Source: Desulfurococcales archaeon (GTDB lineage Archaea > Thermoproteota > Thermoprotei_A > Sulfolobales > Desulfurococcaceae). Taken from it: 43,591 nt of DNA. Below are positions 1 to 43,591 of this stretch, piece after piece. The translations under genes were made by a program, and so were the position numbers. The first letter of the stretch is position 1, and every line of letters begins with the position of its first letter. Below the pieces are notes generated by a model that was not told where the DNA came from, made no database searches, and was given only the letters and a program-made list of their open reading frames with translations. The DNA is taken from the NCBI GenBank assembly GCA_027002875.1, contig JALWZC010000090.1, forward strand, positions 1 to 43,591. Direction: 5' to 3'.

Positions 1-2
1 CA

Positions 3-3000
3 ATAACACCCGGCGTAGTAGTAGACCAGGTGTTTCGGACTGGTAAGCTAGTCGTAAATGTTTCATCATATAATGGCGAGAGGGCTTCGGAATGGATACC
101 GGTAATTGTTGTGCAGGGTAATGATACGAGTGGGGAATATATTATTAGTGGAAGGACTAAAAGAAGCATAGCATTTTACGTACTACCAGGCAGCTACACA
201 GTCATAGTACCTGGAATCAATACTACTTATGAATGGTACGTCAACATAGGGTATGGTGAGACAAGGCTAGACTTAAACGTTTCAGAAGCAAATATAACTG
301 AGACATACTTCAACCTAGGCAGGATAACCGTAAACATTGACCTCCCCGGCTCGCCTGAAAGCGTCCGCAGCTACATTAGGATAGTTATCGCTGAACAGAA
401 AGTAGTTAATGGAACACCAGTTCCTGGAAGAATTATTAGGGAGGAGCCCTACTGGAACCTCCCATTGACGGCTAGCTTCGAAGTAACCCCTGGAGTATAC
501 ATGGTTTATCTTGAAGGTTCTGATGGGGAACCTATTAATGGAACGTTAACGTCGAATATCGCTGTTGATCCTAATGGATTAGCTATCGTTAACTACACGT
601 TATCAATACTAAGGGTCAGGCTAGTGGTAAATAATACCCCGGTACCCGGCGTGGACATCGATATCTATAGGGGGACTGGTGATAGTAGACAGTTTTACTC
701 GGAGATAACGACTGATGCAAGCGGTACAGCTGTTATAGCATTACCCCCTGGAAACTATAGTTTATGGACATTTGTACCAATAGAGGATGAGGATCACCTA
801 CTAGGAACAGTCAATATAACAGGGAATGGGCAAGTACTAAACAGGACTTTCCAGTATCCGGGAGGATTCATAGTCCTACGCCTACTAGGACCCGGCGGTG
901 AGCCAGCGGCTAATGTTAGGGTTCAGTTCAGATCCCTAGACCGCTACTCTTCAGAGATTATCTACACCGATATGGATGGATATGCTTACGCCTACCTGGC
1001 AGCAGGGACTTATAGGATATTAGTCTATCCCTTCCTCTACAGCTATACGGGCGGTAGAATCGTTAGCGTTGCTCCTGGAGAATCCGTCTATGTCGAGCTA
1101 CGCCTCTCAAAGGTTACACTACACGTTAATGTATCCGGTAGTCCATGGCTTGTATTCTACATTAGGAATAACACTGATGGAAGACTATACAGCTTCGCGC
1201 CACGCCTCTATAATAGTAAAGACTATGATTTATGGCTTCAACCCGGAAACTATACAATAGCCCTCCCAGGATCCAGGACTACTATACAGTCATGGAACCG
1301 GTACGGCTACGGTACGGAGTATAGCTTCATACTAGGCCCCAACGACCATGTTGAGCTAAGCTTCAACGTGTCGGAGATAGTAGTTATGCTAAACCCGTGT
1401 GGAGACTATGATTTAGCTAGTTCACTATACGCGTACCTACTAGGATATAATAGCAACCTATCAGACCCATACACTGAAGTTATAGGGAATCGATACTTTG
1501 CAACATACTATCCACAAGCATATGCAGTATTCTACGTTACACCCGGCGAATACGCTGTAATAATACCTGGAGACCCATGGAATTCTACATGGTTCTACTC
1601 AAAGTTTGGAGAATACATATACGGATCCCTGATAGGCTATGGATTAATGGATCACGCATTAATAAGAAATGGCGGGGAAATACTAGTATACCAGCACAAT
1701 ATTTCAGTGCTAGCCCTCCACTTGAATAATACTTACCCGGAGGGTGCTAGGGCTAAATACTCTATTTATACGCTCTCGGGATCCCTCGTAAGATCGGGGT
1801 ATGTAAGTACAGGAAACTATATATTCATACCATTAACACCCGGACAATACATCCTAGACAACTACGGCTACACAAACATAACACTTACAGAGTGCAACGC
1901 TACGCTAGTAGAATTAAAAGTTGCTGGTTTAAGCCTTAAAGTAGTAGGCCCCGATAACGAGCCTGTGGAGAATGCGTATTATACCGTGTATGATGTAAAC
2001 GGATACTATGTATCATCAGGCTATACCGACTCATACGGGGAAACCTTCATATCATTAATGCCGGGCGATTACAGGCTAGTGTTTCCGGGAGTAAATTACT
2101 CTTATAGTCCCTACAATGCAAAATACTACTTGAACAAACAGTTCGGATACGGACTACAACTAAACATTACAATAACAGGATATAACAAGTTGAAAGTAGT
2201 GTTCTCGAGGATAGACGTAAACATTACATCACCCATAGGGAGTCCGAGCAATGTAGAAGTAATCCTCTATACTCCGGACATGTCTAAGATCATAAAGGGG
2301 GCATATACAGGCTCCGACGGAATCGCAAGGTTCTACGTTACAAGTGGAAGTTATAGAGTAGTTATAAGGGGATTATACTACGGATACAGCGATGCATACT
2401 ATGTAGGCTGGTCGTACTATCCATTATTTGGGTATGGCGCAGTAGTCGGGGATGTCAATATTGGAGTAAATACTTCATCCACGCTATACTATAATTTATC
2501 AGTGATAAAGCTAAGAGTCCTAGACACCAATGGAAACTATGCTGGCGGGCTACGCGTAGTGCTTAGAGCGAATAACACGTATACGACATCCCTAGTATAC
2601 ACGTATACATCAAGCTATGAACCAGTATACTTCTACGTTACAAATGGAACATATATAATAGACTTAACGTTCCTAAAGAGAGCCGTAAACGTTGGGATCG
2701 GGGAACTCGCCGATGTAGTAATAAACGTTGCAATGCTGCACGTACATATTAATATACCGGAGAATAATTACGATATTACCCTCTATGGTATATCTATAGC
2801 AGTGTATTATAATACCACTGGTACATCCGGCTACTCAGCAGTATTATACTACACTACTAATAGTACCGGAGACGCAATAATTTACACACCACTAGACATT
2901 AATGTAACAATAGTGATTAGAAAAGGTTATTCAATAACTGAAACCATCTACATGGACTCACAGAAGTATAGAGAGTATAATCTAAGCATATTCTACTTAA

Positions 3001-6000
3001 AAGTACTATCACCGACGGGACCAGTAAAATATCAGGAGTTCTACTTATACACACTCGACTACACGTCAAATATAAGGCTAATAACGGATCGCTTGGGAGA
3101 AGACTATACTATCATTGTACCGGGAACGTATATTCTACAGAAGAACGATTGGAGCTCAATTATTGGCAGGCTAGATGAGCTCGTAATTATACCGAGTTAC
3201 ACGGTGAAGAAATACCAGCTAAACCTCTCGATCCTGAACATACACACGTTAGTCCCTTCAAAATACTATCTCGGAAACCCGTTCCAATTCACTATCTCAT
3301 CTATCGATGGGTCATATGTTTCTTGGTCATACTACTTGTATCACAATAATACTAAGACTTTCTACGTAATCCCTGGAACATACGTTATACACTCGGATAT
3401 GAGTAATGGCTGGGATGTAAACAAGACAGTAGTCCTCCCCGAAAACACTACAAGGGACGTTACCTTCAAGCTCGGCGGATTAGTGCTACGGATATATAAA
3501 CCCGATGGATCACCGCTGAATCCATCCATCGATCACCCATACGGGTATTCTATGGTTGTGTCATTGTATACTGAGGTAAGTGGCTCACTGGGAAGCTTTG
3601 TATCAACTAGCCAGACCGACTCAGAGGGTAAAGTCGTATTCGGACCCCTAGTAAACGGAACATACGCTTTCAACCTAGATCCATACGATGACTATGGCGG
3701 ACCGTATAACCTCTACAATATTACCGCGGAACCCCTAGTGTTTAAAGAATACAACTTTACACTTGGCGGGTTAGTAGTACGCATGCAGTATAATAATGGA
3801 ACACCTGCACAGGGCATTGCTATAACGATTTATAGTAGGAGCTATGCACTGTACACATTGTACACTGATGCAAACGGAACGATTACAGCATACCTACTGC
3901 CTGGAACATACACACTGTACATTTACGGTCTAGGATACGTCTACAACATACACGTCTACTCTGGAAGATACACTAATAAGACATATACGACGAATCCAAG
4001 CGATCTAGAAGTAACGAGTATAACATGGACACCATCAACGCCGAGCGATGGAGACACTGTTCTCGTAACGGCCACTATAAGGAATAACGGGCCCGGACAC
4101 GTATTCAACGATTTCAACGTATTATTCTACCAGAATGGGACTAAGGTATACGAGGCAGTCGTACATGGATTGCTCAGCGGCTACAATGCTACGGTAACAG
4201 CCCCGATAACCGCTGTAGCGGGTACCGATGAGGTCAGGGTCGTAGTAGATCCAGATCAATCAATAATTGATCCTAATAGGGGTAATAACGAGTTAACAGC
4301 ATGGATAAACGTGTTACGCCCAGACCTAGAAGTAACTAGCGTGTGGATTAATGGAACACTAGCAGATGGAGCAGGTGCAACATTATACTTCAACATAACA
4401 AATAATGGGCCCGGAGCACTGCACCACGAGGCCAGCGTCAAGATAATCTACGGATCAATAGTAGCTTATAGGAGGATATACTCGCTCGAAGTAGGTGAAG
4501 TAGTAACATTATCTGTGAACATAGTTGTACTTGGTGGATCTTCAAATGCTGTAATAATAGTGGATCCGGATAATGAGATCAGCGAGTCCGATGAGGCAAA
4601 CAACGCCTACAACTACACACTGTCAATACCGCAGCCGGATATAGAAGTAGTATTAGTATCATTAAATACAAGTGAATTGATCGATGGAGGAATAGGGAAG
4701 ATAACAGCAATAATTAATAACACGGGAGGAAAAACACTAAGGTCTATAAGCATAGTATTGTATGCTAACGATAAATACCTAGGGTCAAGAAATATAAATG
4801 GCCTAGACACGGGTGAAACGGTAACAGTAACATTCTACATACTACTACGCGGAGGAACGACTAATTACACAGTAGTAGCAGACCCCCACAGTAAAGTACC
4901 CGATGCTAATAGGTCCAATAATAAGGCAACTCTACCCGTAAATATCCCATATCCAGACCTAGCATTCACCAGTCTATACTTTACACCAGCGAATCCTGCG
5001 AGCGGCGATATAGTACATGTAGTATTCAATATTACTAATATAGGAGTAGGAGGGACTAAGACAAACTTCGCAGTAGACTTAAAAGTAAATGGGAAAGTAA
5101 AAGCTTCAAGCTATATATCAAAAGACCTATACCCTGGAGACACGGTAACAGTAACGTTATCCACAACTGTACATGCTGGAAACAACACGATAGAGATAAT
5201 AATTGATCCACACGGCTACGTGTCAGAATCAAGCAAGGCAAACAACAAGTACGTATTCATAATAACCGTACCATACAGCGATCTAGAAATAAAAGAGATG
5301 AACATTTCGCAGGGACCATACCACAACCTGGGAGAAGTAAACGTAACAGTTACGATGGTTAACAACGGCCCAGGATCACTCAACGAGACGTTCTATGTAG
5401 CCTTCTTCGGAAACGATGAATTCCTAGAACAAGTCGAGGTAAATGGGCTTAGTGTTGGAGAGGAGAAGAATATAACGGTGACGATACCGGTTTATACAGG
5501 TTATTACACGATTAAGGCGATAGTAGATGATCATTATCAGAGGATAGTAGGGGGATCATATGTATGGGGACATAAACACGAAGTAGCAGATCCATTCAGG
5601 GACAACAACATAGCATCCAAGACAATATATGTTGCAGGACCAGACCTTACATTAATTAGTGCGGAAATAACCCCGCCAACGCCGAATCCATGGGCAGGAT
5701 TCAATATAACGCTGAGGGTAAGGAATAATGGAGACTACGCCTCAACGAGGCCCGTAGCGGTAACAGTCGAAGTAGGATCTGTGAGGCTTATTGATGAAGT
5801 ACCAGAGCTAGACGTAGGCGGTGAAGCAAATATTACTATCCCGGTACTCGACGGCCTGGATCCCGGGACATATACTGTGAGAATAGCTGTAAACCCGTTC
5901 CACGAAGTAGTAGAGCACGACTATACGGATAACAACTACACTACAACCCTCATTATACCAGCACCAGACCTAGCAATAACACGTATCTACTCACCAGTTA

Positions 6001-9000
6001 TAAACGGCTCAGTAGAAGCAGGGGATCAAATAATAATTAATATAACGGTGAAGAATTATGGTGCAAGCTTCAAACGCGACATCTACATTGAAGCCCTTGT
6101 AAATGATTTACTCATTGGAAACAACTACATCATTGGGGGAATGGAAAGCGGGGAGGAAAAGAACGTCACGCTATCATTAACAGCCATACCGCCGAGCCTT
6201 GAGAATACTAGGATAGTAATTGATCCACGCAATGACATTTATGAATCCGATGAGACAAATAATGAAGTAGTTTATCATGGACCCCTAGTTAGATCGTTGA
6301 TCCTCGGACAAACAGCCTACGATGTAATATACACGTACTATGAAGAATTCAACCTCAAAATACAGAATAATGGAGGTGTACCGTTAAAGGTTACAAACAT
6401 AGTATTCGATTCATCCAGCATAGTAGTCAATGCGACCCTACCCTTCACGGTAAACCCGGGAGAAATAGCTAATATACCAGTATTAGTTGATACATTGCCT
6501 GAAGGAGTAGGCCCGAAGACCTACAGAGTGTTTATCTATACTAATACCTCGATAACCATCAATTCAACGATCACAGTCTTTATCCACAATATCAGCGACG
6601 TGGTACGCGTCGATGTAAGTAGGAGCGAAGCAGTCTATAGCATGGGCCAGACAGATAAGATTACACTATGGATAGGATCACAGCTTCCATCAATAATAAA
6701 CAACGCACACGTAGAACTAGTGGGGAATGCATCGAGCCTCGTCGAAGGCACGACAAGCTTCGATGTAGTAGTGAATAATGCAATGGATATATTGGTTAAT
6801 GCAACCATACCGCCTGGAAGATACGTGTTATTAATAAACATATCACTCCAGAGCGTAGAATACTACGTAGTTAAAAAGGTTGATATAAGGATAGTTAGAG
6901 ACCCAATAGTCAGGATAATATCTCCTAGAAGCAACGACACAGTTCTAGCATCAAACACTCTAGTAATAACATTTAGGAGCAACGTACCGATAAATGGAAC
7001 AATCTATTTCAGAGATGTAAGTAGTCCTTCATGGACAATTATAAGGTATGGCGAGTTATCGAGGAATACTTTCTACAGGATACCAATAGGGGGATTATCA
7101 TCAGGACACAGATACGTGTTCTACATAGAGGCGTTATCAGAATACGGCTCATACACTTCTCCGATGTACTATGTAAACGTAACGGTTTCAGTAGTATTCG
7201 TGGACCACGAGCTTAACGTAACGATTAAACGCGACTACAACCAGCTAGTCTACATTAAAGTAAGGAATCTCGACTACGTATATTCACACACGATCTACGC
7301 TAAGATCATAGAGTCTAGCCCAGAGCTAATAGTAGACTTCGTAGGACCAGGATCAATCGATACCGTTGAAGAAGTAGATCCTGGTAAATACGTCGAGTTA
7401 ATGCTGGTAATACACGCTGCAGACACGACTAGGAATAACTACACTATAACGGCAATGCTGGTGAACCTAGACAGTAACGCTACAGACTACATGGTTATAC
7501 ACGTATATGTCAAGGAGCCGGTTTTCAACGTTACACTAGACTATCTCGGAATGGATAATCATACACTAGTACAGTCGTGGAGGCTGGTGAATCATGGAGA
7601 TACGATAACTGATCTAAGCGTACGCCTCGAAGGACCGGCTTCATCGTTCGCCTACGTATACCCCTCGATGAACCATGTCAGAATAGAGGAGGGACAAGCG
7701 ATATACTTCTACGTAATACCAGTACTAGGAATATACCCGTTGGACCCGGCACAGCATAATGGAACCCTAGTCGTTGAAACTGGAGACCCAGCATCGTATA
7801 GGTATGAGATGCCGCCCATAAACCTCCCGAAGGGTTCAAAGATATATAGCGTACCAGTCGAACACGTTAGGGCTACCGGCCAGTCGAAAGACTGGTACTG
7901 TACTAATAGGCCCCACGTATCAACGAAGATCAAGGTATCAGTTGATCCACCAGCATTCAACAATACACTACAAGTAAACGCAACCCTATGGATAGACTTC
8001 ATACCACGCTACGATGTCTGGCACGTACTACCCCACGATGGAACAATATATGTGAACGGCGTACCAGTCTATAACTGGCACAACACTATACCGGAAGGAA
8101 CGGTGAAGATACCACTACCGCCTAGAGTTATTGAGAAAGCGGCATCGGCTGGAGGAGACATATACACATTCACCGTAACAGTAGATACTAAGCATATGAA
8201 CGGTGGACACTACGTCGTAGCGACGAATTACAAGTTACAAATCGACACTGGTTCAACATCGATATTCGTAGCAGCCTCGAGCTTCCAGGATGCTAAGAAT
8301 AGTGTAGCGCATCTACCTAAGCCTAATAATGACAAGGTTAAACCTAAAGAATGCGATAAAAAGGTGAAAATGCCTGGATGGCTGCAAGCACTTATAACCT
8401 ATTTGAAGGGCTCCCATAAGTGGAGCTTTGAGAACCTGCCAGCGCCGAAGATACTCTTAGACATGGTTAAGTCTAGCTCGCCGATAGAGATCAAGGCTGA
8501 GTTCTCAATAGAGGTAGATCCAACGCCGACATCTGTAAAGGTAAGTGGTAGTGGAAGCATTGAGCTCGGAGTCGGAATTTACGGGGCGGAAGGGAAGGTA
8601 ACAGCTAGTGGTGGATGGAGCGTCAAGAACTGTAAATGGGGCTTCGACGGCATAACGATTGAGCTGTCCGCTGGGGGAGGATATAGGTGGAGTTATGAAT
8701 TCCCGTTGGAATGGGCTAGGTGGATACCTAGAGCTGGTGATGATGCTAAGCCGTTAAGCGTTGAAGGAAAGATCTACCTAGAACTATCATCAACAGTAAT
8801 ACAGCTAGACGAGCACTTGAAGGTTAAAGCAATACCAACGCTAATACTCGGAATATCAGCTACTGGTAAAGCAGAGTTAAGCGTTGGTTCAAGAGTAAAG
8901 TTATCTGCAGAGGCAACAGCCGGATTCCACGCAGGTTACAAGGACTACGACTACTATGCAGAGTTCAAAGCGGGAATAACGGGTAATGTCGAGGTAGACC

Positions 9001-12000
9001 TCTCACTATTCTCAGCCTCAGCCTCCGGAACCTATGGGTTGAAATACGTATACGAGCATGGATCATGGGTTAAGAAGAGCTACAACGATCCAGGTGTAAC
9101 ACTGTTATCTTATCAGTTCTACGATATTGATCTACGCTATCCAACACTAGCATCACCATCGGCAATGAGCAGCCTAGGAGAGTCAACAGCTTACGTAAAA
9201 GGTTTAGGATTGTACACCGTATGGGTCTCAACAGATAATAACAATTCAAGGATAATGATCTCAGAGCTAGCCGGAGACACATGGACTACGCCAGCCAAGC
9301 TCAGCTTTCCCAACGAGAACTATGCATTAGTCAGAGCAGTACAAGTAGGTTCGAAGCTCGGTGTACTGGCCCTAGCAATGCCCAGTATAAACGAGGACAC
9401 GACTCTGTCAGAGCTAGTACGCTTACTCAACAGGGGTACATTATACTATGCAGAATACAATGGATCAGCGTGGACGCCTCCAGAAATAATAGCTGTAAAC
9501 GTCTCGCTATCATTGGATGTCGAGTCGTATAATGGATTAACAATAGCGGCTTGGTCGACGCTAATTAATAACTCCTACGTAGTCGAGGCATTGTTAAACG
9601 ATGGATCGGGCTGGAGCCCGGTAACGATCATACCGGGATCAAGGGTTCCAAGCACGTATACAATATACGATGTAGCAGCAGGATTCATAGATGGAAGACC
9701 CACGGTATACTGGGCCACCGACCTATACTGGGACGGAGATGAACTGATCAGGGGAGTAAAGTACGCCCGGTACAACGGTGAATCATGGACTACACCAGAC
9801 ACACTACCAACCACGAGTTATGCAGCACTACTCGACGCCGACACTTATGGCAGGATCGCGTGGAGCACTGATGGAGGAAACATCTACTTAGCAGGATGGA
9901 ACGGAACCACTTGGATCATTGTAAGGATAGGGACGGGCTTCGATCCATCAATGCTATCAGGTAAGAACAAGCTACTAATAGCCGCTAATATCAGGGATGA
10001 CCGCGACGATATAGAAGTATACATTATCAATACTGTAACGTGGAAGACGGTGACGGCGAGGATAACGGATGACGACCTACTAGATAACCAGTACACATTC
10101 GCACATACACCGAGCGGGTACCTAGCACTAGTATGGAGGCGTAGCCTAGACCCAGCAGTAGAAACACCGCCAGAAAACAAGACATGGGCTAGCGGAATAG
10201 TCTACGAACCACTCTACAACGTCTCGATAACAGGGCTAGAAACTACTAAACCAATAGTAGAAGGCAACCCATTAACAGTAACGACGAACATAACAAACAA
10301 CTCTACAAAACCAATAACCGGAAAACTAAACATATACCTCAACGAATCACTAGTTAAAACCGTAAACGTACTGATACCGCCGAACACAACATATACCGTA
10401 GACGAGAACATAACGATCAATAAATCAGGGAAGTGGAGCATAAAAGCAGAACTAACAGACCTAAACGCTACATCGATCGGAGTACTCGAGAAAACAATAA
10501 CCCTTGAAACACTAAGACTCATCCAGAACACAACTCTAACACCGGGATCATACATCGATGCAGTAACAACTATACACCTATACATAAACGGCTATAAGAA
10601 GACAAACATAACGATAACAGCTGGAAACCTAACAGTCGGCAGTGCAGACGAAGTAGTTGGAGATGTAGCAGTACAGTTAAACCTATCAAAACTACCCGAC
10701 GGTCCAACTACACTAATAATCAATGCGGTAACAATAGACGGGGCAGCCAATGATTCACTATCAATATATGTATACCTCGACAAGACTCCTCCAACAATTA
10801 TAGTACATGAGCCAGAGAATAACACGATTGTATCCGGTAATGTAACGGTTACAGCAGAGATCTATGATACATATTACAGCCTACCAACAACGCCCGAAGT
10901 ATACATCAATGGCTCCACTACTATGTGGACGCTGGTAGAAGGAGACAATTACACTTTAGTGATAGATACAACAACATACCCGGATGGTAAACCGTTAAAC
11001 ATAACAATAGTAGCAGTAGACGTATCTGGGAAGACTAAGGTTAAAACAATATATGTCACTCCAGATAATACGCCGCCAACTACAACCGATAATTCTACGA
11101 AGACATGGTATAATAATGACGTAACAATAATGCTTACAGCAACAGATAACGTTGCAGGAGTAAACGCTACTTATTACAGCGTAGATAATGGATCATGGAT
11201 TGTGGGGAACATAGTCTATATACCGGCACCAAGCGACCACAGCAATGACGGAACACACACGATAATGTATTACAGCATAGATAACGTAGGCAACATTGAA
11301 CCAGTAAATACGCTTATCATAGGAATCGACACATTATCACCAATAATAACATGCAACATAGCCAACAACACCTACTTCTCGGGAGGAACAGTTAGCTTCT
11401 TCTTCCACATAGTAGACAATACGTCGGGCCTATCGAAAGCCTATGGGTACTTCGATGGATCACTACAGCGTATAAAGAACCTAAACGGCGAACACGAATA
11501 CACGATGGGCTTCCAGGGATTAAACCTAGGATACCTAAGAGAGGGTATGCACTACTTCAGGATAGTAGCAATAGACATTGCAGGAAACACTAGGGAATAC
11601 CTACTAGTATTCTACGTAGACAAGACTCCACCGACAGTTGAGATCACGAGCCCAGAGAATGGAGCCCTAGTATCCGGAACGATCAATATAACCTTCAACT
11701 ACACCGACAACCTATCACCAGTCTACGCATACCTACACATAAATGGTGAAACAATAAACGTTACGGGATCATACAGCTACATACTTGACACGACACAGTA
11801 CAGTGATGGACAGTTAACGATATCGCTTGAAGCAATAGACTATTCCGGCAGGAGATCCACGGATACAGTAACGATAATAATAGACAACACCCCGCCGGTG
11901 GTAACAATAAATACGCCAGCTAATAACTCAGTAGTAGGAGGAGTAGTAACAGTATCATATAGTGTTGATGAAGAACACCTAGACCAGGTATGGCTAAGCA

Positions 12001-14159
12001 TAGGAAACATAACGGTAAACATAACAGGTTCAACAACTTACAGCTTAAACACCACGATACTATCAGATGGAACATACACGCTGACAATTACTGCAAACGA
12101 TACACTAGGACATACAGCATCAGCTTCAATAATAATCATAATCGATAATACACCGCCGACAGCAGTAATAACCTACCCAGTAAGCCACGGATACTATTCT
12201 GGAGTAATCAATGTAACATTCAACTATTCAGATACAAACCTCGACAAAGCGTATCTGGGCATAGACGGCTCCTACATAGATGTAACCGGAACCTACAGCT
12301 ACGTACTGGATACTACACAGTACAACGACGGCGAGCACAATATAACGCTACTAGTAAAGGATAAAGCCGGAAACACTAGAGAGTACACGGTAACAATATA
12401 CATCGACAACACCCCGCCGACTGCACGGATACTATCACCGGGCAACTCAACCGTAATACACGACGTGGTAAACATATCTGTAATGTATAGTGATACATTC
12501 CTAAGAGAAGCACTACTAGTAATCGATAACGAGACAGTAAATATTACAGGAACCTACAATTATACACTAGATACAACAACCATGACGGACGGAGTACACA
12601 ATATAGCACTAATAGTACGCGATAAAGCCGGGCATGAATCAACGACTAGTATAGTAGTAATAGTAGACAATACTCCGCCAACAGCTGAGATAACAAGCCC
12701 AGCCAACAACACGTATCACCATGGAACAATAACAATTACAGTATCCTATAATGATTTAACACTAGAACAAGTACTACTAATCATAGACAATGACACCATA
12801 AACATGACGGGATTAACAAGCTACGACTTAGACACTACAAGCCTAAACGATGGAGAACACATTATTAAACTAGTAGTAACCGATAATGCAGGCCATGTTG
12901 CAAGCGATGAGATAACTATTATCGTTGATAATACTCCACCAACAGCATCGATCAATTCTCCAATGAACGGAGCAGTGGTATCCGGAACGGTAACTATCGA
13001 TGTATCCTATAGCGATGCAAACCTAGAGGAAGCCAAGTTATACCTTGATAACACGCTAGTAGCGGAATTAACGGGTACAACATACCAGCTAGACACGACG
13101 CAATACAGTGATGGAACCCACACGTTGAAACTAGTAGTTTCCGACAAAGCAGGGAATACTGTGGAGTCAACAATCACTATAACAATTGATAATACGCCGC
13201 CAGTAATCTCAATCAACGCACCCGGAAACAATACCTATGTTAAAGGAACAATAACAATCAATGTATCATATACTGATCTAACGCTGGATAAAGCAGTGCT
13301 AGTAATAAACGGGGTGGAACACGATATAACCGGTGAAACAAGCTATGTACTGGATACTACAACGCTGCCGGACGGCGAAGTAGCGATCACGCTGAGAGTA
13401 ACGGATAAAGCTGGGCATGAATCAAGTGAGAGCATAGTCTTAATCGTAGATAATACGCCGCCTACAGTAGAGATTACTTCGCCAGCTAACAACGCGGTGA
13501 TATCTGGGACGGTGAGTATAACCTTCACCGTTGAAGATGCAAACATTGAAGAAGCGATACTAATGATTGATGGAGCGGAACAAGTAGTAACCGGGATGAA
13601 CAGCTATACATTGGACACTACAAAGCTAGGGGACGGAGAACACACGATAACGCTGAAAGCAGTAGATAAAGCAGGAAACAAGGCTGAAGCATCAATAACG
13701 ATAATCGTCGATAATATCCCCCCAACTATAACGATTATATCACCACTACCAGACGAAGCATACTACTTGGGACAAACTCTGAACGTGAAATGGGGCATTA
13801 ACGATGCAAACCCGGTAGAAACAATACTATACATCGGAGAAGAAGAAATAAACGTAACCGGGAAGACCAGCATCACCTACAGCCTCGAAAACATCCCAAC
13901 GGGGACGCTAACCATAAAGATCAAAGCAACAGATACGGCGGGAAACACGGCAGTCAAAACAGTAACAATACGCGTACTAGCACAAACAACAACTACACCA
14001 CCAACTACAACAACCCCAACAACCACGCCCCAGACAACTCCACCGTCAACAACCAGCCCACCACCTACAGCGTCTACTACAACAGCGGTAATAATTGGAG
14101 TAGTAATAATACTACTGCTAATAGCAGGGATATACCTGCTGAGAAGTAAGAAAACATAG
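3..14159 (+). CDS. Giant modular cell-surface protein, 5' end outside the window
   Basis: The frame has no stop from base 3 to the TAG at 14157-14159, so the GTG at base 30 is not a supported start and the N-terminus lies upstream. At least 4,718 codons are present. Numbering from the GTG as residue 1, the order is: carboxypeptidase-regulatory-like repeats with PGxY turns (about 1-1320); seven CARDB/APHP-like units (about 1325-2085); beta-rich linker (2090-2790); a Gly-rich strand region (2790-3030); a propeller-like segment with six Trp turns (3055-3370); twelve bacterial-Ig-like units opening with DxTPP-type sequences (3584-4650); a Thr/Pro stalk; one membrane helix (about 4686-4704); and tail RSKKT. 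N-x-S/T sequons are dense. It is probably an extracellular adhesin or cell-wall stalk anchored by its C-terminus. Catalytic motifs were not seen. Anchored surface location is strongly supported, exact role is not. Confidence 0.93.
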   Translation: MTPGVVVDQVFRTGKLVVNVSSYNGERASEWIPVIVVQGNDTSGEYIISGRTKRSIAFYVLPGSYTVIVPGINTTYEWYVNIGYGETRLDLNVSEANITETYFNLGRITVNIDLPGSPESVRSYIRIVIAEQKVVNGTPVPGRIIREEPYWNLPLTASFEVTPGVYMVYLEGSDGEPINGTLTSNIAVDPNGLAIVNYTLSILRVRLVVNNTPVPGVDIDIYRGTGDSRQFYSEITTDASGTAVIALPPGNYSLWTFVPIEDEDHLLGTVNITGNGQVLNRTFQYPGGFIVLRLLGPGGEPAANVRVQFRSLDRYSSEIIYTDMDGYAYAYLAAGTYRILVYPFLYSYTGGRIVSVAPGESVYVELRLSKVTLHVNVSGSPWLVFYIRNNTDGRLYSFAPRLYNSKDYDLWLQPGNYTIALPGSRTTIQSWNRYGYGTEYSFILGPNDHVELSFNVSEIVVMLNPCGDYDLASSLYAYLLGYNSNLSDPYTEVIGNRYFATYYPQAYAVFYVTPGEYAVIIPGDPWNSTWFYSKFGEYIYGSLIGYGLMDHALIRNGGEILVYQHNISVLALHLNNTYPEGARAKYSIYTLSGSLVRSGYVSTGNYIFIPLTPGQYILDNYGYTNITLTECNATLVELKVAGLSLKVVGPDNEPVENAYYTVYDVNGYYVSSGYTDSYGETFISLMPGDYRLVFPGVNYSYSPYNAKYYLNKQFGYGLQLNITITGYNKLKVVFSRIDVNITSPIGSPSNVEVILYTPDMSKIIKGAYTGSDGIARFYVTSGSYRVVIRGLYYGYSDAYYVGWSYYPLFGYGAVVGDVNIGVNTSSTLYYNLSVIKLRVLDTNGNYAGGLRVVLRANNTYTTSLVYTYTSSYEPVYFYVTNGTYIIDLTFLKRAVNVGIGELADVVINVAMLHVHINIPENNYDITLYGISIAVYYNTTGTSGYSAVLYYTTNSTGDAIIYTPLDINVTIVIRKGYSITETIYMDSQKYREYNLSIFYLKVLSPTGPVKYQEFYLYTLDYTSNIRLITDRLGEDYTIIVPGTYILQKNDWSSIIGRLDELVIIPSYTVKKYQLNLSILNIHTLVPSKYYLGNPFQFTISSIDGSYVSWSYYLYHNNTKTFYVIPGTYVIHSDMSNGWDVNKTVVLPENTTRDVTFKLGGLVLRIYKPDGSPLNPSIDHPYGYSMVVSLYTEVSGSLGSFVSTSQTDSEGKVVFGPLVNGTYAFNLDPYDDYGGPYNLYNITAEPLVFKEYNFTLGGLVVRMQYNNGTPAQGIAITIYSRSYALYTLYTDANGTITAYLLPGTYTLYIYGLGYVYNIHVYSGRYTNKTYTTNPSDLEVTSITWTPSTPSDGDTVLVTATIRNNGPGHVFNDFNVLFYQNGTKVYEAVVHGLLSGYNATVTAPITAVAGTDEVRVVVDPDQSIIDPNRGNNELTAWINVLRPDLEVTSVWINGTLADGAGATLYFNITNNGPGALHHEASVKIIYGSIVAYRRIYSLEVGEVVTLSVNIVVLGGSSNAVIIVDPDNEISESDEANNAYNYTLSIPQPDIEVVLVSLNTSELIDGGIGKITAIINNTGGKTLRSISIVLYANDKYLGSRNINGLDTGETVTVTFYILLRGGTTNYTVVADPHSKVPDANRSNNKATLPVNIPYPDLAFTSLYFTPANPASGDIVHVVFNITNIGVGGTKTNFAVDLKVNGKVKASSYISKDLYPGDTVTVTLSTTVHAGNNTIEIIIDPHGYVSESSKANNKYVFIITVPYSDLEIKEMNISQGPYHNLGEVNVTVTMVNNGPGSLNETFYVAFFGNDEFLEQVEVNGLSVGEEKNITVTIPVYTGYYTIKAIVDDHYQRIVGGSYVWGHKHEVADPFRDNNIASKTIYVAGPDLTLISAEITPPTPNPWAGFNITLRVRNNGDYASTRPVAVTVEVGSVRLIDEVPELDVGGEANITIPVLDGLDPGTYTVRIAVNPFHEVVEHDYTDNNYTTTLIIPAPDLAITRIYSPVINGSVEAGDQIIINITVKNYGASFKRDIYIEALVNDLLIGNNYIIGGMESGEEKNVTLSLTAIPPSLENTRIVIDPRNDIYESDETNNEVVYHGPLVRSLILGQTAYDVIYTYYEEFNLKIQNNGGVPLKVTNIVFDSSSIVVNATLPFTVNPGEIANIPVLVDTLPEGVGPKTYRVFIYTNTSITINSTITVFIHNISDVVRVDVSRSEAVYSMGQTDKITLWIGSQLPSIINNAHVELVGNASSLVEGTTSFDVVVNNAMDILVNATIPPGRYVLLINISLQSVEYYVVKKVDIRIVRDPIVRIISPRSNDTVLASNTLVITFRSNVPINGTIYFRDVSSPSWTIIRYGELSRNTFYRIPIGGLSSGHRYVFYIEALSEYGSYTSPMYYVNVTVSVVFVDHELNVTIKRDYNQLVYIKVRNLDYVYSHTIYAKIIESSPELIVDFVGPGSIDTVEEVDPGKYVELMLVIHAADTTRNNYTITAMLVNLDSNATDYMVIHVYVKEPVFNVTLDYLGMDNHTLVQSWRLVNHGDTITDLSVRLEGPASSFAYVYPSMNHVRIEEGQAIYFYVIPVLGIYPLDPAQHNGTLVVETGDPASYRYEMPPINLPKGSKIYSVPVEHVRATGQSKDWYCTNRPHVSTKIKVSVDPPAFNNTLQVNATLWIDFIPRYDVWHVLPHDGTIYVNGVPVYNWHNTIPEGTVKIPLPPRVIEKAASAGGDIYTFTVTVDTKHMNGGHYVVATNYKLQIDTGSTSIFVAASSFQDAKNSVAHLPKPNNDKVKPKECDKKVKMPGWLQALITYLKGSHKWSFENLPAPKILLDMVKSSSPIEIKAEFSIEVDPTPTSVKVSGSGSIELGVGIYGAEGKVTASGGWSVKNCKWGFDGITIELSAGGGYRWSYEFPLEWARWIPRAGDDAKPLSVEGKIYLELSSTVIQLDEHLKVKAIPTLILGISATGKAELSVGSRVKLSAEATAGFHAGYKDYDYYAEFKAGITGNVEVDLSLFSASASGTYGLKYVYEHGSWVKKSYNDPGVTLLSYQFYDIDLRYPTLASPSAMSSLGESTAYVKGLGLYTVWVSTDNNNSRIMISELAGDTWTTPAKLSFPNENYALVRAVQVGSKLGVLALAMPSINEDTTLSELVRLLNRGTLYYAEYNGSAWTPPEIIAVNVSLSLDVESYNGLTIAAWSTLINNSYVVEALLNDGSGWSPVTIIPGSRVPSTYTIYDVAAGFIDGRPTVYWATDLYWDGDELIRGVKYARYNGESWTTPDTLPTTSYAALLDADTYGRIAWSTDGGNIYLAGWNGTTWIIVRIGTGFDPSMLSGKNKLLIAANIRDDRDDIEVYIINTVTWKTVTARITDDDLLDNQYTFAHTPSGYLALVWRRSLDPAVETPPENKTWASGIVYEPLYNVSITGLETTKPIVEGNPLTVTTNITNNSTKPITGKLNIYLNESLVKTVNVLIPPNTTYTVDENITINKSGKWSIKAELTDLNATSIGVLEKTITLETLRLIQNTTLTPGSYIDAVTTIHLYINGYKKTNITITAGNLTVGSADEVVGDVAVQLNLSKLPDGPTTLIINAVTIDGAANDSLSIYVYLDKTPPTIIVHEPENNTIVSGNVTVTAEIYDTYYSLPTTPEVYINGSTTMWTLVEGDNYTLVIDTTTYPDGKPLNITIVAVDVSGKTKVKTIYVTPDNTPPTTTDNSTKTWYNNDVTIMLTATDNVAGVNATYYSVDNGSWIVGNIVYIPAPSDHSNDGTHTIMYYSIDNVGNIEPVNTLIIGIDTLSPIITCNIANNTYFSGGTVSFFFHIVDNTSGLSKAYGYFDGSLQRIKNLNGEHEYTMGFQGLNLGYLREGMHYFRIVAIDIAGNTREYLLVFYVDKTPPTVEITSPENGALVSGTINITFNYTDNLSPVYAYLHINGETINVTGSYSYILDTTQYSDGQLTISLEAIDYSGRRSTDTVTIIIDNTPPVVTINTPANNSVVGGVVTVSYSVDEEHLDQVWLSIGNITVNITGSTTYSLNTTILSDGTYTLTITANDTLGHTASASIIIIIDNTPPTAVITYPVSHGYYSGVINVTFNYSDTNLDKAYLGIDGSYIDVTGTYSYVLDTTQYNDGEHNITLLVKDKAGNTREYTVTIYIDNTPPTARILSPGNSTVIHDVVNISVMYSDTFLREALLVIDNETVNITGTYNYTLDTTTMTDGVHNIALIVRDKAGHESTTSIVVIVDNTPPTAEITSPANNTYHHGTITITVSYNDLTLEQVLLIIDNDTINMTGLTSYDLDTTSLNDGEHIIKLVVTDNAGHVASDEITIIVDNTPPTASINSPMNGAVVSGTVTIDVSYSDANLEEAKLYLDNTLVAELTGTTYQLDTTQYSDGTHTLKLVVSDKAGNTVESTITITIDNTPPVISINAPGNNTYVKGTITINVSYTDLTLDKAVLVINGVEHDITGETSYVLDTTTLPDGEVAITLRVTDKAGHESSESIVLIVDNTPPTVEITSPANNAVISGTVSITFTVEDANIEEAILMIDGAEQVVTGMNSYTLDTTKLGDGEHTITLKAVDKAGNKAEASITIIVDNIPPTITIISPLPDEAYYLGQTLNVKWGINDANPVETILYIGEEEINVTGKTSITYSLENIPTGTLTIKIKATDTAGNTAVKTVTIRVLAQTTTTPPTTTTPTTTPQTTPPSTTSPPPTASTTTAVIIGVVIILLLIAGIYLLRSKKT
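30..3990 (+). repeat. Region coding for N-terminal PGxY beta-sandwich repeats
   Basis: About fourteen protein-level repeats of roughly 80-110 residues. Each ends in a turn such as LPGSYTVIVPG, TPGVYMVYLEG, QPGNYTIALPG, MPGDYRLVFPG or LPGTYTLYIYG, often followed by a GYG element and a strand beginning the next unit. The pattern fits carboxypeptidase-regulatory-like (transthyretin-type) domains. The repeats are diverged in DNA and no long identical stretches were noticed. Confidence 0.7.
4002..6285 (+). repeat. Seven tandem CARDB/APHP-like units
   Basis: Units begin at 4002, 4323, 4638, 4956, 5280, 5643 and 5967 with (P/S)D(L/I) followed by a beta strand, for example PDLEVTSVWI and PDLAFTSLYF. 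Each has a core NNGPG-like turn and closes with a (V/I)DP...E(S/A)..NN signature such as VDPDNEISESDEANN. Spacing is 105-121 residues. CARDB domains are extracellular adhesion or spacer modules in prokaryotes. The fifth unit has a His-containing insertion before its closing motif. Confidence 0.8.
9190..10150 (+). repeat. Six-Trp propeller-like segment in the giant protein
   Basis: Six similar turns, DTWTTPAKL, SAWTPPEII, SGWSPVTII, ESWTTPDTL, TTWIIVRIG and VTWKTVTAR, put Trp at residues 3085, 3148, 3195, 3253, 3295 and 3338 (GTG at base 30 as residue 1). Each is preceded by a strand ending in (Y/W)NG or a similar turn. Six units 42-63 residues apart suggest a small beta-propeller or sialidase-like repeat fold. 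No sialidase Asp-box signature (SxDxGxTW) was seen, so enzymatic activity is not claimed. Confidence 0.55.
10779..13983 (+). repeat. Twelve tandem bacterial-Ig-like units
   Basis: Units open at 10779, 11064, 11328, 11619, 11883, 12144, 12405, 12666, 12927, 13188, 13449 and 13710 with DKTPP, DNTPP or close variants. They carry an internal (L/I)DTT..(S/N)DG turn and a DKAG(N/H) element before the last strand. From 11883 onward every start is exactly 261 bp (87 codons) after the previous one. The first three units are divergent and differ in length. The modules are typical stalk-forming Ig-like domains of prokaryotic surface proteins. Confidence 0.85.
13984..14144 (+). other. Thr/Pro stalk and C-terminal membrane anchor of the giant protein
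   Basis: Codes for about 33 residues made almost only of Thr, Pro, Ser and a few Gln, followed by a hydrophobic helix (AVIIGVVIILLLIAGIYLL); the short basic tail comes just after. This is the usual archaeal arrangement of an O-glycosylated spacer next to a C-terminal membrane anchor. It fixes the orientation: the long N-terminal part is outside and the tail is in the cytoplasm. Confidence 0.85.
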
Positions 14160-14168
14160 AAGAGGATA

Positions 14169-14192
14169 CGGGGATAGGAAAACTAATCCCCG
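14169..14192. terminator. Hairpin shared by two convergent genes
   Basis: CGGGGAT (14169-14175) and ATCCCCG (14186-14192) form a perfect 7-bp stem with a 10-nt loop, followed on the plus strand by an AT-rich tract with six T at 14208-14213. It lies ten bases after the giant gene's stop and just beyond the end of the convergent minus-strand frame, so it could end transcription from both sides. Archaeal termination relies mainly on T-tracts, so the stem's role is inferred. Confidence 0.5.
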
Positions 14193-14195
14193 CGT

Positions 14196-14515
14196 TTAAG
14201 CAATATATTTTTTATAAATAATTAATCCTAACAGTAACATTCCAGTAATTAGCGCTGCAAAGGCTTCACGGTAGTAAGTCTTTACGGGTTCCCCGCCTAG
14301 TGCTACACCAATATATATATCGTAACCTTGTAGGGCGCGTTTCCGGCTGAATGGGCTGTTATATAAACATCATTGTAAGCATAAGACGGTTCAATACTGT
14401 AATTTACCGATACACCGTCTACCCCTGGATCACTAGCGGATGGAATGGGTATAAGGATCAACACTAAGATTGTAATCAACAATGCTAAATACCTATACTT
14501 AACAAACATCACCAA
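14196..14515 (-). pseudogene. Small exported, membrane-anchored protein broken at an AT tract
   Basis: The frame starts at TTG 14515 (or ATG 14509, preceded by GGTG) and codes for a clear signal peptide (KYRYLALLITILVLILIPIPSAS) plus a short beta-rich domain, then stops at 14303 after TIYILV. In the next frame, open from 14369, the protein continues as IYIGVALGGEPVKTYYREAF, a membrane helix and tail IIYKKYIA, ending at TAA 14198-14196. Removing one AT unit from the five-unit AT tract at 14311-14320 joins the two into 105 residues with signal peptide, exported domain and anchor. Either an indel, phase-variable slippage or a sequence error explains this. The function is unknown; neighbours suggest a surface role. 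Confidence 0.65.
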
Positions 14516-14640
14516 CAGGGTTATTTCTACAAATAATATTTTTTCACCACAAAATAAATAAATTACCCATTAAACCACTACCTTTATCAATTGCTATAGC
14601 CTATGATATTTTTGAAGATTGAGCTGAGGGGTTTACGGGT

Positions 14641-15795
14641 TTGAATAAGTATGTAGTGTCACTGTTTCTACTTATCACGATACTCATAGGTATAGCGCCA
14701 ATAACTGTTATTAGCCAGGATAATAGCGGTTCCAGCCATATTTACGCGAAGTACGAGTACGCCATGGATATTTCGATCAATAATACCTCGAGGATTAGGA
14801 TAAGCGCGGAGTTCATTATATTATTGAACATAACGGGTTCAACGATCTATGGTGAAGTGAGGCTAATCCGTGGGACAAGCTATATATCATCAACAAACGC
14901 TCCGAGTCCAACTACAACAACTATAACGCCGAGTGAGAGCGAAGCTAGTTATAAGTTTACAATACCTATAGATAACTATTATACTGGTTTGCGAAACGAG
15001 ATCGGTAGGAGCACTATATCGACTCCGCAGCTAGGCACCTTCAACCCTGGAAGCCTCGTTGGGCCATCACTATATGGTGTTGAGAAGCTGGAGGCGACTG
15101 ATTATAACGGGTACCCGGCTATACATGAAACTATAAATATAGAGTTTTCGCAGTTGGGGATAAACTATACGATCACCGGTGATATATATCTGCATGAAGC
15201 ATACCTTCTACCACTCTACGTGCACTTAAACGTTAAGATATCCGGGGATGGCTACGGCAAACCCTTTACTGGCGAAGGCGTTGTAGAGCTTAAATTACTT
15301 GAAGGAAATATTCCGAGGGAGACAAGTCATGCAGAGATAAACGTTAACGGAGTCAAGATCGTTGTTGGAGGCTTTCCGGGGGCGAAGATAGTAGTTGCCG
15401 GGAGGAAGGGTAGTAGATTCATCAATGTTACTAATAAAGGGGATCAGCCCGGCTACGTAATGATCTACCGTGGAGGCTACAGCCTTGCACCGATAAGTCA
15501 AGATATGAAACAGAATGTTGAACTGGTACAAGTAGCACCCGGAGAGACTAAGAGGATCAATGTAGGCGTGCAGCTACCAGATAATATCGAGGAATCGACG
15601 AGTCTGAGGAGCGGAGGATCATTCCTCTCATCGCCGGAAATACTAGTGTTAACACTAATAGTGATCGGGTTGTTAGCAGTACTAGGATTAATAGTGTATA
15701 AAGCAATGCATCCAGGGAAAACAGTTGAAGCAACAACTATAAGCGAAGAACCCGGTACTGAGGAGGAGGCACCGATCGGGTCGGGGACTGTCTAA
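14641..15795 (+). CDS. Membrane-anchored surface protein, 384 residues, unknown function
   Basis: The start is TTG, with GAGGGG at 14626-14631 as a plausible but rather distant ribosome binding site. Residues 1-25 form a signal peptide (hydrophobic core SLFLLITILIGIAPITVI). The exported part is beta-rich with several N-x-S/T sequons and a short Thr/Pro run (PSPTTTTITP) near residue 100. A membrane helix lies at about 333-355 and is followed by an acidic cytoplasmic tail rich in Glu. No catalytic motif was recognised. It follows the giant surface protein and a small exported protein, so it may belong to the same envelope structure, but it has its own intergenic region. The layout (signal, exterior domain, anchor) is well supported. 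Confidence 0.85.
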   Translation: MNKYVVSLFLLITILIGIAPITVISQDNSGSSHIYAKYEYAMDISINNTSRIRISAEFIILLNITGSTIYGEVRLIRGTSYISSTNAPSPTTTTITPSESEASYKFTIPIDNYYTGLRNEIGRSTISTPQLGTFNPGSLVGPSLYGVEKLEATDYNGYPAIHETINIEFSQLGINYTITGDIYLHEAYLLPLYVHLNVKISGDGYGKPFTGEGVVELKLLEGNIPRETSHAEINVNGVKIVVGGFPGAKIVVAGRKGSRFINVTNKGDQPGYVMIYRGGYSLAPISQDMKQNVELVQVAPGETKRINVGVQLPDNIEESTSLRSGGSFLSSPEILVLTLIVIGLLAVLGLIVYKAMHPGKTVEATTISEEPGTEEEAPIGSGTV

Positions 15796-15819
15796 ACAAT
15801 ACTCCTAGCTCCTATCCAT

Positions 15820-15845
15820 AACGTTTTGTTTTAGAATAGTTTTTA
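15820..15845 (+). terminator. T-rich tract after the 384-residue surface protein
   Basis: Runs TTTTG, TTTTAG and GTTTTT lie within about 25 bases, soon after the stop at 15795. This matches the poly-T intrinsic termination signals of archaea. No stem was found. Confidence 0.4.
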
Positions 15846-15896
15846 ACCATAAACTAGATATTATCTACACAGAGATTAATCGGCGAGGGCTAACGC

Positions 15897-16196
15897 TTGA
15901 AGCGAATTGAAATATTCTATGATGCCTTAACAGAGTATATTAAGAGGATGGGCGGCCACCTCCTCGTAGATAAGCACGGCATTGTCGACGTATACCTCCC
16001 AGTAGTTGTTGAGGAGGTTCCGGGAGGCGTACAGTATCACTTGATAGGTAAGATCCTTGGAGACCGGGTTGTTGTTGAGAAATGTATCGTGATGTACGAG
16101 GATGAGATACACGAGGTTGACCCATCCGAGCTGGAGGGATGGGCGAACTACGTAAACACGAGTTTTAGGAGAATAGTTACTGGGAAGGAGAAATAG
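15897..16196 (+). CDS. Unknown 99-residue protein upstream of the 2-oxoacid oxidoreductase
   Basis: TTG start, with GCGAGGG at about 15882-15888 as the likely ribosome binding site. It is a soluble alpha/beta-looking protein without membrane segments or recognised motifs, and has a single Cys (in EKCIVMYEDE). It sits 57 bp upstream of the oxidoreductase subunits in the same direction and is probably cotranscribed, so it could be an accessory or regulatory partner. That is inference from position only. The antisense frame across it is less convincing: it lacks a ribosome binding site and covers exactly this gene. Confidence 0.7.
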   Translation: MKRIEIFYDALTEYIKRMGGHLLVDKHGIVDVYLPVVVEEVPGGVQYHLIGKILGDRVVVEKCIVMYEDEIHEVDPSELEGWANYVNTSFRRIVTGKEK

Positions 16197-16239
16197 AGGG
16201 CCCTCTTTCAACGAATCAATACATATAACCATGTATCCG

Positions 16240-16246
16240 GAGGGGA
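16240..16246 (+). promoter_or_regulatory. Ribosome binding site fixing the alpha-subunit start
   Basis: GGAGGGG lies about 7 bases before TTG 16254. This supports the TTG start over a nearby out-of-frame GTG at 16250. Confidence 0.65.
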
Positions 16247-16253
16247 TTCGTGA

Positions 16254-18020
16254 TTGGCCTCTAAGAACACGATCCAGATCCTAGTAGGAGGCCCAGCTGG
16301 AAGCGGTAATATTACGGCGGGACTAGTACTAGCCCGAGCCCTTCACCGTGAAGGATACCATGTGATCGGAGTATCGGAGTATCCGAGCCTCATCAGGGGC
16401 GGGCATACGGCTTACTGGGTTCGTGCAGGTGTTGAGGAAGTATATGAGCTCGAGGATAAAACGGACTATGTTGTAGCCTTCGACCAGGACACGATCGATA
16501 AACATGGATGGGAGTTCACGGAGGAGACCATACTAGTATACGATACAAAAACAGTCTCAAAACCCCCTAGCCATACAAGGAACATACCATTCCCGTTTAG
16601 AGAGGTACTGAGAGAATACAAGCTTAAACCAATAACTATGAATATGCTCGCTGTAGGAGTAGTATCAGCATTAATGGGTATACCGCTGGACATTGTTAAG
16701 TGGAGTATTAGGAAGCAATTCATAGGGAAGGAGCAGGTTGTTCAAGATAATGTTAAGAGCATGCTGATCGGGTATGAGAAGGCTTCAACGATGAAGCAGG
16801 AATACGAGCCGCCTAGGCTTGGAGAACCACCACATAGGCCTCCCAGGATACTATTAACCGGAAACGAAGCTATCTCAACGGGTTTTGTAGCAGGCGGGTT
16901 ACAGTTCTATGTAGCCTACCCGATGACACCGGCCTCCCCAATACTACACTACATGGTTTCAGTGATGAAGGCTAAGGATATACCCGTTATACAGGCCGAA
17001 TCAGAGATCGCGGCTGCACAGATGGCTCTAGCCGCTACGTGGGCCGGTATAAGGGCTGCAACGGGTACTAGTGGCGGAGGATTCGCATTGATGAATGAGA
17101 CGCTGAGCGAGGCAGGAATGTTCGAGCTACCATTATTCATCGTAGTAGCGATGAGGCATGCACCCAGCACTGGTTTAGCAACGCATAACGGGCAGGGAGA
17201 CATGCTGTACAGTATTTTCGCTGGACACGGTGAATTCCCGAGGATAGTGGCGGCGCCAGCAGATCAGGAGGACGCCTACTATAGGACGATCGAGCTGTTA
17301 AACCTCGGGTGGAAGTATAGGGTTCCAGTAATACTCCTCGAAGACAAGCACTTAGCCGAAAGCACTAGATCAGTTAAAGCTTTCAGAGAAGACGTCAGAG
17401 TTGAAAGCCCAGCCCTAATACCAAGAATGGAAGCCGAGAAGAAGATTAGCGAGGGATGGGAGTATAAACCCTACGCTGAAACGGAGAACTGCGTGCCACC
17501 ATGGGTTCCACCAGGTACTCGGGGAGCCCTAGTAAAGGCCGAGAGTAGCGAGCACGACGAACGAGGCATATACACGGAGGATTCAGCAAAGGTTTCAAGG
17601 ATCTTTAAGCGGAGGATGTGCAAGGAGGAACGGATAAGGAGGGATTTAGAGAAGAACTATGAAGTCCTTAGAACATACGGCGTCGAGAAGGGCTCCGAAG
17701 ACTTGGTAGTGTTGACATGGGGATCGGCTGGATGGGCTGTTAGGGAAGCAATGAAACATCTAGAAAAGAGAGGCATCAATACAAGGATGATCCAGCTAAT
17801 CTATCTATGGCCCTTCCCCAGGAACAAGTTCCTAGAAGCAGTCGGATCACTGGGTGGAAGGCCATTGTTGACGGTGGAGTACAACTATAGGGGGCAGCTC
17901 GGAATGCTTGTAAAAATGCAGACGGGCCTAGAAATAACGAGCCATATCGGAAAATACGATGGTAGGCCCTTCCGTGGAAGAATTCTTGCAGATAAAATAC
18001 TCGAGGCGATCAAGAGGTAG
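16254..18020 (+). CDS. 2-oxoacid:ferredoxin oxidoreductase, fused gamma-alpha subunit
   Basis: Catalyses the CoA-dependent oxidative decarboxylation of 2-oxoacids with ferredoxin as electron acceptor, together with the next gene. The N-terminal gamma domain (about 1-185) shows VGGPAGSGNITAG and the SEYPSLIRGGH segment. The alpha domain follows from about 205, with YPMTP at 222-226 where the family usually has YPITP, the QAESEIAAAQMALAATWAGI segment and the GTSGGGFALMNE loop. A C-terminal transketolase-like domain (about 480-588) ends the protein. At 588 residues it matches the fused a-subunit of two-subunit crenarchaeal enzymes rather than the four-subunit type. The beta subunit begins 18 bp downstream. 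Substrate range cannot be read from the sequence; broad 2-oxoacid use is usual for this type. Confidence 0.95.
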   Translation: MASKNTIQILVGGPAGSGNITAGLVLARALHREGYHVIGVSEYPSLIRGGHTAYWVRAGVEEVYELEDKTDYVVAFDQDTIDKHGWEFTEETILVYDTKTVSKPPSHTRNIPFPFREVLREYKLKPITMNMLAVGVVSALMGIPLDIVKWSIRKQFIGKEQVVQDNVKSMLIGYEKASTMKQEYEPPRLGEPPHRPPRILLTGNEAISTGFVAGGLQFYVAYPMTPASPILHYMVSVMKAKDIPVIQAESEIAAAQMALAATWAGIRAATGTSGGGFALMNETLSEAGMFELPLFIVVAMRHAPSTGLATHNGQGDMLYSIFAGHGEFPRIVAAPADQEDAYYRTIELLNLGWKYRVPVILLEDKHLAESTRSVKAFREDVRVESPALIPRMEAEKKISEGWEYKPYAETENCVPPWVPPGTRGALVKAESSEHDERGIYTEDSAKVSRIFKRRMCKEERIRRDLEKNYEVLRTYGVEKGSEDLVVLTWGSAGWAVREAMKHLEKRGINTRMIQLIYLWPFPRNKFLEAVGSLGGRPLLTVEYNYRGQLGMLVKMQTGLEITSHIGKYDGRPFRGRILADKILEAIKR

Positions 18021-18024
18021 GGTT

Positions 18025-18032
18025 GGAGGTGA
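18025..18032 (+). promoter_or_regulatory. Ribosome binding site fixing the beta-subunit start
   Basis: GGAGGTGA is followed six bases later by GTG 18039. The ATG at 18035 is out of frame, so the GTG is the start. Confidence 0.7.
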
Positions 18033-18038
18033 ATATGA

Positions 18039-18917
18039 GTGTCCATCTATAAACAGCCCCCGGCTGAAACCGGAGCAATAATAACATGGTGTCCCGGCTG
18101 TGGTAACTTCGGAATACTGCAAGCCTTTAAACTGGCTATCAACGAGCTCGGGATCGATCCGTATAAGGTAGCAGTAGTTACGGGGATCGGTTGTCACGGT
18201 AAACTAGCTAATTACCTAGCATACAACACGATCCATACGATTCATGGAAGGGTAGCGCCGATGATAACGGCGATCAAACTAGCCAATAAGGAGTTAACAG
18301 TAATAGGCTTCGCAGGAGACGGGGACCAGTACGGGATCGGTATGGGTCATCTACCACACATAGTTAGGAGGAATCCCGATGTAACACTAATAGTACACAA
18401 CAACACAGTCTTCGGCCTAACCACTGGGCAAGCATCACCAACAGCAGAGAAGGGACAGAAGACTAGGACTACTCCGTGGGGTCAGTGGGAGGAACCCATA
18501 AACCCGATAGCGATGATGATCGCCCTGGGAGCCAGCTTCGTAGCAAGAGGCTTTGCGGGAGATGTACAACACCTTAAATGGATCATTAAGGAGGCTATAA
18601 AACATAAAGGATTCAGCTTCATAGACGTACTACAACCCTGTGTAACGTTCGACCGGCTACATACTTATGCATGGTATAGGCAGAGAATATACAAGCTCGA
18701 AGAAGCAGGACATGACCCCACGAGCTGGGAGGAAGCAATGCGTAAAGCCTATGAGTGGGGAGACAAGATACCCATAGGGATCTTCTACCGGGTTGAAAAA
18801 CCAACAATGGAGGAACTACTCGAGCCAGTAAAGAAGAACCCACCACTAGCATACATGGAGCATAAGGGTAAACCAATAAAGGATCTAATGGAGGAGAAAC
18901 TCTCATATACAGAATAA
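18039..18917 (+). CDS. 2-oxoacid:ferredoxin oxidoreductase, beta subunit
   Basis: Thiamine-diphosphate-binding subunit that pairs with the fused gamma-alpha protein. CPGCG at 18-22, GIGCHGK with Cys52 and QPCVTF with Cys201 supply the four cysteines (18, 21, 52, 201) expected to hold the single [4Fe-4S] cluster. GDGD at 93-96 with the HNN at 120-122 is the Mg-thiamine-diphosphate motif. Length (292) and the KTRTTPWGQ segment fit the two-subunit archaeal family. No separate delta ferredoxin subunit is encoded nearby, in keeping with this type. The gene ends the operon and is followed at once by a T6 tract. Confidence 0.95.
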   Translation: MSIYKQPPAETGAIITWCPGCGNFGILQAFKLAINELGIDPYKVAVVTGIGCHGKLANYLAYNTIHTIHGRVAPMITAIKLANKELTVIGFAGDGDQYGIGMGHLPHIVRRNPDVTLIVHNNTVFGLTTGQASPTAEKGQKTRTTPWGQWEEPINPIAMMIALGASFVARGFAGDVQHLKWIIKEAIKHKGFSFIDVLQPCVTFDRLHTYAWYRQRIYKLEEAGHDPTSWEEAMRKAYEWGDKIPIGIFYRVEKPTMEELLEPVKKNPPLAYMEHKGKPIKDLMEEKLSYTE

Positions 18918-18923
18918 TTTTTT
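18918..18923 (+). terminator. T6 tract after the oxidoreductase operon
   Basis: Six T directly follow the beta-subunit stop and lie just before the 3' end of the convergent membrane-protein frame. This is a plausible archaeal T-tract terminator. Confidence 0.45.
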
Positions 18924-18931
18924 AATCATAC

Positions 18932-19665
18932 TTAATCCCTACTAATTTTTACGGAGTAGTATACCTTTATACTATAAACAATTAAATCATAAAACACATT
19001 GTATAGTAGTGGCTGGAACTGAAAAGAAGCTAATAATCCGAAATACAAAAATAGAAGGTATATTTTCATATATCGGTTTACTATTATATTTATGCTCATA
19101 GCATTTTCCGCATAATAACCTGAGATATCAGTTATTGCGCGAGATACACCGATAAACATAGCCATGTAATCCATATAATTAATGCTATTGAACAAGATAT
19201 AGTATACAATTGACCCAAAACTCGAGGCCAACGCAAAACAATAAATAAAAATTCTATGAAAAGAGTGGCTTAAACTCTTACTTTTACTAGTCTTTTTTGC
19301 TTGCACTATAACGTGCATTAACCATAAAATAATAGCATAGATCAATGCGTATTTTATGAAATTTTCTAGGATATACTTCAAACCTATTAATCCAAGACTA
19401 ATAGCTATAATCCACCTTATTATCGGTGAAACGGCTTCATTTTAAAGACAATAGATATTAGATCATTATAGATGAATATAAGTAGAACTGTCAGTGTCAA
19501 TACAGAGAGCATGATAAAGAGATCTGATAGCATTGATAAATTCTTATACACTCCAATACTTATTTGTTCAATGATATTTTCAGCGTAGCCATAAGCTATG
19601 TATACGTATAGCACTAACCCTCCTAGACCAGAAGTTAATTGCACGAAACGTTTCAACAACTTCAA
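18932..19665 (-). pseudogene. Polytopic membrane protein split by a frameshift
   Basis: The first frame (TTG 19665 to stop 19420, 81 residues) holds two membrane helices (GLGGLVLYVYIAYGY; FIMLSVLTLTVLLIFIY). The second frame is open from just after a TAA that precedes AAT GAA near 19443, has no ATG, GTG or TTG until 19381, and codes NEAVSPIIRWIIAISLGLIG before the 149-residue frame ending at 18932. The missing start and the helix-like sequence before TTG 19381 suggest one gene of about 244 residues with one base lost in the A4 run of TTTAAAATG. The stretch is AT-rich compared with its neighbours. Function is unknown and no family is recognised. The downstream frame could instead be a separate small gene starting at 19381. 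Confidence 0.55.
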
Positions 19666-19754
19666 CCCCGAACATCGAGTTTATATTGTTTGTTAAAAAC
19701 TTAACCCCTAAGTATACCCCTTTACCATACCCCTTAACCCTAGTTTTCCTCCTT

Positions 19755-19830
19755 GGAATCCCCCACACCCCTCTTTAAATATTTTCGAAGAACTTAAATA
19801 CTCCCCTTCAATACTGGAATCCCCCGGGGG
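19755..19830 (+). promoter_or_regulatory. Promoter region of the peptide importer operon with a direct repeat
   Basis: GGAATCCCCC occurs at 19755-19764 and again at 19816-19825, where it merges into the palindrome CCCCCGGGGG (19821-19830). Between them are two TATA-like boxes, CTTTAAATA (19773-19781) and CTTAAATA (19793-19800). The second would place transcription start near 19822-19826, close to ATG 19839. GGGGGT at 19826-19831 also serves as the ribosome binding site, seven bases before ATG. The repeat could be an operator overlapping the start region; this is inferred from position only. Confidence 0.45.
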
Positions 19831-19838
19831 TAATTGCT

Positions 19839-21479
19839 ATGAATAGGGCAGTATTGATCGGTTTGATACTCATAGCATTGATCGTTGCCGGGCTGGGATA
19901 CTACTGGTACTCATCGGGGAAGACCGGGCCTAATAATGCTACTGCATCAAGGAAAGTACTAGTTTACGCTTATGAAGACTCGATAACAGGAATTGATCCA
20001 AGCATAGAGTTCGACACCGGCCTAGTAGTTTTAGGACTAGTATACGAGCCTTTGATCTATTATAACCCGCTGCAGGACAAGTTTATACCAGCACTAGCAA
20101 CTAGTTGGGAGGCAAACGAGAACCATACTGTTTGGACTTTTCATCTTAGAAGAGATGCGAAGTTCCATGACGGAACACCAGTTACTAGTCAAGCCGTTAA
20201 ATTCAGTATTATGAGGGCTCTCGAATACTATGAGAAAACCGGTGAAGGCCCCGGGTATATTTGGGAAGACCTAGTTAGGATTGAGACGCCGAACAACTAC
20301 ACGGTTAGATTCATAATGGATAAACCTATGAGGGTAGACTTCCTAGTATCAGCTAGCTATGGATCATACATTTATAGCCCCAGAGTACTCGAGGAATCCG
20401 GCGTTAAATCACCGCTCGATGAAGAGCTTCTTAAATGGTTTAACCAGGGACACGAGGATGGAAGCGGGCCTTACATGATCGAATCCTATAATCCAGAGAG
20501 CATGGTTAAACTTGTAAAGTTTAGGGATTGGTGGGGTTGGAAGATCTACGATATCAATAAGGCCCCGGATGTATTGATCATAAAGATCGTTACCGACGAT
20601 GTGAGCCAGGAGAACGGGTTAATAGCAGGCCAGATCGATATAGCTACGACTGTACCCCTGCAGGACATTAGTAAATTATTGAAGAAGGGCTTCAGCGTAT
20701 TAAACACTACAACCTATCACAACTATGTGTTAATGTTTAATACGCGCAGATACCCGACGAATATCACGGAGTTCCGGTTAGCAGTAGCCCACGCGATCCC
20801 ATGGGACCGTGTCTATAGGGAAGCATTGCTCGGATATGGTAGGATCGATAACTCGCTAATACCCTACGGGTTCCCAGGACACCTAGACAACTATACCTTC
20901 ACGTACAACTTAACACTAGCAAGGGAATACTTGGAGAAAGCAGGGCTCCTCGGGAAGGATTTAAGAGTCGAGATAATGTATGAGGGAACATATAGCCAGG
21001 AAGCATTATTTGCACAGATCCTTAAAGGAAGCCTAGCCCAGCTAGGTATAACAGTGGAGTTGAAGCCGGCTTCATGGGATCAAATGGCTGAAACCGGCCC
21101 CACCGTATGGGATAACCCGGATCAAGCACCACACATGATCATTAATGACTGGTGGCCCACGCTACCATCACCCTACGACTTCCTCTACAGCCTACTACAC
21201 AGTGATTCCAAGGAGTGGAACTGGGCCGGGTATAATAACACGTTATTCAACAACTTGATCGATAAAGCATGGGATCTAGAAGGCAGTAACTACGAGGAGG
21301 CGATGAAGTTATACGTTAAAGCCCAGAACATCGTATACGAGGAAGCACCAGCTATAGGCTTGTGGGATGAGATCAAGCCCTACGTTTATAATCCCAGACA
21401 CGTAGCTATCAGCGGGGAAGCCTTCAACCCGTTATACATGTATGTATTATTCATCGGGCACTTAGAAGTCAAGGGCTAG
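19839..21479 (+). CDS. dppA: ABC transporter substrate-binding protein, oligopeptide type
   Basis: Family SBP_bac_5 (DppA/OppA-like), 546 residues. It binds peptides, or possibly sugars as some archaeal members do, outside the cell and delivers them to the permease. An N-terminal hydrophobic segment (about 5-24) without a lipobox Cys acts as signal or uncleaved anchor, followed by a short polar linker (SSGKTGPNNATAS). The family signature region reads PALATSWEANENHTVWTF followed by HLRRDAKFHDGTPVTS; a second hallmark is the C-terminal NLIDKAWDLEGS...YEEAPAIGLWDE part. It is the first gene of the operon, with its own promoter. The following permease starts nine bases after the stop. Ligand identity cannot be told from the sequence. 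Confidence 0.92.
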   Translation: MNRAVLIGLILIALIVAGLGYYWYSSGKTGPNNATASRKVLVYAYEDSITGIDPSIEFDTGLVVLGLVYEPLIYYNPLQDKFIPALATSWEANENHTVWTFHLRRDAKFHDGTPVTSQAVKFSIMRALEYYEKTGEGPGYIWEDLVRIETPNNYTVRFIMDKPMRVDFLVSASYGSYIYSPRVLEESGVKSPLDEELLKWFNQGHEDGSGPYMIESYNPESMVKLVKFRDWWGWKIYDINKAPDVLIIKIVTDDVSQENGLIAGQIDIATTVPLQDISKLLKKGFSVLNTTTYHNYVLMFNTRRYPTNITEFRLAVAHAIPWDRVYREALLGYGRIDNSLIPYGFPGHLDNYTFTYNLTLAREYLEKAGLLGKDLRVEIMYEGTYSQEALFAQILKGSLAQLGITVELKPASWDQMAETGPTVWDNPDQAPHMIINDWWPTLPSPYDFLYSLLHSDSKEWNWAGYNNTLFNNLIDKAWDLEGSNYEEAMKLYVKAQNIVYEEAPAIGLWDEIKPYVYNPRHVAISGEAFNPLYMYVLFIGHLEVKG

Positions 21480-21487
21480 GATCAGGG

Positions 21488-22516
21488 ATGCCCGTCAGCC
21501 TAAACTACGTTGTTAAGAGGACGGTTTGGGCACTGCTAGTGATAATTGGAGTCATAGTTTTTTCCTATATATTCCTATATCTAGCACCCGGTGATCCAGC
21601 GTATATTTGGGCCGGTAGGCCTCGTGGAGTAAACGCAACGATCGCTATAATGAATGCCCGCAGGGAACTAGGCCTAGATAAGCCGCTACCAGTACAGATC
21701 CTATTATTCATTAAGAACGTATTCACCGGAAACATGGGGGTCTCGATCGAGTATAAGCAGCCGGTATCAGTTATTATCTGGCGCGGATTAACTGCTACAC
21801 TCGAATTGTTAATCATAGCATACCTTATAGGTGTAAGCCTAGGGGTCCTCCTAGGAATATATTCGGCGTTGAAGAGGAATACCCGGTTAGATCATGGGCT
21901 CCAAGTTCTCGCCATAACGCTGGCAAACGCTCCCAGCTTCTGGCTAGCAATTGGTTTAATAGTAGCATTAGCCTACTTGACCGGTTTCACCGGTTACGGG
22001 AGAGTAGATACTAGGCTCGCGATCGCTACTGGTTTCCGCCCGATAACGGGCTTCTACCTCCTGGATTCATTGATCGAGGGGAATATACCGGTATTTATCG
22101 ATGTACTACTAAGGATCCTTCCCCCTGCAATCATTGTTGCAACCTACCCCCTAGGCTTAGGTATTAGGATGGCCCGGGCATTAATAGCTGAAACACTGGG
22201 TGAGGAATACGTTAAGGCTGCTATTGCTTGGGGGGTTAAGCGTAGAACCGTTATATGGAGATATGCTTTCAAGGGAACAATTCCGAGCTTAACACAGGTG
22301 CTGGGATTAGCCTTTGCGTACAGCCTAGTAGACGCTATGATCGTAGAGATAGTGTTCGGCAGGGAGGGGCTTGGAAGCCTAGCGTACCATATAATTGGTA
22401 AAAGCGATTTCCCACTAGTAATAGGCTTAATGATCACCGTTACGGCTTTCTACATCATAGTAAACACTCTAGCAGACATCCTGCAAGCAATGATTGATCC
22501 AAGGGTGAGGCTGTAA
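21488..22516 (+). CDS. dppB: Oligopeptide ABC transporter permease, DppB type
   Basis: Integral membrane subunit of 342 residues. An N-terminal helix (about 10-32) is followed by the LAPGDPAYIWAG loop and the REL(G/D)LDKPLPVQ segment typical of DppB/OppB. The permease core carries the ATPase-coupling EAA loop at about 235-262 (EEYVKAAIAWGVKRRTVIWR) and ends with the usual DPRVRL. It lies between the binding protein and the second permease with gaps of 8 and 1 bases, so it is cotranscribed. Confidence 0.95.
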   Translation: MPVSLNYVVKRTVWALLVIIGVIVFSYIFLYLAPGDPAYIWAGRPRGVNATIAIMNARRELGLDKPLPVQILLFIKNVFTGNMGVSIEYKQPVSVIIWRGLTATLELLIIAYLIGVSLGVLLGIYSALKRNTRLDHGLQVLAITLANAPSFWLAIGLIVALAYLTGFTGYGRVDTRLAIATGFRPITGFYLLDSLIEGNIPVFIDVLLRILPPAIIVATYPLGLGIRMARALIAETLGEEYVKAAIAWGVKRRTVIWRYAFKGTIPSLTQVLGLAFAYSLVDAMIVEIVFGREGLGSLAYHIIGKSDFPLVIGLMITVTAFYIIVNTLADILQAMIDPRVRL

Positions 22517-22517
22517 G

Positions 22518-23423
22518 GTGACTATTGAGAAGTCGAGGATGCAGAAGAGGATAAGGGGGATTAAAGAATTATTCAGCAGAGCATGGAAGCGTCGGCCAGT
22601 GTTCAGGGCTGGAGTAGTAATAGCGTTAACCCTATTATTCATGGCTATACTGGGCCCATTCATCGCTCCATACCCGAGTGAAGGCTGGGGAATCCCCCCA
22701 GCTACTAGTAGGGGTGCACAACCACCAAGCCCCGAACACCCCTTTGGGACGGATGCAGCTGGCCGGGATATTCTGTCGAGGATTCTCATAGGTGCTGGAA
22801 TGGCCCTGTTCCAGATAGCTGTAGTAGTATCTGTTAGCCTAGCGATAGGGTTACTAGTAGGATCGGTAGCGGCTTACTATGGTGGAGTAATGGAGAAAAT
22901 ACTAAACTACTTCACCGAGACCTTCATGGCTTTCCCAGCCATAATAGTTGCTCTAGCACTAAACTCCCTCTTCGGGAGGGGGTTAATGGTTGTATTGTTA
23001 AGCCTTATAATAACTTGGTGGAGCTGGTATGCTAGAATAGCCTATGTTAACGCTCGCAGTACGAGGGAGATGGAATACGTATTGCTAGCAGAGCTCTCCG
23101 GCCTACCAAGGTATAGGATATTGTTCCGCCACATACTACCGAATATTTCGACGCCGGTAATAGTTCAGGCAATAACTGATACGGGGTCAGTACTATTGGA
23201 AGCGGCTAGTATAAACTTCCTAGGCCTAGGCTTGCCCACGGATTACCCGGACTGGGGTGTACTTGTACAGAATGGTTTCAACTACATCTATAGCTATCCA
23301 TGGATAAGCCTCATACCGGGAGCCTTCATACTAGTCGCAGCGCTGGGGTTAAGCATGCTTGGAGACTCGCTGAGGGAGGAGATGGATCCAAGGCTTCGTA
23401 GAAGGTGGAGGCTATGGTTCTAA
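22518..23423 (+). CDS. dppC: Oligopeptide ABC transporter permease, DppC type
   Basis: Second permease subunit, 301 residues. GTG start one base after the dppB stop, with AAGGGTGAGG just before it as ribosome binding site. The N-terminal helix ends in GPFIAPYP and is followed by HPFGTDAAGRDILSRIL, the GTDxxGRD hallmark of DppC/OppC proteins. The EAA loop follows at about 190-210 (EYVLLAELSGLPRYRILFRH), and the family ending EEMDPRLRRR is present. Its last 19 bases overlap the longest version of the ATPase gene. Confidence 0.95.
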   Translation: MTIEKSRMQKRIRGIKELFSRAWKRRPVFRAGVVIALTLLFMAILGPFIAPYPSEGWGIPPATSRGAQPPSPEHPFGTDAAGRDILSRILIGAGMALFQIAVVVSVSLAIGLLVGSVAAYYGGVMEKILNYFTETFMAFPAIIVALALNSLFGRGLMVVLLSLIITWWSWYARIAYVNARSTREMEYVLLAELSGLPRYRILFRHILPNISTPVIVQAITDTGSVLLEAASINFLGLGLPTDYPDWGVLVQNGFNYIYSYPWISLIPGAFILVAALGLSMLGDSLREEMDPRLRRRWRLWF

Positions 23424-24382
23424 ACAGTGAACCAGTAGTTGAGACTAGGGATTTGAGCATCGGCTACCTAGACGAGTATGATCGGGTATGGTGGGTTGTA
23501 ATAGGGGTAAACCTTAGAATCAATGAGGGCGAAACATACTGTATCGTCGGGGAGAGCGGATGCGGTAAATCAACCCTGGGAAACGCATTGATCGGGATAC
23601 TACCACCCTACGCTGAGACAAGGGGGATTATAAGGATTATGGGGGAAGAAATAGTTAGAGACGATAAACACTGCTACTGGAAGAGTAGGGGTAGAATAGT
23701 ATCCTACATACCCCAAAACCCTGGGAAAGCACTGCACCCATTCATGACGATCCATGTACAATTCAAACACCTATATCGCGCTAGAGGCTTAAGACTAGAC
23801 GATCGAGGAGTTGCGGAGAAGGCATCAAGGATACTCGAACTCGTAGGCCTCGATCCAGACGAGGTACTTGATAGCTACCCCCACGAGCTCAGCGGCGGGA
23901 TGCAGCAGAGGGCAGCGATTGCAATGGCCGTTTCGACTGGTGCAAAGATTATCGTAGCAGATGAACCAACGAGTAGCTTAGACGCAAACCTTAGGCTACA
24001 AATACTAAAACTACTCCGGAAAATCAAGGAAGAGCTTGGGATAACCCTCATAATGATCACTCATGACTTGGTTCAAGCTAGTAAGAACTGTGAAAGGATC
24101 GGGGTAATGTATGCTGGGAGAATCGTTGAGGAAGCCCCGGTGAAGGAAATATTTAGAAACCCGCAGCACCCCTACACGCAGCTCCTACTAGAAACAGTAC
24201 CAGTACTAGGCGTAGTAAAAGAGCTTAAAACAATACCGGGTGAACCACCTAGGCCGGGAGAATACCCGCCGGGATGCCCCTTCCATCCCCGGTGTCCATT
24301 CCGAATCGATAAGTGTAGTAGGGAGGAACCTGTTCTCCGAAAAATCAATGGGAAACACTATGTTTCCTGCTGGCTTAGATAG
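23405..24382 (+). CDS. dppD: Oligopeptide ABC transporter ATPase, DppD type
   Basis: Cytoplasmic ATPase of 325 residues: Walker A GESGCGKST (49-57), Q-loop PQNPGKALHP, signature LSGGMQQR (162-169), Walker B IIVADE (182-187) and H-loop ITHDL. The C-terminal oligopeptide/dipeptide extension (HPYTQLLLETVP) carries four cysteines in CPFHPRCPFRIDKC and SCW; such cysteines hold an iron-sulfur cluster in OppD-type proteins. The start is uncertain between GTG 23405 and ATG 23414. No DppF partner follows in the operon; an OppF-like gene is encoded at 38012-38863. The stop abuts the stop of the convergent phosphoesterase with no gap. Confidence 0.94.
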   Translation: MEAMVLNSEPVVETRDLSIGYLDEYDRVWWVVIGVNLRINEGETYCIVGESGCGKSTLGNALIGILPPYAETRGIIRIMGEEIVRDDKHCYWKSRGRIVSYIPQNPGKALHPFMTIHVQFKHLYRARGLRLDDRGVAEKASRILELVGLDPDEVLDSYPHELSGGMQQRAAIAMAVSTGAKIIVADEPTSSLDANLRLQILKLLRKIKEELGITLIMITHDLVQASKNCERIGVMYAGRIVEEAPVKEIFRNPQHPYTQLLLETVPVLGVVKELKTIPGEPPRPGEYPPGCPFHPRCPFRIDKCSREEPVLRKINGKHYVSCWLR

Positions 24383-25888
24383 TTAGGAGCGCTTATTCCT
24401 ATACAGTACTACCCCCTCAACGGCAATAATCAATACTAGTACACCGGCTACAGCCATTAATACTTCATCACTAATACCCCCACTCCTAGATACGTTATCG
24501 CCGCTACTACTCGTATTCTCCGGGCTACTTGGTATTGATTGGCTCGTCGTAGTTGTAACCTGGGTATTAGTAGGCATTGTTGCTTCGTGTGGCTGAGTAG
24601 TCGTTAATGGTGTAGTAGTTGTTGTCGACGTGTTCTCTGCCGGTGTCTCACTGTTAGCGGGTGGTTCTTCGAGTTGTATATCCGCTATATAATTCTTCAA
24701 AACCCATACACTCCCACTTATACCGTAAATGTATGGCGGGAACTTATCGTAGTGTTTCGATGCCTTCACCTCGGCGTGTAGGATGCCCTTATTCAACGAG
24801 TATGTTACTTCTACTTCGCTCGTCCCATAGGGTGCTACGTATACTATACCGTATTCTTCACCCTTGATCTCGAAGTTTATCCTTAGGGGTATCGGGGCTG
24901 GTTCGTTATATATGTTCTTCTTAGAATTATAGATCGTGTAGTCTAAGACGATGTGAGTCGTATTAGTCTTATTGCTTAGCAGTACTTTTACGTCCCCGAT
25001 CTTAGGCTTCCCCGTATCGCTGTTCGAAACCGCTATTGGTTCTAGCCAGTATTCGCCGTTTGGTTTCAGTATCAGTGTTATATAGTGGTATGGGTATCGT
25101 TTACATTTAGGCGCTCCTCCCCCACCCGTTATAATGTATAATGTTCCATCCTTCGGGCCTTGATCATAGCAGTGTATGTGTCCCTGAAGAACTATATCAG
25201 GCCTATACTGATTCAGGAGGGGTATGAGCTTATCCTGCACCCTACTAATAGCTTTACTAGCATCCCTACGGGGATAAACTGGTTCGTGGAAAGCAACTAT
25301 TAAGTGTCTATTCGTCTTGAAAGCATCGTTTACAAGCCAGTTCCTAACACTATCCCAATCACTATACCCAGCCCTTAAATTGATAAATACGATCCTCCAA
25401 CCAGGTATATCGTCCTTATAGTAGAGGTCGGGTGCTACGTGCTGCCTCCAATAAGTTACTCCCTCCCGGTTCGAGTCGTTGACGCCCGGCTTATTATTCC
25501 ATTCATGGTTTCCGGCAACAACCCAGAGGTTTGGCACGTTCTTGAAGGTTTGGATGAAGTGCTGGATCTGATCCACGTACCCGTTCCATACATGGTCTCC
25601 AACACCTATAACTGCGAAGGGATTAATAGTTACTAGTTCATCCTTTAAAACATATGTTACACCATTATACCTGACCTCACCAGATCTATCCGGCCTATTA
25701 TCGCCGAAAACAGCTAACGGGTACCAGGGTAGTGTTTGTGGTATTGGCTCCCGCTTACCAATACCCACGTCGGAGTAGCTACTGCCCGTATAAGCAGGGG
25801 CTAGCAATTGAACAGCTACTATGATAGATATTAAGGCTACAATGTAGGTTCTATACCTATGCTCTACGATCAATTTGTAAACACCCAT
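24383..25888 (-). CDS. Surface-anchored calcineurin-like metallophosphoesterase
   Basis: Likely hydrolyses phosphate esters outside the cell using two metal ions; the substrate is unknown. An N-terminal signal or anchor helix (about 14-32) precedes the phosphoesterase domain: Asp63 in FGDNRPD (Asn65 replaces the usual His of DxH), Asp98 in GVGDHVWNG, GNHEW at 126-130, His201 in AFHEPVYP and GHIHCYDQG with His237 and His239. After a beta-rich domain comes a Thr-rich stalk (about 415-465) and a C-terminal helix (about 475-495) ending in RNKRS. The architecture matches the stalk and anchor of the giant protein. The gene is monocistronic and convergent with the importer operon, which may suggest phosphate or nucleotide scavenging. 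The domain call is firm, the location well supported. Confidence 0.9.
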   Translation of the reverse strand: MGVYKLIVEHRYRTYIVALISIIVAVQLLAPAYTGSSYSDVGIGKREPIPQTLPWYPLAVFGDNRPDRSGEVRYNGVTYVLKDELVTINPFAVIGVGDHVWNGYVDQIQHFIQTFKNVPNLWVVAGNHEWNNKPGVNDSNREGVTYWRQHVAPDLYYKDDIPGWRIVFINLRAGYSDWDSVRNWLVNDAFKTNRHLIVAFHEPVYPRRDASKAISRVQDKLIPLLNQYRPDIVLQGHIHCYDQGPKDGTLYIITGGGGAPKCKRYPYHYITLILKPNGEYWLEPIAVSNSDTGKPKIGDVKVLLSNKTNTTHIVLDYTIYNSKKNIYNEPAPIPLRINFEIKGEEYGIVYVAPYGTSEVEVTYSLNKGILHAEVKASKHYDKFPPYIYGISGSVWVLKNYIADIQLEEPPANSETPAENTSTTTTTPLTTTQPHEATMPTNTQVTTTTSQSIPSSPENTSSSGDNVSRSGGISDEVLMAVAGVLVLIIAVEGVVLYRNKRS

Positions 25889-25958
25889 ATAGAGCCGAGC
25901 AATAATAGTATAACGTGCTCACTTAATATTTCTACCCATAACATGGAGTGTTTAGGAG

Positions 25959-26057
<99 letters not shown>

Positions 26058-26151
26058 ACAAGGCTTCATTATCAAATAGGTTAAAGGGAAATACTTGTTT
26101 TAAAACTCTACTCTTGGTCGGATCTTGAACATTGTTATCCTTTTGGAGGTT

Positions 26152-26251
26152 TGTTATATATATAAATGACATTTCCCTGAATTATTAAAAAAGTTACTAT
26201 ACTTAATAAATAATAACCCATTAATAACATAGTTATTGAACGTGAGTAGCA
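26152..26251 (+). promoter_or_regulatory. AT-rich upstream region of the KaiC-like gene
   Basis: Contains TTATATATATAAAT near 26152-26166 and CTTAATAAATAATAAC near 26199-26214, either of which could be a TATA box. The second would place transcription start about 15-20 bases before ATG 26252. Apart from the tRNA, no other gene is seen between 25889 and 26251. Confidence 0.35.
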
Positions 26252-27619
26252 ATGACCAATGCATCGTTTCCATACATTGATATTATTGATACTCTTTTAG
26301 AAGGACTTGAAGGGCCTTCACTAATAGTACTAAGGGGTTCAACCGGGACTGGTAAGGCATACATTATGAGCTCAATAATTAAGAGCTGGATCGATAGGAA
26401 TAAGGGGAGGGCTTCAATAATATTATTTATGATAAGTGATAAATTGGCCAGGACAGAATTAATGAAGCACGGTATCAACCCCTACGAATACGAGAATATA
26501 GGGCTAGCGAAATTTTTCAGCGTAACCGGTATATCTTCTGATCCTAGGGAGAGATTATCTCAACTCGTATCCGTTATCAGTAGTGCCGTAGAATTCGCCG
26601 GCAACGGGATCGTGGCTATTTATCCAGGAGACTTAGCGTTCGGGGGCTTATCCCTATATGACTTGGTGAATATTATAGGATTGATGACCGAAGCGATGAA
26701 CGACCATGAAACAAAATTCATTACTGCATTTACGCTCAACAACGATGAACGGGTAAGGCTTGCAAGGGATTTCCTCGAAGAAGTTGCCCAATATGTGTTC
26801 GAAGTAACAATGGAGGTCCCGGAAGCTGGTCCTCCGAGGAGGTATTTAACTATCATTAAGCCTCTAAGGGGTATCGGGATTATTCCTAGAACCCTCGAGA
26901 TAATCCCTACGCGAGAATCCGGGGTACTACTGGCTCACTACGGTATTGTGGGTGACTACGACGTAGAGATCGATCTATCAGACAAACTATTCACCGGTTT
27001 AGAATGGTTTGATAGATTAACAGGAGGACTTGTTAGGGGATCATCGATTCTAGTAACAGGCTTCACTGGGACGGGGAAGACGCTTTTATTATTATCCCTA
27101 GCCTATAATGTCGCGCAACTAGGTGAAAAAGTCCTATATATTAGCTTCGAAGAACCGCCAAGGCAGTTGATCGAGGCGGCGAGAGGTATAGGCTACGATA
27201 TTTATGGAGTACTTGATAGGATTAACATTATTAATATAAATCCTAGAAGCATAACGTTGACAACGCTGTTCAGCGAGGTTGTTAAACACATTAATGATTT
27301 CAGCATCATAGTTCTAGACGGGCTACACGCTTTATGGAAGGAGTTCGGAACTAGGTATCATAGGTTCCTAAGGGATATTACTTATTATATGAAGATGAAT
27401 AAGCGGACTCTACTCATGTCCAAGATAATATCTCGGAGGGAGCCAGCCTATACATGGCTTAGCAGTATTGTTGATGGAATAATAGAGTTGAGGATGAAGA
27501 GGGTGAACATGCATTATCAGAGGATACTTTGTTTGAAGAAGATGCGGTTGCACCCCGTAACTCCAAGGTGTTACAGGTACAGTATAGGTGCCGGTATAGA
27601 ATTACTGGATCAATTATAA
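26252..27619 (+). CDS. KaiC-like two-domain RecA-superfamily ATPase
   Basis: 455 residues with two RecA-like (KaiC) domains. The C-terminal domain looks active: Walker A GFTGTGKT (270-277), the SFEE catalytic glutamates (298-301) and Walker B IIVLD (352-356). The N-terminal domain has Walker A GSTGTGKA (29-36), where the last Ser/Thr is Ala, and FMISDKL in place of the FEE strand, so it is probably degenerate. Archaeal KaiC-like proteins are signalling ATPases with diverse partners. No circadian genes are nearby and none is implied. The gene stands alone between the tRNA and a convergent mini zinc peptidase, and its partner cannot be inferred here. Confidence 0.88.
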   Translation: MTNASFPYIDIIDTLLEGLEGPSLIVLRGSTGTGKAYIMSSIIKSWIDRNKGRASIILFMISDKLARTELMKHGINPYEYENIGLAKFFSVTGISSDPRERLSQLVSVISSAVEFAGNGIVAIYPGDLAFGGLSLYDLVNIIGLMTEAMNDHETKFITAFTLNNDERVRLARDFLEEVAQYVFEVTMEVPEAGPPRRYLTIIKPLRGIGIIPRTLEIIPTRESGVLLAHYGIVGDYDVEIDLSDKLFTGLEWFDRLTGGLVRGSSILVTGFTGTGKTLLLLSLAYNVAQLGEKVLYISFEEPPRQLIEAARGIGYDIYGVLDRINIININPRSITLTTLFSEVVKHINDFSIIVLDGLHALWKEFGTRYHRFLRDITYYMKMNKRTLLMSKIISRREPAYTWLSSIVDGIIELRMKRVNMHYQRILCLKKMRLHPVTPRCYRYSIGAGIELLDQL

Positions 27620-27644
27620 ACAGGTTAAACGTGTCCTGGGTATT

Positions 27645-28040
27645 TTAACCACTAAGCATTACCCGGTAGAATTTTATCGAGTCGGCAGCATATTTATTAG
27701 CTCCTTTCTCCGTTCCACGATGCTTGCCGTGTATCGATCGTAGGTGATGATAGAATTCGTGGAGGACTACGAAGGGATTCATATATTCATCACTACTGCG
27801 CAGATAAATAGTCCTATGCTTCGCGACATAGCATCCATATGCACTCTTGCACTTCTTTGGGAGACCTACTCGTATTTTAGGAGCCGGTATACCATAGTGT
27901 TTAGATAATATCAATACGGCCTCCTCAGTCCTGCCCTCCAAGATATACTTAACAGCCAGCGCTCTAACACCGGCATCCCCGGGTAAAGCCTCCAATACGA
28001 ACACCGTGGTAAATACTAGTAGCTGCATAGTATATAACAT
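27645..28040 (-). CDS. Small zincin-like metallopeptidase with HEFYH motif
   Basis: 131 residues. HEFYH at 94-98 matches the zinc-binding HExxH, and Glu111 in GTEKGANKYAAD is placed like the third ligand in compact zincins of the SprT or ImmA/IrrE sort. A hydrophobic N-terminus (MQLLVFTTVFVLEALPG) could be a short signal or part of a helix. Cys64 and Cys70 flank SAYG and might form a disulfide or bind metal. The start may be the ATG at 28040 or the next ATG, four codons in. The substrate is unknown. The motif is clear, the family name is not certain. Confidence 0.7.
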   Translation of the reverse strand: MLYTMQLLVFTTVFVLEALPGDAGVRALAVKYILEGRTEEAVLILSKHYGIPAPKIRVGLPKKCKSAYGCYVAKHRTIYLRSSDEYMNPFVVLHEFYHHLRSIHGKHRGTEKGANKYAADSIKFYRVMLSG

Positions 28041-28112
28041 TGCTAGAGGAATCCATATATCCGGTTAGGGTTAATGCCTAAATACCAAGTTGTTATCATG
28101 GTGTGTTAATAG

Positions 28113-28832
28113 TTGGATAAAATAATCGAGCTGATAAATGTTAAGAAAGCCTATAGGACCGGTAACATCGTAACATGGGGTCTTAGAGGGGTAGACTTAG
28201 TAGTTTATAGGCGCGATTACATCTCAGTAATGGGTCCCAGTGGTAGCGGTAAATCAACACTGTTAAACATGATCGGCCTCCTAGACGTCCCGAGTGAGGG
28301 GAAGGTTTTAATTGACGGAATAGACACTTCTAAGCTCTCATCCAAGAAGCTAGCATATCTGCGGAACCGGAAGATAGGCTTCGTATTCCAGCAGTTCAAC
28401 CTAATATCGAGGTTTACCGTGCTTGAAAACATCGAGTTACCCCTAGTAGTAAGAAGCATTCCCCGGCGGAAGAGGATTCCGAAAGTTAAGGAAGCATTAA
28501 AAATGGCTGGTGGGGAGGAATCATGGCTACCGAAGAAGCCTACACAGCTCAGCGGTGGGCAGCAGCAGAGGGTCGCTATCGCCAGGGCGATCGTTGGAGA
28601 CCCCGAGATATTACTAGCCGATGAACCCACGGGAAACCTTGATAGGAAGAGCGCTAAAACAGTAATAGAAACATTCACGGAGCTAAACAGGAGGGGGCAG
28701 ACGATAATAATTGTAACACATGACCCCGAAGTAGCTAATTGCACTAATAAAATATACCTTCTAAGAGATGGGGTAATAATCGGCCGGGAAGAGCCCGAGC
28801 CGGATAAATGTATTATTAGGACCGTTAAATAG
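28113..28832 (+). CDS. ABC ATPase of the LolD/MacB family
   Basis: 239 residues; TTG start. Walker A GPSGSGKST (41-49), Q-loop FVFQQFNL (90-97), signature LSGGQQQR (146-153), Walker B ILLADE (166-171), D-loop GNLD and H-loop VTHDPE are all intact. The SGxxSTLLNMIGLLD segment is typical of LolD, MacB and FtsE ATPases, which drive a FtsX-fold permease mechanically instead of moving a substrate through a channel. It is the first gene of a triad, 62 bp before the 1,558-residue surface protein, with the permease after that. Confidence 0.94.
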   Translation: MDKIIELINVKKAYRTGNIVTWGLRGVDLVVYRRDYISVMGPSGSGKSTLLNMIGLLDVPSEGKVLIDGIDTSKLSSKKLAYLRNRKIGFVFQQFNLISRFTVLENIELPLVVRSIPRRKRIPKVKEALKMAGGEESWLPKKPTQLSGGQQQRVAIARAIVGDPEILLADEPTGNLDRKSAKTVIETFTELNRRGQTIIIVTHDPEVANCTNKIYLLRDGVIIGREEPEPDKCIIRTVK

Positions 28833-28894
28833 TGTAATAACCCATAACAGCTATACGTGCTGGAGAATCATAACTTGATTTAAAGGTGTAATAG

Positions 28895-31800
28895 ATGAAT
28901 AAGTTTAGGGTTTTTCTAAACACGTTTACACTACTCTTAATCCTAACATCCATGTTCCCCGGCAATATATACTACGTCGAAGGATCCAGTAGTGGATCAT
29001 TCATTTACCATTACACGGTTTTCCAGTCAAGCAGTGGGGGAGAAGTATACCCGGGTAGTAGTGGGGCCGGGCTCAGGATCGGGGTACAGTATAATGGAAC
29101 AGTTAACGCGTCAACGGTCTACGGATGCATAACGCTGCCCAACGATTTAACACCGCGTACAGGCTGTAGCCCAGCCTACAGCTTAACGGGTAACCCGGTT
29201 GAAACCGTTGAGCCCGGTGATATAGTAGAGTTCCACTACACGATAGACGTCTCGAGAAACGCTACGCCGGGAACATATAGTGGATTATTAAACATTACAT
29301 ACACGCTACAAGGAAACTCATCGATACACAGCCAGATAATAATGTTCAACGTATCGATCACGGAGTACCCCGAGCCCAGTATAAGGGTTGTAAAAAACTA
29401 TTGGAGCCCTGCAGGATATCCGGGCAGTAATGGGGTAAGCCTAGTATTGATACTTGAGAACGATGGGGAATCAACGCTAGTAAATGGAGCCCTAGAACTA
29501 CACTTACCTCAAGGCTTCGAGCCCGGTGTAGTCCACGGATCCATTAATGGCTTGGCTCCAGATACTCGCTCAACAATAGTCTTCAACGGGATAAGCATTT
29601 ATCCAGACACTAAGCCTGGAAACTATACTGGTAGCCTAGTAATAGATGCACTGTACTCGACGAGCGATGGTGTAAGGTATAATAAGACGATCATGATCGA
29701 GTTCAACTTCACCGTTGATGAACCACCGCCGGTAAATATCGAAGTAGTAGATTACGGGTTAACGACGAATAACCCCTTTATCGGTACAATGTACACTAGA
29801 ATATACACTGTTTTCCAAAGCCTAGATAATGCATTGATCGAAGCAGGCCTAGCAATAGTTGAACTAGAGAACACATACTACGTTAACGGCAGCAGTAAGG
29901 CGTTGATAAGCATTAACACCCCTATAAGATATGGAGATACGTTCACGATACAAACACCTAGGCTCGTAGTCTCGGAAAACGATTCAACAATAATATACCG
30001 CATAACACTACACTTATTGATGAATAACAACGGAGTAGAATACTGGAACACCACTAGCATAATATTATTCATCAGGGTAACACCTCCAAACATCCAAGTA
30101 TACGTTACAGCAGCATATTGGGGTTCAGGGAAAGTATACCCTGGTACGAGTAGTGCATCTCTACACGTACGGTTACTAAACACGATGGACTCAACACTGA
30201 GGAATATCTATGCAGAACTACAACTACCCAGTGAAGCCTTCCTCGAGGACACAATACACAGCGGCCCCTACACGTTAACAGCTGGATCGATGGAGGAACT
30301 CGTTCTTAACGGAATAGATGTTAAGCCGGATGCAAAACCCGGAAACTACACTGTAAAACTCGTAATAACCGGAATTCTAGATGGTAATGATGGTTCATGG
30401 ATAAACGTAACGGTAAACTACACAATAATACTAGGGATAAGTGATCCAAGGCTTAAACCGCTGGAAAACATACTCTATGAATGGCCTGGTCAAAGACCCG
30501 TATTAGGAGCTCGGGGCTTAAGCTTAAGGATCACGTTGAACCTAACAATACAGTCGAGGATACTGTCGGGTACAGCTACCCTAATAATGCCTAAAGGCGT
30601 AGAGCATGGACCAACCGGCTTAAACAACATGACTATCCAACTACCACGGCTGAACTATGGAGAAATAGGCTCGATAACATTCACCGGTATAGACGTATCA
30701 AACAATACCCGGAACCCGGCAGTATTCGCTGTAAAATACGTTTACCTCCTAAGCATTAATGGTGCCGAATCATGGGTTAACCAGACAATAGTGTTTACAC
30801 AAGTATTCGGAAAACCAAGGTTAAACATATCAATAATTGATAGCGGATGGACAAGCCATGTGATGAGTAATGTATCGGTAAACGCTGGCTTCTACATTAC
30901 AATTCAGAGCTTGAGCAGGGATAGGATAAACCAACTAATAATAAACACTACACCACTCGGCAACGCATTCTTCGGAAACGGCCACAAATACACGGTTAAG
31001 ACTATAAGTTTGGCGTTAAACTATGGAGACACATACACGATCATGTTCAATGGTTTAACGATTAATACGAGTAGAGACAGCGTAGGATTTGAGATTAATG
31101 TTAAAGCGAGGCTTGAGACTGGGCAAGCAGTATACTATGCCCGTAGAATATACGCTTTGAGGCTACCGCTGAATAAAACTATTAGGCAAATAATCATCTA
31201 CAACCAGTACATAACAAGCAATAACCAGCCAGCAATGCTTCTACCCAATGAGAAGGGCTCAACACTCCGCTTAACGATACTAAACATCGGCCCGGAGAAC
31301 ATTGAGACCCTGAGGGCTGAGCTGAGGCTACCAAGTGGTATTTGGAGTTATAAACCAGTCGATACATGCTCGGGCTTAGCGGCCGGCTCAATCTGTGGCT
31401 TATCATACCCTATTGACACGGGGAGCATAATACCCGGCACCTATAATGCATCACTCGAATTAACTTACTCATTGAGTTCATCGGGCTCGATCCAGTACTA
31501 TCACGAATACTTGGAGATCAGACTAGTAGTCGACGACCCCGCTAATTATAAGCCGAGCCTATTATTGTTATCAAGATACTGGGGCACGGGTCAGCCAGCA
31601 TACACGTATCCCGGAGACAGTTATGCATCGTTAACTGTTAGGATACACAATACAGCCCACTACCCAGCTCACAACCCCATTGTAAGGCTAGTACCCCTCG
31701 ATAAATCGATCAGAGTTCTAGACGAGAATAAGACTTGTGGAACAATAGGATCAACAGGTACATGTATGCTGACATACCACTTAGATCTAAGAAACGCTCA

Positions 31801-33571
31801 GCCGGGCATTAAAACCTTTAAACTAGTAATAAGCTACTACGTTACAATTTATGGTTCGCTTAATAAGTTCGAGGATACTATAAGCTTCAACATAGATCTT
31901 CCGAGCCCCGAGACAATGATTAATGAACAAGCATTAATAGTTACGAGTAGTGGATGGCTGAATGATTGGCCGGTGTATCCCGGGGATAATGACACGGTGT
32001 ATACTGTTACGATCGCGAACCTATACCCGTACGCGATCGAGTCGATACTTGCAAAGCTACAATTACCGCCGGGTATGAGGGAGGCATACCATGGCTCACT
32101 AACAGCCTACACGGCCGGGCCCGTAGCGAGCTTGCAGGAGACTAGTATGAGCTTCCACATAGACATAGATGAAAACACAGAGCCAGGCACGTATACTGCG
32201 ACACTCATTCTCGAATACTATGTTGCAACGGATGGTTCGGGGTGGAGGGCTCGGTTAAACCTACCAGTAGTGATCAGGATCGATGACGAGAGGAATACGG
32301 TAATAGTTGCGCAGTATGGATGGATAGGCGGTGAACCAAGCCTAGACACCCATGGATCAAAATATTACGTACTCGTTAGGAACGACAAGGTACCAGTTAT
32401 TAAAGGCTCGATTCTAACCGTTAAGCTACCGCCGGGAATATATTCCTCGATGAATAGATCAAGTATAGTCGTCGCAACGCCATCAATGATCATACCCTCA
32501 ACAAGCATTAGGAGCCCAGCCCCTACGCCGCAGCAGTTATTATCAGTATTAACGCAGCAGGCAGCAATACCGACAAATCCATCGCTTGGAATAGGGGACT
32601 ACGCAGTCTATACGATGAGCCTAGTCTTGAATCTCTCAAAACCCGGAGTCTACACGTTGAATTCTACGCTGGACTTCATAGATCAATGGAGTACGAGGCA
32701 GAGGGTCGAGCTCGTAATCCCCCTAGTAATAACAGGTAAGCCGCCCGCACTAAATACTACGCTGACGAATACAACTATAGTAATACGCGGTGGTCGCGGC
32801 AGGGTTGGGCTAATCGTTGAGAATAACTATGATTCCCCGATATACAATGTATACATAGCCTTCATACCCGTATCACCGGTCCTAGTCCCGGATAATAATG
32901 TAAGATATTATAGGGTGATCAAGCCCCACGGCAGGGTTACAGCCTGGTTCAACCTAACCTATAACCCGGTGCAGGTTCCAGAGTCTTTTACCGGCGGATT
33001 AATAACTTCTAGCAACGGATTATTCAGGATCGGCATTATTTATAGGGATGCTAGCGGAGGAGTAGACTATTATAATACTAGTCTTACAGCAATAGTGAAA
33101 CCCTTCATAGATGTAGAGTTATCGAAAGATACAGCGGCAACCCTAACGGGTTCAACCCTAACCGTTAGCGGAGTAGTCATTAACTACGGGATCGCGCCTG
33201 CTAGGAGCGTTGAAGTAATAGGCTATTACTCGGGCAAAGCAGGATCAACATTTATAGGAGACGTAGACCCTGCAAGCCAGGCAGCTTTCAGGCTAGACGT
33301 AGAACTGGGTAATGGAGCAAGTGGTTTAACCAGTAATAACGTAATTGTTGTCGTCAAGTATCGGGATGACTACAATACACTATACACTAAGACATACGTC
33401 CTACAGATAAGGAGGACCGAGCAAGTAGTAACGACTACACCGCCCCCAAGGGGAGCTTCAGACTACCACATCCTAGTAATAACTCTCGTAGGATTATTCC
33501 TTCTAGGAGTATTCATACTATTATACAGGGTTATGAGGGCACACATGAAGAGGCTTACCGGCGGAAGCTGA
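28895..33571 (+). CDS. Membrane-anchored repeat protein of an ABC triad (S-layer-like, COG1361 type)
   Basis: 1,558 residues, ATG start with AAAGGTG seven bases upstream. Signal peptide 1-30; C-terminal membrane helix HILVITLVGLFLLGVFILLY (about 1522-1541) with a basic tail. Between them are about ten repeats of roughly 120-125 residues, each opening with Y(W/G)...YPG(S/T/D).G.SL.(V/I).(L/I).N (YPG at residues of about 51, 174, 414, 903 and 1027, with weaker copies between) and closing with a (K/T)PG.Y.(G/A).L segment. These resemble NEW3/CARDB-like beta-sandwiches of archaeal COG1361 proteins. Cys pairs occur in several units (for example CSGLAAGSIC, CGTIGSTGTC). It lies between the ATPase and permease of an exporter, so a role as external adaptor is likely but unproven. 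Confidence 0.9.
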   Translation: MNKFRVFLNTFTLLLILTSMFPGNIYYVEGSSSGSFIYHYTVFQSSSGGEVYPGSSGAGLRIGVQYNGTVNASTVYGCITLPNDLTPRTGCSPAYSLTGNPVETVEPGDIVEFHYTIDVSRNATPGTYSGLLNITYTLQGNSSIHSQIIMFNVSITEYPEPSIRVVKNYWSPAGYPGSNGVSLVLILENDGESTLVNGALELHLPQGFEPGVVHGSINGLAPDTRSTIVFNGISIYPDTKPGNYTGSLVIDALYSTSDGVRYNKTIMIEFNFTVDEPPPVNIEVVDYGLTTNNPFIGTMYTRIYTVFQSLDNALIEAGLAIVELENTYYVNGSSKALISINTPIRYGDTFTIQTPRLVVSENDSTIIYRITLHLLMNNNGVEYWNTTSIILFIRVTPPNIQVYVTAAYWGSGKVYPGTSSASLHVRLLNTMDSTLRNIYAELQLPSEAFLEDTIHSGPYTLTAGSMEELVLNGIDVKPDAKPGNYTVKLVITGILDGNDGSWINVTVNYTIILGISDPRLKPLENILYEWPGQRPVLGARGLSLRITLNLTIQSRILSGTATLIMPKGVEHGPTGLNNMTIQLPRLNYGEIGSITFTGIDVSNNTRNPAVFAVKYVYLLSINGAESWVNQTIVFTQVFGKPRLNISIIDSGWTSHVMSNVSVNAGFYITIQSLSRDRINQLIINTTPLGNAFFGNGHKYTVKTISLALNYGDTYTIMFNGLTINTSRDSVGFEINVKARLETGQAVYYARRIYALRLPLNKTIRQIIIYNQYITSNNQPAMLLPNEKGSTLRLTILNIGPENIETLRAELRLPSGIWSYKPVDTCSGLAAGSICGLSYPIDTGSIIPGTYNASLELTYSLSSSGSIQYYHEYLEIRLVVDDPANYKPSLLLLSRYWGTGQPAYTYPGDSYASLTVRIHNTAHYPAHNPIVRLVPLDKSIRVLDENKTCGTIGSTGTCMLTYHLDLRNAQPGIKTFKLVISYYVTIYGSLNKFEDTISFNIDLPSPETMINEQALIVTSSGWLNDWPVYPGDNDTVYTVTIANLYPYAIESILAKLQLPPGMREAYHGSLTAYTAGPVASLQETSMSFHIDIDENTEPGTYTATLILEYYVATDGSGWRARLNLPVVIRIDDERNTVIVAQYGWIGGEPSLDTHGSKYYVLVRNDKVPVIKGSILTVKLPPGIYSSMNRSSIVVATPSMIIPSTSIRSPAPTPQQLLSVLTQQAAIPTNPSLGIGDYAVYTMSLVLNLSKPGVYTLNSTLDFIDQWSTRQRVELVIPLVITGKPPALNTTLTNTTIVIRGGRGRVGLIVENNYDSPIYNVYIAFIPVSPVLVPDNNVRYYRVIKPHGRVTAWFNLTYNPVQVPESFTGGLITSSNGLFRIGIIYRDASGGVDYYNTSLTAIVKPFIDVELSKDTAATLTGSTLTVSGVVINYGIAPARSVEVIGYYSGKAGSTFIGDVDPASQAAFRLDVELGNGASGLTSNNVIVVVKYRDDYNTLYTKTYVLQIRRTEQVVTTTPPPRGASDYHILVITLVGLFLLGVFILLYRVMRAHMKRLTGGS

Positions 33572-33606
33572 GGATAAGATACAAAGGAGTTTATGGCTGA
33601 GGAGCC

Positions 33607-34821
33607 TTGCTGTTAACAGATGTTTTAAGGTTTAGCTATAAAGCCTTAACTGAGAAGAAGCTTAGAGCTGTATTAACGATTATCGGTATTAGTATTGGCC
33701 CCCTAGCCCTAGTTATGATCTACGGTGTTACCAGTGGTTATTCAAACTATATACTACAACAAATCAAGGGGTTAGGGCAAAACCTCATCGCTGTAATGCC
33801 TAGGCAAGGCTATAGGTTCACCGAGAAAGACCTAGACACTCTTTCTACTATAAGTGGAGTCCTCGACGCTACACCCTTCTATTCTACCCAGGGAGAAGCA
33901 AGGATAGGTTCATCGATGCAGACAGTGTTCATCTACGCTGTAAGGTATGATTTCATATTCAAAGCGATACCGAGCCTAAAAATAATGGAGGGAGAAATAC
34001 CTGCTGAAACGGATATCGTAAAATGTATCATAGGCCACGACATAGCCTTTGACGAGAACGGTAACCAGGTATACCATGTGGGAGACGCTATATCGGTTAC
34101 GATATACAAGATCCTCGGGCCTGGGAGGATCCAGGCTCGCCGCGTAGTATTCCTAGTATCAGCGATCCTGTCGAAGTATGGCGGTGCAGCCCTCCTCAAC
34201 CCGGACATGACGATCTTTATAAGTATAGGAGCTGCTGAGAGGCTTGTAGGTATGAAGGATTGGAGCGGTATACTACTATACGTTGTCAATCCAAGCGTTA
34301 TAGGTAGTGTTACCGATAAGATCAGGGAACTCTACGGGAACAGTGTAAGTATAACGAGCTTCTACGCGATAGCCCAGATAGCTTCATCGATAACGGGAGC
34401 AGTGAACTTCATGACATTCGCCGCGAGCATGGCTGCTTTCGCAGTAGCTGTAGCTGGTGTAGCGGCGACAATGATTACAAGCGTAATAGAGAGAACGAGG
34501 GAGATAGGAGTACTGAAAGCACTGGGATTCACGGATGGACAAGTACTAACACTAATACTGAGCGAAGGAGTAGTAATGAGCTTAATAGGTGGGGGGATAG
34601 GCGTAGCAGTAGGGAGTATTGGAGCCTACATGCTTGCAGAACATGGATTAACGATCCATGCAGGAGCAACGGAGATCATAGTTAAAGCACCGCCAAACCT
34701 AACCCCAGAACTACTAACAGTAACAATAATACTAACAATATTGGTTGGACTACTGGGGAGCCTATTCCCAGCGTACCGAGCGGCGAAAATCCCTCCAGCG
34801 GTAGCACTTCGGTACGACTAG
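33607..34821 (+). CDS. ABC permease of the MacB/FtsX family
   Basis: 404 residues; TTG start behind GAGGAG. Topology follows MacB: one N-terminal helix (about 18-40, LTIIGISIGPLALVMIYG), an outer domain of some 220 residues, then three helices (about 272-300, 316-345, 370-395) with the ERTREIGVLKALG coupling element after the second and the ending YRAAKIPPAVALRYD. It belongs with the ATPase at 28113 and the repeat protein between them (35 bp gap). It may export a peptide or lipid-like substrate, or transmit force across the membrane to the large surface protein. Confidence 0.93.
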   Translation: MLLTDVLRFSYKALTEKKLRAVLTIIGISIGPLALVMIYGVTSGYSNYILQQIKGLGQNLIAVMPRQGYRFTEKDLDTLSTISGVLDATPFYSTQGEARIGSSMQTVFIYAVRYDFIFKAIPSLKIMEGEIPAETDIVKCIIGHDIAFDENGNQVYHVGDAISVTIYKILGPGRIQARRVVFLVSAILSKYGGAALLNPDMTIFISIGAAERLVGMKDWSGILLYVVNPSVIGSVTDKIRELYGNSVSITSFYAIAQIASSITGAVNFMTFAASMAAFAVAVAGVAATMITSVIERTREIGVLKALGFTDGQVLTLILSEGVVMSLIGGGIGVAVGSIGAYMLAEHGLTIHAGATEIIVKAPPNLTPELLTVTIILTILVGLLGSLFPAYRAAKIPPAVALRYD

Positions 34822-34873
34822 TCAGAAGAGTCCCCTCAGAAAACTTTAATCCAAATACTCCTGTCAAGAGCGT

Positions 34874-36056
34874 CTACGGTATAAAAGTCTTACCTTCTCT
34901 CATCTTACATATAATCCTCTTAATAGCGTCTAAGTAGAGCCTATTACTAGGCGCAATTATGCTAAGACCACAGAATCCGCCGCCAGCACTACTATTCCAT
35001 TTATAAATACCTACGTATTCTCTACAAGCATATTGTAACGTGTTTTTCTCGACGAGCCAGTCTATATAGTCTAAGAATTCAATATTGTATTTATATATCA
35101 ACTGGTTGAGTGCAGAGTTTTTTCAATACATTTTTTACACTGTACCATGATCCCTTACTCTTGCTTTTTACAACGAGGATTTTTCTGAGACTATCTTCGT
35201 ATAAGTGATTTCTTATATAATTCAATGATTCGAGTAATGATGAATTATACTTAAGGCTGTGATTTACAAGCCTGTATATAAGTGATGGGTTACCTCCGAT
35301 ACGATCTATTACCTCGCTTATTTCATCTTTTGTAGCATTTTTAACTCGTTCTCCCGAGCCGATACCTAGAAGGGTTTCCAGTAGCTTTAAAGCGTCGTTT
35401 CTTAGCATTTCACCCAAATAGAAGGTATCAATATATTCAGCAGGTGTATCGCTAATAATATTGGCTCTAAAACGGTAATCGCTTGAAACAAGGACGAACT
35501 GTATATTACCATAATCTTCCTGTAGGGACATTAAAAGCTTCATTAACCCCCATGGACTCCAATCGCCGAATCTAAGGACGTTTTGTAGTTCGTCAATAAC
35601 AATTGCGGCTTTAAGATCTGCATTCTCTAAAGATTCTACAAAACTAGAAATCAGATCTTGGAAAGAGATCAGAGGGTTCTCCCTACTACTATTTGCTAAT
35701 TGTATTGTTAACCCGGATACTTGGATCGATTTAATTCGATTTATGATTTTATCCATTACATTATATAGTGTCTGGAAGGTTTTCTCGTAGTTTTTCGTTT
35801 GTTGTTTGAATTGTTTAATAGTATCAAGGATCGCTTCGTTCGGGGAACTATAAGGTTTCCCTAATCCTAGATAAATTGTAAGGATACCATTGTTTCTACG
35901 GAGTTTTTCCAGGACGTGTATGGTTGTTGTAGTCTTCCCAATACCACTCGGTCCCGCTATGAAGAGTATTGAACGACTAGGTACACCTGTAGGGTTGAAT
36001 GCTTTTTCTAATATGGAAACCTCGTGTTCCCTACCTATAAAAACCTTGTTAGGCAA
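34874..36056 (-). pseudogene. Archaeal AAA ATPase (Arch_ATPase type) with a frameshift near its C-terminus
   Basis: The frame from TTG 36056 (GGAGG eight bases upstream) gives 321 residues: GREHEVSILEKAF, Walker A GPSGIGKT (35-42), Walker B AIVIDE (151-156), sensor-like QFVLVSSDYRF and the GNPSLIYRLV segment of the lid. It stops at 35091. A second frame, open from the TGA next to the T6 run (35118-35123, plus strand) to 34874, codes for a C-terminal piece (EFLDYIDWLVEKNTL..., APSNRLYLDAIKRII). Taking one base out of the homopolymer joins them through KNSALNQLIYKYNIEF into about 394 residues, the usual length. Alternatively the small frame starts at TTG 35101 and is translationally coupled. 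Families of this kind are diverse and often linked to mobile elements; the function is unknown. Confidence 0.65.
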
Positions 36057-36117
36057 GATTATTCCTCCAAGCTAATAATATTAGAATTCCTCCTAAACCT
36101 GAGCCTCTTATACTTCA

Positions 36118-36133
36118 AAACTATATATTAACA
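36118..36133 (-). promoter_or_regulatory. TATA-like box for the AAA ATPase gene
   Basis: On the minus strand the sequence around TTAATATATAG could be a TATA box about 60-75 bases before TTG 36056. It is placed by eye. Confidence 0.3.
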
Positions 36134-36158
36134 TATCAAGGTTTTAAGGATTACATGG

Positions 36159-36179
36159 ATTACTTACGCCATAAGTAAT
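36159..36179. promoter_or_regulatory. Inverted repeat in the divergent intergenic region
   Basis: ATTACTTA and TAAGTAAT form a perfect 8-bp inverted repeat around a 5-base spacer (CGCCA). It lies between two divergent genes and resembles a dimeric regulator site. Confidence 0.4.
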
Positions 36180-36184
36180 ATAAT

Positions 36185-36196
36185 AATTGATCAATT
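36185..36196. promoter_or_regulatory. Perfect 12-bp palindrome AATTGATCAATT
   Basis: It starts six bases after the end of the preceding inverted repeat, in the same divergent region, about 65 bases before the transglutaminase-like gene. Palindromes of AT-rich sequence arise easily by chance, so its role is uncertain. Confidence 0.3.
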
Positions 36197-36260
36197 CGAA
36201 TACGAGGAGTAGGCGGAAATATTCGGGGCTAAATAATTATTTTACATTAGGGGTTGTGGA

Positions 36261-37313
36261 ATGTTTACGAGTAGGGAGAAGGTTCTCGTTGGTATTATTG
36301 TTTTCCTAGTTGTATTTCAGGCTTTATCGCTTGCCGAGATCAATGCTTTGGAGAAGGAGAATGTGGAGCTTAAAGCTCGTGTTGATCGTCTTATGAGGAT
36401 GGCTAATTCTAATATTACTTATCTCCAGGGCTTATCTTATAATTACTCTGTTTTAAAGTCTAAGTATTCGAGCCTAGCCGCTGATTACACTAAGTTTAGG
36501 AAGGCTTATAGTGATCTGCATAGTGAATACGTTGATTTGAAGCGTAAGTATAATGCGTTGTGGGCTAGTGATCAAAAGGTTTTAAGGACTCTATCGATCT
36601 TGTCCGGCAAGCTTACAATCCTTTATAATGAATCGATTACTAACACGCTAATACCCTACGCTTTCAAGCGTACGTTGAACTGGTATGAAATATACCTTAT
36701 ACGGGACAAGGTCTACGAAGCCGTAGGGAGTGATCGTGGTAGTTTCTGGCTGGCTATACAGGATATTTACAAGTGGGTGATCACTCATGTTAAGTACGTG
36801 CATGATACTCCCCACCTGCTCGTACTAGTAAACTATACAGTGGTTAATGGTAAGCTGGTTATTAGTGATTTAAGGTTCGACTGGGTTAGAAACTATATTC
36901 AAACACCGAGGGAGACTATCGAGTTAGGGCAGGGCGATTGCGACGACATGGCCGTATTAACCTATGCTATGATCAAGTACTATATGATCGGTATTAGGCT
37001 CCACGATCAACCACTCTATATTGCAAAGATAATAATGAATAACGGCTATGCACACATGGCTGTATTCCTACCAACTGAGAACGGTACCTTGACAATAATA
37101 GACCCGGCTGGACGCTACTTAACAATATATATTAGCTTAATGGATTCGAGGAACCCCCTAGACGAGTTGTTCACCTACAGTAATTACTGGTCTAGTTATG
37201 GGGGGATAAAAACCATTTATCTATACGAGATAAACGTCGGGGATGGATCGTATAGGCTCGTAGCCCTTGGAGACGTATTCGAGATCGCTGAGTACATTAT
37301 GAGCAGTGAATAA
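36261..37313 (+). CDS. Membrane-anchored coiled-coil transglutaminase-like protein
   Basis: 350 residues. An N-terminal anchor helix (about 7-24, VLVGIIVFLVVFQALSL) is followed by a coiled coil (about 25-115) rich in Glu, Lys and Leu heptads. The transglutaminase/protease-like domain has Cys227 in GQGDCDDMAV, His265 in NGYAHMAVF and Asp281 in IIDPAGRY, a complete catalytic triad. Known members act as transglutaminases, proteases or inactive scaffolds. With Cys, His and Asp all present, activity is plausible. The domain is likely outside the membrane. It stands alone, divergent from the AAA ATPase gene. Confidence 0.88.
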   Translation: MFTSREKVLVGIIVFLVVFQALSLAEINALEKENVELKARVDRLMRMANSNITYLQGLSYNYSVLKSKYSSLAADYTKFRKAYSDLHSEYVDLKRKYNALWASDQKVLRTLSILSGKLTILYNESITNTLIPYAFKRTLNWYEIYLIRDKVYEAVGSDRGSFWLAIQDIYKWVITHVKYVHDTPHLLVLVNYTVVNGKLVISDLRFDWVRNYIQTPRETIELGQGDCDDMAVLTYAMIKYYMIGIRLHDQPLYIAKIIMNNGYAHMAVFLPTENGTLTIIDPAGRYLTIYISLMDSRNPLDELFTYSNYWSSYGGIKTIYLYEINVGDGSYRLVALGDVFEIAEYIMSSE

Positions 37314-37384
37314 CACTGTTATAAATATTTGGACAAATAACAAAAACTATAAAACAACCCAATACAAAAATAATACGTAAACAC

Positions 37385-37416
37385 CTTATAAACACCCCCA
37401 ATCCTAACGGGAGGTG
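37385..37416 (+). promoter_or_regulatory. TATA-like box and ribosome binding site that fixes the 37426 start
   Basis: CTTATAAAC (37385-37393) resembles a TATA box. GGGAGGTG (37409-37416) lies nine bases before ATG 37426. It overlaps the upstream GTG 37414, so that GTG cannot be the start. Confidence 0.55.
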
Positions 37417-37425
37417 TTGTTCATA

Positions 37426-38010
37426 ATGGTTAAGTTCAAGGACCTAGTCAAGAAAGCCGCTGATGTAGCCGGTAAAGCCCTAGACACGATCAAGGAAGAA
37501 CTAGAGTTCGAGAAAATGCTATCAGACTTCGACGAATTCGTCGCTAACACTATTACCGAGATATTATCCGAGAACGGATATAGGGGTATGGGGCAGGGAG
37601 AATCTGGGGATTACTACGTTGTAAACATGGCTGTAATGGATCAAGAGAAGGTTAAACACATTATTGACCGGGAGATAATGAGGGTTTACAGCCCGAAGGA
37701 TAGGGAGAAAATAATCAATGTAATCCCGGATAAGCTAACGATAATGATCAGGTATACGGGTAAGGGTAAGAAGCCAGTACTGTTAACGGTGTCGAGGAAG
37801 GAAGATGTCAGCGTAAATATCAAGTTATCCTACATAGTTGAGAGGAAGGGGGGATTCTTCTCAAGGGTTAAACGGGATATTAGAACAGTAAGCCTGGGAG
37901 GATTCAGCTTCTCCTCAATGGACTATGTGGACTATGATAATAAGACTCTGGCTACTGATAAGCTGAAGGAGTATTTGTCGAAGAAGCTTTCAGGCATGGG
38001 CTTGATCTAG
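37426..38010 (+). CDS. Unknown 194-residue soluble protein
   Basis: Start chosen at ATG 37426 (MVKFKDLVKKAAD) because of the strong ribosome binding site; a longer version from GTG 37414 adds four residues. The first 35 residues form an amphipathic Lys/Glu helix (FKDLVKKAADVAGKALDTIK) that could touch a membrane surface. The rest is alpha/beta with a conserved-looking Gly-rich ending SLGGFSFSSMDYVDYD. No enzyme motif was recognised. Its stop lies one base before the end of the convergent OppF-like gene. No operon partner. Confidence 0.75.
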   Translation: MVKFKDLVKKAADVAGKALDTIKEELEFEKMLSDFDEFVANTITEILSENGYRGMGQGESGDYYVVNMAVMDQEKVKHIIDREIMRVYSPKDREKIINVIPDKLTIMIRYTGKGKKPVLLTVSRKEDVSVNIKLSYIVERKGGFFSRVKRDIRTVSLGGFSFSSMDYVDYDNKTLATDKLKEYLSKKLSGMGLI

Positions 38011-38011
38011 T

Positions 38012-38863
38012 TTATTCAAACATATAGCTTTTTACCAACAACCTAGTATACTCACTACGCGGCTCTTTGATCAACTCCTCCAAAGCCCCCTCCTCGACTA
38101 TAATGCCTTTCCGCAAGACTATTCCCCGATCAGCAATGTACTGTGCAACGGCGAGGTCATGTGTTACAAGTATTAGTGTTAGGCGGCGGGCTTCATAGAT
38201 CTTGTTTATCAGTTTGATTATCTGAGCCTGTATCGAGACGTCTAGGGCTGATGTTGGTTCATCGAGTATTAATACCTCGGGATCATGGATCAATGCACGG
38301 GCGATTAATACTCTCTGCTGCATACCCCCGCTAAGCTGGTCTGGATACATGTCCAACACCTTATCGCTTAAGCCGACGAAGCCGATAACCTTCCTAGCTT
38401 TATCCTCAATAATCCTCCAGGGAACACCCTGGGCTTCGAGGGGTTCTGCCAGTATATCTATTACCTGGAGCTTTGGGTCAAGGCTCCTGCCGGGATCCTG
38501 TGGTACATAGCCGATCCTCCTGTAAAGCTTCATCCTCTCCGAGCTCTTTAAAGTGTAGAGGTCTTTGCCGAAAACAAGTACTCTACCACTAACCGGCTTC
38601 AACAGGCCCAGCAGGATTTTTATAATAGTAGTCTTACCAGCCCCGCTCTCACCGATTATTGCTAGTTTATCCCCCGGGTAAGCCGTGAAGGATACATTAT
38701 GTAGAACAAGTCTTACACGGGGGAATAAGCTCCAAAAACCCTTCAATACCCTGTAGCCGGCTGATACGTTATCGAAAACTATTAGGGGCTCCAACTCTCC
38801 CAGTAGTCCCCTCCCCAGGAGTGTTTTAGGGATAAATTGGCTCCTGTAGCTTGAATATCTCAT
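38012..38863 (-). CDS. OppF/DppF-like ABC ATPase, separated from the importer operon
   Basis: 283 residues: Walker A GESGAGKT (71-78), Q-loop YVPQDPGRSLDP, signature LSGGMQQR (177-184), Walker B VLILDE (197-202), H-loop VTHDL. The SLDPKLQVIDILAEPL region is characteristic of the second ATPase of oligopeptide importers, and this is the only such gene near the dppABCD-like set 14 kb away, which lacks one. It ends right after YTRLLVKSYMFE and lacks the long oligopeptide C-terminal extension. The longest frame overlaps spermidine synthase by 38 bases; TTG 38794, after GGGAG, would give 261 residues without overlap and keep the whole ATPase domain. Confidence 0.88.
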   Translation of the reverse strand: MRYSSYRSQFIPKTLLGRGLLGELEPLIVFDNVSAGYRVLKGFWSLFPRVRLVLHNVSFTAYPGDKLAIIGESGAGKTTIIKILLGLLKPVSGRVLVFGKDLYTLKSSERMKLYRRIGYVPQDPGRSLDPKLQVIDILAEPLEAQGVPWRIIEDKARKVIGFVGLSDKVLDMYPDQLSGGMQQRVLIARALIHDPEVLILDEPTSALDVSIQAQIIKLINKIYEARRLTLILVTHDLAVAQYIADRGIVLRKGIIVEEGALEELIKEPRSEYTRLLVKSYMFE

Positions 38864-39701
38864 AGATTCGGCCGTTGAAGAACCTCGTTAATACTCCGCG
38901 TTCTCTAAGCCTTTTATCTATTAGTTCCCCATTGATACTGGAGGGGTCTATGCTACTGCTTCCCAGGATGTAGTTGTTTGTATATGTGAAGCTAGGGATC
39001 CACGCGTAGTATTCGAGGATGTTGCTGAATACCTTCCTCATATTCTCGAGGACATATTTGTAGGCGTCTCCGTAGAACCACGTGTTGCCGGCTTGTGTAA
39101 CTACTACTCCTTCATCACCTATCAGCTTATATATTTCCCGGAAGGTTTCAACGCTGTATAGTGGTTTTGCTACCTCGCTCGAGTACGGGTCCGTTAGATC
39201 CATTATGACGACGTCGAAACTCTCACCCTTCTCAACGGCTTTCTCCACGTACCTTTTACCATCCATTACTATGACTCTGCTCCGTGGATCCTCGAATGAT
39301 CCACGATGTATTGCTCCCAGATACTTCCTAGCAAAATCCACTATCTCACCGTCAATATCAACCATAACCGCTTCCCTAACTGTTTGATGCTTTAATACTT
39401 CTCTTAGAGTAGCTCCCTCGCCTCCCCCCAGTATTAATATCCTCTCCGGCTTAGGGTGTAGCGTCATGGCTGGATGCACTAGTGATTCGTGGTAGAGGTA
39501 TTCATCGCTGAGCGTGCTCTGAATATAGTTGTCTATAACGAGTGCGAGGCCGAAGCCTTCTAGCTCTGCTAGCAGGACGTCCTGGTACTTAGTCTTCTTA
39601 TGGGCTATGATCCTCTTTATAACATATAGTGTTGATGAACCCGGTATTGTTGGCTCAAGTAATACGTGTCCTTCAAGCCTGGTATTACTCAAACCGATCA
39701 A
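38826..39701 (-). CDS. speE: Polyamine aminopropyltransferase (spermidine synthase family)
   Basis: Transfers an aminopropyl group from decarboxylated S-adenosylmethionine to a polyamine or agmatine in the cytoplasm. 291 residues; TTG start. The AdoMet-type fold shows GGGEGATLREV (92-102), the acidic MVDIDGEIV (113-121), MDGKRYVE and the catalytic loop DLTDPY (168-173), with the N-terminal beta domain ending in DEYLYHESLVHPAM (65-79), the substrate gate. In hyperthermophilic archaea such enzymes often prefer agmatine; that is family knowledge. The downstream OppF-like gene overlaps by up to 38 bases, so the two may be cotranscribed. Confidence 0.94.
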   Translation of the reverse strand: MIGLSNTRLEGHVLLEPTIPGSSTLYVIKRIIAHKKTKYQDVLLAELEGFGLALVIDNYIQSTLSDEYLYHESLVHPAMTLHPKPERILILGGGEGATLREVLKHQTVREAVMVDIDGEIVDFARKYLGAIHRGSFEDPRSRVIVMDGKRYVEKAVEKGESFDVVIMDLTDPYSSEVAKPLYSVETFREIYKLIGDEGVVVTQAGNTWFYGDAYKYVLENMRKVFSNILEYYAWIPSFTYTNNYILGSSSIDPSSINGELIDKRLRERGVLTRFFNGRIYEIFKLQEPIYP

Positions 39702-39827
39702 CCCATTAACAATCCAGTGATAACTGGGATTGATAACGAGTATTTCAACGTATTAAAAGTATCCTTGGAAAAATAAATGGCTTTAGCGTTTCGGGCTGAG
39801 GAGGGGTGGGAAGGGGGCTTCTTGTAG

Positions 39828-40220
39828 TTATTTCTTAGCCCAGTACTTTATCATGTCCCTATATTCTCTTGACAGCAGGTTTTCGAGTATTTTCGGGTTG
39901 CTTTTAATGTATAGTAGTAGGCTGTCTAGTGCATCGTTTACGCATCCCAGTGCGTTCTTGTGTATACAGTATGCTATCCGCTCAACGGCTTTCATAACTG
40001 TTTCATCGCTTCGGAGAACTTCGAGGCCCTTCCGGCCCCTTTTACCGGATAAGTAGTTGCTTATAGCTGGCTGTGTAACTCCTAGGGCTTCACTAGCCTT
40101 GACCTGTGTGTAACCATACTTCTTAATTAAAACCTCTGCTATAAGTGCTCGTAGGCTGGGAATTATGAATTTTGAAACGGCTTCATACCATGTTTTAAGA
40201 GGCACATACCTCACCCGCAT
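39828..40220 (-). CDS. Small HTH transcriptional regulator (COG2522-like)
   Basis: 130 residues. N-terminal helices (PSLRALIAEVLIKKYGYTQ) are followed by an HTH (about 37-58) with ASEALGVTQPAISNYLSGKRG, typical of the archaeal COG2522 group of predicted regulators. After it come Cys85 and Cys93 (CIHKNALGC), which may bind metal or form a disulfide; other family members have more Cys. It is divergent from the alpha/beta hydrolase gene across about 90 bases and may regulate it and itself. Target and effector are unknown. Confidence 0.82.
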   Translation of the reverse strand: MRVRYVPLKTWYEAVSKFIIPSLRALIAEVLIKKYGYTQVKASEALGVTQPAISNYLSGKRGRKGLEVLRSDETVMKAVERIAYCIHKNALGCVNDALDSLLLYIKSNPKILENLLSREYRDMIKYWAKK

Positions 40221-40259
40221 AACGATGAAATAGTGGAGCAGATAATTTCTCTCCCTGAG

Positions 40260-40274
40260 CCTATATATATTTTT
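40260..40274 (-). promoter_or_regulatory. TATA-like box for the HTH gene
   Basis: The AAAATATATATAG stretch lies about 45 bases before ATG 40220 on the minus strand, which would allow a leader of about 15-20 bases. The same region faces the divergent hydrolase gene. Confidence 0.35.
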
Positions 40275-40310
40275 CCCGCTCCTGACATATTATATCATGG
40301 TGTATAATAT

Positions 40311-40916
40311 TTGAGGGAGGAACCCTTCAACCTGGGACGTTATAGGTGTAGGATTATCTACAACCAAGTACCCGGCACACCGATCATATTCCTACACGGC
40401 TACAACTTCACTAGCAACGTTTGGAGGGATATAGGGGTACTAGATGAACTGGAAAGGGAGAAGATCCCCTATGCAGCTATAGACATGCCCTACGGAGCCC
40501 GAAGCGTCTGCAGCCCTAGGAGCAGGGATCCCGGTGAGAACATATGGGTCGTTCACGAAATAATTAGGGGCTTATTCCCCGGGACCAAGCCGTTAATCGT
40601 TGGTGCAAGCCTAGGAGGATACATAGCTTTAAAATACGCAACGACACACCCGGTAGCAGGATTATTCCTAATAGCACCAGTAAACGGTTTAGAAAGGGAA
40701 CTAGTCGAAAAATACAAGTCGCTGACAATACCCGTAATCATAGTCTGGGGCAGTAAAGACAGAGTAGTAAGCCTAGACGAGCTCAGGAAGCTAGCTGAAC
40801 ACTTAGAAGCACAACTAACAATATATGAAAATGCAAAACACCCAGCCTACCTAGACTACCCGGAAAGGTTCAAGAAAGACCTAATAGCCTTCTACAAAGC
40901 AATACACCTAGAATAA
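40311..40916 (+). CDS. Alpha/beta hydrolase, 201 residues
   Basis: TTG start (MREEPF). The oxyanion segment FLHGYNFTSNVW (27-38), nucleophile elbow GASLGG with Ser100, Asp150 in GSKDRVV and His177 in NAKHPAY give a complete Ser-Asp-His triad. The compact size and absence of a large lid suggest a small esterase or thioesterase-like enzyme; the substrate cannot be told. It has a separate upstream region shared with the divergent HTH regulator. The stop is followed by an A/T-rich stretch shared with the convergent membrane gene. Confidence 0.9.
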   Translation: MREEPFNLGRYRCRIIYNQVPGTPIIFLHGYNFTSNVWRDIGVLDELEREKIPYAAIDMPYGARSVCSPRSRDPGENIWVVHEIIRGLFPGTKPLIVGASLGGYIALKYATTHPVAGLFLIAPVNGLERELVEKYKSLTIPVIIVWGSKDRVVSLDELRKLAEHLEAQLTIYENAKHPAYLDYPERFKKDLIAFYKAIHLE

Positions 40917-40965
40917 AAAACAATACACTTAAATATTATTTTTAAACAGAGAAACTATCCTGATC

Positions 40966-41769
40966 CTATTTATAGCCTAGTCTATGGATAACCCAGCAGA
41001 GAAACCTGCCGAGAAGAATGCTATCAATCGTAATCGATAAAAGCCTACCATACGAGGGAATGCTCTTAAGTATTAACTCGGCCGAGCTCCTCGATGTCTT
41101 AAGCAATTCGTAGTATCCACTATTAAACCCTCTAAAATAAACAAGGGCACTAAAAGGGTTCCCGGTAAGATACGTTAGGAGTAGATCAAGCGATCTCCCA
41201 ATAAGATTGCCAATAATAAAAACAACTAATGCTACAACTTCGTAGATAAACGAATATACTAGTACTTTTTTCAAATTCTTAAAGCCATAAATCCAATAAG
41301 CTACTATAAAAGAGAAGATCATGGGAGATACTAAGTAAATAATAGCGGCAAATAATAATTCATAAACGGCTCCCGGAAAAAACGATGTAACCAGCTCGAG
41401 ATTAAGGGGCTTGTAATAGTAAAGGACAGCCATTGTATATAAGTATACTACAACATATACAATAATAGGAATAGAAAGCAATGAAACCAGTAAAACTATT
41501 CTTTTCCAGAACCCTCTAAAGGCTAAACTAGTATTCCACTTTAAAATTCCCCCTATTTGAAGATAAAGTATATAAAAAGTATATAATCCAAATATTACAG
41601 TCAATATAGATAAATAGAAAAATACAAAATTAGAACTCCACGGATGAATACTAGACTCCGGCGGATTAGTATAGAATGGATACCAGTTGTAGAGAATTAT
41701 AGCGGTTATCCAGTAAAATAAAAGAAAAATGTATTTTTTAGTTTTAATTGAAAAAAGAGTTATTCTCAC
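40966..41769 (-). CDS. Polytopic membrane protein of unknown function
   Basis: About five or six membrane helices are evident (KYIFLLFYWITAIILY, FVFFYLSILTVIFGLYTFYI, VLLVSLLSIPIIVYVVVYLY, YELLFAAIIYLVSPMIFSFIV, LVYSFIYEVVALVVFIIG). The longest frame begins at 41850, but GGTGAG (41781-41776) lies six bases before GTG 41769, and this site overlaps the stop of the preceding large gene. The start at GTG 41769 (267 residues) is preferred and indicates translational coupling. No domain was recognised. It is probably a membrane partner of the large protein encoded just upstream. Confidence 0.75.
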   Translation of the reverse strand: MRITLFSIKTKKYIFLLFYWITAIILYNWYPFYTNPPESSIHPWSSNFVFFYLSILTVIFGLYTFYILYLQIGGILKWNTSLAFRGFWKRIVLLVSLLSIPIIVYVVVYLYTMAVLYYYKPLNLELVTSFFPGAVYELLFAAIIYLVSPMIFSFIVAYWIYGFKNLKKVLVYSFIYEVVALVVFIIGNLIGRSLDLLLTYLTGNPFSALVYFRGFNSGYYELLKTSRSSAELILKSIPSYGRLLSITIDSILLGRFLCWVIHRLGYK

Positions 41770-41776
41770 TGTTTTC

Positions 41777-43591
41777 TCACCATATAACATAGTTTTTAAT
41801 TGGAATTGTTTGTTCAATGACGTATGATTGACTATAATCTCCGTTTTCATAAATTGTAGCCTGTATGGTTAGGTAGCTATAAATGTATTTACCTGCGTAA
41901 CTATCCGGAATCTTAGATGAAGATACTATTGCTTTGAATAGAAATGGACTAGCTGTCCCAGTATTGGTTTCATATGTTATCTTAAAAGTATGTTTCCCAT
42001 CTGTTTCAATATTTACGTCAGCCGTTAAGTAGTGTTTAAGATATCTATACCCCATTAAGAAGTAATTTATTGCATCACTAACTGTTGATGATATTAAGTT
42101 TGAAATTATTTTACTGAAAATAGCACTACCAAGTGGTCCTAGTAACCCTTCTAAGCTTATATCGGGCCAGCTAGCACCAATGCCCGGATCAAATTTCAAT
42201 GCTGAAATGTCGTCTTTAGAGATTGAATCAATCCAGTTACTTTGGTACGTTATTACTAACTTTTTAATTACTGGTTCTCGGTAACCGTAACTTCCATTGT
42301 AGTCATATAAGTGTTCAGTATCGATTCCGAAGGGTGTAACCTGTATACGGATGGTATTCTCGTAAGGGTCACCGCTGGTAGGCTCACCTAGGCTTATTAT
42401 ATCTGTTCTAATAAACATATTGTGAAGTGCTGTACCAGTCGGGCTCTCCCATGCCCCCGCATGGAATTGTACTCGGGCATATCCAGCGATACCCGAAGCT
42501 ATCTCCCTACGTGTCTGGCTTGTCCATCTATTCCACGAGTCGGAGAATAGGGATGTATAGGCGTAGCCATCTTCTCCTATAAATCTTTCAAAGCAGGGCC
42601 TGATCACGATTAATGCAGGCGATCCCGATAACCAGAATGTTTCCATATGAGTATTCCGGGCTTGTTGCCCGATCTGTATGAACTTTACATGTACTACCAC
42701 GGGTACTGGTTCATGCCTTTCAAGGTATTGTGCAATGTATACGTTTTTAAAGTTATAAGTATAGGTTCCTGGCCCGGTTATTGTTTTTGATATCAAATTA
42801 TTCCCGATCTGTATTTCTAAATTATATGTTGAACCGTAATAGTTTGCTGGGTCTACGTAAACTGTTATATTATACGATTTTATTAGTAGGTCCGGGTTCA
42901 TTGGATAGGCTAGTTCTGGGAAGCTTTGAATATAGAAGGTATAGTTTGCATCCAGTGTGTCCGGATTATTATCGTATACGGGTATCATCCAATTTATTCC
43001 CTGCGTATCGATGGGTAGAATATCTAGTTTTAAGTATTTATTCATGTGAGAATTCAACGCGTGTTTATCGGTATCGAAAAAGAATGCAGCTGAAAGCTTA
43101 ATGATCCATTGATCACTCGTTATTCCTTCTATAGTTACTGTTACGTATTGTTCTTGGCCCAGTTCGCTTCTTCCAGATAATTGTTTCCCGCGATGTATAG
43201 TAATAGTATTGACTTTGTCTCCTCGAATAGTGTACGTGTTTGTTTCACCCATAAAGGTTATTTTAATCGTCCTATACACAGAGTATTGGTTTTTCTCGAC
43301 TGCTGTGACCGTTAAATATTCGTCCGCAGTTGCTATTAGATCATCATCTATATTAGTATTTGGATCGGTAATGTAAAATGGAACTGTAACTGTTCCGTTG
43401 TCGCTAGTTAATATGATCTTCGAATAATTAAACGGATTAGCCGCATAATTCCTACTCTCGAAAACATCATATACAATCCCCCCTCCTCCCCCATCCGGTA
43501 TAGGTCCCCATGGAGGATTGGGCATCTCGATCGTATAGCCTCTCCTTATAGGTTTCTCGGAGAGTGCGTCAACAAATGCCCTGTATTCCTT
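41777..43591 (-). CDS. Large beta-rich protein of unknown function, 5' end outside the window
   Basis: The frame runs to the right edge with no stop: upstream of ATG 43525 it still codes KEYRAFVDALSEKPIRRGYTIE. The true start, and any signal peptide, lie beyond the window; at least 604 codons are here. A Pro/Gly-rich segment (PNPPWGPIPDGGGGG) precedes many beta-strand stretches with N-x-S/T sequons. An amphipathic segment near the middle of the last third (LLGPLGSAIFSKIISNLI) precedes a C-terminal domain ending IEQTIPIKNYVIW. No catalytic motif was seen. The downstream membrane protein is translationally coupled. It looks like an exported protein, but this is not certain without its N-terminus. 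Confidence 0.75.
   Translation of the reverse strand, partial: KEYRAFVDALSEKPIRRGYTIEMPNPPWGPIPDGGGGGIVYDVFESRNYAANPFNYSKIILTSDNGTVTVPFYITDPNTNIDDDLIATADEYLTVTAVEKNQYSVYRTIKITFMGETNTYTIRGDKVNTITIHRGKQLSGRSELGQEQYVTVTIEGITSDQWIIKLSAAFFFDTDKHALNSHMNKYLKLDILPIDTQGINWMIPVYDNNPDTLDANYTFYIQSFPELAYPMNPDLLIKSYNITVYVDPANYYGSTYNLEIQIGNNLISKTITGPGTYTYNFKNVYIAQYLERHEPVPVVVHVKFIQIGQQARNTHMETFWLSGSPALIVIRPCFERFIGEDGYAYTSLFSDSWNRWTSQTRREIASGIAGYARVQFHAGAWESPTGTALHNMFIRTDIISLGEPTSGDPYENTIRIQVTPFGIDTEHLYDYNGSYGYREPVIKKLVITYQSNWIDSISKDDISALKFDPGIGASWPDISLEGLLGPLGSAIFSKIISNLISSTVSDAINYFLMGYRYLKHYLTADVNIETDGKHTFKITYETNTGTASPFLFKAIVSSSKIPDSYAGKYIYSYLTIQATIYENGDYSQSYVIEQTIPIKNYVIW

Follow-up and report, generated by a model that had tools for sequence, protein, structure and literature searches.

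To our knowledge, little beyond tetrabrachion, the membrane-anchored surface protein of Staphylothermus marinus with a bound subtilisin-type protease and a cleaved chain, has been described in detail for the surfaces of hyperthermophilic Desulfurococcales. Tetrabrachion stands on a coiled-coil stalk 70 nm long (PMC5744192). Among archaeal proteins of at least 5,000 residues, a 2024 survey ranks CarboxypepD_reg with Big_13/Big_3_3 and Glucodextran_B as the second commonest architecture (PMC11573180). Giant bacterial RTX adhesins, including MpAFP, LapA and a 5,047-residue Aeromonas adhesin, are chains of thousands of residues in which ligand-binding domains are embedded among tandem Ig-like spacers; published work on such adhesins provides the comparison for an adhesin reading (PMC7493085, PMC12077191), and those that have been solved follow the same spacer logic (PMC7493085).

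The gene described here encodes a single giant surface protein that is anchored to the membrane by its C-terminus, as an earlier note on this DNA had proposed, and it relates differently to each of these systems. Like tetrabrachion, it belongs to the same order and has beta-rich parts, but it lacks a coiled-coil stalk, its chain is several times longer and its module set is different. The longest run free of Gly and Pro in any complete homologue is 54 residues, and a PDB search gave no match to the solved tetrabrachion stalk. The earlier comparison with tetrabrachion is therefore fair for size, but the two proteins are of different kinds, with no room here for a coiled coil. All four Pfam models of the surveyed archaeal architecture match the present protein, which is likewise archaeal, near or above 5,000 residues and uncharacterised, although the likeness is one of Pfam sets and not of accessions, and the CARDB block, propeller and central domain are not named in the survey text (PMC11573180). 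Lengths of at least 5,000 residues are found in a congener (5,361) and predicted for the window organism (about 5,360), while the homologue in genome G004 has 4,849. The earlier note did not recognise this architecture, a statement that the survey weakens: this kind of giant surface protein is already catalogued in archaea, although uncharacterised, and the present gene is a further member. RTX-type tandem Ig-like extenders are represented by 13 Big repeats. RTX adhesins have a type I secretion signal and an N-terminal retention plug, whereas the giant protein has a signal peptide and a C-terminal transmembrane helix and is built of archaeal modules (CARDB, CnaB-like). No RTX or type I secretion signal was found at its C-terminus, where a transmembrane helix and basic tail occur, and no RTX Pfam model matched. 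For Desulfurococcales, the present gene adds a giant surface protein that is conserved and has been mapped with precision.

Extent and conservation of the gene

The window, meaning the whole stretch of DNA analysed (43,591 nucleotides), is the entire contig JALWZC010000090.1 (C90) from an assembly of 132 contigs. Its left edge is the contig end, so the gene is cut there. The window retains the 3' part of one giant gene (3..14159, + strand), with 4,718 codons and a stop at 14157-14159; roughly 642 codons at the N-terminal end fall outside the contig, and no other contig of the same assembly yielded them. A complete gene occurs in the congeneric Desulfurococcales archaeon isolate S143_80 (WAON01000050.1, contig C50), with 5,361 codons from an ATG and a signal-peptide-like N-terminus, MYKPLFIIVLVIILTGLILPITYG. 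The two proteins are collinear and 90% identical. Congener residue 643 aligns with window residue 1 (congener residue minus 642 gives the window residue), which places the full length in the window organism at about 5,360 residues. The frame from base 3 to 14159, with 4,718 residues, had been read correctly in the earlier note, and the complete homologue bears out its view that the gene reaches past the left edge; "at least 4,718" residues conveyed the giant size and is now corrected to about 5,360. Doubt about the GTG at base 30 as a start was also justified, because alignment with the complete congener places this codon inside the gene.

In an alignment of 4,717 codons, the congeners differ by 351, 167 and 983 substitutions at codon positions 1, 2 and 3, respectively. 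The dN/dS ratio between them is 0.15 overall and 0.09-0.24 across all 400-codon blocks, a pattern that indicates a single gene under purifying selection. Two more genera have collinear genes, with identities of 45% and 35%. One of these genomes, G004, is a single contig of 1,910,795 bases in which the 4,849-residue gene is complete; the G002 contig (JALVIT010000051.1), from the second genus, runs out within the Ig array. The four homologues compared (window, congener, G002 and G004) thus represent three genera. Each of the 13 Ig repeats of the window protein is 84-95% identical to its positional counterpart in the congener, compared with 18-42% mean identity within the protein. The dN/dS values, collinearity in other genomes and positional orthology of the Ig repeats mean that the frame is neither a chance occurrence nor an assembly artefact.

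Modules along the chain

Modules were identified with Pfam and NCBIfam profiles, HMMs made from the protein's own repeats, blastp, AlphaFold2 and Foldseek, and the domain order given earlier proved essentially right when set against the Pfam, own-repeat HMM, AlphaFold2 and Foldseek results. All features below lie on the + strand. Complete homologues begin with a hydrophobic segment (by hydropathy), followed by an N-terminal domain some 190 residues long, for which helical structure is predicted at low confidence (AlphaFold2 from two sequences, mean pLDDT 40). This domain has no Pfam or NCBIfam match, and a PDB profile search gave chance-level matches only. The window opens within an array of CnaB/prealbumin/carboxypeptidase-regulatory-like beta repeats of 75-110 residues, 15 of which are recognised by the own-repeat HMM (3..3992, window residues 1-1330) with Pfam matches to CarboxypepD_reg (1.9e-12) and SpaA (4.4e-12). 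The complete congener has 18 recognised modules and space for about 20 (congener residues 211-1972). Eight tandem CARDB modules follow (3942..6494, residues 1314-2164, congener 1956-2806; Pfam CARDB 5.9e-70 and own-repeat HMM), one of which resembles the solved cell-surface protein 2l0d. A ninth, isolated CARDB module lies farther downstream (10143..10418, residues 3381-3472; own-repeat HMM E 3e-20), and the count of eight plus one is identical in all four homologues. The CARDB array leads into an Ig/FN3-like linker region (6495..7499, residues 2165-2499; blastp) that is partly common to a bacterial locus, L013, and to genome G155 of the same order.

The conserved central domain (7500..8327, residues 2500-2775, congener 3142-3420) carries the signatures DWYC(T/N)NRP and KHMNGGHYV. 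It has no Pfam, NCBIfam or convincing PDB relative, and no copy turned up in 300 sampled Thermoproteota genomes, the window's own genome not counted. It does occur in the bacterial secreted protein of L013 (JAOZPP010000049.1, 4422-9878), which is 24% identical to the archaeal giant over 536 residues that cover both signatures. The L013 protein has 1,818 residues with dockerin and type IX secretion tail domains. This sharing, which covers the central domain and the Ig-like region before it, points to lateral transfer or to a wider undescribed domain family.

Next comes a glycine-rich domain with long amphipathic beta strands (8337..9146, residues 2779-3048, congener 3421-3690), which is the odd part of the protein. 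AlphaFold2 draws strands of 11-18 residues here at low confidence. In all four homologues this domain has the highest beta hydrophobic moment of the protein, with a 150-residue maximum of 0.41-0.47 compared with at most 0.35-0.37 elsewhere, and the moment exceeds that of shuffles of its own sequence by 7 standard deviations. In the window protein, Asn makes up 1.5% of the domain versus 7.2% of the whole protein, and Lys+Arg 11.1% versus 3.9-7.6% in other blocks. It is the only large block without any N-X-S/T sequon in all four homologues, partly because Asn is scarce; composition predicts fewer than one sequon. PDB searches with the central and glycine-rich domains found no convincing relative (best E 0.022), other Thermoproteota gave one weak partial match to the glycine-rich domain (E 0.004), and no counterpart of it was detected in L013. 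The domain may be buried in an oligomer or may simply be a different fold type. The strongest beta amphipathicity in all four homologues, together with the lack of sequons, would also suit a beta barrel or sheet formed between chains or in contact with a lipid membrane. The fibre would then be more than an adhesin and carry an extracellular element that is channel-like or oligomerising; we consider this very unlikely. The organism is an archaeon for which we know of no outer membrane. The central and glycine-rich domains are thereby singled out as two undescribed units, short enough for expression and structure solution.

A probable six-bladed beta-propeller follows (9159..10142, residues 3053-3380, congener about 3695-4022). 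AlphaFold2 modelling of the core block from four sequences gave pLDDT values of 80-90 over approximately residues 3100-3250 and low values elsewhere. Foldseek matched the propeller portion to sialidases and six-bladed lectins (best E 5.6e-7), with TM-scores that are low because the query is long. Neither the sialidase RIP motif nor an Asp box is present in the window sequence, so the likeness to sialidases is one of fold only and no enzyme is claimed.

Beyond the isolated CARDB module, 13 tandem bacterial-type Ig repeats, mostly of 87 residues, extend towards the membrane (10506..13976, residues 3502-4658, congener 4144-5300), with Pfam matches to Big_7 (2.3e-54), Big_3_3, Big_13 and Glucodextran_B. 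NCBIfam matches to barrel_OmpL47 (E 2e-21) and T9SS sortase both fall within this array and were set aside as probable Ig-like similarity. The array has 7 repeats in G004, and with a constant CARDB count the membrane-near stalk is apparently the part whose length evolves. A Thr/Pro/Ser linker (13986..14069) then joins the array to a C-terminal transmembrane helix with a short basic tail, LRSKKT, which forms the membrane anchor (14070..14156; Kyte-Doolittle maximum 3.16). By hydropathy, complete homologues combine a signal peptide with a C-terminal transmembrane helix, as in a type-I anchor, of which the window shows the C-terminal part only. The giant protein contains 135 N-X-S/T sequons where 58 +/- 7 are expected (2.3-fold), and sequons are likewise enriched in its three relatives.

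Distribution and proposed function

A 967-residue core query matched 7 of the 214 genomes of the order. One of these, G155, has a weak partial match (27% identity over 270 residues); the remaining six carriers belong to five genera of one family. Of 40 genomes from the family, 4 have the N-terminal domain, and each of these also carries the core. Most genera of the family have no related protein, including Staphylothermus-sized complete genomes, and beyond the five carrier genera the family's complete genomes showed no similarity. Similar proteins were not found in phages. No operon is conserved across genera, and flanking genes differ between genera.

The reading that we favour, with restrained confidence, is a single heavily N-glycosylated, type-I-anchored surface fibre of about 5,360 residues that is most likely an adhesin. 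Its secure part, a membrane-tethered glycosylated fibre, we infer from the signal peptide, C-terminal anchor, sequon enrichment and tandem beta-sandwich modules; the rigidity suggested in the earlier note is plausible. The protein would be exported via its signal peptide and tethered to the membrane by a single helix at its C-terminus. The Thr/Pro linker, Ig repeats, and CARDB and CnaB-like beta-sandwiches would form a stalk that places the helix-rich N-terminal domain at the greatest distance from the cell. If each of the approximately 40 consecutive modules spans 3.5-4.5 nm, as assumed here, the fibre would be some 150-190 nm long. Candidate binding parts are the propeller, the central DWYC/KHMNGGHY domain and the N-terminal domain, with the repeats presumably acting as spacers, for which variation in Ig count from 13 to 7 is expected. 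Adhesion is suggested by this layout of spacers and binding modules, the restricted distribution and the likeness to bacterial giant adhesins; occurrence in 7 of 214 genomes in non-conserved neighbourhoods is more in keeping with an accessory adhesin than with a core component of the cell wall. Against adhesion, the propeller and central domain lie mid-chain and not at the tip, the confident propeller model is partial and the N-terminal model is poor.

The alternative that survives best, although unlikely, is a structural S-layer protein or S-layer stalk, a counterpart of tetrabrachion or SlaB that would hold a canopy high over the membrane. Open p4 meshworks with a broad quasi-periplasm are reported for Desulfurococcaceae, and tetrabrachion combines a membrane anchor with beta-rich arms (PMC5744192); the type-I anchor and strong sequon enrichment of the giant protein fit this picture, and its occurrence in so few genera may mean that one clade has it as the regular cell wall. 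However, the sequence leaves no possibility of a coiled-coil stalk, relatives are lacking in most genera of the family and one chain of 5,360 residues would be a costly lattice subunit. Less probable again is a precursor that is cut after export into several surface proteins, with the CnaB, CARDB, core and Ig blocks acting separately. Tetrabrachion sets a precedent with its heavy and light chains and Glu700/Gly701 cleavage (PMC5744192), and two arrays flank a distinct core block here, but no cleavage site was identified, and with the membrane anchor on the last piece only, the others would have to stay bound. That the long frame is an assembly artefact or a fusion of separate genes is almost certainly wrong: the contigs are of metagenome type and the gene touches a contig end, but the same collinear frame occurs in four genomes, one of them a single contig (1.91 Mb), dN/dS is low over all blocks and the repeats are positionally orthologous. 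The complete homologue in a single-contig genome may permit a laboratory test if the organism is cultivated.

Neighbouring frames and further copies

The congener alone shares the downstream 384-residue protein and pyruvate:ferredoxin oxidoreductase. The gene for the 384-residue protein follows the giant gene (14641-15795, + strand). Its product has no Pfam match and shows an N-terminal hydrophobic segment, a NEW3/Ig-like appearance and a C-terminal transmembrane helix; it is 82% conserved beside the giant gene in the congener but not in other genera. Farther along the window, a 1,558-residue open frame (28895-33571, + strand) with a weak NPCBM_assoc match comes right after an ABC-transporter ATPase gene (28113-28832), and possibly encodes another large surface or exporter-linked protein. 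Genome G010, from the same family, has three distinct copies of the N-terminal domain, together with several pieces of the core, on short contigs (C56, C111 and C177; loci L025, L027 and L028), and it may encode several paralogous giants.
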